In this document: in pieces, positions 1 to 42,476 of the stretch
How the letters are laid out: every line of letters begins with the position of its first letter
How positions within the stretch are numbered: position 1 is the stretch's first letter
Virus record (IMG/VR): IMGVR_UViG_3300024433_000015
Location: 1 to 42,476 of that record
Direction: 5' to 3' (one strand)
From: a virus
Length of the DNA stretch: 42,476 nucleotides
Translations under genes and position numbers: made by a program
The notes under the pieces: model-generated
Seen by the model: only the letters and a program-made list of their open reading frames with translations
Told to the model about the DNA's origin: nothing
Database searches by the model: none

Positions 1-600
1 AAACCTCCCTGTGAACCTTTTTGTCCTCGGTTTTTATGGGTGGGGGCTCCTAATATTCGAAAGGGATATGATTTAGTTGTAAAAGCCTTTTATTGGGCTT
101 TTTGTAAACCAAATGTGGAAGCTGAGTTATATATTAAATCTTCATTATATCGGAAGCAAGGAGAGGAAACCTATTTAAGACAATTTCGAACAATAATTGA
201 TACTCGGAATCTTAGTCCTAAAGCTTTGTTAGATTTGTATAAGTCTGCTCATGTTTTTTTGTATCCGAGTCGTGGAGAGGGTGCTGGACTTCCTCCTCTT
301 GAGGCAATGTCTACGGGGTTGTCTGTGGTTGCTCCCCCATTTACAGGGATGCAAGACTATATTATGGAAAGCCATGCCTATCCTTTACGGTATATACTTA
401 GAGAAGCTAATTATGGTGTTTCTACAAAAGTTGCTGAATCTGATTTGGATTTTTTAATTAATATATTAGTTCATATTTATTATAATTTAGGAGAAGCAAT
501 GGAAAAAGGCAAAAAAGCGTCAAATTTTGTAAGAGAACATTTTTCATTGGAAGTTATGGGAAAACGCTTATATGAGATTTTACAAGAGATAGGAGAATAG
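1..600 (+). CDS. Glycosyltransferase family 4-like, C-terminal part (5' truncated by window)
   Basis: The frame is open from the first base, so the gene starts upstream; the GTG at 40 is internal. The visible part reads as the nucleotide-sugar-binding Rossmann half of a GT-B glycosyltransferase (group 1/GT4). FLWVGAPNIRKGYD resembles the strand-turn that opens this domain, and EGAGLPPLEAMSTG is the family's E-x7-E donor-binding motif. Such enzymes transfer a sugar from an activated donor to a glycan, protein or modified base. In phages they may glycosylate DNA, virion proteins or host surface glycans; nothing here decides between these. The next gene starts 1 base after the stop. The family assignment is fairly firm from the motifs; the substrate is unknown. 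Confidence 0.8.
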   Translation, partial: KPPCEPFCPRFLWVGAPNIRKGYDLVVKAFYWAFCKPNVEAELYIKSSLYRKQGEETYLRQFRTIIDTRNLSPKALLDLYKSAHVFLYPSRGEGAGLPPLEAMSTGLSVVAPPFTGMQDYIMESHAYPLRYILREANYGVSTKVAESDLDFLINILVHIYYNLGEAMEKGKKASNFVREHFSLEVMGKRLYEILQEIGE

Positions 601-601
601 A

Positions 602-1045
602 ATGGCACATGGAAAGTTACCTACAACTTCATTTAAAAAGGAAAAAAGTCCTCCTCCAGTTCAGTTTGATTTAGGACAAATGGTTTGGAATTATGTTTTG
701 GCAAAGCGTATTTTAAATCTTTTTATGCAATTAGAGAGAGAAGCAATAGATGGGATAAAGAGAATAGAAATGCGGGATTCTGCGAATTGGTTTAGTGGAG
801 TTTTGAAAGGATATGATGATTGGTTTGAAGAGTTGAAAATAGACCAGGAACGATTTGATGAAGTTCAAGAATTGGTTGATGTAGGGGAGTTGCGGGGACA
901 AGCACAGAAAGTAGTAAAGCGGATATGTGATAATAAGGAGAAAGCACGTCCTAAGATTATTGTTCCAGGGCAGGTTCCTCAAATGGTGGAAATAGCTAAG
1001 GAAAGGTTTGATAAGGTTCTTTTAAAAGGAAGGGTTAAAAAATGA
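602..1045 (+). CDS. Hypothetical protein, 147 aa
   Basis: I do not recognise this protein. It is charged and probably mostly helical, with a proline/lysine-rich N-terminus (KKEKSPPPVQ) and a basic C-terminus (KGRVKK). The start ATG has AGGAG about 8 bases upstream, inside the end of the glycosyltransferase gene. Its TGA stop overlaps the next start as ATGA, so translation is likely coupled. No signal peptide, membrane segment or cysteine motif is visible. Position alone gives no firm function. Confidence 0.7.
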   Translation: MAHGKLPTTSFKKEKSPPPVQFDLGQMVWNYVLAKRILNLFMQLEREAIDGIKRIEMRDSANWFSGVLKGYDDWFEELKIDQERFDEVQELVDVGELRGQAQKVVKRICDNKEKARPKIIVPGQVPQMVEIAKERFDKVLLKGRVKK

Positions 1046-1878
1046 GTATGGAAAAGTTTAAGAAAAGTGGAGAGAAAGAAATGTATAGGAGAAGAGAGGG
1101 CAGGAAGAATGTCGTTATTTGGATTTTATCTACTGTTTTATTATTTTTGGTTGGATGTTCTAGTGTATTTTTTCTTAATAGTTTTGTTACAAACCAAAAG
1201 ATAGAAGAGGTTAAAAAGCAAATTAATCAGTTGGATGTTTTTACTCGACAAACTGCTATGAAGGTTGAGGATTATTTGAGAGACCGAGGAATTGGATTGG
1301 CTTATATGGAGATGCTGAAGAAACATGGTAGTTTGAAGTACTATAGTCATGAAGAATTGCAGGCAGTTATTAGTGTACTTTGTATGGCAGATAGGCAATG
1401 GCGAGATGAATTGAGGGGAGCATCTTATTGGATAGGAAAAATTGAATATGAAAGTCTTGGCAATCCTACTTTTGTGAATAAATATTCAGGAGCTATGGGT
1501 TTGACTTGTTGGATGTCTTACACAGCTCGAAAGATTTTGAGGGAATTTCAACTTCCTTATGACAAGAAATTTATTTTTAATCCTGAAACTCACTTAAAGG
1601 GTTCTTTTTGGTGGGCAAGTCAAGAGTTGTCTTTTTGGCAGACAAAGGGCATTGAAGATTATAGTTCGTTGCGTTGGCATTTATTGGCTTCTTGGGATTG
1701 GGGTTCTATAAATGTAGAAAGGCGGTTTTATCGTTATGGTAATAAGGTTAAGGGAGAGATTCCTAAAGAAACTCGTGACTATATTGTAAATGTTTTAGAT
1801 AAAATTTCTTATTGGGAGGAGCGGATAGATTTTTGGTCTTCTTATGAGGAAAATAGGGTTCAGGAGGTTATTAAATGA
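1042..1878 (+). CDS. Lytic transglycosylase-like (SLT) protein with N-terminal membrane anchor or lipobox
   Basis: Residues about 24-46 form one hydrophobic segment after a basic stretch (RRREGRKN), and residues 36-39 read LVGC, a good lipobox. Residues about 108-235 resemble a Slt/goose-lysozyme fold: IEYESLGNP holds the likely catalytic Glu137, followed by SGAMGL, the usual GAxGLMQ loop with Cys in place of Gln. Such enzymes cleave the MurNAc-GlcNAc bond in peptidoglycan. Two starts are possible: ATG 1042, overlapping the previous stop as ATGA, and ATG 1081, which would leave a normal-length lipoprotein signal. The protein could be a membrane-tethered cell-wall enzyme expressed in the infected cell rather than a tail-borne one, since it sits far from the tail genes. 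Fold is moderately sure; role is inferred. Confidence 0.7.
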   Translation: MSMEKFKKSGEKEMYRRREGRKNVVIWILSTVLLFLVGCSSVFFLNSFVTNQKIEEVKKQINQLDVFTRQTAMKVEDYLRDRGIGLAYMEMLKKHGSLKYYSHEELQAVISVLCMADRQWRDELRGASYWIGKIEYESLGNPTFVNKYSGAMGLTCWMSYTARKILREFQLPYDKKFIFNPETHLKGSFWWASQELSFWQTKGIEDYSSLRWHLLASWDWGSINVERRFYRYGNKVKGEIPKETRDYIVNVLDKISYWEERIDFWSSYEENRVQEVIK

Positions 1879-2303
1879 TGCGAGGGAGTGTGGAGGCTCA
1901 AGAAAGACAAAGAGAGCACCATAAAAAATATTATCAAGAACATAAAAATGATATTGAATTTAGAAAAGCTCGAAAACAGTATTATGAAAAAAATAAAGTT
2001 AGGCTTAGAAAGATTCGGAAGTTGTATGCTAGAAAGATAAGAAAACAAGCTGAGGAAGTTTTAGGAGGTCTTTGTTTTATTTGTGGGGCTAAGAGACCTT
2101 TATGTGGGCATAAAAAAGATGGGAGTTCTCATGCATCTAATATTGCTCCTTTAATATTAAAAAATCCTGATGAATTTGTTTTATTGTGCCCATCTTGTCA
2201 TAGGGGGATTCATTTTTGTATGAAAATTTTAAATATGACATGGGATGCTTTTTTAAAGGAATATAAAAGTAGGGAGGTTTGTCATGATTCGGGGAAGCGT
2301 TAG
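1875..2303 (+). CDS. HNH endonuclease-like zinc protein
   Basis: The first half is very basic and helical, with repeated Tyr/Lys/Arg patterns (KKYYQEHKND, KQYYEKNKVR) typical of the DNA-contacting N-terminus of small phage HNH proteins. The second half has paired cysteines CFICG, then CGHKKDGSSHASN, then CPSCHRGIH, which fits a zinc-stabilised HNH fold with a His-Asn-His order. HNH enzymes nick or cut DNA. They may be homing enzymes or help packaging, but this one is far from the terminase. It overlaps the preceding stop by 4 bases (ATGATG) and the next gene by 20 bases. Activity is unproven because the active-site order is judged by eye. Confidence 0.65.
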   Translation: MMRGSVEAQERQREHHKKYYQEHKNDIEFRKARKQYYEKNKVRLRKIRKLYARKIRKQAEEVLGGLCFICGAKRPLCGHKKDGSSHASNIAPLILKNPDEFVLLCPSCHRGIHFCMKILNMTWDAFLKEYKSREVCHDSGKR

Positions 2304-3048
2304 TTGGTTTGTTTCCAGTGATAAAGATGTAGAGGTTATTAAAGGTCTTACTTCTGGGTATAAAGTAAATGTACAATTGGCTTTTTATGAGAAAAAAGAT
2401 TTGGTTTTTACGGAGAAATGCATTCCCCATAAAAATCGAATTTCTTCAATTCATCTACCTAAGCATTTAACTAGACAGGATTATCTTGAAGGAGGAATTG
2501 TAGATAATTTGAGGCAACAATTTGATGTGGACTTCTTTGTTGTACATCCTTGGGCAGATGATTTGGATAGGATTGTAGATGTTGTTGTTGAACGGGAAAT
2601 GTACTGTTTATGTTTAGAAACATTTAAAGTTAGTAAAAAAGGTGGACGAAATGCTTTGGATTTATTAGCTATGTATGGTAGGCAATTTATAACTCCTTTT
2701 GTGGGAATGTGTGTGGATTTTTCTCATATTGAAACTTCAGTATTAAGTGTTGAGTTTTTGAAGGGTTTATTGCCTTATACTAAAATGATACATCTTTCAA
2801 CTAGGAGAGAAGGTGTTCAACATCTTCCTGTAGATTTAAAGAAAACAGATTTTCATGCTCCTACTTTAATTACTGAACTCCTTAAAAGTAAAAATAATCC
2901 TATTCGGGAGGTTGTTTTAGAGTATGCGAAGGAATATTATAAGACACAAATTCGGGATATTTTCTGGTTAAATGATGCAATCATACGTTTACGAAGAAGA
3001 TTTGGTACTGAGGAAGAAAAAGAGGCAACTTGGAGGAATAAAAAATGA
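2284..3048 (+). CDS. Xylose isomerase-like / endonuclease IV-like TIM-barrel protein
   Basis: The protein shows alternating strands with metal-ligand-like residues at strand ends: IHLPKH (His57), FFVVHP (His88), LCLETF (Glu112), CVDFSH (Asp145, His148), MIHLS (His170) and VLEY (Glu213). This order matches the AP-endonuclease-2/xylose-isomerase-like superfamily, whose members bind two or three metal ions and act either on sugars or on abasic DNA. At 254 residues it is close to family length. The start ATG lies inside the end of the HNH-like gene and the stop overlaps the next start as ATGA. A DNA-repair role would fit the neighbouring repair genes, but a sugar isomerase cannot be excluded. Confidence 0.55.
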   Translation: MIRGSVSWFVSSDKDVEVIKGLTSGYKVNVQLAFYEKKDLVFTEKCIPHKNRISSIHLPKHLTRQDYLEGGIVDNLRQQFDVDFFVVHPWADDLDRIVDVVVEREMYCLCLETFKVSKKGGRNALDLLAMYGRQFITPFVGMCVDFSHIETSVLSVEFLKGLLPYTKMIHLSTRREGVQHLPVDLKKTDFHAPTLITELLKSKNNPIREVVLEYAKEYYKTQIRDIFWLNDAIIRLRRRFGTEEEKEATWRNKK

Positions 3049-3356
3049 AAGTAACACACAAAGTCTCGTTCCCTGGGTTACAGGAATTTGAACAACATAC
3101 GGGGTATTTCGAGATAGATGCTCAGGATGTGTCTGCTGAAATTCTTGGAAAATGTAATTTGTTGGAAAAGATGTTTGCATTAAATGTTCTGGTTTTGTAT
3201 GAAGGACTTCTTTTTCAGCTTTGTGAGGGGTTTATTAATAAGGAGGAGATGGGAGCCCGAAGAAAAAGAATCTTTGGGTTGTTAAGTCCTAAAGTAGAAC
3301 AAATCGTGAAGGAGGTATTGAAGAATGGTGGAACTACAGAAAGAGACACTAAATAA
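3045..3356 (+). CDS. Hypothetical protein, 103 aa
   Basis: Not recognised. The ATG overlaps the previous TGA (ATGA). The N-terminus (MKVTHKVSFPG...FEID) looks like beta strands, and the rest looks helical with a conserved-looking hydrophobic stretch (MFALNVLVLYEGLLFQL). The C-terminal 32 bases overlap the next gene in another frame. Compact arrangement between probable repair genes and the ssDNA-binding gene suggests an early-expressed accessory protein, but nothing more can be said. Confidence 0.65.
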   Translation: MKVTHKVSFPGLQEFEQHTGYFEIDAQDVSAEILGKCNLLEKMFALNVLVLYEGLLFQLCEGFINKEEMGARRKRIFGLLSPKVEQIVKEVLKNGGTTERDTK

Positions 3357-3744
3357 GTTATGGGATGATTTAATAGTCTTTTTAATTAAGACGATTTCAA
3401 CTCCTGAAGAATTGCGGGAAGCCCATTCAAGATTGTTAAAGTTTTTAGCCGTTGCTTGGGCGACTAAAGTTAATTTGGTAGAATTATTAAAGACTTATGA
3501 GAAACTTAGTAGTAGTAAAACTTATTTAGAAGGAGTAAGGGCAGGTGTTATTAAAAATATGCACTATGAAGAAAGACGACTTCTTAGGTTATTATCTTAT
3601 CCTGATAATGTCCGAGAGGCATGTTATAGGTTGGAGGTTGTGAATGAGATGCTTGCTGCTGCTAAACAAATTGAATATAGTTTAAAGTCTGTGTTTGAAA
3701 CGATGAAATTGGATGCGTCTCTGGGTTATGAGGGGCATGATTAA
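3325..3744 (+). CDS. Hypothetical helical protein, 139 aa
   Basis: Not recognised. The start is chosen because AAGGAGG (3309-3315) lies about 9 bases before ATG 3325, even though this overlaps the previous gene by 32 bases. The protein is predicted all-helical, rich in Leu, Glu and Lys (for example KTISTPEELREAHSRLLKFL), with no cysteines apart from one and no membrane segment. It is directly upstream of the single-stranded DNA-binding gene, so a replication accessory role is possible but only inferred. Confidence 0.65.
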   Translation: MVELQKETLNKLWDDLIVFLIKTISTPEELREAHSRLLKFLAVAWATKVNLVELLKTYEKLSSSKTYLEGVRAGVIKNMHYEERRLLRLLSYPDNVREACYRLEVVNEMLAAAKQIEYSLKSVFETMKLDASLGYEGHD

Positions 3745-3770
3745 TATATTTAAAATTTTAGGAGGTAAAA

Positions 3771-4616
3771 ATGCAATTTGATGCTTCAAAGGTAAAGGGA
3801 GAGGGACGATTTGATTTTCCTCGAATTGAGTTAAAAAAAGATGAAGTGGCTCGTATTAACCTTTTTAGTACTAAAATGCTTGAGTGTACTGTGCGGCATT
3901 GGGTAAAGAAGTTTGGTTATGTCCATTGTTTAGCTCTTAAGAAAATGGAAAGTTTAAGTGATATGATGAGATGTGAGGAAGAAGGTGGTTTTCCTGATGA
4001 TTGTTATTTATGCCGATTGGCAGCGGCAGGAAATGAGTCTATTGGGATGCCACAACGTCGTTTTGGTGCTCGTGTTCTTCGTTATAAAACAGATATGCAG
4101 GGACGAATATTAGGTAATGAGTTACAGTATTGGTTAGAAATCTGGATTTTTGATAACCACAAATTTCGGGATTTAAAAAGACACATGGATGAGTGGGGAG
4201 GTTTAGCTACACATGATTTAACTCTTACTTGTGATAATCAACAATATCAAAATATGACTATTGATGTTAAAAAAGATGCTCTGTGGAAGAAAGATAAAGA
4301 AAAAGTTAAAGGTTATTTGGAGAAAGAAGTAGGAAAGCATGATTTAATGAGATGTCTTGGAAGGGTTGTGGATGAGGAGACTCTTCGACGACGTTTTGCT
4401 ATTCAAGAACGCAGGACAGCCCAAGAGGAGACCCCTGTTGGTTTGGAAGAGGAAGATGTTTTGGGAACTTCACAAAAAGGGGAAGATGAGGTTATGGTGT
4501 CTGGGAAGAATATTTTTGATGAAGATGCTGTTAAAAAGGAAGTGCTTGATACAAAGTCTATTAAAGAAGACGAAAGTGATTTTTTGGATAATATTCTGAA
4601 TGATGAGAAAGAATAA
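3771..4616 (+). CDS. Probable single-stranded DNA-binding protein (T4 gp32-like)
   Basis: The protein has three gp32-like traits. A zinc-site pattern His52-x15-Cys68-x9-Cys78-x2-Cys81 is close to the gp32 pattern H-x12-C-x9-C-x2-C. A basic and aromatic core (FGARVLRYKTDMQGR, YWLEIWIF) follows. The C-terminus is long and acidic (EDESDFLDNILNDEKE), as expected for a tail that recruits partner proteins and regulates ssDNA binding. It lies immediately before a RecA/UvsX recombinase, with the stop overlapping that start as TAATG, the same pairing of partners seen in recombination-dependent phage replication. A strong AGGAGG sits 7 bases before the ATG. Family assignment rests on pattern and context, not on full similarity. 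Confidence 0.65.
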   Translation: MQFDASKVKGEGRFDFPRIELKKDEVARINLFSTKMLECTVRHWVKKFGYVHCLALKKMESLSDMMRCEEEGGFPDDCYLCRLAAAGNESIGMPQRRFGARVLRYKTDMQGRILGNELQYWLEIWIFDNHKFRDLKRHMDEWGGLATHDLTLTCDNQQYQNMTIDVKKDALWKKDKEKVKGYLEKEVGKHDLMRCLGRVVDEETLRRRFAIQERRTAQEETPVGLEEEDVLGTSQKGEDEVMVSGKNIFDEDAVKKEVLDTKSIKEDESDFLDNILNDEKE

Positions 4617-5656
4617 TGCCTACATGGAGAGAGGAGGTTGAGAAAGAGTTTGGAGTAGATGTTTACCACTCTGGTTTTTGTGGAGATGTAATTTCATCTG
4701 GTAGTTTTATTGTTGATTTTCTTACTGGAATCGGTGGTTTTCCTCTTGGTCATATTGTAGAGATTTTTGGTGAAGAGGGAAGTGGGAAGACTACGCTTGT
4801 TCTGGAAACTATTAAGGGTGTGTTGGATAAGAAACGTCCAGTTCTTTTTCTAGATTATGAATGTACTGTTAGTGATGGTTATCTTAATCATCTTGGTATT
4901 GACCCTATTGTGCTTAAGGATTATCGTGTAACCCCAGATTCAATGGAAGATGGTTTTATGCTGATGAAAAGATTTTGTGAAAGGCATCGAGGAGGATTGA
5001 TTGTAACTGATAGTATTGCGGCAATGCCTCCAATTTCAGATGTGAAGAAAATGGCGGAAATTATTGGACAAGTTAAAGTTGCGAGTATGGCTCATGTGAT
5101 GGCAGTTGCTTTGAGGCAAATGACTAATGTATTTCATAAATCAAACAATTGTGCGATTTTTGTTAATCAGGAACGGTCAAAGATTGATGTGTTGCGGGGG
5201 CTCCCTGGTAAGAAAACTACACCTGGAGGTTTAGCAGTTAAGTTTTTTGCTGCAATGCGAGTTAAGATTCGGTTAAGAAAACCCTATATAATTATATCTG
5301 AAGATTCTTTGTCGGGTTTGAAGGATGAAAAATCTGTTGATGGAATTGAAGTTTGGGTAGAAGTTATTAAGAATAAATTTAGTCGAAGTTATACAAAAGG
5401 AAGTATAGTTATTCGAATGAATGCAGGAATTGATAATATTATTTCAGCTATTGCTATAGGAGAGCGTATCGGTCTGGTTACTAAAAAAAGCGGAGGAAAT
5501 TATTTTCTTTGTGAAGATTATAGTGGAGACACCTTAGGTCAAAAAAGGGTGAGGGGATTGGAGAGGTTAAATAAGTATTTTCAAGATAATCCAAAGATTT
5601 GGCAGAAGTTTTATGGGGATGTTGCAGGATTTTTGCGAGAACGGATGAAGTCCTAA
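4616..5656 (+). CDS. RecA/UvsX-like recombinase
   Basis: A RecA-fold ATPase that would form filaments on ssDNA and drive strand exchange. Walker A is FGEEGSGKTT at residues 51-60. Walker B-like strands follow at PVLFLDYE and GLIVTDSIAAM. The catalytic-Glu region lies near LDYECTVS, and VNQERSK with KTTPGGLAVKFF matches the RecA segment around loop L2. At 346 residues it is close to bacterial RecA and phage UvsX length. The start overlaps the stop of the ssDNA-binding gene (TAATG). The gene likely works with that protein, the SbcCD-like nuclease and the RuvC-like resolvase in recombination-dependent replication or repair. Very likely real; RecA-like versus UvsX-like is not decided. Confidence 0.92.
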   Translation: MPTWREEVEKEFGVDVYHSGFCGDVISSGSFIVDFLTGIGGFPLGHIVEIFGEEGSGKTTLVLETIKGVLDKKRPVLFLDYECTVSDGYLNHLGIDPIVLKDYRVTPDSMEDGFMLMKRFCERHRGGLIVTDSIAAMPPISDVKKMAEIIGQVKVASMAHVMAVALRQMTNVFHKSNNCAIFVNQERSKIDVLRGLPGKKTTPGGLAVKFFAAMRVKIRLRKPYIIISEDSLSGLKDEKSVDGIEVWVEVIKNKFSRSYTKGSIVIRMNAGIDNIISAIAIGERIGLVTKKSGGNYFLCEDYSGDTLGQKRVRGLERLNKYFQDNPKIWQKFYGDVAGFLRERMKS

Positions 5657-5711
5657 GTTGAATTAGGGTATATATTCTATAGTGTAAATATTTTTAAAAG
5701 GAGGCATATAA

Positions 5712-6758
5712 ATGTCTGATGTGAGTGAGAATATAAAACGTCTTAGGGAAAATTTTCTTACGAAAGAACAAGCACTTGAAAAAGTCGCTTCTTTTGAAAA
5801 TTGTTCTGAGTTGTTATTTAGTGGAAAATCTAATTTTACTTTTCATCCTGTTTTAGATAAACATTATATTTTGAGTGGTAAAGGAGATAAAGAGTTTGTT
5901 TTGAATAATGCGACTTTTGTAAAATTGTGCAGATTAGTTGGGGTTAGTCATACTTATGTGAATAAGGTTCCTCATGAGTTATTATTTCCTCATTTGTCTT
6001 ACTGGTTAGATACAGGAGGGGTTAATGTTAAAGCTTTTATCCGAGAAGTGGCAGATAAGGATGGACGGCAGCCTATTACAGGCTTTGCAAGAGAAGAGGC
6101 TTATTACTATCCGATTTCTCGGATATTAGAAAAGGTTGATAAAGTTAATCCAGATTATGTTCTTGAAGATTTTGATGATATTACTTGGAGACATTCTACA
6201 TTTGGTGTTGTGTTTCCTAGTTTTGAGTTTGAGGTTGAGAAACAGGATGAAGTTCAAAAGGGAGACGTTCTTTATGGTGGAATTAAAGTTCAAAACTCTT
6301 TATTGGGGGAGATTCCATTTAAAATTTCAGCTTTTCTGTTAACTTTGGCTTGTTTGAACGGGGTAGTTAGTGTTGATGAGGTTTATACTTTTAATCGAAA
6401 ACAGGGTTTTGAAGGTGAGGATGCTTGGATTGGTGATGCGATTCAGCAAGCTTTTGGGGCGTTGTCTTCAGAGGTTGATAAAGTTAAACGATTGACTCAG
6501 ATTTCTGTGACACCCGAAGAGATTTCTCCATATGTGACTTTTGCTTTTAATGAAATGGGGATTAATCAAAAATCTCGTGAGGTAGTATTAACTTCTGTAG
6601 TTGAGAAGAATCCACATAATCTTTATCAACTTATGAATGCTGTAACAGCAGCGGCTCATGTTATAGAAAACCGACAGGAAGTGTACTCTCTTCAAAGGCT
6701 TGGTGGATTTGTGGCTTCTCATGCTGAATCATGTTCTAAATGCAAACGCCCATTCTAG
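5712..6758 (+). CDS. DUF932-like phage/plasmid protein
   Basis: The middle of the protein (about residues 188-220) reads GGIKVQNSLLGEIPFK followed by a hydrophobic stretch and CLNGVV, which matches the typical core of DUF932 proteins carried by phages and plasmids. Their molecular role is not established. The C-terminus ends in CSKCKRPF, a single Cys pair that might bind metal. The start has AAAAGGAGG about 7 bases upstream in a 55-base gap after recA, one of the stronger ribosome binding sites of the window, so the product may be abundant. No promoter with good spacing is seen in that gap. Confidence 0.65.
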   Translation: MSDVSENIKRLRENFLTKEQALEKVASFENCSELLFSGKSNFTFHPVLDKHYILSGKGDKEFVLNNATFVKLCRLVGVSHTYVNKVPHELLFPHLSYWLDTGGVNVKAFIREVADKDGRQPITGFAREEAYYYPISRILEKVDKVNPDYVLEDFDDITWRHSTFGVVFPSFEFEVEKQDEVQKGDVLYGGIKVQNSLLGEIPFKISAFLLTLACLNGVVSVDEVYTFNRKQGFEGEDAWIGDAIQQAFGALSSEVDKVKRLTQISVTPEEISPYVTFAFNEMGINQKSREVVLTSVVEKNPHNLYQLMNAVTAAAHVIENRQEVYSLQRLGGFVASHAESCSKCKRPF

Positions 6759-6775
6759 ATGGGTTTCTGTAAATT

Positions 6776-6811
6776 GAGGGAGGACTATCAACTGCGAGTT
6801 AGTTCTCCTTC
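6776..6811 (+). promoter_or_regulatory. RNA hairpin in leader of the split Rad50-like gene
   Basis: Arms GAGGGAGGACTA (6776-6787) and TAGTTCTCCTTC (6800-6811) pair over 12 positions with two G-U pairs, around a 12-base loop. No U-run follows, so it is not a classical terminator. It lies just upstream of the start at 6817/6829 and its left arm contains a GGAGG, so it could hide a ribosome-binding sequence or stabilise the message. Pairing was done by eye. Confidence 0.4.
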
Positions 6812-6816
6812 CCCTT

Positions 6817-7773
6817 ATGGGGTTAAAAATGTTTATTAAAGCAATAGGAGTTCGTAATTATCAATCTCATTTAGAAACCGTTCTTTCTTTAGGAAATCTT
6901 ACTATAATCTATGGGCAATCTGACGTAGGGAAAAGTGCTCTTTATCGTGCCTTTCGTGCTTTGGTTATGTCTGAACAAGGAGATTCTTTTATTTCAACGG
7001 GAACAAATAGAACAGGAGTTTCTGTTTTATTGTCTTCGGGGGATAAAATTTCTTGGACAAAGAATAAGGGGAAGAGTGGGGTGTATCGTTTCAATGAGAA
7101 GGTTTGGCAGCGGAGTCGTAATCTTCCAGAAGAGATAGCAAAGAAGCTTCGAATATTCCCTATTATAGTGGATGGAGAAAAGATTTATCCTAATTTACGG
7201 GGACAGTTTGATTCTTTGTTTATGTTATTTGAATCTTCAATAAAGAGGGCTCGTATTTTGGGGGCATTAATTTCGAATGTGCTTTTGTGGGGAATTCGTC
7301 GAGCTAATATTGAACGGAATAGAAATGAAGCTGATGTTCGGGCTATGCAGGAGTTAGTAAATAATTTACAGAAGGCAGAGGAGTTTCCTTGGGATGATTA
7401 TATTATAAAAGCTAAGGCAGTTCAGCGTAGAGTAAGTCGAGGATTACAGGCAGTTGAGCTTTATACAAAGTTGGTTAATTTGAAAGAGGAGCTTGCTCGG
7501 TTAGATAAAGTGAGTAAATTTAAGGCGACGTTGTTTTCCGAGAAAAAATTCCAGAATCTTCAGAAGGTAATGGGACTCTATCAAAAGTTACAAGAATTAC
7601 GGGATTATCTACAAAGTTCAGGAGAGGTTTTGCATATATATGACCAGAAGCTTACTTTTGAACAAAGTGAAGTAATAAAAATGCAAAGGGAAGTTGAGCA
7701 TTTGAAGAAACAATTATATATAGTTTGTCCTAAATGTGGATATAAAATTAATCGTTTGGAGATAGAAAAATGA
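6817..7773 (+). CDS. Rad50/SbcC-like ATPase, N-terminal half with zinc-hook CxxC
   Basis: The N-terminus is that of an SMC/Rad50-type ATPase: GVRNYQSHLETVL, then Walker A YGQSDVGKSAL (residues 32-42). A coiled coil runs from about 165 to 300, and the protein ends in VCPKCGYKI (Cys304, Cys307), which looks like a zinc-hook apex. The signature motif and Walker B that should follow after the returning coil are absent. They occur instead in the gene at 11067-11708. Start may be ATG 6817 or ATG 6829; the latter gives the tidier N-terminus MFIKAIGVRN. Neighbouring SbcD/Mre11 nuclease supports a role in DNA end processing. The stop overlaps the next start as ATGA. Confidence 0.8.
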   Translation: MGLKMFIKAIGVRNYQSHLETVLSLGNLTIIYGQSDVGKSALYRAFRALVMSEQGDSFISTGTNRTGVSVLLSSGDKISWTKNKGKSGVYRFNEKVWQRSRNLPEEIAKKLRIFPIIVDGEKIYPNLRGQFDSLFMLFESSIKRARILGALISNVLLWGIRRANIERNRNEADVRAMQELVNNLQKAEEFPWDDYIIKAKAVQRRVSRGLQAVELYTKLVNLKEELARLDKVSKFKATLFSEKKFQNLQKVMGLYQKLQELRDYLQSSGEVLHIYDQKLTFEQSEVIKMQREVEHLKKQLYIVCPKCGYKINRLEIEK

Positions 7774-7955
7774 GACGGAAGAAAACTGACCGAGAACGTG
7801 AAATGCTTTTGAATAGAAAACGACATAAACATGAATTACGTAAACGGAGAAAACAGAAAGAAAAAGATTTATATTATGAATCTGGAGGAGAAGTTTTGTT
7901 AAAACCTCATATAGAAGCAATGTTTCGTAAATCAAAAAAGGAGAAATTGAATTGA
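7770..7955 (+). CDS. Small very basic protein, 61 aa
   Basis: Not recognised. About half of the residues are Lys, Arg or His in the first 40 positions (RRKKTDREREMLLNRKRHKH), which suggests nucleic acid binding. It is squeezed between the Rad50-like N-half (ATGA overlap) and the SbcD gene (TTGA overlap), so the three are probably translationally coupled. It could help the nuclease complex, but this is inference from position. Confidence 0.6.
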   Translation: MRRKKTDREREMLLNRKRHKHELRKRRKQKEKDLYYESGGEVLLKPHIEAMFRKSKKEKLN

Positions 7956-8872
7956 AGATGTTGTTTTTCTCAGACCCTCATAATGCAGATTTACCTCCTC
8001 GTATGAGAACCTCTTCTTATTGTGAAGATATTTTAGTAAAACAGGAGGCTTTAATTGAACCTGCAAAAAAATGTGATTTTGTTATTTGTGGGGGGGATGT
8101 TTTTCATTCTAAGCAAACAAAACATATTTCTTATAAATTAACAAACCGCCTTATGGAAATTTATCGGGAATTTCCTCGTCTTTATATTTGCCCTGGAAAT
8201 CATGATGTTGAGGATAGATGGGATTGGAGTGATAGACCTTTGGGGACATTGGAGAAAGTGCCAAAGGTTTATGTAAAACATAAAGAAATTGTTTCTATTG
8301 GAGGAGTGAATTTATGGTTTTTTGGTGGAGGAGAATTTTTTAATTTTGATAATTTAGAAGATTTTGTAAACAGGAATGTGTCTGAACATCGAGGGTTAGA
8401 TGTTGGGGTTTTTCATGCTTCAATTGCAGATAAAAATTATCCTTTTGTGACACGAACCTGTAGTGAAATTTTACAACATAGTATTGATTTCCTTTTGTTA
8501 GGACATCTTCATGATTTTCAGATGAACACAAAAAGTGTTTGTGCTCCTGGTGGGTTGTCTCGTGGAATATTGAAACTTGATGAATCTTTGGAGCGTAAGG
8601 TGTTTTATGCAATTATTGAAGTAGAAGAGGGGGAAGTTGTGAATAATATGTTATATGAACTTCCAGTTAAATCTATTGAGGAAGCTTTTAAATTGGAGGA
8701 GAAAATTTCACAGGAAAATAGGGAGGAAGCAATAAATTCTTTTGTTGAATATATTGAAGGGTTGAAGCTTCCTAGTGGTGTTACAAAGGAACAATTAATT
8801 GAAGAAATTAAAAAGATGGATATTGAGGAAGGAATAAAAAATAATGCAGTTCGTATTTTAGAGTTGGTGTAA
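7952..8872 (+). CDS. SbcD/Mre11-like DNA nuclease
   Basis: Calcineurin-like metallophosphoesterase of the Mre11/SbcD type, expected to cut DNA ends or hairpins with its Rad50-like partner. Metal-binding motifs are in order: FFSDPH (Asp8, His10), CGGDVFHS (Asp49), PGNHD (82-85), GVFHAS and LLGHLHD. The C-terminal 90 residues are acidic and helical, fitting the partner-binding region. The start is taken as TTG 7952 because AAAAAAGGAG ends 8 bases upstream and the TTG overlaps the previous TGA; the in-frame ATG at 7958 is 14 bases from that site. The next gene begins 1 base after the stop. Confidence 0.88.
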   Translation: MKMLFFSDPHNADLPPRMRTSSYCEDILVKQEALIEPAKKCDFVICGGDVFHSKQTKHISYKLTNRLMEIYREFPRLYICPGNHDVEDRWDWSDRPLGTLEKVPKVYVKHKEIVSIGGVNLWFFGGGEFFNFDNLEDFVNRNVSEHRGLDVGVFHASIADKNYPFVTRTCSEILQHSIDFLLLGHLHDFQMNTKSVCAPGGLSRGILKLDESLERKVFYAIIEVEEGEVVNNMLYELPVKSIEEAFKLEEKISQENREEAINSFVEYIEGLKLPSGVTKEQLIEEIKKMDIEEGIKNNAVRILELV

Positions 8873-8873
8873 A

Positions 8874-9662
8874 ATGTTACCTGATACAATTAATTATACT
8901 TTTTTACGAACATATAAGGGTTGTAGACTCAGAGCTTTTCTACAGTATGTTAAAAAAGTTATTTCATTTGCAGATATAAATTGTAGACCTTTTATTGTGG
9001 GGATTGTTGCAGATTGGTTGTTTAGGAAGTGGATAGAGCGGGGTTATGAGAGGGATTGGATGGAGAATAAAGCAGAAGAAATGTTTATCTGGTTTCTTAC
9101 AAAGAAGCGAATTATTTATAAAGGGGTAGATGATAAGGCAAAGTTATTATATAAATTGAAAAAAAGTGTGCGATTTTTGCAAGAATATTCTTTTCAAGAA
9201 AATCTTCCGAAGCGGGAAATTCAAACCCAAAAAGTTATTAAAAAGAAAATAGAAGGGCTTGAATTTCTTGGTAAGTTAGATATGTGGTTTCCTAAAGAAA
9301 ATGCGATTTGGGATTTGAAAATTACTAATTCAAAACGGTATATGGATGAATTTCAGTTGTATTTTTTTGCTTGGTTGATGGAAGAATTGGGGGGTTCAGT
9401 TGAAAAACTGTCTTTTTTTGCTCCTATAGCCTCTCCTTATCTGATAGAGGTTGTATGGGATTTAGATATACGACAAGAGTTTGAGGAAGGGTTATTTGAG
9501 TTGTTGGAGTTAATCCGAGAAGGGCATTGGGAAAGAAACACAAAAAATTGTTGGGGTTGCCCTGTTGTGCGGTTTTGCGAACAGGGATTAGAAATGAAAG
9601 GAACACAATTGCCTGGTGGAGGGCTTCGTATAAGTCTTAAGGAGGATTTAGATGGAAGTTAA
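8874..9662 (+). CDS. Cas4/RecB-like PD-(D/E)XK nuclease with Fe-S cysteines
   Basis: The core motifs of the PD-(D/E)XK exonuclease fold are visible: FLGKLDMW (Asp136), IWDLKIT (Asp147, Lys149) and DEFQLYFFAW (Gln161, Tyr163). Four cysteines are placed as in Cas4 and AddB: one near the N-terminus (YKGCRLR, Cys17) and three near the C-terminus (CWGCPVVRFC, Cys226, 229, 235), which should hold a 4Fe-4S cluster. Length of 262 is normal for phage Cas4-like exonucleases. It lies next to SbcD and shares the recombination module. No CRISPR array or Cas1/Cas2 is present, so end resection for recombination is the likely job. Confidence 0.82.
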   Translation: MLPDTINYTFLRTYKGCRLRAFLQYVKKVISFADINCRPFIVGIVADWLFRKWIERGYERDWMENKAEEMFIWFLTKKRIIYKGVDDKAKLLYKLKKSVRFLQEYSFQENLPKREIQTQKVIKKKIEGLEFLGKLDMWFPKENAIWDLKITNSKRYMDEFQLYFFAWLMEELGGSVEKLSFFAPIASPYLIEVVWDLDIRQEFEEGLFELLELIREGHWERNTKNCWGCPVVRFCEQGLEMKGTQLPGGGLRISLKEDLDGS

Positions 9663-9972
9663 AGATAGATATGATGCTTTGATTGTGTCTTACAAAGAAA
9701 AGGAAAAAAAGGTGGTGGAGTTGCTGGCACAGAAAAAAGTGGCTGAGGAAGAACAACAAAAAATTAGAGATAAAATACAGAAATTGATTAAATCTTCTCC
9801 TGCTGATTTGGATAAGGTTATTGAAAAGTTGGAAAAAAGTATAGAAGTTGAGTTTAATGCTTTATCAAATAAAGTATTAGAGTTGGAGGATGCTATAGGA
9901 GATATTCAAGCGGGAGAGAAGGTTAAATCTACTGATTCTATAGATATAAATTCTCTAATTGAGGAGGTGTAA
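9652..9972 (+). CDS. Small coiled-coil protein, 106 aa
   Basis: Not recognised. Residues about 5-90 show heptad-like hydrophobic spacing with high Lys/Glu content (YKEKEKKVVELLAQKKVAEE), indicating a coiled coil. The start lies 11 bases inside the end of the Cas4-like gene, with TAAGGAGG just upstream (about 9641-9648). The gene directly precedes the sliding clamp. It might be an accessory or bridging subunit; no catalytic motif is present. Confidence 0.65.
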   Translation: MEVKDRYDALIVSYKEKEKKVVELLAQKKVAEEEQQKIRDKIQKLIKSSPADLDKVIEKLEKSIEVEFNALSNKVLELEDAIGDIQAGEKVKSTDSIDINSLIEEV

Positions 9973-9973
9973 A

Positions 9974-11077
9974 ATGAGGGTTGAGATAAAAAGAGAATTT
10001 TTGTCCCATTTATTGAATAAAGCTTCAACAATAGGTGGAGAAGCCTCAACAATATTAGATAGCTTTCTTTTTGAACTTTGTGGGGATTGCCTTAAAATTG
10101 TTCGGACAAACAAAATATTAACAGCAGTGGTTAATACGAAACTCTTTGTTCTTAAAGATAATACAGAACCTTATAGGTTTCTTATTGAAGCGAAGAAGTT
10201 TTATGAGTTAATAAAAGAATTGACTTGTGATACGGTTGTTCTTGAACCTACAAAGGATTTCTTTTTGAAGATTCAAGCAGGAAAGTTTAAAGGGAATTGG
10301 AGAGGTTCTAACCCTAATGAATTTCCTGTGATTCCTACTTTGGATAAATCCTCATTGATAGAAGTTAATGCTTCTAAATTTATTAAGGAAGTGCGTTCTG
10401 TAGAATATGCTACAATGAAAGATGGGATGCGGTTGGAGTTTCGACAGGCATATTTTGTTGATGGAATGTGTTGGGCTAGGGATGCTGTTCGGTGCCAAAA
10501 GGTTCTTTCAGATTGTGCAGAACTTCCTTTTAAAATGATATTACCTGTTGAAGGTTTTGATGTAATCAAATTTATTCAACTTTCAGGAGTTGAGAAGATT
10601 AACATTGGGGAAACAGAAAAGTATTATTTTTTTATTGTTGGAGAAGACCTGTTTTTATGTATGAAAGCCAATCTTATTGATATAGCATTTAATGAATTAT
10701 TGCGGGCATGTGATGAAAAAACTCAAAGTTATTTCTATATTGAAGTGGGAATTTTGCGGGATGTTATAAAGCGGATTGGGCTTACTTCAGAAACACAGAG
10801 TCGGCGGATTCAATTTGAGGTTCAAAAAGAAGAATTATTAATTAAAAGTTTGGACGAATCCTCAAACGAGAGTGAAGAAAGATTAACAATTTCTTTAAAG
10901 GGAAATCAAAATGTAAAAAAAGAGTTTGGATTGGATTGGGAGTATTTGGTGGAGGCTCTAAGGGTTATTGGAGAAAAGGTAGTGAAATTCTGGATAAATA
11001 AAACACATATTATTCTTGATGATGATAAAGGTGGAATCGCAATTATTCCAATGAAAAAGGGGAAACATGGAGAGTAA
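9974..11077 (+). CDS. dnaN: DNA polymerase sliding clamp (beta clamp-like, DnaN)
   Basis: A 367-residue protein with the three-domain layout and length of bacterial beta clamps. The N-terminus (KREFLSHLLNKASTIG) matches the first helix, DFFLKIQAGKFKGNWRGSNP followed by NEFPVIP is the characteristic domain-1 ending, and PVEGFDVIKF and the C-terminal IAIIPMKK fit later domains. It would encircle DNA and hold the polymerase, loaded by the DnaX-like protein at 16056. The start is ATG 9974, not the in-frame TTG at 9959, because GAGGAGGTG (9961-9969) is a textbook ribosome binding site for the ATG. The end overlaps the Rad50-like C-half by 11 bases. No polymerase gene is seen in the window. Confidence 0.82.
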   Translation: MRVEIKREFLSHLLNKASTIGGEASTILDSFLFELCGDCLKIVRTNKILTAVVNTKLFVLKDNTEPYRFLIEAKKFYELIKELTCDTVVLEPTKDFFLKIQAGKFKGNWRGSNPNEFPVIPTLDKSSLIEVNASKFIKEVRSVEYATMKDGMRLEFRQAYFVDGMCWARDAVRCQKVLSDCAELPFKMILPVEGFDVIKFIQLSGVEKINIGETEKYYFFIVGEDLFLCMKANLIDIAFNELLRACDEKTQSYFYIEVGILRDVIKRIGLTSETQSRRIQFEVQKEELLIKSLDESSNESEERLTISLKGNQNVKKEFGLDWEYLVEALRVIGEKVVKFWINKTHIILDDDKGGIAIIPMKKGKHGE

Positions 11078-11708
11078 ATATTTTCAGGATTTGTCTGTTC
11101 GTCTTGATAATTTATTAGATATATTAAGGCGGGAAAAGGTTAAGGTAGAGGTTCGGGAAGCTGAACAAACTAAACTTTCTTTTTCTATTGATGAAAAAAG
11201 AAACGTGAATATAATTCTTCTTCAAGTTGTTGAGTTGTTTAAATCTTTAGGGGGAGTTCGAGAGAAGGAAATATTAGAAAAGTTAGAACACTTTGTAAGT
11301 TATGGGTTGTCTGCTGTTTTTGGTTTGACATATAGTTTTATTACAAATATGCGACTGGAGGGTAAAGAATTGCGAGTTGATTTTCAAATTAAGACAGGAA
11401 ATCTCCAGAGTGATGTTCTTACTGCTAAAGGAGGAGGAGTTGCTGAAGTTGTAAGTCTTCTTTTGCAGATATTCTTTGTGGTAATGTTGAAAGATAATAT
11501 TGCTCCTTTGTTGGTTTTAGATACAGTTTTACTTCATTTATCTTCACAATATCATGATAATATGTCTGCTTTGCTTAAGGAGATTGTGAGTACTGTGGGG
11601 ATACAGATGGTTATTTTGGCGAATCGAGGTACGTATGGGGGGAGTGCTGATGTAGTATATAAGTTTGAGCAGGTAGCTGGAAAAACAGTAGTTAAGAGGG
11701 AGAAATGA
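11067..11708 (+). CDS. Rad50/SbcC-like ATPase, C-terminal half
   Basis: After a short coil, residues 119-134 (TAKGGGVAEVVSLLLQ) match the ABC signature region as seen in phage SMC-like ATPases, and 147-160 (PLLVLDTVLLHLSS) is the Walker B and D-loop strand, followed by IQMVILANRG, the H-loop strand in which Asn/Arg replace the usual Thr-His. The protein has no Walker A. It therefore complements the gene at 6817-7773, which has Walker A but no signature. The usual catalytic Glu after Walker B Asp152 is Thr153. It overlaps the clamp gene by 11 bases and the next gene as ATGA. The two halves probably meet as one ATPase with SbcD. Confidence 0.72.
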   Translation: MESKYFQDLSVRLDNLLDILRREKVKVEVREAEQTKLSFSIDEKRNVNIILLQVVELFKSLGGVREKEILEKLEHFVSYGLSAVFGLTYSFITNMRLEGKELRVDFQIKTGNLQSDVLTAKGGGVAEVVSLLLQIFFVVMLKDNIAPLLVLDTVLLHLSSQYHDNMSALLKEIVSTVGIQMVILANRGTYGGSADVVYKFEQVAGKTVVKREK

Positions 11709-12088
11709 GTATTGAAGAAGAGATTTTGTCTGGGTTGTTATTTGGGGAGTTCAAAAGTCTTCTTGAATGTGGAGTCGAGATGTGGGTGGCTCCTATAAAA
11801 AGGTTTTTTATTGCTAATAGGAAATATACTCGATATTCTTTGAAAAGAGATAATGGAATAGTTGTGGCATGGGTGGAAAGACAGGATTTTAATATAATGC
11901 CCATTATTTTTTTGAATAAAAATACTATTAAGCGGTTGAGAGAAAGTCCTAATGTTTTAAGAGAAGTTATTCGACATGAATTGTGTCATATTGAATCAAA
12001 TGCGTTGGACGATGAAGAGCCTTTTGAGATACTTGCAAAGAGGCGGAAGGTGTTGTATGGGGATGGATTGAAAGAATTAGTTTGGTAA
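11705..12088 (+). CDS. Putative zinc metallopeptidase (HExxH; SprT-like)
   Basis: Residues 88-97 read VIRHELCHIE: His91, Glu92 and His95 form the HExxH zinc-peptidase core, within a helix. The preceding strand (MPIIFLNKN) and helix (NVLREVIRHEL) resemble the SprT/WSS1-like arrangement, whose members degrade DNA-crosslinked proteins. The protein is only 127 residues, shorter than SprT, and a third zinc ligand is not obvious. It sits within the repair genes (ATGA overlap with the Rad50-like C-half), so a DNA-protein crosslink role is attractive but unproven. Confidence 0.6.
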   Translation: MSIEEEILSGLLFGEFKSLLECGVEMWVAPIKRFFIANRKYTRYSLKRDNGIVVAWVERQDFNIMPIIFLNKNTIKRLRESPNVLREVIRHELCHIESNALDDEEPFEILAKRRKVLYGDGLKELVW

Positions 12089-12101
12089 AGGAGGATGTTA
12101 A

Positions 12102-12476
12102 ATGAATACTTCTGTTAAACAAAAAAAGAGCTATTGGGTGCGGTTTGTTGATGCCTGTAAGTCACAATGGGTTGGTGGAGGAGTGCGGTATGCTTTAGGA
12201 GAGGCTAAGGAATCAACAGATTTGGTGACAGAAGCCCTTGATGGTGGTTCTTCTAATGATGGGGCGAACTGGATTATGGGGAACATTTTAAAGTATACAA
12301 TGGAAATTATAAATGCAAAACGTAGGGGAGAGGCTCCACAAGAAATAAACTATTTTAAAATTGCTGTTTATAGTTTTATTGCCTGGATTAAGCAGATGGA
12401 TGCTGGTTTTTCTCAAAGGGATAAGGGGGAGGAGTTTGAAAAGAGAGGAGGCTTTGATGAAAATTTTAGCTCTTGA
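12102..12476 (+). CDS. Hypothetical protein, weakly DUF3310-like
   Basis: Not firmly recognised. The core NWIMGNILKYTMEIINAKRR and later YSFIAWI resemble the GNxxKYxxRxxxK pattern of phage DUF3310-type proteins, which are small and helical. The first third (YWVRFVDACKSQWVGGGVRY) is unlike that family. AAAGGAGG lies about 9 bases before the ATG. Its last 20 bases overlap the RuvC-like gene. Function unknown. Confidence 0.6.
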   Translation: MNTSVKQKKSYWVRFVDACKSQWVGGGVRYALGEAKESTDLVTEALDGGSSNDGANWIMGNILKYTMEIINAKRRGEAPQEINYFKIAVYSFIAWIKQMDAGFSQRDKGEEFEKRGGFDENFSS

Positions 12477-12912
12477 TTTAGGAACTAAGACGGGTTGGGC
12501 TGGTTCTGTTGATAAGAGAGTGGAAAGCGGAGTTCAAGATTTTAGTTTAAAACGTGGAGAAAGTCCTGGTATGCGTTTTGTTCGATTTAATTCTTGGTTG
12601 GTTGAAATGATTGAAGTAATTGAACCAGATATAGTTATATATGAACAGCCACATAATCGGGGAGGAGCCGCAACTATGGTTTTAAATGGTATGCTTGCTT
12701 ATGTTTTGGAGAAATGTGCAAAATATGAAGTTGAGCATGAACCTGTGCATTCTTCTACTCTGAAAAAGTTTGCTACAGGTTCAGGGAGAGCAGGTAAGGA
12801 AGATATGATTAAAGTGGCACAGGCAAGATTTCCTGAGAAAAAGATTATAGATGATAATGAGGCGGATGCTCTCTGTATCTGGTTGTGGGGACAGGAGGAG
12901 TTTAAGGATTGA
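12457..12912 (+). CDS. RuvC-like Holliday junction resolvase
   Basis: A 151-residue RNase H-fold nuclease of the RuvC type that would cut branched DNA. Acidic residues are in the expected order: LALDLGTKTGW (Asp6), IVIYEQP (Glu63), and DDNEADALC (Asp133/Glu135/Asp137). HSSTLKKFATGSGRAGKEDM matches the segment preceding the last acidic pair. The start is ATG 12457, with AGAGGAGG (12444-12451) just upstream. An in-frame ATG at 12361 would only add residues read through another gene. The stop is overlapped by the TTG start of the next gene (TTGA). It fits recombination-dependent replication or pre-packaging debranching. Confidence 0.85.
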   Translation: MKILALDLGTKTGWAGSVDKRVESGVQDFSLKRGESPGMRFVRFNSWLVEMIEVIEPDIVIYEQPHNRGGAATMVLNGMLAYVLEKCAKYEVEHEPVHSSTLKKFATGSGRAGKEDMIKVAQARFPEKKIIDDNEADALCIWLWGQEEFKD

Positions 12913-13490
12913 GTTGGTATGAGAATTACAGGAAAGATGTGTTAGCATGTCGGGCTTGCTCTGCTCGGAAAGAAGCTCATTGTCCCGTTGCTGGAGTTGG
13001 AAAGTCTGATGCAGATGTGGTATTTATAGGGCGGAATCCAGGAAGAGTGGAAGATGAAACTGGAGAACCCTTCACTGGAAAAGCGGGTCAGATTTTTGAC
13101 CAAGTGCTTATGGAAGTAGAGTGGGAGCGTCCTTTTATATTTATAACTAATTTGGGTCTTTGTCATACTAAGGATGATAGGTTGCTTTTACGGGAAGAAG
13201 TGGCTATCTGTGTAAGAAATTTTTTATATCCATCTATTGTAAATATTAAGCCAGAACTGGTAGTTGTGTTCGGACAGCAGCCTAACTATTTTTTGAACGG
13301 AATAAAATCAGTTAACCAATATTTGGGTGTGACAATAAGACATCGGTATTTTAATTGTTTGGTAATCCCGTGTATCCATCCAGCGGCGGTTATTTATAAT
13401 CCAGCAGAGTTTCAAAAATTACAGAAAGTGATGCGGAAGGCTTCTACTGTTTTGTCTTATTTAAAAAAGAAGGAAAATGCTGATGCGTAA
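12909..13490 (+). CDS. Uracil-DNA glycosylase, family 4-like (Fe-S)
   Basis: Residues 36-60 (DVVFIGRNPGRVEDETGEPF, then GKAG) match the active-site loop of family 4/5 uracil-DNA glycosylases, normally GEAPG; here Arg-Asn replaces Glu-Ala. Cys14, Cys17, Cys85 and Cys101 have the spacing of the 4Fe-4S ligands. ELVVVFGQQ and CIHPAAVIYN fit the later strands, the second with the HPA motif. Such enzymes remove uracil from DNA. The start is TTG 12909 overlapping the previous TGA; AGGAGG (12893-12898) is 10 bases upstream. Altered active-site residues leave open a different substrate. Confidence 0.82.
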   Translation: MSWYENYRKDVLACRACSARKEAHCPVAGVGKSDADVVFIGRNPGRVEDETGEPFTGKAGQIFDQVLMEVEWERPFIFITNLGLCHTKDDRLLLREEVAICVRNFLYPSIVNIKPELVVVFGQQPNYFLNGIKSVNQYLGVTIRHRYFNCLVIPCIHPAAVIYNPAEFQKLQKVMRKASTVLSYLKKKENADA

Positions 13491-16056
13491 TCCTATTCCT
13501 AAAGAAATAGAAGAGTTCTTGCAGGAACATCGCCATGAGATGGATACTCCTCAAGTATATTTGGGTCAAGAACCTAATACGTACCACAAGGATTGGGATA
13601 AGGCAAGGTTTAAGATTCTTATAGTTGCTCCTTATAGGTATGAGGATTTCAGAGGTAATCAAACTCTTCCTTTGTTATATCAAATGATTAATGAGAAGTG
13701 GGAAGATGTTGTTTGTGAGAGGGCATTTTTCCCAAATACAGAAAGAGAGTATAAGTTATTTTATAGATATAAAATTCCCATCTTTAGCGTGGAATCTAAA
13801 CATCCCATGAGAGATTTTGATGTTATAATGACATCTCTTAGTTTTTTACCTCCCTGGATTAATTTTCCTCTTATGCTTGAGATGAGTGGCATTCCTTCTT
13901 TATGGCGAGAACGGAGAAACACAAAAGGACAGTTTCCTTTGATTATGGTGGGCGGTAGTGCTGTGTATGGTAACTTTTGCATTACTTATCCTGTTGTAGA
14001 TTTAATTTATTTGGGGGATGCAGAAGATGAGGAGGATGGGGGGGTTTTTCAACTATTAGATATGATAATGCAGTATGAGACACTGGATTCTTTACAACAA
14101 CGGTTTGATTATATTTTTTGTCCTTCTCTGTATAGTCCTCAATATGAAAACGAAAAGTTTCTGAAATGGGAACATGAAAGGAAATATCCTGTTAAATTAA
14201 GACGACGGATTTGTAAGGATATGAATAAGGTTCCTATGTATACAAAACCTATACTTTCGTATACAGATACTACTATGGGGCTTGGAGAGGTTGAGATTTC
14301 AAGGGGTTGTCGGGGGATGTGTTTATTTTGTGGGATAGGTTGGAAGTATCGTCCTTATCGAGAACGTAATAAAGAAGTAATGGTGAAGGCTTTAGAGAAA
14401 AATCGTTGTGAAGGAGGAGCGGTTGCTTTTTGTCCTATAGCAACTGAATTTGCTTATTATTCACAAAAAAGGGGGTTGATTAAGGATTTACTTAATATAA
14501 GTCCGTATGCTGACCCTCTTTCAATGAGAGTTGATGCGTTTGCAGGAGACCCTTTATTCGATAAGATTTTAGCTGAGGCGGGGATGAATCAATTAGCATT
14601 GGGGGTTGAAATGGTTTCACAGCGGTTACGGAACCGTTATTGTAAAGGGATTACTGAAGATGATATTTTAACTGCGTGTCAAATTGCTATAGATAGTGGT
14701 AGATTTAAAAGGATTAAGTTTTTTATGATTTCTAATGTAGATGAGACAAAAGGGGATTTTGAAGAATTTTTTGAATTGCTAAGAAAAGTTGTATTGATGA
14801 GAGAGACGGCTAAGTCCAAGATTAGATTAAAAGCAAGTTGGACTCCATTATTTGTAGAACCCTGTACTCCTTTACAATGGAAAGCTCCTACTATTACTCA
14901 AAGGCAGAATTGGAAAGAAGTTGATAAGATTTTGGTGGGGGAACGGGATGAGGATGGAAGGCGGATTAAGGGTACAGGACTTGGTGTTGAATTTGCTTTG
15001 GGGATTAAAAATGAACCAAATTTTTTATGGATGATGCAGGGAATGCACCTTGGGGATACTCGATTTGCTGAAGCAGTTGTTAAGGCAACAAAACAATTAG
15101 AACGTCCATTTTATGTAGCCTTTGCTCGAAATACTGTGGATGTGGTCTCAGAATATATGAAAGGGGTAGGAACTACTTGGGATTATATTATGAGGGAGAA
15201 ATCTGAGGATGAAGCATTTCCTTGGGATATTGTGGATAGAGGAGTGAAGAAAGAAACGTTGTATAAATTATACAAAAAAAGTAAAATTACACAATTTGAC
15301 AATGAGACAGTATTAATTCAACCTGAAATAGAGGAATGTGATTTGTCGGATATGCTTGATTATATCCAGAAAAGTCGAAATAAACCAGAATTTTGGACAT
15401 GTCTAAAGTATTCTGTGGGCGAAGGTTTTGAAATAGTCCCAAACACTCACTGGAAAGCACAAATTCAGAGAGCAGGATATAAATCTGGAGTCCCTATTGT
15501 TGAAGGACAAATTCATTTTTTTAGTGACCGAGGAAATAGGAATTGGTATGGGGGATTTGACTATTGTGTTGTGGGGACATTAAGACCTTTACATGAGAAG
15601 GATATTGCTAATTTGAATCAATATTTTTGTGGTATGCAGGTTGTAGGATTTAGGGGAGGATTGAAACGAATTCAAGGTACCTGGGGGAGATACGTCAGTT
15701 TATATTCTGTAGATATTTCTGGGTTTCCTAACAAAGATATACAAAAATATAAAAAACTTTTTGCTGAAGCCTCCTCTATTGTAGTTTCAAATCCAGAGAC
15801 CCGTTATTTTTCGGGTATTTGGAAGAAGAAAATAAATTTAAAAAGTAAAGAAATTTTTATTAAATTTTTTCCTTTGGTTTCTTCAGAACAAGTTGGACAT
15901 CAAATTTTATTAGTTTGGCTTGACCATCAAGTAGCAATTCGGGCATTTTTACGAGGATTCTTTTCTAATTTGTCCTTTCAGCGAATTTTACAATTACACG
16001 TGGAAAAAGTGAAGATAGGCTATTATCAAGGAGAGGATGTATTAGAGGAGTTTTAA
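13483..16056 (+). CDS. Large radical SAM protein with B12-binding-like N-domain (TIGR03960-like)
   Basis: About 857 residues. The first 200 resemble the cobalamin-binding-like domain of the TIGR03960/YgiQ-type family (ERAFFPNTEREY, IPIFSVESKHPMRDFDVI, LIMVGGSAVYGN, VVDLIYLGDAEDE). The radical SAM motif is EISRGCRGMCLFCGIG, a normal CX3CX2C cluster site, followed by YRPYRERN as in that family, then a barrel with LALGVEMVS. The C-terminal 250 residues are unassigned. The cluster and S-adenosylmethionine would make a 5'-deoxyadenosyl radical; the substrate is unknown. Two starts are possible, ATG 13477 and ATG 13483; the second has better spacing (9) from AAGAAGG. It lies between the glycosylase and the clamp loader, an odd place for a metabolic enzyme. 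Confidence 0.75.
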   Translation: MRNPIPKEIEEFLQEHRHEMDTPQVYLGQEPNTYHKDWDKARFKILIVAPYRYEDFRGNQTLPLLYQMINEKWEDVVCERAFFPNTEREYKLFYRYKIPIFSVESKHPMRDFDVIMTSLSFLPPWINFPLMLEMSGIPSLWRERRNTKGQFPLIMVGGSAVYGNFCITYPVVDLIYLGDAEDEEDGGVFQLLDMIMQYETLDSLQQRFDYIFCPSLYSPQYENEKFLKWEHERKYPVKLRRRICKDMNKVPMYTKPILSYTDTTMGLGEVEISRGCRGMCLFCGIGWKYRPYRERNKEVMVKALEKNRCEGGAVAFCPIATEFAYYSQKRGLIKDLLNISPYADPLSMRVDAFAGDPLFDKILAEAGMNQLALGVEMVSQRLRNRYCKGITEDDILTACQIAIDSGRFKRIKFFMISNVDETKGDFEEFFELLRKVVLMRETAKSKIRLKASWTPLFVEPCTPLQWKAPTITQRQNWKEVDKILVGERDEDGRRIKGTGLGVEFALGIKNEPNFLWMMQGMHLGDTRFAEAVVKATKQLERPFYVAFARNTVDVVSEYMKGVGTTWDYIMREKSEDEAFPWDIVDRGVKKETLYKLYKKSKITQFDNETVLIQPEIEECDLSDMLDYIQKSRNKPEFWTCLKYSVGEGFEIVPNTHWKAQIQRAGYKSGVPIVEGQIHFFSDRGNRNWYGGFDYCVVGTLRPLHEKDIANLNQYFCGMQVVGFRGGLKRIQGTWGRYVSLYSVDISGFPNKDIQKYKKLFAEASSIVVSNPETRYFSGIWKKKINLKSKEIFIKFFPLVSSEQVGHQILLVWLDHQVAIRAFLRGFFSNLSFQRILQLHVEKVKIGYYQGEDVLEEF

Positions 16057-17174
16057 TGAGAGAGGTTCCTTGGAATTTAAAATTTAGACCCAAGAAATTT
16101 AGTGAGGTAATAGGTCAGACACACATAGTACAATTTTTTAAAATTGTTTTGAAGCATTATTATGAAAAGCAGGCGGGGTTGCCTGTGGGGGTTTTGTTTG
16201 GGGGACATAGTGGAGTAGGAAAAACTACTTTGGCTCGGATTATTGCTGCTTCTTTAAATTGTTCTTCTCGTCAAGGAGTGGAACCCTGCGGGGTTTGTTC
16301 TTCATGTAAACATATTATTGAAGGAGAAGGGAACATTTTTGAAATAGATGCTTCTTTTTTTGGTTCTGTGGGAAATATGAGGGATTTGAGAACTCGTTTG
16401 AGTTCTTATTCATTTAATTCTTATGAGATAGTTATAGTTGATGAAGCACATTTATTGTCTAGGGAAGCGGCTAGTATATTTTTGAAGCTTTTAGAAGAGC
16501 CTCCTGAGAATGTATTTTTTGTTTTGATTACTACTGAGTTACATAAGATTTTAGATACTGTTAGGAGTCGTTTGTTAGAATTTCGATTTCGAATAATTCG
16601 TTCTGATTTGATTTATAAATATTTAAGGGAAATTTTAAAAGAAGAAAAAGTTGAATGTTCTGATGAGTTAATACAAAAATTATATCAATTAGCTCAAGGG
16701 AACTTGCGGGATGTTATTGTATCTTTAGAACAACTTTCGATTTTAGGGGATGGGATTATTACTGAGGAGGGGGTTTCTATGGTCTGTGGAGACATCCACA
16801 TATATGAGAATGTATTAAAGGCTCTTTTATCGGCTAATTATGCACAAGCTGTGGATTTATATGAGAAGGTTGCTTTAGTCCAGCCTGATTTTAAATTGTT
16901 TATAGATGGGTTTTTATCTTATTTGGGAGGTGTTTTTAAGGAAGCCATTAAGTCGGGAGATAATATTGCGGTTATTTATTCTTTGTTTTTTAGACGGATA
17001 TATAAATTTTTGTCTCTGCCGTTGGGTCTTGGGCAGTTTGCTTCTGTGAATTTGTTGTTTTCAGATTTAATTGAAGTGGTTAAAAAGACTAAAGGGATTA
17101 CTACTTTTACTCCACAATCAGATGATGTTATTAGTAACAAGGTGGTCTTTGAATTGTTGGCAAATAAAAAGTAA
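16056..17174 (+). CDS. dnaX: DNA polymerase III gamma/tau-like clamp loader ATPase
   Basis: AAA+ clamp loader subunit. WNLKFRPKKFSEVIGQ is the classical DnaX opening. Walker A is GGHSGVGKTTLAR (49-61), the zinc module is Cys69 with CGVCSSC (78-84), Walker B is IVIVDEAHLLS, and TVRSRLLEFRF is the SRC/arginine-finger segment. At 372 residues it is the length of gamma without a tau tail. It would open and load the sliding clamp at 9974. The start overlaps the previous stop (TAATG). It is the last gene before the packaging module. Confidence 0.9.
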   Translation: MREVPWNLKFRPKKFSEVIGQTHIVQFFKIVLKHYYEKQAGLPVGVLFGGHSGVGKTTLARIIAASLNCSSRQGVEPCGVCSSCKHIIEGEGNIFEIDASFFGSVGNMRDLRTRLSSYSFNSYEIVIVDEAHLLSREAASIFLKLLEEPPENVFFVLITTELHKILDTVRSRLLEFRFRIIRSDLIYKYLREILKEEKVECSDELIQKLYQLAQGNLRDVIVSLEQLSILGDGIITEEGVSMVCGDIHIYENVLKALLSANYAQAVDLYEKVALVQPDFKLFIDGFLSYLGGVFKEAIKSGDNIAVIYSLFFRRIYKFLSLPLGLGQFASVNLLFSDLIEVVKKTKGITTFTPQSDDVISNKVVFELLANKK

Positions 17175-17185
17175 AGAGGTATATA
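17157..17185 (+). promoter_or_regulatory. Sigma70-like promoter candidate before the packaging module
   Basis: TTGGCA (17157-17162), a 17-base spacer and TATATA (17180-17185). One mismatch to the -35 consensus and two to the -10. It overlaps the end of the dnaX-like gene and lies just before the 17208 gene, at the change from replication to packaging genes. Confidence 0.5.
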
Positions 17186-17207
17186 TAGTAGTGAGGTGTA
17201 GTGTTTT

Positions 17208-17585
17208 ATGGTAAAGAGAGATTTAAGTTTTTATTCGGTAGAAGGACGGCAAACATATAATGAAGTTCTTGCTGAATTTACAAAAGAATTTGAAAAGAAA
17301 GTAGGAGAATTAAGTATTTTTCATTGGGTATTACTTGATAGGGTAGCAGATGCTTATGTTGGTACTTTAAGTATAAAGGAAGAAAAGAAGTTAAAAGTTG
17401 CACAAGACCAATTACAGAAATGGATAGACCTTGTTTTTAAGGAACTTCATTCTTCTAAAATGGAAGTAGAATCTAAACGAATTTTTTATGAGAAAGTGGT
17501 GGGAGTGTTAAAAGAGGTAATTTATGACCTTGATTTACGTCGGAAAGTTTTAAGTAAGTTAAAAGAAATTGTAGAGGGAGAATAA
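17208..17585 (+). CDS. Hypothetical protein, 125 aa (possible packaging accessory)
   Basis: Not recognised. All-helical, charged, with no cysteine (for example QDQLQKWIDLVFKELHSSKM). It is the first gene of the structural module, two genes before the large terminase, where a small terminase subunit often sits, but I see no clear DNA-binding helix-turn-helix, so I do not name it so. GAGGTG lies about 10 bases before the ATG, downstream of a promoter candidate. Confidence 0.65.
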   Translation: MVKRDLSFYSVEGRQTYNEVLAEFTKEFEKKVGELSIFHWVLLDRVADAYVGTLSIKEEKKLKVAQDQLQKWIDLVFKELHSSKMEVESKRIFYEKVVGVLKEVIYDLDLRRKVLSKLKEIVEGE

Positions 17586-17590
17586 AATGT

Positions 17591-18628
17591 GTGTGGAGTT
17601 TACGAATGCGTGTCCGATGTGATGTTTTTCTTGGGGAGGATTCATATTTAGATTTATCTTTTTTAAAAAGCCGAAAAAAGTGGCTTTCAAAAACAGATAT
17701 ATATTTGGAATTTATTTTACGGGGTGTTTACGATAAAAAGGTTGATTTTAATTTAGAATCTGATTCAGATGCAATTGTGGTTAGTCGTTATTCTTGGAAT
17801 AGATTTTTTCTAAACATTCAGGATTCGGGAAAAGTAAATTTTAGTGTTTCTCAAGATGGGGTAGTTCAGTGCAAAGAACAAATATATTTTGATGTTGTGG
17901 AAATAAATGTTCCTTTGTTGTTTAGTATCCCTAGTCTTTTACAGTATTCAGTTTCAGACATTCGGTTTTTTACGAATCGTATATCTGAGAATTTGGTAAA
18001 TGCTACTAGGTTTAATTTATTTACTCCTTCTATTTTGAAGGTATTGGCTCAAAATGATTTTAAACTTGAAGATGGTATCTGGAAGTTGTATGAAATAATC
18101 TTTTCGATTTTAACTGAACGTGGAATCACAATTGTTCTTACTTTATTTGATTTAGGTACTATATATACTTTGGAGCTTGTGAAAGGGCTTCGGGGACTTC
18201 TTTTTGATTTTATTAGACGAAGTATGAAATATAATGTTATATGGGATGTTAGTGTGGGTTTGGGGAAACGGGAATTAGGAGCTTTAATTGACAGTCTGGT
18301 TGGAACATTTGGGAATCAAATTTCTTTGGTTGTTCCTGTAGGTGCCAAGAAAAAGGTGGGGGGAGAAGGTTTTGCATATAGTATTAAAGCATATAAGAAA
18401 GCCGAAGAAATTCCTTTAAATGAACGAGGGATTAAAATTGCTCGGATAGATAATTGTTGTGATTATTACAGTTTGAGAAAATTTGTACAAGGGGCAGTCC
18501 AAATGAATCATGGGGTAGAATATATTATGGAAACCCGTGAACGGAGTTTGAGACGTGTAAAATACTCAGTTAGTCGGGCACTCTATTCAGGTTATGCTGA
18601 TGCAGTGTGTGGTAAAGAAGAGCGTTAA
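17591..18628 (+). CDS. Hypothetical protein, 345 aa, possible TIM-barrel fold
   Basis: Not recognised at family level. The middle and C-terminal parts alternate hydrophobic strands and helices (GITIVLTLFDLG, YNVIWDVSVGLG, NQISLVVPVGAK, GIKIARIDN), which looks like an alpha/beta barrel such as those of glycoside hydrolases. No catalytic pair can be fixed by eye. Start options are GTG 17591, with GGGAG 10 bases upstream, and ATG 17606, with GGAG 8 bases upstream. The stop overlaps the terminase ATG (TAATG). Being wedged before the terminase suggests a packaging or virion role, which is inference. Confidence 0.6.
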   Translation: MWSLRMRVRCDVFLGEDSYLDLSFLKSRKKWLSKTDIYLEFILRGVYDKKVDFNLESDSDAIVVSRYSWNRFFLNIQDSGKVNFSVSQDGVVQCKEQIYFDVVEINVPLLFSIPSLLQYSVSDIRFFTNRISENLVNATRFNLFTPSILKVLAQNDFKLEDGIWKLYEIIFSILTERGITIVLTLFDLGTIYTLELVKGLRGLLFDFIRRSMKYNVIWDVSVGLGKRELGALIDSLVGTFGNQISLVVPVGAKKKVGGEGFAYSIKAYKKAEEIPLNERGIKIARIDNCCDYYSLRKFVQGAVQMNHGVEYIMETRERSLRRVKYSVSRALYSGYADAVCGKEER

Positions 18629-20265
18629 TGCAAGAATTTAATCTTATTTTTGATAGAGAAATAAAGGAGATAGAACAGAAACAGCAGCAGGAAGTGAAAG
18701 GAGATTTATTTGAATTTGAGCCAGTTCCTTTAAAAATTTTTTTGAGAGAAAAGAAATATTTAGGACTTCCTGAATTATCTCCTAAACAATATGAAGCAAT
18801 TGAATATGCAACACAAGTATATTATCCAGATACTTTAAAAGAATTAGGTTGGAGGCAACGCCGTTATGTGAGGGAGGTAACATTACTTTGGGGAAAGGGG
18901 TCAGGGAAAGATTTTGTTTCTCGTATTATCTTATTACGTGTGGCTTATTTGCTTATGGCTTTAGAGAATCCACAAGAGTATTATTATGGTAAGGGACACA
19001 TGTGTGGTGTTGAGGCTATTCACATGTTAAATACTGCTAGTTCAAAAGTACAAGCGGGGAATACTTTTTTTACTCCTTTAGGTCGGTATGTTGCGAAGTC
19101 TCCTTTTTTTAAAGATAGAGGAGAAGTTTTAACTACAGAAATTCGGTTTGAGAAAGCCATCTATCTTTTTAGTGGACATTCAGAAGCAGAAGCACAGGAA
19201 GGGTTAAATCTGATTGTAGTTATTCTGGATGAAATAGCGGCGTTTAAAACAGATGATGAAATAGCAGATATTCGGCGGTTACGTCTCCGTAAAAACATTC
19301 CACAAAGTGCTTCTTCTTTATATGATTTTGCAACTACTTCTGTAGCTACTCGTTTTGCTAAAGTGGGTAAGGTTGTATTATTATCTTTTCCTCGTTTTAA
19401 AGGGGATTTCATTACAACAAGATATGGAATAGGAAAGAAAGACCCTCTTGTTTATGTAAGTAAAGGAACTACATACGAAGTAAATCCTACTAAGACCCTA
19501 GATGATTTTGATTATGAGAGAAAGCGGAATCCTATTCGGTTTCAATGTCGTATTCAGTGTAATCCTGGAGCTGCTGAGGATGCCTTTTTTAAAAATGAGG
19601 CAGCAATTCGTCGGAGTTTTAGTAGAGACTTTTCTTCGCCTATTGATTCTCAGACAAATCGGTTTAAATCTTCTTTTATCTGTGGGGATAGGTTTCCTCG
19701 TTATGGGCATGTGGATTTGGCAAAAAATCGGTGTAGAGCTGCTTTTTCTGTGGTTCATGCTTATGATGTTCGAAAGCATGAAGTAAAAACTAAGAAAGGA
19801 ACCATAATGGTTGAACTTCCATTGATTAAAATGGATGTATTAATGTATTTTGTGGCTCTTCCTGGAGGCGAAATTAATTTTGAAGAAATTCAGGATAGGT
19901 TGTTGGAGTTGGTAGAACAACGGGGGTTTTTTCTTGATTTATTAACATTTGATGGTTATCAATCTATCCAGATGATGCAGACAATGGAAAGTAAAGGGAT
20001 TACTGTTGATTTGCAATCGGTAGATAGGACGAGGGAAGCTTATGAAACTTGGCAGGATGCTATATATGGAGGAAGATTCTTAGGTTATTATAATAAGATT
20101 TTGGTAGAAGATGAAATTCCTTATCTTGTTGATGTAAAGGGTAGAAAGATTGAACATCGTCAAGGACATGAAAAAGATGGAGCAGATGCGGTAGCTGGTG
20201 CTACTAATAATTGTGTGAAATCGGACTCTTGGGGAGAAGTTTCTTTTTGGAGTTCTCCTCAATAG
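18628..20265 (+). CDS. terL: Terminase large subunit
   Basis: The DNA-packaging motor: ATPase plus headful or site-specific nuclease. Walker A is LLWGKGSGKDF (87-97), Walker B VVILDEIAAF (Asp201, Glu202) and the coupling segment is DFATTSVATRF. The RNase H-fold nuclease domain shows the three acidic positions GHVDLAKN (Asp363), LTFDGYQS (Asp442) and KDGADAVAG (Asp517/Asp520). Length of 545 is usual. It is followed 13 bases later by the portal gene, the classic order. No cos site can be recognised by eye. Confidence 0.93.
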   Translation: MQEFNLIFDREIKEIEQKQQQEVKGDLFEFEPVPLKIFLREKKYLGLPELSPKQYEAIEYATQVYYPDTLKELGWRQRRYVREVTLLWGKGSGKDFVSRIILLRVAYLLMALENPQEYYYGKGHMCGVEAIHMLNTASSKVQAGNTFFTPLGRYVAKSPFFKDRGEVLTTEIRFEKAIYLFSGHSEAEAQEGLNLIVVILDEIAAFKTDDEIADIRRLRLRKNIPQSASSLYDFATTSVATRFAKVGKVVLLSFPRFKGDFITTRYGIGKKDPLVYVSKGTTYEVNPTKTLDDFDYERKRNPIRFQCRIQCNPGAAEDAFFKNEAAIRRSFSRDFSSPIDSQTNRFKSSFICGDRFPRYGHVDLAKNRCRAAFSVVHAYDVRKHEVKTKKGTIMVELPLIKMDVLMYFVALPGGEINFEEIQDRLLELVEQRGFFLDLLTFDGYQSIQMMQTMESKGITVDLQSVDRTREAYETWQDAIYGGRFLGYYNKILVEDEIPYLVDVKGRKIEHRQGHEKDGADAVAGATNNCVKSDSWGEVSFWSSPQ

Positions 20266-20278
20266 GTTGGAGGTATAA

Positions 20279-21664
20279 ATGGTAGAAGAAACAAAAAAAC
20301 CAAAAAGTATGAAGGTAGAAGTAGGAGTTGTTGGTGATTTAATAGATATGATTGTGGATATTCAGGATGAGGTTTTGGATAAGCGTGATATTAATCTTGA
20401 GCAATTGTTTTTTATGACAAAAAATGATGGACAGGCTAGAGGTATTTTAAATGCGATTAAATTTCCTGTAAAGATGGCTCGTCCTGCGGTTCAGCCTTCA
20501 GAAGATGGAGAAGAGGAAGCAAAGTTTATTCAACAGAATTTGCTTGGGGTTCCTTCTGAAGGAGGTATGGTTACTCCGTTAAAAGTTATCATAGCTCGGA
20601 TGGCTTTAGCAGTTCGGGATGGGTATAAGATTTTCGAAAAGGTCTGGCGAATAATGAAGGGTAGGGTTTATCTAGAGAAGCTTGCCTATCGTGGTACAGA
20701 TTGTACAAAATTTACTATTGACAACCATGGAAATATTGATGGGGCTCATCAGGAAACTACTTTCAAAGGTAAAATGATAGATGTAAAATTTCCTTTAGAA
20801 AAGCTTGTTTATTATATTTACAATTCAGAGGAAAACCCTTTTGCAGGGGAAAGTGGTTTTTATCCTGTTTTTTATCATTATGATAAGAAACATAAATTAT
20901 ATGCTATTGCTCATTTAGCTTATCAGTTAAATGCTTTACCTGTTCGTTTGGGGAAACATCCTAAGAATATTAGTGCAGAAGATTTGACTCGGTTCAGAAA
21001 TGCTTTAAAGGCTTTAGGGACTTCTATCGCAATGACTTTTCCTGATGTTTGTACCGTAGAGGCTTTTGAGGGTAGAAAGGGGTTAGCGGAATTTCTTCCT
21101 ATGATTCAACATCATGATACAATGATGGCAACTTCGTTTTTATCTCAATTTATGAGTTTGGGTCATGAAGGAGGGGGAGGTAGTTTTGCTCTATCTCAAG
21201 ACCAAAGTAATTTGTTTTTGATGTCTTTAATGTCATTGTTAGCAGAGATTGCTGAGGTTTTTAATGTTCAGGTTATCCCACAATTGATTGATTGGAACTT
21301 TGGAACAAAGAAATATCCAAGGTTGATATTTACTCCTTTTTCTGATACGATTCGTTCAGCTATCATGGATACGTTTAAGAATTTGTTGTCGGCTCGATTT
21401 CCTCAAATTAGTCCTGAATTTGCTATTTCTTTGGAGGAACAGATTGCTGAAGAGTTGGGGTTAAAAATTGATTATAAGGAAGTTAAAGAGCGGATGGAAA
21501 CAGAGCGGGCTGAATTAATGAAGGCGGAGGCGTTGGCTAGTAAGGGAGAGAAAGGAAAGAAAAAACTAGGTAAGGAAAAGGAAGAAACTGATGAGGAATT
21601 ATTGAGTGAATTTTTGGGTTATGGAAAACAACTAAATAAATTAATGAGGGCTCGTTATTTTTAG
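20279..21664 (+). CDS. Portal protein (DUF935 / Mu gp29-like)
   Basis: The ring protein at the capsid vertex through which DNA enters. Segments such as GQARGILNAIKFPVK, DGYKIFEKVWRI and LEKLVYYIYNSEENPFAGES match the DUF935 portal family, with KHPKNISAEDLTRFRNALKA and the Gly/Ser-rich GHEGGGGSFALSQD in expected places, followed by a wing/crown helix and a charged C-terminus (KGEKGKKKLGKEKEE). Length of 461 is typical. Its position after terL supports the call. AGGTATAA precedes the ATG with GGAGG about 6-7 bases away. Confidence 0.85.
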   Translation: MVEETKKPKSMKVEVGVVGDLIDMIVDIQDEVLDKRDINLEQLFFMTKNDGQARGILNAIKFPVKMARPAVQPSEDGEEEAKFIQQNLLGVPSEGGMVTPLKVIIARMALAVRDGYKIFEKVWRIMKGRVYLEKLAYRGTDCTKFTIDNHGNIDGAHQETTFKGKMIDVKFPLEKLVYYIYNSEENPFAGESGFYPVFYHYDKKHKLYAIAHLAYQLNALPVRLGKHPKNISAEDLTRFRNALKALGTSIAMTFPDVCTVEAFEGRKGLAEFLPMIQHHDTMMATSFLSQFMSLGHEGGGGSFALSQDQSNLFLMSLMSLLAEIAEVFNVQVIPQLIDWNFGTKKYPRLIFTPFSDTIRSAIMDTFKNLLSARFPQISPEFAISLEEQIAEELGLKIDYKEVKERMETERAELMKAEALASKGEKGKKKLGKEKEETDEELLSEFLGYGKQLNKLMRARYF

Positions 21665-21682
21665 TTATGTGCGTTAAATTCC

Positions 21683-21711
21683 TTGACAATGGATAGAGAA
21701 TTTAATATATT
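21683..21711 (+). promoter_or_regulatory. Strong sigma70-type promoter before the capsid genes
   Basis: TTGACA (21683-21688), 17-base spacer, TATATT (21706-21711): perfect -35, one mismatch in -10, ideal spacing. It lies in the 161-base gap after the portal gene. Transcription would start near 21718 and run into the protease and capsid genes, so it probably boosts capsid gene expression. Confidence 0.75.
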
Positions 21712-21753
21712 ATTGTGTGTGTTAGGTATAATAGGTGAAGAGGTTATATTTTA

Positions 21754-21810
21754 ATGTCAAAATTAGTTTCTGGTATACAGCTTATTGAAAGGGAGAATAT
21801 AATTTGTTGA
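21754..21810 (+). CDS. Possible 18-codon leader peptide
   Basis: After the promoter at 21683-21711, ATG 21754 opens 18 codons (MSKLVSGIQLIERENIIC) ending in TGA, with GAAGAGG about 10 bases upstream. It ends 15 bases before the next gene. It could be a leader peptide or chance. No attenuator hairpin is seen. Confidence 0.25.
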   Translation: MSKLVSGIQLIERENIIC

Positions 21811-21825
21811 AAATAAAGGATTTCC

Positions 21826-22476
21826 ATGCCCTATAGGAACCAACACAATTGTATCATTGATTCTACTATTACGGAAAGTCTTGAGGTGGTTGAAGTTGAT
21901 ACGAAGTGGGGAAAATTAAAGGTTGTTAAAGGTATGAAGGGGGGCAAGCTTGTTCCAAGAAGTATTCGATTTCCTTCCGAAGTTCCTGTTCAGGTTGCTC
22001 AATCCTTGTGTAGAACTAGAGGTGGTAAATTTGAGCCTGCTACTCCTATTAATCCACAGAAACAATTATTGTCTGAGGAAGACCAGAAGGGGATGTTAGA
22101 CTGTTTATTGAATCTTCGGTTAGTTTGTTTAGAGGTTGAAATGTCAGATTGGTCTTCTGTGTACAAAAACGATTTACCTGATTCATCTTTTGTTGTTATA
22201 TTATCAGGCGGAAAAAAGGATGGTACAGGTAGGACGGTGCCTAGGTCATTGAGATTATTGCCTTATAAAGATAAAAATGGTGTAGTAAGTAAGGGACATG
22301 TTCAGAATGCTCTTGTTAGAGTGAATCAGATTGGGGCTTCTTCTTCTGTTAAGCGGGAGGCTTTAGTTAAATTGTTGAGGATAGCAAGGGGGTTGGGTGT
22401 GGAAGTACAAAAAGAGGGAAGGTTTAATTTGAGTGATTTACATTTGAGAGCCCTAGAGAATTTGGAGGGAATATAA
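21826..22476 (+). CDS. Head-module protein with DUF6582-like C-terminus
   Basis: The C-terminal half (DLPDSSFVVILSGG, then TVPRSLRLLPYKDKNG, then GHVQNALVRVNQIG) resembles the small domain, often attached to phage prohead proteases, that reads F..-R-LP..-HxxNALxRxxQ. The N-terminal half is unassigned (SIRFPSEVPVQVAQSLCR). It sits between portal and protease and ends overlapping the protease start (TAATG), so it is likely a capsid-assembly partner. The start has AAAGGA about 6 bases upstream. Function is unknown. Confidence 0.6.
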   Translation: MPYRNQHNCIIDSTITESLEVVEVDTKWGKLKVVKGMKGGKLVPRSIRFPSEVPVQVAQSLCRTRGGKFEPATPINPQKQLLSEEDQKGMLDCLLNLRLVCLEVEMSDWSSVYKNDLPDSSFVVILSGGKKDGTGRTVPRSLRLLPYKDKNGVVSKGHVQNALVRVNQIGASSSVKREALVKLLRIARGLGVEVQKEGRFNLSDLHLRALENLEGI

Positions 22477-23798
22477 TGCCTTTGCCTGTTCCAAGAGAGG
22501 GCGAGGATAGAAATGATTTTATAAGTCGTTGTATTAGTTTTGAGGCTGAACATTCTGATATGCCCCATGTTCAAATAGTGGCTGCGTGCCACTCACAGTG
22601 GAAAAGAGAGACAGGAAGTAAAATGACGGAGGGAAATATGCCTGATGTTAAGTGTGCTTTGTTTAGTAAACCAGGAGAATATAATTCGATGGATTCTGAT
22701 GTAGAGGGGGTAAGAATTTGGAAGAAACAGATTTTAAAGTTTGGACATTGGATACATCCTGAAGATAAGAACATAGAATTTGAAATAACTCCTGAAGTAG
22801 CCAAACAGGTTGTTGAAAATTTTAAAAAGGGGGTTCCTGAAGAGGCTCCTGTTGTGTTGACTCACACAGATAATCCTTTAGCTAAGGTTGGGGCAATTAA
22901 AGAGTTTGAGGTTACAGAAGACGGTTTGTCTGTGCTTATGTCTGTTGAAGATAAAGAGGTTAATGGTAACATAGAAAGTAATGAAAAAGCTCCTGGTGTG
23001 AGTGTTTGGTTGGATTTAAATTATACAGATAAGAAAAGTGGAAAGGATGTGGGAGCTGTCGTGAAACACGTAGCTCTTGTGAATCATCCATATATTGAAG
23101 GAATGGAGGGGTTCCAAGCTGTGCTTTCGGAAGCAGAAGACGGAAAAGAATTTCTTCCTTTAATTTTGAGTGAGGATAGTTTAAAGAATGGAGATAAAAA
23201 AGTGCCATTAAAAAAAGAAGATGTAATTAAATTTTTAAAAGAGAAAGAGGACATTGATGTTGTGACTTTGTTATCTGAACAGGAAGAACTTAAAGATTTA
23301 CAAAGCAAAATTGAAAAGGGGGAACTTATTCCAAAGAAAGAGGAAGACCCAAAAAACAAAACTACTCTTCTTAGTGAAGAGCTTCTAAAAGAGATTAAGA
23401 AGACTTTAGAGCTTGGGGAGGATGTTAAAACTGCTGAAGAGGTTATTAAGCAATTGTTGTCTAAATACACTGAGGTTGCTGATTTAAAGAAAAATGTTGA
23501 AACCCTTCAGGGACAGCTCTCTGAAATGGAAGCGGACAAAAGAATTGGGCTTTTACTCACAGAGGGTCGGGCTCTTCCGAATGAAAAGGATTTTTTGAAA
23601 AACCTGTATAAAACTAATGTTAAGTTGTTTGAGCAGATGGAGAAAACTAGGAAAGAAGGAAAGCCTTTGATTGTGTTAAGTGAGACGGGTGTTACAGATG
23701 AGGAATTTAAAGCTAAAGAAAAAGATGAAGAAGTTACAACGAAACGGAATATTGAAGCAGGTCAGAAAGAAGGTATAATTGAGAAGGAAAAAGAGTAA
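22476..23798 (+). CDS. Prohead protease / scaffold fusion (Mu gpI-like)
   Basis: The first 45 residues (MPLPVPREGEDRNDFISRC ... HSQWK) are the short cap often found at the start of phage head proteases. Residues about 75-210 match Mu I-type capsid proteases (FGHWIHPEDKNIEFEITPEV, VENFKKG, APVVLTHTDNPLAKVGAI, VKHVALVNHPYIEG). The C-terminal 200 residues are charged and coiled (KNVETLQGQLSEMEADKR), as expected for an internal scaffold that is cut away. Such proteins shape the prohead and then digest the scaffold. Order protease, decoration, major capsid is conventional. A catalytic residue cannot be fixed by eye. Confidence 0.78.
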   Translation: MPLPVPREGEDRNDFISRCISFEAEHSDMPHVQIVAACHSQWKRETGSKMTEGNMPDVKCALFSKPGEYNSMDSDVEGVRIWKKQILKFGHWIHPEDKNIEFEITPEVAKQVVENFKKGVPEEAPVVLTHTDNPLAKVGAIKEFEVTEDGLSVLMSVEDKEVNGNIESNEKAPGVSVWLDLNYTDKKSGKDVGAVVKHVALVNHPYIEGMEGFQAVLSEAEDGKEFLPLILSEDSLKNGDKKVPLKKEDVIKFLKEKEDIDVVTLLSEQEELKDLQSKIEKGELIPKKEEDPKNKTTLLSEELLKEIKKTLELGEDVKTAEEVIKQLLSKYTEVADLKKNVETLQGQLSEMEADKRIGLLLTEGRALPNEKDFLKNLYKTNVKLFEQMEKTRKEGKPLIVLSETGVTDEEFKAKEKDEEVTTKRNIEAGQKEGIIEKEKE

Positions 23799-23830
23799 GA
23801 GCGAGAAACAATTAATCGGAGGGAATAATA

Positions 23831-24442
23831 ATGCCAAGTCTTAAAATACCAAAAATTGTGGATACCGCTGTTTCTACTTTAAAGGAATTATTAGCTTTTA
23901 GTGCTCTTCCTTATTATCAAGCAAGCGGTATATTAAAATCTGCGGAAGGAGAAGTTAAAATTGGAGACCCCATTGCGTGGGAAGTTGCAACTAAAAAGTT
24001 CATTAAATTTGACCCTGGAGCAACTCAGGTTACTGATGAGGCTGTAGGTACTGGAGATAGTTCTACTAGAGCATGGTATCTTGCTCATGGTTACGTTCAA
24101 CGAGGAAGTTATACTATCAAAGTTGATGGTGCTGCTAAAGTAGAAGGAGATGATTACGCAATTGACTTAAATACAGGGTTAATTGTTTTTGTTGCTGCTC
24201 CTGGAGTTGTAGATATTACAGCAACTTATAAGTATTATGCCAATCTGGAATCTGATAAAGCAAAAGCTGTTGGGTTTGTTAGGATTCCTGGTGATTCTAC
24301 TGATGCAGATGTTTTTATTGAGGCTGTTATTGGTGGAGCAGTAAAGAAAGATTTAGTTGAAGCCGCTACTTCTTATGATATTAAAGTCTATGATGATTTG
24401 AAAGCTGTTGGACACCTTAATGGGAATGCTATTATTTTCTAA
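23831..24442 (+). CDS. Probable capsid decoration / head-stabilising protein
   Basis: A 203-residue beta-rich protein rich in Ala, Val and Gly directly before the major capsid gene, with AAAVEGDDYAIDLNTGLIVF-like strands and a repeated hydrophobic pattern. Position and composition fit the lambda gpD/head-fibre type that cements the capsid. GGAGGG lies about 9 bases upstream of the ATG. Assigned mainly by synteny; no diagnostic motif is visible. Confidence 0.6.
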   Translation: MPSLKIPKIVDTAVSTLKELLAFSALPYYQASGILKSAEGEVKIGDPIAWEVATKKFIKFDPGATQVTDEAVGTGDSSTRAWYLAHGYVQRGSYTIKVDGAAKVEGDDYAIDLNTGLIVFVAAPGVVDITATYKYYANLESDKAKAVGFVRIPGDSTDADVFIEAVIGGAVKKDLVEAATSYDIKVYDDLKAVGHLNGNAIIF

Positions 24443-24476
24443 TGAGTGGGAAAGAATTTAATGGAGGAAAGAAAAG

Positions 24477-25463
24477 ATGCCAGAATTAACTTTACTTGAA
24501 CAGAAAGTTTTAACAGGGGTTATACAACAGTATGTAGCTCCTCCTGAGAATGTTGGTCGAAGGCTGTTTAAGAAAAAGTCTCATCCTTTTACTAATGCTG
24601 AATGGGATGTGATTAAAAGCAATCGGTATAGAAGTTCTCCAACGATTCCTAATCGTGAGGGAAGAATTGTAGGACAGATGGGGGTTGGTAAAAAAACTGC
24701 TACTTTCATCTATGTTAGAGAGAAAAAGGTTTTTGAGGCTACTACACTTCATTGGTTACGTGCTCCTGGAGAGTTGGCTCGGAATAAAGCAGAGGAACAT
24801 GTTCGTAGAGAAACTAAAGACCTCAATGACCGAATTGAAAGGTTAGTGGAGTCTTATTGTTGGGAAGCTCTTAAAGGTGAAATTACTGTTGTTTATGATG
24901 ATGGAGAAACCGCTCCTGTTACTATTGATATGGGTATAGATGCTACTCATAAACCTACTGCGAGCCCTCTTTGGGGTGGAGATAGTGATGACCCAATTGG
25001 TGATGTTGCTGCTTGGAAACGTCTTATGGCTAAGGATGCTGGAGTTAAAATTGGAGATGTTTATTTAGCTTCTACTGCTATGGAGAAAATCTATAAACTT
25101 GCTGAAGTTCAGGCTTTACTTTCTAATGAGCGTAAGGATGAGTATCTCCTAACTGGGAAGATTAAGGGACTATTCGGTTTTGATTGGAATACATTTGATG
25201 GTGGTTATGTTAATTATTCGGATGTATTTGTTCCGTATCTTGATGAAAACCACATGCTTATGGTTAGTACTCAAGGAAGTCCTTTTATTTTATTAGAGGG
25301 ACTTAGTGCTGATGATGATGCTCCTAAAGGACATACAGGTAAATTTGCTAAGAGCTGGAAGGAAAAAGACCCTTCAGCAAGACAGGTGTTGGTTGAGTAT
25401 AATTTTATTCCTGTTCTTCTTAGACCTGACCAGATAATCTACGCAAAGATTACGAATGATTAA
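24477..25463 (+). CDS. Major capsid protein (lambda gpE-type)
   Basis: A 328-residue HK97-fold shell protein. The opening VAPPENVGRRLFKKKSHPFT followed by EWDVI, the segment GRIVGQMGVGKKTATFIYVR, the RNKAEEHVRRETKDLNDRIE spine-like helix and the later GDVYLASTAMEKIY and NHMLMVSTQG match the gpE family layout. It follows protease and decoration genes at the expected place. GGAGG lies about 10 bases upstream. It should be the most abundant virion protein. Confidence 0.85.
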   Translation: MPELTLLEQKVLTGVIQQYVAPPENVGRRLFKKKSHPFTNAEWDVIKSNRYRSSPTIPNREGRIVGQMGVGKKTATFIYVREKKVFEATTLHWLRAPGELARNKAEEHVRRETKDLNDRIERLVESYCWEALKGEITVVYDDGETAPVTIDMGIDATHKPTASPLWGGDSDDPIGDVAAWKRLMAKDAGVKIGDVYLASTAMEKIYKLAEVQALLSNERKDEYLLTGKIKGLFGFDWNTFDGGYVNYSDVFVPYLDENHMLMVSTQGSPFILLEGLSADDDAPKGHTGKFAKSWKEKDPSARQVLVEYNFIPVLLRPDQIIYAKITND

Positions 25464-25508
25464 GTTTTGGTTGGAATAGGTCATGTTTTAGCTTTCTTTA
25501 ATAATGGT

Positions 25509-25535
25509 TCGTCCATAGCACTTTGTTTTGGACGA
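25509..25535 (+). other. Small inverted repeat downstream of the capsid gene
   Basis: TCGTCC (25509-25514) and GGACGA (25530-25535) can form a 6-bp stem with a 15-base loop in the 111-base gap after the capsid gene. No U-run follows, so it is not a standard terminator. It could slow transcription or protect the capsid message 3' end. Short enough to be chance. Confidence 0.3.
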
Positions 25536-25574
25536 GGGTGGGTTAGGGGCAATTTCACTATGGAGGTTTCTATT

Positions 25575-25982
25575 ATGATATTATTTGTATTAGTTGATGG
25601 GTTGACAACGGGAGGCAAGGTATATAAAAAAGGGGAACTTTTTAGACTTCCTCAAGAGAGACTTAATGAAGTAACGGGGCTTGGTGATGAACAATTAGCA
25701 CGAAAGCTGAAAAAGGTTTATGGAGAAGTTGTTTATCGTCGGGCTACTGAAGAAGAAATTATGTTGGCTCATAGTAAAAAGGAGATTAATGTTGTTGATA
25801 TATCTATGCAGGATAAAAGGGAACGGTTGGCTATTGCTACTCAATTAAGGAGTCAAGCACACAAAAAATTAAAAGCTGCTGAGATGTTAGAAGAGAGTTT
25901 TGAGGAAGAGGGGATGGATGAAGTCATAGAGAAAGTTGTTGAAAAAAAGGAAGAAGCCCCTACGGTAAAAAAGAAAAAATAA
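25575..25982 (+). CDS. Hypothetical head-module protein, 135 aa
   Basis: Not recognised. The start is ATG 25575, which has TGGAGG (25561-25566) 8 bases upstream; in-frame ATG 25467 and ATG 25560 lack such a site. The N-terminus (LFVLVDGLTTGGKVYKKGELFRLP) looks like a small beta barrel, followed by a helical, Lys/Glu-rich C-terminus ending in KKKK. Lying directly after the capsid gene, it may be a small head accessory protein. Confidence 0.6.
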   Translation: MILFVLVDGLTTGGKVYKKGELFRLPQERLNEVTGLGDEQLARKLKKVYGEVVYRRATEEEIMLAHSKKEINVVDISMQDKRERLAIATQLRSQAHKKLKAAEMLEESFEEEGMDEVIEKVVEKKEEAPTVKKKK

Positions 25983-26001
25983 TTTTTAAGGAACAACTTT
26001 A

Positions 26002-26547
26002 ATGGCTGATACAATTGCGACTATTACAGATATGCGGCATGCTGGAAATTTAGGAGGTAGGGTTTCTACAGATTCCCTTACTTTTTATCTTGATTTAACT
26101 TCTTATATCTTTCGAGAAATGATTAGTGATACTACTTATGATAAGGCTCGGAACGGACAGTTGGATGGTAATGATAATGATATGTTAAAAAAAGCTGAAG
26201 CTTTGTTGGCTGTTGGCTTTTCCTTGCCTGCTATCGCTACTCATATTGTTGAAACTGGTATGTTGAAGATTCAGACTGTTGGGAGTCGGGGAGGAGATTT
26301 AGAGGCTGTTTCATTTGCTAAGGAAGTAATGGAGCTTGCTGCTAATTTTCTTAATATGGCACAACATGTTATTCCTACGAAGTATGTTGTATCAGATTCA
26401 TACAAGAAGGTATGGTTTGAGGTTGTTCAGCGAGTGTTCCCTGCCTTAGATGAAATGCCTACGATTGCACAAATAGGTTCATACGCCGAGGGAGTTATCC
26501 AAAAAGAACGTGGTGATGAGGTATATGTAAAAGGTGAGATGGGGTAA
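26002..26547 (+). CDS. Head-tail connector (adaptor)-like protein
   Basis: A 181-residue mostly helical protein placed right after the capsid genes, where the portal-binding adaptor usually lies. It starts with a negatively charged N-terminus and has helices such as KKAEALLAVGFSLPAIATHI and FAKEVMELAANFLNMAQHVI, compatible with a gp6/gp15-type helical adaptor. No specific motif decides it. Spacing to the next gene is 5 bases. Confidence 0.5.
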   Translation: MADTIATITDMRHAGNLGGRVSTDSLTFYLDLTSYIFREMISDTTYDKARNGQLDGNDNDMLKKAEALLAVGFSLPAIATHIVETGMLKIQTVGSRGGDLEAVSFAKEVMELAANFLNMAQHVIPTKYVVSDSYKKVWFEVVQRVFPALDEMPTIAQIGSYAEGVIQKERGDEVYVKGEMG

Positions 26548-26552
26548 AGTGA

Positions 26553-27047
26553 ATGCCTATTTTTCGTTCTATTTCAAAGCCAGGAGCATTCCCTCCTCGT
26601 ATAGATAAGTCCATTGAGATGGGGTTATCTTTAATACAATTAAGTGCAACAAAAATTGCAGAATTTTCTGTCACAGCATTGAAAAGAATAACTCCTTCTC
26701 GTACAGGATTTATGCGGAGTAATGTGAGATATTGGGGGCTTCGTTTGGGGTCGAGGGGAGGTTTTTGTTTTCGATTAGGTTGGCGAAAAAAGGATTTTCT
26801 ATCACAAAAAGTATTTTATCCTCCTTATGTTGTTTATGGGACAGGGATTTATGGTGTGAAGAAAAGGAGGATATTTCCGAAACAGGCTCGACGGTTGGTC
26901 TGGGTACGTGAGGGTCGTTGGATTTCTGCTCGGTCTATTGCAGGACAGAAACCACAGAAATTGTTTGATAAAGTGGTTCCTAATATTCAACGATTTGTTC
27001 GAACAATCGTTCAGGATGCAATGGTTTCAGGATTTAAAAGGAGTTAA
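26553..27047 (+). CDS. HK97 gp10-like tail completion protein
   Basis: Shows the pattern of HK97 gp10-type proteins: TPSRTGFMRSNVR (TG-x-L-R-S), PPYVVYGTGIYG (the Y..VE.GT strand) and then AGQKPQKLFDKVVP near the end. The family joins neck and tail in siphoviruses. The protein is basic and 164 residues long, the usual size. It lies between the adaptor and tail terminator candidates. Confidence 0.65.
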   Translation: MPIFRSISKPGAFPPRIDKSIEMGLSLIQLSATKIAEFSVTALKRITPSRTGFMRSNVRYWGLRLGSRGGFCFRLGWRKKDFLSQKVFYPPYVVYGTGIYGVKKRRIFPKQARRLVWVREGRWISARSIAGQKPQKLFDKVVPNIQRFVRTIVQDAMVSGFKRS

Positions 27048-27050
27048 TGG

Positions 27051-27521
27051 GTGTTATTGCATAAGTTGGTATTAAAAGAAATTTTTGAAACAGAGATGGA
27101 AGAAGGGGGAGTTCTTTATCAAAAATGTGATAAAGTTCTTACAAGTTCAGTCCGTCCTTTGCCTAGTAATGAGGATATTTCTACTTTTATTATGATAGGG
27201 GATTTTATTGTTAGTGATGCGGCGGTTGGAGAATTAAAAGATAAATATATAGCAATGACCCAGGAAATTCTTTGTGGAGCTTTGTTGAGTAAATCAACAG
27301 CAGAAATGGAGGAAGATGCAGAGGATAAGAGCTATAAATTAGCTCAGTTGGTTCGAACAATTTTAAAAGGTAATTTGAAATTAATTAGTGTTTCTTACCC
27401 AGAGGGCATTGCTAAACGGACAAAGTTATTTGGGATTCCACTGGAATTTTTTGAATTTTTTGATGTTTCTTGTTGTGTGAGTACAATAAGTTTGATAATA
27501 TATATGCGGGAGGCAGATTAA
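27051..27521 (+). CDS. Hypothetical head-tail joining protein, 156 aa
   Basis: Not recognised. Starts at GTG 27051 with AAAAGGAG (27036-27043) upstream; the overlapping ATG at 27047 would stop after five codons. An N-terminal helix is followed by mixed sequence ending in beta-like CVSTISLIIYMREAD. Position between the gp10-like and terminator-like genes suggests a neck component. No motif. Confidence 0.55.
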   Translation: MLLHKLVLKEIFETEMEEGGVLYQKCDKVLTSSVRPLPSNEDISTFIMIGDFIVSDAAVGELKDKYIAMTQEILCGALLSKSTAEMEEDAEDKSYKLAQLVRTILKGNLKLISVSYPEGIAKRTKLFGIPLEFFEFFDVSCCVSTISLIIYMREAD

Positions 27522-27524
27522 AAA

Positions 27525-28019
27525 ATGGCAATATTCCCACGAGATGTATATATGGCTTTAAAATCTGAATTGGAGAGTTCATCAGATTTGAGTTATGTAG
27601 ATGTGGTGGTTATTCGGAAATATAATCGAGAAAATTTACCTGATTTTTCTCATCATTGTATCATAATTAATCCTTTATCTGTAAAAGCTGTTCCTTATCC
27701 TGCATCTCAAAGATGGATTGAGAATGAAATTGAGTTAATTCTTTTAGGTAAAAAACATTATACATCAGAAGATATTATTATAGCAGATGCTCCAGGAGAG
27801 TCCCCTCCTAATGTTGGGGTTCTTGCAATGTATGAAGATATATTCAATACTTTGTATGAAAATAATTTGGGGGGAGAAATAGAATTACTCCCTGGGTTGA
27901 TAGAGTTGGATAATCCTACTCGTTTTGATATATTAATTGATGAGGAAAGTGAACAATTTATTTTTGAGGCAAGGTTAAAGTATATGCCTCGTGGAAAGCG
28001 TTTTGTGGATTTGAAATAA
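27525..28019 (+). CDS. Tail terminator-like protein
   Basis: A 164-residue alpha/beta protein in the syntenic place of the tail terminator, two genes before the tail tube. An N-terminal helix (YMALKSELESS) is followed by strands (VDVVVIRKYN, HHCIIINPLS, EIELILLGKK) and by a closing strand EARLKYMPR, the plan of lambda gpU/minor tail U folds. The family caps the tail tube at the head-proximal end. Assigned by fold pattern and order. Confidence 0.5.
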   Translation: MAIFPRDVYMALKSELESSSDLSYVDVVVIRKYNRENLPDFSHHCIIINPLSVKAVPYPASQRWIENEIELILLGKKHYTSEDIIIADAPGESPPNVGVLAMYEDIFNTLYENNLGGEIELLPGLIELDNPTRFDILIDEESEQFIFEARLKYMPRGKRFVDLK

Positions 28020-28062
28020 TGGATATTGTCTGTATGAAAAAAGTTTATGAAGGAGGTATATT

Positions 28063-28302
28063 ATGGGAAGGATGATAAAAGTTCGATTGAAGGAAAGTGT
28101 GGGTAGGAGTTTAACATTAGCAACGCCCTCAGAATTAATCATTATAGAGCCAGGGGGTGTTTTGGATTCTGATGGATTTGAGATTGATGAAAAAACGTTT
28201 GAGAAGTATTTGAAATCTTATGTAGAGAGGGTGCCGAGAAAGGTGCTACAAGATAAAAGGAAGAAAAAAGGAGTGGATGATAATATTTTGATGGAGGATT
28301 AA
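28063..28302 (+). CDS. Small hypothetical tail-module protein, 79 aa
   Basis: Not recognised. A short beta-rich start (MIKVRLKESVGRSLTLA) is followed by a Lys/Arg-rich tail. GAAGGAGG is located 6-7 bases before the ATG and the next gene starts 1 base after the stop, so it is coupled to the tail tube gene. Confidence 0.6.
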   Translation: MGRMIKVRLKESVGRSLTLATPSELIIIEPGGVLDSDGFEIDEKTFEKYLKSYVERVPRKVLQDKRKKKGVDDNILMED

Positions 28303-28303
28303 A

Positions 28304-29359
28304 ATGTTACCTGGATATGATGCTGTAAGAATTGAGGAGATGCAATGGGCACTTTCTACGAAGAAACAATCAGATTATGATACTCCTGTTGCGGATGCAG
28401 ATTTGAACAAAGCCCATACTGTTAGAGAAGCTAATGTTGCTGAGGTTACAAAAGAGCTTCGTTCTGATAGAGAGACCTATGGTAAAGGACATGAGTTTAC
28501 TGAGCAGGTTTGGGAGGTTGCAAGGGATATTCGAATGAGTCGAAGTATGGATGGAAGCTCATTTATTTTAGGTTGGGCTCTTGCTTTTGCTATGGGTAAA
28601 GTTGTAACAACTCAACCTGATGCGGCAGGACATCCTAATACTAAATTACATACGATTACGTTTTTTGACCCTGATGTTGAGGGGTCAATTAATATGCCTG
28701 TTACTTCTATTGTTGAATCTATTTCTCCTGGTATAAAGCGGTTACTCTATTCTATGGCTGTTCCTTCTGTTACTATCACAGCAGAGGGTTTTGAGCATTT
28801 GAATACGGCAGTAGATTTAATTGGTAGTGGTAAAAGTGTTGCTTCGTCTCTTGATATGCCTGATTTAACTACTGTTTCATATCTTGCTTCTAATTATGCA
28901 ACAATTAAATTAGGAGATTCTGGAGAAGATATTAGTGCACGAGTTCGTAGTTGGTCTGTTGTAATTAATAATAATCCAAGAGAAGGTAGAGGATATTTTC
29001 CTTCAAGTGGTTTATATCGTGGGCGGTTAGAGATTGGTTCTCGTTCTATTGTTCCAGCTCTTGTTGTGGATATAAATGATACAGATGCAGATTTATTGGA
29101 TGATTTTCTTAATCAGACTGAGTTAGCTCTTGAGATTTATGCTGAAGGAGATTATACAAGTGGGGATACTTACAAACATTATCTTCGATTACGATTTCCT
29201 CGTTTGCTTTATCGTGCAGTTCCTCTTTCAGAGGCGGATGGTATTTGGAGTTATGCTGTTAGTTTTGATGAAGAGACTGTTATTTACAAGAGTGGGGATT
29301 CTCCTAATCCTTTAATTACTGTAGAAGTGCAGAATGAGACGGAAAGTTATCTAACTTAA
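28304..29359 (+). CDS. Major tail tube protein
   Basis: A 351-residue beta-rich protein in the tail tube position, just before the chaperone and tape measure genes. It has repeated strands (KLHTITFFDP, SVTITAEGFEHL, ARVRSWSVVINNNPREG, RLEIGSRSIVP), and the INNNPREG stretch with the following domain fits siphovirus tube subunits. It would polymerise in rings around the tape measure. No sheath gene is present, so a non-contractile tail is expected. Confidence 0.75.
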   Translation: MLPGYDAVRIEEMQWALSTKKQSDYDTPVADADLNKAHTVREANVAEVTKELRSDRETYGKGHEFTEQVWEVARDIRMSRSMDGSSFILGWALAFAMGKVVTTQPDAAGHPNTKLHTITFFDPDVEGSINMPVTSIVESISPGIKRLLYSMAVPSVTITAEGFEHLNTAVDLIGSGKSVASSLDMPDLTTVSYLASNYATIKLGDSGEDISARVRSWSVVINNNPREGRGYFPSSGLYRGRLEIGSRSIVPALVVDINDTDADLLDDFLNQTELALEIYAEGDYTSGDTYKHYLRLRFPRLLYRAVPLSEADGIWSYAVSFDEETVIYKSGDSPNPLITVEVQNETESYLT

Positions 29360-29399
29360 GTTTGAAAGTATTTATTTTTAAATATAGGAGGAGAGATTA

Positions 29400-30143
29400 A
29401 TGTATGATTTGTCTGCTAAAGAGTTGACTGCTAAAGTTATTGAGGTTAGAGGAGAAGAAAAACTGGAAGCTGTTCATGTTTTTAAAGCACCCATGACAGA
29501 AGATTGGTTTGGTTATCATCAGGGAAGTAGTCAGTTAGGTTTAAGTAAAGGTAAAGATGTATTTGAAACTTCTAATGTAGCTCAAGAGAAGGATGCTCAA
29601 TTTTGGTTTGATATGATTCTTAAAGTTGAGGGATATTCTATTAAAGGAACTGACATTATGGAATCAGTTGATTGGAAAGACCAAGTTCCTTTACCTCATA
29701 AGCTTGCTGCTGTAACTGCTTTAATGTTGTTTTGGCGAGAGGATGTTGATGAAAGTGGTCTTGTTACGGGTGGTGGTTTTGAATTGGATACGGAAGAAAT
29801 TGTGATGCGTTTTATTGCTTTACAGAATAGTAAACGACACACACTTGTATATTATTTTAGCAGTCCTGGACAAGATGACTATGTAAAACATAGTCGGATT
29901 TCAAGTAAAATGCAGTTTGCTCGGACTAAACAGAGAAATGTAAGTGCTATTCGAATTCCTACTGATATTCGTCCTTATGTTGGTCTTTTTGATAAGTTAA
30001 TCAAGAAAGTTGAAGGATATGAGTATGAAGGGAAAGATGTTATGGAGTTGGAAGATTGGCGAAATAAAGTTTCGGCTCTTCATAAAGCAGAAGCGGTTCG
30101 AGAGTTGTTTACTGCTACTCTTGAAGAAGAGGGAAACGAATAA
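29400..30143 (+). CDS. Tail assembly chaperone (G-like), internally duplicated
   Basis: A 247-residue protein between tail tube and tape measure, the place of lambda gpG. Residues about 31-109 and 157-237 are two diverged copies of one domain: KVEGYSIKGTDIMESVDW then HKLAAVTALM in the first, and KVEGYEYEGKDVMELEDW then HKAEAVRELF in the second. The gene ends in GAG GGA AAC GAA TAA, which contains a slippery heptamer GGGAAAC in the right phase for a -1 slip into the next frame. Chaperones of this kind coat the tape measure before tube assembly. AGGAGG lies about 9 bases upstream. Confidence 0.72.
   Translation: MYDLSAKELTAKVIEVRGEEKLEAVHVFKAPMTEDWFGYHQGSSQLGLSKGKDVFETSNVAQEKDAQFWFDMILKVEGYSIKGTDIMESVDWKDQVPLPHKLAAVTALMLFWREDVDESGLVTGGGFELDTEEIVMRFIALQNSKRHTLVYYFSSPGQDDYVKHSRISSKMQFARTKQRNVSAIRIPTDIRPYVGLFDKLIKKVEGYEYEGKDVMELEDWRNKVSALHKAEAVRELFTATLEEEGNE
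30131..30137 (+). promoter_or_regulatory. -1 ribosomal frameshift slippery heptamer (GGGAAAC)
   Basis: G GGA AAC in the zero frame, two codons before the TAA stop of the chaperone gene. A -1 slip re-pairs on GGG AAA and continues CGA ATA ACG GGT TTG GAC into the next reading frame. The motif nearly equals lambda's GGGAAAG in the G/GT pair, at the same genomic position. The fusion would be about 382 residues (246 codons plus 136). Confidence 0.75.
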
Positions 30144-30148
30144 CGGGT

Positions 30149-30547
30149 TTGGACAACTCTCTCCTACGTAAAACTGTAAAGGTTGTAATAGGAGAGAATT
30201 TAGGGAGGCAGTGGTGTCCAGGAGAGGAGAATTGTTCTAAATATGTGTCTGCTAGGGATAAAGAGACTGTCTGTAATAAGTGTCCTAGGAATCTTTCTAA
30301 GTCTTCATTAAGTCAGATTGAGGGAGTTCAGGCAGCTCTTCCTTGGTTGTCACATTTATTCTATTTGGATAGTCTTCGGAGGGTTGGAGCTGTTTTTCAT
30401 TTGAATGACTTGTCAAGGGAAGAATGGGATGGACTTATTTTGTTAGAGAATGTCCGAGCTGAGTTAGAACAAGAAATGTATGATAAAGAAAAAAGAAAAT
30501 CAGATTTAGGTACAGCAATGGCACGCCAATCTCAAGTGCGTAAATAG
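30149..30547 (+). CDS. Tail assembly chaperone frameshift extension (T-like), with Cys pairs
   Basis: The frame is open from 30125, upstream of the TTG at 30149. The TTG has no ribosome binding site at a useful distance (GAGGG is 15 bases away), so expression as the -1 frameshift tail of the preceding gene is more likely than independent initiation. The first 50 residues hold WCPGEENCSK and CNKCPRN, a possible four-Cys zinc site; the rest is helical and charged. In lambda the T domain binds the tail tube protein. It ends 36 bases before the tape measure gene. Confidence 0.7.
   Translation: MDNSLLRKTVKVVIGENLGRQWCPGEENCSKYVSARDKETVCNKCPRNLSKSSLSQIEGVQAALPWLSHLFYLDSLRRVGAVFHLNDLSREEWDGLILLENVRAELEQEMYDKEKRKSDLGTAMARQSQVRK
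30159..30196 (+). promoter_or_regulatory. Possible frameshift-stimulating stem-loop
   Basis: CTCTCCTA (30159-30166) and TAGGAGAG (30189-30196) form a perfect 8-bp stem with a 22-base loop, beginning 21 bases after the slippery heptamer. The distance is longer than the usual 5-9 bases, so the effect is uncertain; the arms could instead be coincidental. Confidence 0.4.
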
Positions 30548-30583
30548 TAGTGAGGTTATTATAATGATGTAGGTTCTATTATT

Positions 30584-33500
30584 ATGCCAGGCGATTATTC
30601 GCAGGATATAAACACAAATATTGGTATTGATACAGGGGGGGCAGTAACCTCTGTAAATAATCTGTCTTCTTCTTTAGGTCGTACAACAGAAAAAACTGCA
30701 AAAGCTGTCCAGGGCTTAGGTTATATGCATTTAGCCTTAGTCCGTATTGCTACGTATACTGCTATCTTTACAGCAGTTGGGGGTTTAGCAAAACTTTTTG
30801 GTGATTTAGCTACTTTGGAACTTCGTCTTGCTGAAGTTTCTACTTTAGTTGATTTGAGGAATAAGCAAGCGGCAGCTTCTTTTTATGAGGTTAGAGCGGC
30901 TCTTTTAAAGTTAGACCCTCGTTTAGGAAATGCTATTGACCTTACTAAGGGTCTATATGAGATTATGTCCGCAGGTGTTAGTGAACCTCAACAGGCTTTT
31001 AAATTGTTGGTTGTTTCTGCTAAATATGCTAAAGCTGGTTTAACAGATTTGGCTACTGCTGCTTCAAGTTTAACTGCTGTTATGAAAGCATATAGATTAC
31101 CCGCAGAGATGATGCGGGAAGTTTCAGATAGGTTGTTTGCATCAGTAATGGAGGGGAAATATCATGCAGATGAGTTGAATGAAGCCCTTGGAAAAATCAT
31201 TCCTACTGCTGCGGCAATGGGAGTTCCTATTGGTGAGATAGTTTCTATTTTGGCTATTTTGACTCAACGGGGTCTTGATGTTAAGGAAGCAGCTACGGGA
31301 TTAAATCGGGCAATGATTTCTTTCTTGAGACCCACAGAAGGGTCTATTAAAATGTTTAAACGGTTAGGTTGGGAGTGGGGACGAGATGCCTTTAGAGCAT
31401 TAGGACTTACGGGAACGTTGAAACGATTAGACCAGACGAGTCAGCGTTATAGTAATCTTCTCCCTCAAATTTTTAGGCGACAGCGGGCTTTGCGGGTAGG
31501 ATTTATTCTTAGTGGAAAGGCTTTAGAAGATGTAGAGAGGATGATGCAAAAGGGAAACAAGGCTACAGAAGAAGGGGGAGAGGTTAATCGGGCTTATATT
31601 AAAATTAATCGTACAGTAATTGGAGAGTTGAAAATATTACAAGCACAACTTCTTCAAACTACTAATAAATGGTTAAAGTTTTCAGAATCGGCTAGAATTG
31701 GAGTACAGGGGTTTCGTTATATAGCTACTGCTGCAATACAAGGGATTGAAGGATTTATTGGTTATGGAGTTGCGTTGGGAGTAATAAGGACACTTTTAAA
31801 GAAGACTGGAGTAACTTTTTTAAGCACACAAGCAACTATGCAAAAATATCAAATTGCTCAAGATAAATTAAAACATAGCTCAGAGGTTTATTATCGTCAT
31901 GCAAGGCTTCGGAATATGCAGATGGAGAGGAAGATTAAACTTATGGGGAGAATAAAGGGATATGTAATTGTGGGTGCTCTTGCTTATGTAGTAATAAAGA
32001 AGGCTTTGAATGAGTGGGAGAAATCCTCAGATAAAGCCATTGCTAGTTTGATAAAACAAGGACAAAAGACCAAAGAATTGCGGACACAGCTTGATTTTAC
32101 TTCTACAGCATATAGGATGGCTACTGGAGAGGCTTTAAATCTAGCAAAAAAAGGAATGGATGAAGGTATAAATGCAGCATTTGAGAAAACAATAAAAATT
32201 GCTGGAGAATTTAATAATAAATGGAGGTTCTCTACAAAATTAATAGAGGATATGGGTAGAGGGACGACCTTAACTGCTAAAGGTATGGAAGCCTTTCGTA
32301 AAGATATGCATAGTCTGTTTGAGGGTATTAAAACAGGTTCGGTTGATGTTAAAGAATTTAATGCACTTTTATTGTGGTTGTCTAAAGCTTGGGGACTTCA
32401 GACTGAAAGAATAAAAAAAGTTAAGCAGGAATTACAAGATTATGGGAGAATTTTTACTTCTATGGGTAATGATGCTGAGAAGTACTTTGACCTTTTGGCA
32501 CAGTTATTGAAAGGTATGGGAATTGACCTTAAGGGGGTGAAAAAGGATGCTTTAGAGTTGGCAGAAGGACATAAAAAGGCATTTGAGATTGCAGATAAAT
32601 CATATCGGGAAATGACTTTTGTGTTGAGGGATTTGCAGGATGCAGCAGGGGCGGCTGCTATGCACCCTCGTACTATAGCTGAACAGTTTCCTATGGATAA
32701 GATTAAAAGTATGTATGCGATTATAAAAAGGTTTACTGGAGACATATCGGATTTAGATGAACTTGTTATAATGCGTTTGAGAGAAATGGGAATTAATGTA
32801 GAAAAAATAATTGAGAAATTGAAAAAAGCTGAACCTGCAATGAGAGATACCTTTGATGTAAAACGTGTTTTAGAACATCAGGCTGCAATTGATGATTGGG
32901 CAAGAACTTTTGGAGCAAAGACGGAAGAGCTAGCTCCTACTTGGCAGAAGTTTAGTCAGATGATAGCGGGGGCGGTTATTGAGTGGAAAAAACGATTAGC
33001 TATAGGCATCGCAGATGTGGGTGCTTTTGTAGAAGAACATAGGCAGTATATAAAAATTATGAAGCTTAATTGGGATAGGTTTAAACATTTAGTTGCTCCT
33101 GTGTATAGAGAAATAGTTGAAGTGTGGCTTGCTGCTTTGTCCAAGGGAACAGATAAACATGCAAAACTTGTTGAAAAAGCAACAAAGGCATGGGAGACTG
33201 GTGCAAATGATATAATGAAAATTCAGACTAATATAGCTGAATTTGAGAATGAATTATTAGGTAGACGATATGAAAATATAGTGTTAAAAACTAAGGAAGA
33301 AAATGAATTATTGAGTCAGAAATTTGATAAACAATATAGTTTGATGGTTCAGGCTTATGGTTTGAGTTGGAAACTCGGTTTGGAATATTTAGCAAAGAAG
33401 GCTTTGTTATTAAAAAAAGAGGAGAAAGCAGAAGAAGTTTCTGTGTTTCGGAGATTAGATGTATATTTAAAGGCTAAAAAAGAGACACTTGACCATGATT

Positions 33501-35719
33501 ATGATTATGTATTTCAGCGGATAAAGGTAGCGAGAGATATGTATGGTGAATTCGAAGATTTGATGAAAGCATGGGGAGTCACAAATGTAAAGATATTGAA
33601 AATTCTTAGAAAGGAGTGGGAAAAATATTGGGAAGAAGTTATTAAGGATTTAGGAAGGGGGCAAAGGGGTTTAATTGGGTGGATTGATGGGTTGAAAGCG
33701 TTTGCTCAAATGTTATCTAGTTTGGTGTCAGTATTCCGAAATTTAATGGAGGCTTTGGGTATAACAGAAGGATTTTTGTTCCGTGTTACTAATGCTTTGG
33801 ATGCAGTAGCTAAAGGAGCAAACTCTGCTGCTGCTTCTTTAAAGTTTATGCAGGAAGCAAAAGAATGGGGGCAAGGAGAAGGAGGCAATGCTCTTTTAAG
33901 TACTTTAGGGCAGGTGGCTGGAGCAATCAGTTTGGTTGTAACAATAGCCACTACTGCAATATCTGTTTTTAAAGCACTGTTTGGGGGTAAAAGTAAAGAA
34001 CAGAAAGCAGCGGAGGCGGCTCGTCAAGCAGAAGAAAGGCTTAAACAGGCAATTGATGGTGTAATTCGTAGCTTGCAACATCTTGGGAAGGTGTCAGAAA
34101 GTACGGCTGAAGAGATTTATGAATTGGCAAAGGAAGTTGGTCATACTAATGCCGTATTTATGCGGCTTTCTAATATTATGAAGGATACTGGAGTAAACAC
34201 AAAAAATTTTACTAAATATATAGACATGATGCGACACATGATTGAACGGGCTAAAAAAGGTTTAATGGATATGGCAGATTTTGTAAAGTCTTTTGGTAGT
34301 GCTTTCAGTGAAATACTTAAAGCTGCTCAGGAGTTAGGTCTTGAAGGTTCACGAGCCATGAGGAAGCTGATTTTAGAGGCTTTAGAAGCAGGGGTTTATA
34401 TTAAAGAACTGTATGATTATCTTGAAAGTAAATTGTTTAAGGCAGCCCAGGGTCTTCATGCTATGATATTGAATGTGGCAAAAGGTGCCACTGATATAGT
34501 GGAGAAGTTACGAGATTTAAAGAAAGAACGACGGGAAGTTCTTAAAAATATGGAACAAGCAAGGAAAGCTGTTGAAAAGCAAGCAAACTTAGATTTAAAA
34601 GAAATTATTAGGTTGAAGAAAAAGTTAGCATTATTGAAGGAAGGAACTAAGGAGTATGAAAAGATTTTTAATCAAATCTTGTTGTTGGAAACTAGAGGAA
34701 GTAAAGAATATCGGAAGCTCGTTAAAGAGTTAGAAAAATATAGAAAGCAATTATCTAAGATTGATATGGAGATGGGTGAGTATATGAAGATGATACATGA
34801 CATAGCAGTAGCTAGTCGGAAGGAACTTAAGCGTTTAGGATTGATTGCAGTTGGTACTTTTGGTGCTATGTTAAAGGCAGGGGTTCCTATGCTTGAAGCT
34901 ATGAAAGCAATGAAACCTGCTATAGATGCTCTTTTAGATAGGTATCGAATGTTGGGGTTGAAAGTTCCTGATGCCCTTAAACCTATGATAAAATTATTTC
35001 GGTCTATGCGAAAAAATGAGGAGTTTTATGAGGGTCTCCAAGGTTTGATGGATTTGGTAGAAGGTTTAGGTGATAGTGCAATGTTGACAGGAGACATGTT
35101 TAAATTGTTACAAAAGCAGGCAGGACAATATTGGAAACAACTAATTACGAAGAAAAAAGAAGGAGGATTTGGGTTTGAGACAGGGGAGGCGGCTCGTATG
35201 ATGTTTCCAATGCTACAAAAATTCTGGTGGTATGCTAAGGCGTATGGGTATAAATTAACAAAGGATATAAGGGATGCTATAAAAGCTGCTAAGGAAGCTG
35301 GATTGAAATTTGAAAAACCAGATATTGAGAGACAATTAGATGCTTTTGAAAAGTTAAGGGTATCTAATAGAAATATTTTAGCTGGACAAACAGACCGTAT
35401 GGTTAGTTGGTTGAGGAAAATTAACAAAAATTTAAGCAATTTGGGAAGTGCTCAAGGTGGGGTTCCTTATTTAGGTCATACAAGTCTTATTCATGCTCAT
35501 AGAGGGGAAGCTATTTTACCAGGTAATTTGAATGATGCAATGAGGCGTTTCTTTACAGGTAGAGGGGGAGGTTTTGGTGGTGGAGAAGGTGGTGCTGGTG
35601 GCGTTGCCAAGGTGAATGTATCTATAGATGGTCAAGTTATTTATAGTGCTTTGGCTCCTTTTATTAGGGAAGGAGCACGCTATGCTGATTTCGAACCTGA
35701 TGCCGAAGGGGTTTATTAA
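30584..35719 (+). CDS. Tail tape measure protein, 1711 aa
   Basis: The largest gene. Residues about 85-300 are the TP901-type tape measure core (LTKGLYEIMSAGVSEPQQAF, LTDLATAASSLTAVM, HADELNEALGKIIPTAA, GLDVKEAATGLNRAM). Hydrophobic segments near 459-474 (YVIVGALAYVVIKKAL) and 1107-1135 may insert in the host membrane. Long helical coils follow, and the end (GHTSLIHAHRGEAILPGN) is the usual terminal motif. At about 0.15 nm per residue, family knowledge would predict a tail near 250 nm. The start lacks a strong ribosome binding site. The stop overlaps the next ATG (TAATG). Confidence 0.95.
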   Translation: MPGDYSQDINTNIGIDTGGAVTSVNNLSSSLGRTTEKTAKAVQGLGYMHLALVRIATYTAIFTAVGGLAKLFGDLATLELRLAEVSTLVDLRNKQAAASFYEVRAALLKLDPRLGNAIDLTKGLYEIMSAGVSEPQQAFKLLVVSAKYAKAGLTDLATAASSLTAVMKAYRLPAEMMREVSDRLFASVMEGKYHADELNEALGKIIPTAAAMGVPIGEIVSILAILTQRGLDVKEAATGLNRAMISFLRPTEGSIKMFKRLGWEWGRDAFRALGLTGTLKRLDQTSQRYSNLLPQIFRRQRALRVGFILSGKALEDVERMMQKGNKATEEGGEVNRAYIKINRTVIGELKILQAQLLQTTNKWLKFSESARIGVQGFRYIATAAIQGIEGFIGYGVALGVIRTLLKKTGVTFLSTQATMQKYQIAQDKLKHSSEVYYRHARLRNMQMERKIKLMGRIKGYVIVGALAYVVIKKALNEWEKSSDKAIASLIKQGQKTKELRTQLDFTSTAYRMATGEALNLAKKGMDEGINAAFEKTIKIAGEFNNKWRFSTKLIEDMGRGTTLTAKGMEAFRKDMHSLFEGIKTGSVDVKEFNALLLWLSKAWGLQTERIKKVKQELQDYGRIFTSMGNDAEKYFDLLAQLLKGMGIDLKGVKKDALELAEGHKKAFEIADKSYREMTFVLRDLQDAAGAAAMHPRTIAEQFPMDKIKSMYAIIKRFTGDISDLDELVIMRLREMGINVEKIIEKLKKAEPAMRDTFDVKRVLEHQAAIDDWARTFGAKTEELAPTWQKFSQMIAGAVIEWKKRLAIGIADVGAFVEEHRQYIKIMKLNWDRFKHLVAPVYREIVEVWLAALSKGTDKHAKLVEKATKAWETGANDIMKIQTNIAEFENELLGRRYENIVLKTKEENELLSQKFDKQYSLMVQAYGLSWKLGLEYLAKKALLLKKEEKAEEVSVFRRLDVYLKAKKETLDHDYDYVFQRIKVARDMYGEFEDLMKAWGVTNVKILKILRKEWEKYWEEVIKDLGRGQRGLIGWIDGLKAFAQMLSSLVSVFRNLMEALGITEGFLFRVTNALDAVAKGANSAAASLKFMQEAKEWGQGEGGNALLSTLGQVAGAISLVVTIATTAISVFKALFGGKSKEQKAAEAARQAEERLKQAIDGVIRSLQHLGKVSESTAEEIYELAKEVGHTNAVFMRLSNIMKDTGVNTKNFTKYIDMMRHMIERAKKGLMDMADFVKSFGSAFSEILKAAQELGLEGSRAMRKLILEALEAGVYIKELYDYLESKLFKAAQGLHAMILNVAKGATDIVEKLRDLKKERREVLKNMEQARKAVEKQANLDLKEIIRLKKKLALLKEGTKEYEKIFNQILLLETRGSKEYRKLVKELEKYRKQLSKIDMEMGEYMKMIHDIAVASRKELKRLGLIAVGTFGAMLKAGVPMLEAMKAMKPAIDALLDRYRMLGLKVPDALKPMIKLFRSMRKNEEFYEGLQGLMDLVEGLGDSAMLTGDMFKLLQKQAGQYWKQLITKKKEGGFGFETGEAARMMFPMLQKFWWYAKAYGYKLTKDIRDAIKAAKEAGLKFEKPDIERQLDAFEKLRVSNRNILAGQTDRMVSWLRKINKNLSNLGSAQGGVPYLGHTSLIHAHRGEAILPGNLNDAMRRFFTGRGGGFGGGEGGAGGVAKVNVSIDGQVIYSALAPFIREGARYADFEPDAEGVY

Positions 35720-36822
35720 TGGGAAAACAACGGTTTTTATTTGACAAAATCACAAAAGAGGGCACTTTGTTCCCTATTGTAAGTACTGATTACCATCCTT
35801 CATATCCTGTAAGTAAAATTCAAAATATTTGGTCAGATTATTGGTATCGGACAAAGTATGGAGCAAATTCGGGGTGGGGTTCTTTTAATATTAATACTAA
35901 TAATAAATGGATAGATTTTAATGAGGGAGGAGGAGAACTATCAGCTCAGATTGTTGTTAATGATTATGATGCGAGTACATTATGTACAGCTATTAAAACT
36001 GCTATGGAGACTGTAGGAGCTTTAACTTATACTGTGACATATTCAGATACCTCAAATAAGTTTACGATTACAGGAAGTGGGGCTTTTACTCTTTTATGGC
36101 AATCAGGGAGTCATTCAGCAACCAGTGTCGGAAGTACTATTGGGTATTATGTTGGGGCGGATGATACAGGGGGGAGTTCTTATCCTGGAGACTACCCTAG
36201 AATTCATAGTCAAGCAGGGGTTGTGATTGAGTCAGGAGATTCTTCAGCCATTAGTACTACGGGTTGTGCTCTTTTCGGGTTAAACTTACTTTCAGCCTAT
36301 CAGACATTAAAGTTGCAACGATGGACTGGTAGTGCTTGGGAAGATAAAGCTGATTTTGATTATGATTTTGCTAATAAACGAGCTATTTGTTTTTATGCTG
36401 AAACATCTTCTACTAAATATCGGATATATATACGAGATAGAGAAAATCCCGCTGGTTTTTCTCAGATAGGAGCAATTCGATTAGGGGATTATAAAGAACT
36501 TAGTCAAGGGTATGAGTATGGAGCATTGCATGAATTGGATGATGTTAGTCCTCGTCAATATTCAAAAAAGGGTTATGTAAATATTACGGTTGGATATGAG
36601 ATGGATATTGAGGCAGTAGAATATACTTGTCAATCTTCTGATGAAGAAAAGATTAAAACTGTTTGGAAAAATACTTTGAACAGGTATCCTTTGGTTTTTG
36701 TTCGAGACGCTTCTCAGGCTAAGGAAACAATGAAATATATTTTATTTAGGGATAAATTTAGAAGAGTACAAGAGGATGGATATACAAAGGTAATTTCCCT
36801 TTGTTGGGAGGAATGTAGGTAA
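35719..36822 (+). CDS. Distal tail / minor tail protein
   Basis: A 367-residue beta-rich protein right after the tape measure. The N-terminus (MGKQRFLFDKITKEGTLFPI) is followed by many short strands; the middle (ALTYTVTYSDTSNKFTITGS, then LWQSGS) looks like a small insertion domain of the kind found in tail-tip or fibre proteins, and the end returns to a compact domain (SKKGYVNITVGYEMDIEAVE). Likely the ring connecting tube and hub. Stop overlaps the next start (TAATG). Assigned by position and composition. Confidence 0.6.
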   Translation: MGKQRFLFDKITKEGTLFPIVSTDYHPSYPVSKIQNIWSDYWYRTKYGANSGWGSFNINTNNKWIDFNEGGGELSAQIVVNDYDASTLCTAIKTAMETVGALTYTVTYSDTSNKFTITGSGAFTLLWQSGSHSATSVGSTIGYYVGADDTGGSSYPGDYPRIHSQAGVVIESGDSSAISTTGCALFGLNLLSAYQTLKLQRWTGSAWEDKADFDYDFANKRAICFYAETSSTKYRIYIRDRENPAGFSQIGAIRLGDYKELSQGYEYGALHELDDVSPRQYSKKGYVNITVGYEMDIEAVEYTCQSSDEEKIKTVWKNTLNRYPLVFVRDASQAKETMKYILFRDKFRRVQEDGYTKVISLCWEECR

Positions 36823-39281
36823 TGCCAATACAAACTTGGGAAGAACTTGTTGCTTTACCTAATCCTGACCTTATAGTTTTAGTTGAATTTAATCTGGGGT
36901 GGGAGACTCCTTGTGGAGATGACTGGACTTCTGAAGGGAGTAATACTTATTCTCATGCTTGTATTGAAGAGGAGGTGAACGCTTGTACTGATGATGGGCA
37001 GGAATTAACAAAGAAGAACAGTGTAGCAGAGGTAAAAGCCGTTGCGGGTAGTTTTTATTTTGATTTATTTGAACAAAAGATATATGTACATGCTTTTGAT
37101 AATGATATATTGAGTAATGATGCAGTAACAATTACGATTATGGTGTTTTTATGGAAGTATATTTCTTCAAAACCTGTTATTTTTAATAATCATCAATATC
37201 GTCCTTTAGCTACTTTAGATAGTTTACCTGCCTTGAGTTTATCTGTGGATGATATAGTAGATGGAACTTATAAATTTAATTTTGGTAGTTTTCATGTTAT
37301 GAATGATGGTTGGTTTGATAAAGCATCTGATAAATACGTTTGGATGAATCGTCGAATCTTAATAAAACTTGGTGGGGAGGATTTACCTTATAGTGAATAT
37401 CAAATGTATTTTGTGGGAAGGGTTTCGGATATTTATGTAGAAGATGAGAGGGCATTTTTTAGTGTAAAAGACATTCGAGTAGGTACTTTTTCACAGTTAC
37501 CTATTAATCATTATTGGAAATCTAATTATCCTAATATGGCTGATTTAGATGAATCGAAGCCAGAACAAATAGGTTATGGAGAAAAAGAAAATATTATTCC
37601 TGTTTGTATAGACCCTACAGTAAGTACGGGTGGTAAGTGGAAGATTGGGGGAAGGAAAATTAAAGAGTTTGTTCAGATTCGAAAGAATGGTAATGTTCTT
37701 ATTTCTGGAACAGATTATACGGAAGATTTGAATAATGCTGAGTTTACTTTAAATGTTTCTTTTAGTGCTGATAATGGGGATGTTTTGGAAGTTGATGCAA
37801 AAGGGATTGTGGATGCTAGTAATAATATGCTATATAAGGGAGCAGATATTGCTTTAGATATTTTAAAGCATTACTTGGGGTTTATTGATGATGATTTGGA
37901 TTTAGATTCTTTTGCTGCTACGAATGCAGTTCGAACTTATGCTCTTTGTCCTTTTATTGATGTTGATACGTCTTCAAGAGAAATTTTACAAACAGTTGGA
38001 CGAAGTATAATTGCTTTTTTTAGTCCTACTGAGGAAGGAAAGCTTTCTTTTGAAGCTTACGAACCTACAGTTCCAGCAGGGACTTTGGAATTATTTGACC
38101 CTGATTATCGTACCTGGAAGGTGGGGAAAGACCACAAGTTTGTTCGGAATAAAGTTAAGATTGAATATAACTATAACCCTAAAACACAGAAGTTTAAGGT
38201 TGTTGAGCGGAATAACTATAAAGTATTGCATAAATATGGAGTACGGGAAACACTCTCTTTGAAAACTTATATTAAAAATAAAGCGGATGCAGAAACAATT
38301 GCAGAAGGTGTTCGGGATATGGTTTCGAAACCAATAACGACTGTGGATACTTCTTTTGGTGTGAAAGGTTTTGTGTTATTCCCGACACGGAAAGTGAAAA
38401 TGACTAAAGGGAGAGCTGCGGATGTAGGTGGTAGTTTCAGTAAGAAGGTTTTTAGGGTTAAGGAAGTTTCAAAGGATACAACATCTGAGGCAACTCATGT
38501 TGTAGGTATGGATGACCTTCAGACTCTTGGGGAGTCTTTTTGTTATGTCTGTTTTAGTTGTCAAAATTGTGTGTCTGAGGAATCAAGCTGTCAAAATTGT
38601 TATACATGTCAAAATTGTTATACTACTCAAGGGGGTTGTCAGAGCTGTGATGTTTGTCAGTTATGTGTTTCTACTCAGACAGGTTGTGAGGTGTGTGATA
38701 TATGTCAAAATTGTGATACGTGTCAACAGACAGTTGGAAGTTGTGTGACCTGTGAAAGCTGTTATGGATGTCAGTTATGTAATACTTGTGAATCTGTGGT
38801 GTCATTTTGTGAAACGTGTGAAGGTTGTTTTGGATGTCAGTTATGTTTTTCGTGTCAATCAAGTGTGACCCAGTGTGAGACCTGTGAGTTATGTAATGTT
38901 TGTGAAGCATGTGATGCTTGTCAGATAAATGTAGGAACTTGTGGAACTTGCCAGAATTGTGTCAGTTGCCAGGTTTCTTATTCGGCATGTCCAGGAGCCT
39001 GTGATACTTGTGATTCCTGTGAAGCATGTGTAACATGTCAACAAGGAGTTCAGTCTTGTATTTGTTGTCAAAATTGTGTTCAATGCCAGGTTAGATATAC
39101 TTGTGCTTCATGTGATACATGTGAAAATTGTAATACTTGTCAGAATTGTGTGACAGCTCAAGATTGTACTGTATGTGATGTGTGTGATACTTGTGAAGTG
39201 TGTGATACTTGTGATACGTGTGAGATATGCCAGATTTGTAATGCCTGTCAAAGTTGTGACATTTGTCAGTTAAATGTTTAA
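36822..39281 (+). CDS. Tail hub-like protein with C-terminal cysteine-ladder domain
   Basis: Residues 1 to about 573 look like a tail-tip hub protein: strand-rich, with segments such as YQMYFVGRVSDIYVEDERAF and EGKLSFEAYEPTVPAG, in the place after the distal tail gene. Residues 574-819 abruptly become CxxC repeats, about 68 Cys in 246 residues by hand count. Best units are 22 long: six Cys at every third position, then a Cys-free linker (for example CETCELCNVCEACDAC + QINVGT). Nearly all Cys codons are TGT. Residues between Cys are mostly Asp, Glu, Gln, Asn, Thr, Val, Leu. The next two genes are a free repeat protein and a radical SAM/SPASM enzyme, so the domain may be post-translationally modified. 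Metal binding is the alternative. Confidence 0.85.
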   Translation: MPIQTWEELVALPNPDLIVLVEFNLGWETPCGDDWTSEGSNTYSHACIEEEVNACTDDGQELTKKNSVAEVKAVAGSFYFDLFEQKIYVHAFDNDILSNDAVTITIMVFLWKYISSKPVIFNNHQYRPLATLDSLPALSLSVDDIVDGTYKFNFGSFHVMNDGWFDKASDKYVWMNRRILIKLGGEDLPYSEYQMYFVGRVSDIYVEDERAFFSVKDIRVGTFSQLPINHYWKSNYPNMADLDESKPEQIGYGEKENIIPVCIDPTVSTGGKWKIGGRKIKEFVQIRKNGNVLISGTDYTEDLNNAEFTLNVSFSADNGDVLEVDAKGIVDASNNMLYKGADIALDILKHYLGFIDDDLDLDSFAATNAVRTYALCPFIDVDTSSREILQTVGRSIIAFFSPTEEGKLSFEAYEPTVPAGTLELFDPDYRTWKVGKDHKFVRNKVKIEYNYNPKTQKFKVVERNNYKVLHKYGVRETLSLKTYIKNKADAETIAEGVRDMVSKPITTVDTSFGVKGFVLFPTRKVKMTKGRAADVGGSFSKKVFRVKEVSKDTTSEATHVVGMDDLQTLGESFCYVCFSCQNCVSEESSCQNCYTCQNCYTTQGGCQSCDVCQLCVSTQTGCEVCDICQNCDTCQQTVGSCVTCESCYGCQLCNTCESVVSFCETCEGCFGCQLCFSCQSSVTQCETCELCNVCEACDACQINVGTCGTCQNCVSCQVSYSACPGACDTCDSCEACVTCQQGVQSCICCQNCVQCQVRYTCASCDTCENCNTCQNCVTAQDCTVCDVCDTCEVCDTCDTCEICQICNACQSCDICQLNV
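38541..39278 (+). repeat. CxxC repeat-coding region of the hub gene
   Basis: About 738 bases with TGT every 9 bases over long runs and a 66-base (22-codon) higher period, for example the three units from about 38742 to 38939. The copies are diverged in sequence but strict in Cys spacing, so selection on spacing is likely. The antisense frames in this region are shadows. Confidence 0.85.
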
Positions 39282-39293
39282 TGGAGGATAATA

Positions 39294-40055
39294 GTGGCTT
39301 GTAACGTCTGTGAGCAATGTGATACCTGCCAGCTCTGTGTATCAACGGAATGTTCTACCTGTGAAATCTGTGTTTCGTGTCAACAGGATGTGGCAAGTTG
39401 TACTACTTGTCAATTATGTAATACATGTGAATTAAACGTGACGACTTGTCAAACTTGTGAAATTTGTAATACATGTGAATTATGTGTATCAACTGAGGGG
39501 GGTTGTTATATATGTGACACGTGTGAACAATGTGTAGCTTGTCAATTATGTAATACTAATCAGGGTGGATGTCAGCAATGTGATTCCTGTGAAGCGTGTG
39601 TGGCTTGTCAATTATGCAATACAACCCAATTAGGTTGTGTTACTTGTGTAGCTTGTCAATTATGTAATACGTGTGAACAGTGTGTGGCTGACCAAGGAGG
39701 GTGTTCGGTATGTAATACTTGTCAGGCGTGTGTGGCATCTCAAGCTTGTGGAAGTTGTGATACGTGTCAACAATGTGTTAATTGTGAATTTTGTAATACT
39801 TGGCAAGGAGGATGTCAGGAATGTGATTCTTGTCAGCATTGTTATACAAATCAAGGGGAATGTGCTGTTTGTGATGTGTGTAATGCTTGTCAGAATTGTT
39901 TTAGTTGTCAACAGACTTTTACCTGTGTTTCATGTGATGTATGTCAGATATGTAATACGTGTGCGACATGTGATGTAACATGTCAAGGTTGTGATACATG
40001 TGAACAGTGTGTTGCGTGTCAAACTTGTGTTTTGTGTGAACTTGAGGTTTTGTAA
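39294..40055 (+). CDS. Free cysteine-ladder protein, 253 aa (about 69 Cys)
   Basis: The whole protein is CxxC repeats, the same as the end of the preceding gene, with about 69 Cys by hand count (27%). Units run six Cys then a linker such as NTNQGG, NTTQLG, VADQGG or NTWQGG, again a 22-residue period. It starts at GTG 39294 with GGAGG (39283-39287) 6 bases upstream, only 12 bases after the hub stop. There is no signal peptide, no basic leader region and no other domain. It could be a separate tail-tip part, a substrate of the next gene's enzyme, or a partner that pairs with the hub repeat domain. A metallothionein-like role is an alternative. I know no named family that matches. Confidence 0.88.
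   Translation: MACNVCEQCDTCQLCVSTECSTCEICVSCQQDVASCTTCQLCNTCELNVTTCQTCEICNTCELCVSTEGGCYICDTCEQCVACQLCNTNQGGCQQCDSCEACVACQLCNTTQLGCVTCVACQLCNTCEQCVADQGGCSVCNTCQACVASQACGSCDTCQQCVNCEFCNTWQGGCQECDSCQHCYTNQGECAVCDVCNACQNCFSCQQTFTCVSCDVCQICNTCATCDVTCQGCDTCEQCVACQTCVLCELEVL
39300..40037 (+). repeat. CxxC repeat-coding region of the free protein
   Basis: Covers the gene almost end to end. Recurrent short DNA words such as TGTCAATTATGTAATAC recur several times (near 39407, 39540, 39607 and 39652), which shows repeat expansion or exchange between units. TGT is by far the main Cys codon. Confidence 0.85.
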
Positions 40056-40123
40056 GTTGTGGTATATAAATTGAAGAATTTTTTGATTTATGGGTATATA
40101 TTATATAGAGATGGAGGATTTTT

Positions 40124-41638
40124 ATGACTAAGGAAGAATTAGAAAAAAGAAAACAACTTTGTAAAAATTGTTATACTTGTGAGAAAGGGGTATCTCCAGA
40201 TACAACAATTGATGATCTGAAAGAGGGAAAAGTGATTGAACCGATTTCTGTTCCTTTTCTAAAAAATGATGAAAAGAAAAAAAGGATGGAATTATGTAAA
40301 AATTGTTATACTTGTGAGAAAGGGGTATCTCCAGATAAAACTATTGATGATATGAAGGAGGGACAGCAGATTTTTTCTCCTTCAGGGAGCAGTTCTGATA
40401 GGGCTAAACAGTGTAGGGTTTGTTACACCTGTGAAAAAGGAGTATCAAAAGATATTACTATTGACCAGATGAGAGGACAATCACAGGATAGAGGCGGGAT
40501 GCCATTTGTGTATTATATTTTTAATTCGGGAGTATCATGTAATTTTAGATGTGCCTACCCATGTTATACAGGAGAGAATAAAGGTAGAATGTCTCGTTCT
40601 GTTATACATAAAACTTTAGAGTGGTTATTTAAGAAGCAACCATATAAAAATATTACCTGTCATTTTTTTGGTGGAGAGCCAACATTAAATTGGGATGGGC
40701 TTGTAGATATAGTAGAGATTGGAAATGAAATGGCAAAGAGTAATGGGTATACCGTTACTTGGTCTATGACTACAAATGGGTCACTTCTAAATGCGGAACG
40801 TCTAGATTGGATAACGAAGCGGTTTCGTCCAGGGAATCCTTTTTTGTTAAGTTTAGATGGTCGTCCTGGGACTCATAATAAATATAGAGTATTAGTAGGA
40901 GGAAAACCTACTTATCATTTGATTCCTGTAGATGATATAATAAAACGATTTCCTTCACTTGAAGTTCGTCCTACAATCTGTGCTGATACTGCTAAAGATT
41001 GGTTTGAGGATTATAGGTTTTTAAGAAATAAGGGGTTTAAATCAATTGCTATTGAACCTAATTATGAGATGGAGTGGTCAGAAGAACAATTGAGAGATTA
41101 TGGGAATATGTTAAGGCAATTAGGGAGATATTATATATATGCTCAGAAGGTCGGTCAACCTATTCGGATGAAGTGGGTTGAGGTTGTTATAGAAGGTTTG
41201 CAAAGAGGAGCAGCTCCAACGGGGCAGATGTGTGGGGTTGGTTTTAATTGTGCTGCTATTGACCATCGAGGTAAATTATATGCTTGTCAGCGGTATGCTA
41301 GCTATAATGAACCTGAAAAGTTTGCTATTGGGGATGTTGAAAAAGGATTTGATGAATTTAAGTTGTTAGAATGTCAATCTTTGTTGAGAGAGGAAGTTCA
41401 AGGAGATATTTCTGCTGGACATAATTGTAGAACTTGTGGAGTATCTCAATTTTGTTTTAAGGGGTGTAATGCAGGCAATGCAAAACTTATGGGAGACCGA
41501 AGACTTGCTCTTCCTAATTATTGTGTTTTAACTAAGATAGAAGTACGTGAAGCTTTATCTGTGTTAATGGAGTTGAACAAGCTCGGATTAAGGAAGGATA
41601 ATCAGTTTCAAGGACAGGGATGGGCTTGTCCAAAATAG
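40124..41638 (+). CDS. Radical SAM/SPASM enzyme with three substrate-like N-terminal Cys motifs
   Basis: 504 residues. Residues 1-120 hold three repeats: C13/C16/C19, C58/C61/C64 and C97/C100/C103, each reading CxxCYTCEKGVS followed by a TID segment. The radical SAM cluster motif is Cys139-x3-Cys143-x3-Cys147 (SCNFRCAYPCY), one residue longer than the usual CX3CX2C. HFFGGEPTLNW (GGEP) and LLSLDGRPGTH follow as in sulfatase-maturase-type enzymes. The C-terminal SPASM domain is clear: Cys370, 376, 388, then 435, 438, 444, 448 and 467, enough for two auxiliary Fe-S clusters. SPASM enzymes mostly modify peptides or proteins, including thioether links at Cys. With two Cys-repeat genes just upstream, these are the likely substrates. 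GGAGG is 6 bases before the ATG. Confidence 0.88.
   Translation: MTKEELEKRKQLCKNCYTCEKGVSPDTTIDDLKEGKVIEPISVPFLKNDEKKKRMELCKNCYTCEKGVSPDKTIDDMKEGQQIFSPSGSSSDRAKQCRVCYTCEKGVSKDITIDQMRGQSQDRGGMPFVYYIFNSGVSCNFRCAYPCYTGENKGRMSRSVIHKTLEWLFKKQPYKNITCHFFGGEPTLNWDGLVDIVEIGNEMAKSNGYTVTWSMTTNGSLLNAERLDWITKRFRPGNPFLLSLDGRPGTHNKYRVLVGGKPTYHLIPVDDIIKRFPSLEVRPTICADTAKDWFEDYRFLRNKGFKSIAIEPNYEMEWSEEQLRDYGNMLRQLGRYYIYAQKVGQPIRMKWVEVVIEGLQRGAAPTGQMCGVGFNCAAIDHRGKLYACQRYASYNEPEKFAIGDVEKGFDEFKLLECQSLLREEVQGDISAGHNCRTCGVSQFCFKGCNAGNAKLMGDRRLALPNYCVLTKIEVREALSVLMELNKLGLRKDNQFQGQGWACPK
40160..40202 (+). repeat. 43-bp direct repeat, copy 1 (radical SAM N-terminus)
   Basis: Identical to 40295-40337. Encodes the CKNCYTCEKGVSPD segment. 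Base-for-base identity, including third codon positions, points to recent duplication or gene conversion. Confidence 0.9.
40295..40337 (+). repeat. 43-bp direct repeat, copy 2 (radical SAM N-terminus)
   Basis: Identical to 40160-40202, offset 135 bases (45 codons), so it stays in frame. The third protein copy (residues 97-115) is diverged at DNA level. Confidence 0.9.
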
Positions 41639-41648
41639 GAGCATAATT

Positions 41649-41816
41649 TTGGGTGTAGTTCAAGTAGGTGGTTTGGGAAGGTTTAGACAAATAAATGAGA
41701 GGATTCCAATTAGACATCCAGTGAAACAAGATAAGTTAAATCAATTATTAAGTTCTTATATAAAAAATGAAAGTGGTAATTATCACTGGAAGGTGAAGGA
41801 GAAGACCAATCGCTAA
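41649..41816 (+). CDS. Small hypothetical protein, 55 aa
   Basis: TTG start at 41649 with AGGAG (41637-41641) 7 bases upstream, overlapping the end of the radical SAM gene; stop TAA at 41814. The product is basic (for example MGVVQVGGLGRFRQINERIP) with no cysteine and no recognised domain. It overlaps the start of the following gene. It may be a small tail-module protein that couples translation to the next gene. Confidence 0.5.
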   Translation: MGVVQVGGLGRFRQINERIPIRHPVKQDKLNQLLSSYIKNESGNYHWKVKEKTNR

Positions 41817-42476
41817 AATTTCAAAATTTGGTTCTGGTGTTGAAATAGATAAACATTTTGCTCAACCTTCTTCTATAGCACATAGAGGAGCCGATTTTTT
41901 TCATATTAAAGGAGCTTTTATAGATACTTCAGCAGGAGTAGGAGACGCAGGGAAGCCCATTAAATTGGATGCTAGTGGTGAGATAGCTTCTTCTATGATA
42001 AAAGGTGGTTGGTGTGATTATAATTTTGCTGATTATTTAGACCAAGCAGTAAAAACAATTTCGAGTCCTACATTTAAAGAGCCTCTTCTATCGTCAATTA
42101 AACAGAGGCTTGACCAATGGAATGGAACTGACATATCTGATGGATTTAATCATTCAGTACCTTTTAAGATTGATGTAGGTTCTATTGTTGGGACACATTA
42201 TTTTAAGATTGCAAGGATAAAGCTTACAGCCAGTTATAAAGCAGGTCAGGTTCAGGGATTCCTTTCTATGGGGTCTTCAGGTAGATATGGTACTAATCAT
42301 CACATTTGTATTGGTGCAATAAGTGGTAGTGACTCTACAGTGGCTCCTACAGTTAGATATTTAAAATATGGTAGTATGGTTTCTGATTATATAAGAGTAT
42401 ATCTTGTTTCTAATTTTGATGGTCAAAATCATTATGCTTTAGATATTTATGTGGCGTTAACTTCTTGGACTGGTTG
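41809..42476 (+). CDS. Tail fibre / receptor-binding-like protein (3' truncated by window), possible AUC start
   Basis: The frame is open from 41797 to the end of the window, over 220 codons. It contains no ATG, GTG or TTG near the start; the first are a TTG near 41963 and an ATG near 41995, both well inside. AAGGAG (41796-41801) is exactly 7 bases before ATC 41809, giving a typical MAKISKFGSGVEID start if AUC is read as Met. The protein is beta-rich with SAGVGDAGKPIKLDASGEI, the collagen-free phrase common at the N-terminus of phage fibre/appendage proteins (parameter list 'DASGEI'), followed by a globular part. Position at the tail tip supports a fibre. The unusual start could be a base error (ATG to ATC). 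Confidence 0.6.
   Translation, partial: MAKISKFGSGVEIDKHFAQPSSIAHRGADFFHIKGAFIDTSAGVGDAGKPIKLDASGEIASSMIKGGWCDYNFADYLDQAVKTISSPTFKEPLLSSIKQRLDQWNGTDISDGFNHSVPFKIDVGSIVGTHYFKIARIKLTASYKAGQVQGFLSMGSSGRYGTNHHICIGAISGSDSTVAPTVRYLKYGSMVSDYIRVYLVSNFDGQNHYALDIYVALTSWTG

Follow-up and report, generated by a model that had tools for sequence, protein, structure and literature searches.

A candidate radical SAM maturation system for cysteine ladders at the tail tip of phages

Why would a phage keep a SPASM-type radical SAM enzyme among its tail genes, directly beside proteins that carry long cysteine repeats? The question arises from a complete 42.5-kb IMG/VR virus record, from a virus of bacteria, all 42,476 nucleotides of which were analyzed here (hereafter the window). 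The late half of the window is a head and tail module with genes for terminase, portal, major head protein, tape measure, and a 367-aa protein, followed by a trio consisting of a hub with a C-terminal Cys ladder, a free Cys-ladder protein, and the radical SAM enzyme (Table 1). The 367-aa protein is 31 to 76% identical to its counterparts in those relatives (clades A and B, below) that have it. The original prediction held that the three genes of the trio are adjacent and in one orientation within the tail module and that the enzyme modifies the repeats, and the open reading frames indeed have the coordinates given there, lie on the same strand, and almost abut one another after the tape-measure and 367-aa genes. 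Our own reading, to which we give a probability of about three in four, is that the trio is a phage tail-tip maturation system in which the SPASM enzyme modifies the ladder, most likely by making thioethers, to yield a rigid cross-linked fiber or spike. A second radical SAM gene lies elsewhere in the window (positions 13477 to 16056, 859 aa) and is related to the B12-binding radical SAM family TIGR03960 (E = 1e-68, below cut-off).

Table 1. Positions of tail-tip features in the window, with the evidence for each
Feature	Position	Strand	Basis or remark
Tail tape-measure protein (TP901/PhageMin_Tail)	30584..35719	+	PF10145 E 3e-24, TIGR01760 E 2e-22
Tail protein of 367 aa, flanked by tape measure and hub	35719..36822	+	same position in related loci
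Tail-tip hub with C-terminal Cys ladder, 819 aa	36822..39281	+	AlphaFold2 model and Foldseek
Hub Cys ladder, residues 574-819, 246 aa	38541..39278	+	68 Cys, most spacings exactly 3; pLDDT <40
Shine-Dalgarno GGAGG of free ladder gene	39283..39287	+	sequence
Free Cys-ladder protein, 253 aa, without other domain	39294..40055	+	ORF; counterpart in all Cys-type loci
SPASM radical SAM enzyme, putative ladder maturase, 504 aa	40124..41638	+	Pfam, NCBIfam, Foldseek
Substrate-like module 1 in enzyme N-terminus, CKNCYTC	40160..40180	+	sequence
Substrate-like module 2 in enzyme N-terminus, CKNCYTC	40295..40315	+	sequence
Substrate-like module 3 in enzyme N-terminus, CRVCYTC	40412..40432	+	sequence
Radical SAM cluster motif CX3CX3C (CNFRCAYPC)	40538..40564	+	inserted Pro common to L031
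SPASM region C370-x12-G-x4-C388 ... C435-x2-C438-x5-C444-x3-C448 ... C467	41231..41524	+	alignment

Cysteine ladders at a predicted tail-tip hub

An AlphaFold2 model built from an 11-sequence alignment gave pLDDT values mostly of 70 to 96 for hub residues 12 to 567, and its top Foldseek match in the PDB was 7zqp chain b, which we take to be the T5 tail-tip hub pb3 (E = 2.4e-19; TM, 0.42/0.47), followed by other T5, DT57C, Chi, and lambda tail-tip chains and by Mu gp44. By predicted fold the window hub is a T5-pb3-type tail-tip hub, and the ladder would therefore begin where siphophage hubs grade into the central fiber, which makes a position in the spike or central fiber reasonable. Structure prediction of the repeat, which had been suggested as a check, was informative for this hub part but gave no usable fold for the ladder (pLDDT about 25).

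The CxxC repeat of about 246 residues that had been claimed for the hub is present (Table 1). Its unit is C-[QE]-x-C-[DNYV]-[TSV], arranged in n-fold runs with linkers of 5 to 6 residues, and its spacing series (333-7-333-7-333-7-3333-7-33333-7...) is common to L031 and largely to L160. Across the related loci, runs hold 4 to 6 Cys at an exact spacing of 3, and linkers are mostly 5 to 6 residues long in clade A and 3 to 4 in clade B; the ladder of L203 keeps a regular 21-residue period across much of its length. The window and L031 agree in 67 of 68 Cys columns of the ladder but in only 88 of 178 non-Cys columns, and selection therefore maintains the cysteines; a chance or low-complexity effect would not preserve Cys columns so much better than their neighbors. 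Asp, Glu, Asn, or Gln directly follows about 70% of in-run Cys and, because the ladder has a period of three residues, recurs at i+4 of most of them, a pattern that may or may not amount to the PapB-type substrate motif CX3D/E.

The predicted 253-residue free repeat protein was also confirmed as an open reading frame, with 69 Cys and repeats that begin at residue 3. It is in frame with the hub, and we rejected the idea that it is a read-through extension, since it has its own GTG start with GGAGG 6 nt upstream. The free ladder of L031 (position 8149) apparently starts with ATC behind a GGAGG, as a rare start or a sequence error.

The SPASM enzyme and its pairing with the ladders

That the third gene encodes a SPASM-type radical SAM enzyme is borne out by two domain models above cut-off, namely Radical_SAM (PF04055, 29.8 bits against a cut-off of 29.5, E = 8e-7) and SPASM (TIGR04085, 34.7 bits against 27, E = 1.8e-8). 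The best NCBIfam family for the window enzyme is PapB (NF047865, E = 2e-57), as it is for five more enzymes of the Cys-type loci, and scores that run from 195 bits (window) to 281 bits (L142) stay under the family cut-off of 340, too low for the reaction to be deduced from family membership. The CXXX-repeat maturase model TIGR04115 gives the window enzyme 92 bits against a cut-off of 350. Seven SPASM cysteines (CX9-15GX4C, CX2CX5CX3C, C) are correctly spaced and invariant in all seven aligned enzymes. In the radical SAM motif itself, the window and L031 enzymes depart from the canonical CX3CX2C (Table 1), which is read in those of L203, L174, L245, L142, L161, L266, and L269. Non-canonical cluster spacings exist within the radical SAM superfamily, and CX3CX3C therefore lowers the certainty of activity rather than of membership. 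The window and L031 enzymes are nevertheless probably active, judging from the purifying selection on both (dN, 0.30; dS, 1.8, near saturation; dN/dS, about 0.16). In L149 (=L267; positions 7273 to 9597), the ladder enzyme is apparently split by an intein (CHVAGTRVL...) that starts within the radical SAM Cys motif.

A thioether is the most likely product, although another radical reaction on the ladder, such as epimerization, C-C or C-O cross-linking, dehydrogenation, or desulfurization with alkene formation, is an unlikely but serious competitor, given that SPASM maturases vary widely in chemistry, that no equivalog cut-off is reached, and that Foldseek matches of the enzyme core include anSME, ChlB, SuiB, SkfB, and EpeE. 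Against it, the best models of the Cys-type enzymes (PapB, SCIFF, quinohemoprotein, and nif11-type) include known makers of Cys thioethers, the closest fold is CteB, a thioether bond-forming enzyme (5wgg/5why, E = 9e-21; anSME next), and what stays constant in the substrate is Cys.

Cys-type loci were collected with two DNA-pattern scans for the Cys ladder and two hub-alignment scans, with the enzyme used in none of them. The trio of ladder, ladder, and enzyme occurs in at least 11 phages, the window and at least 10 more, a count that is a sample of phages and not a census. Clade A comprises the window, L031, L203 (=L236/L243), L245 (=L244), and L174 (=L248); clade B, whose hub is about 30% identical to that of the window, comprises L149, L266, L269, and L132 (=L268), the last with its enzyme cut off by the contig end. 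The trio also occurs in L142 and L161, two phages with other proteins. All 11 Cys-type loci have a counterpart of the free ladder. The ladders of L161 are short proteins of their own, encoded on the strand opposite a large tail-like gene and not belonging to a hub, so that attachment to a hub is not universal.

The original prediction would have been refuted by repeat genes widely found without a radical SAM neighbor or by the enzyme in unrelated contexts. Among the matches listed, we found no case in which a ladder locus with 2 kb or more of sequence downstream was without the enzyme (L160/L247 and L242 were left out, as their contigs stop at or inside the hub or free ladder). A tblastn search of 50,697 phage records with the enzyme found it in no unrelated phage context, its distant matches having at most about 31% identity among those listed and none covering 80% of the query; no ladder lay near the radical SAM matches in the four human gut phage records that we examined. 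As read from gene content, then, ladder and enzyme are paired. Neither the enzyme nor the hub, used alone as a single-sequence query against viral contigs, returned matches; finding the loci took the Cys DNA pattern and queries built from alignments. Scanning the genome collection with the enzyme returned one SCIFF-like bacterial maturase only (L123), and a hub scan of 399 genomes from the phylum of L123 found nothing convincing (one short match, E = 8e-4). Many loci from the Cys and pentad scans were DNA tandem repeats or off-frame matches and were discarded by amino-acid diversity. Three human fecal phage records (L252, L253, and L254; MT835472, MT835702, and MT836133) are probably bacterial sequence, as they hold apparent bacterial SCIFF-type maturase loci.

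Other Cys-rich proteins and radical SAM genes were seen in phages along the way. Phage or prophage tail modules of L146 (positions 8552 to 12568), L234, L127, and L171 hold two short CQTCQGCQ proteins between two radical SAM genes. In these modules, which also have Hint-like, holin-like, and amidase-like genes, Cys repeats and radical SAM enzymes are apparently paired independently. Achromobacter phage JWF (L256, positions 5670 to 9191) has in its tail module a Cys-rich tail fiber with NCNCDCNCNCSC before a Hint domain, two genes ahead of a phrog_1802 radical SAM gene, and phage 2-1 (L257) has the same gene order. Possible further cases come from L182 (6104 to 8677) and L150 (2616 to 6458), where Cys-rich proteins lie beside or close to divergent CX3CX2C proteins that resemble radical SAM enzymes. 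Campylobacter phage CC_R7 (PQ092953.1) has several radical SAM genes dispersed among tail and nucleotide genes, and its genome showed no clear case of a repeat-enzyme pair. Phage CxxC repeat proteins of another class, most of which have a W-D-NNN-W motif at the N-terminus, occur in L082, L137, L199, L201, L208, and L122 and have no radical SAM neighbor in the available sequence within 6 kb.

A His/Asp pentad system and the repeats carried by the enzymes

One relative has exchanged both repeat and enzyme. The hub of L246 is 54% identical to that of the window (BLAST) and sits in the same place and gene order, with no Cys ladder; after the hub domain come pentads of the form [PAS][HY]x[DHN][TSV] (PHSHT PHGDS PYEDS ...). 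The Cys-type enzyme is absent from this locus. Downstream there is instead a 539-aa radical SAM enzyme, SPASM-like but of another type, together with a radical SAM protein of the B12 type and, where the contig ends, a free pentad protein. In L203, L174, and L245, the Cys-type enzyme is followed by a gene whose relative in L246 lies directly after the hub and so marks the exchange site.

As an independent test, the viral collection was scanned with a DNA pattern for the pentad alone, and arrays of at least 15 pentads with at least 15 different words were counted as amino-acid diverse and taken as maintained at the protein level. Such arrays were found in six phages (L246, L273/L283, L285, L291, L305/L308, and L325), and in all six the array lies beside a relative of the L246 radical SAM gene (phmmer E = 9e-14 to 9e-53, excluding L246 itself). 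None of the loci with only low-diversity pentad arrays, some of them short, has the second enzyme. The tail role of the L246 pentad hub is clear; for the other pentad proteins, only fiber-like neighbors suggest one. His-type enzymes score best or near best, far below cut-off, against cyclophane makers (DynA, AmcB, and YhhB) and sulfatase maturases, and with PapB as the best model on the Cys side, enzyme class thus follows repeat chemistry.

The enzymes also carry the repeats of their neighbors. The first 125 residues of the window enzyme contain three ladder-like CKNCYTCEKG copies that the original prediction had overlooked, and all 11 Cys-type enzymes have two to five CxxCx.C modules, mostly CxxC[YFV]xC, N-terminal to the radical SAM core (window, 3; L031, 4; L203, 5; L174, 3; L245, 4; L266, 5; L269, 5; L149, 3; L132, at least 2 before the contig ends; L142, 2; L161, 2). 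The hub ladder likewise has CY[TS]C at its conserved start. Each of the six His-type enzymes has C-terminal HGD, HTD, or PHGD pentads, with P-H-x-D invariant there in the alignment. The three SCIFF-type bacterial maturases used for comparison (L252 to L254) have a different N-terminus without such modules. No leader is evident in the substrate and no RRE in the enzyme, although a divergent RRE could still be present; residues 11 to 126 of the window enzyme, which contain the Cys modules, have pLDDT <50. The ladder-like modules probably dock the enzyme on the ladder by repeat-repeat contacts that replace the leader/RRE interaction; self-modification and a built-in decoy are alternatives.

These results bear on two further explanations. 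The ladder could be a metal or Fe-S rod, metallothionein-like or an iron-loaded tip, with the enzyme and its Cys modules concerned with metal handling or incidental: about 27% of ladder residues are Cys, in a CxxC spacing that could bind Zn or Fe-S, and CxxCxxC recurs in the enzyme N-terminus. We consider this quite improbable, as it leaves a SPASM enzyme at every locus unexplained, His/Asp pentad arrays are likewise accompanied by a SPASM enzyme with matching repeats, and other phage CxxC repeat proteins (L082, L137, L201, and L208) have no such enzyme in the available sequence within 6 kb, so that Cys ladders per se need none. Least probable of all, to the point of being nearly negligible, is that the enzyme has some other target, such as a lipid, a small molecule, or the enzyme itself, and is tied to the tail by position only; its own repeats could be self-modified, but the fixed adjacency in at least 11 phages with several tail backgrounds (clade A, clade B, L142, and L161), the co-replacement in L246, and the matching of repeats between enzyme and neighbor argue against this explanation.

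Proposed maturation and comparison with known systems

Gene linkage, co-replacement in L246, the second system found independently, and the repeats with which the enzymes are tagged strongly support the maturation system that had been proposed; the ladder modification itself, the thioether chemistry, and the stiffening and docking roles we infer. The hub would project its C-terminal ladder where siphophage hubs have a central fiber, with the free ladder protein made alongside it. The adjacent SPASM enzyme, its N-terminal modules binding the ladder through repeat-repeat contacts, would modify the repeats before or during tail assembly, joining Cys sulfur to carbon of nearby side chains as a thioether with two H lost per link; Asp, Glu, Asn, or Gln at i+1 and i+4 would be candidate acceptors for most Cys. 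The product would be a rigid cross-linked fiber or spike that does not depend on disulfides. Taken together, the Cys-type and His-type loci are best read as two phage systems that arose convergently, each with a radical SAM enzyme that carries the repeat as a tag and modifies tail repeats. We lean slightly toward a still broader view, a general and convergent form of virion maturation in several phage lineages, in which tandem repeats of tail tips or fibers (Cys at every third residue or His/Asp pentads) are covalently cross-linked by a dedicated SPASM enzyme that recognizes them by bearing the same repeat and is not guided by a leader.

Small peptides, cofactors, and a few enzymes are the known targets of radical SAM maturation, and if our reading is true, large structural repeats of virus particles would join them. 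Such maturation would then be a new route to stiff protein fibers without disulfides, probably in anaerobic hosts, and would offer a testable reason for radical SAM genes beside phage tail genes, which are otherwise explained by the metabolism of the host. That repeat and enzyme are swapped together at one hub, and that every enzyme bears a repeat tag, suggests that recognition is modular and follows a rule that might be applied to the cross-linking of designed fibers. We found no description of radical SAM maturation of a phage tail, virion, or fiber in the open-license PMC literature.

Among known systems, the T5 pb3 and lambda J hubs resemble the predicted fold of window hub residues 12 to 567, and we know of no hub of this type with a Cys ladder or a dedicated maturase. 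The CXXX-repeat (TIGR04115), Cys-every-fifth (CefB), and His-Xaa-Ser (HxsB) systems likewise pair periodic substrates with dedicated SPASM enzymes, but they are bacterial and use other repeat units, and the window enzyme scores far under their cut-offs; to our knowledge, none of their substrates is a phage structural protein. SCIFF/CteB (TIGR03974; 5wgg, 5why) offers the closest solved fold and the SPASM cluster pattern. CteB has an N-terminal recognition domain and acts on a small six-Cys peptide, whereas the window enzyme has a predicted-disordered, ladder-like N-terminus in place of that domain. Phage-borne radical SAM genes were also reported in Campylobacter phages CP220 and CPt10, where they were called highly unusual and ascribed to host metabolism (PMC2853527); these and the phrog_1802 genes of Achromobacter phages JWF and 2-1 differ from the present system in enzyme and repeats. 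PapA/PapB is alike in having a SPASM enzyme and a substrate with repeated Cys and nearby acidic residues, and PapB makes Cys-Asp/Glu thioethers at CX0-6D spacings, both in line and nested (PMC9413430). The phage enzyme differs in scoring below the PapB cut-off and in carrying ladder modules, within a system that has no detected leader or RRE, and where PapA is a peptide that has a leader and six CX3D motifs, the phage substrates are arrays of about 50 to 300 residues, most of them on the tail-tip hub.
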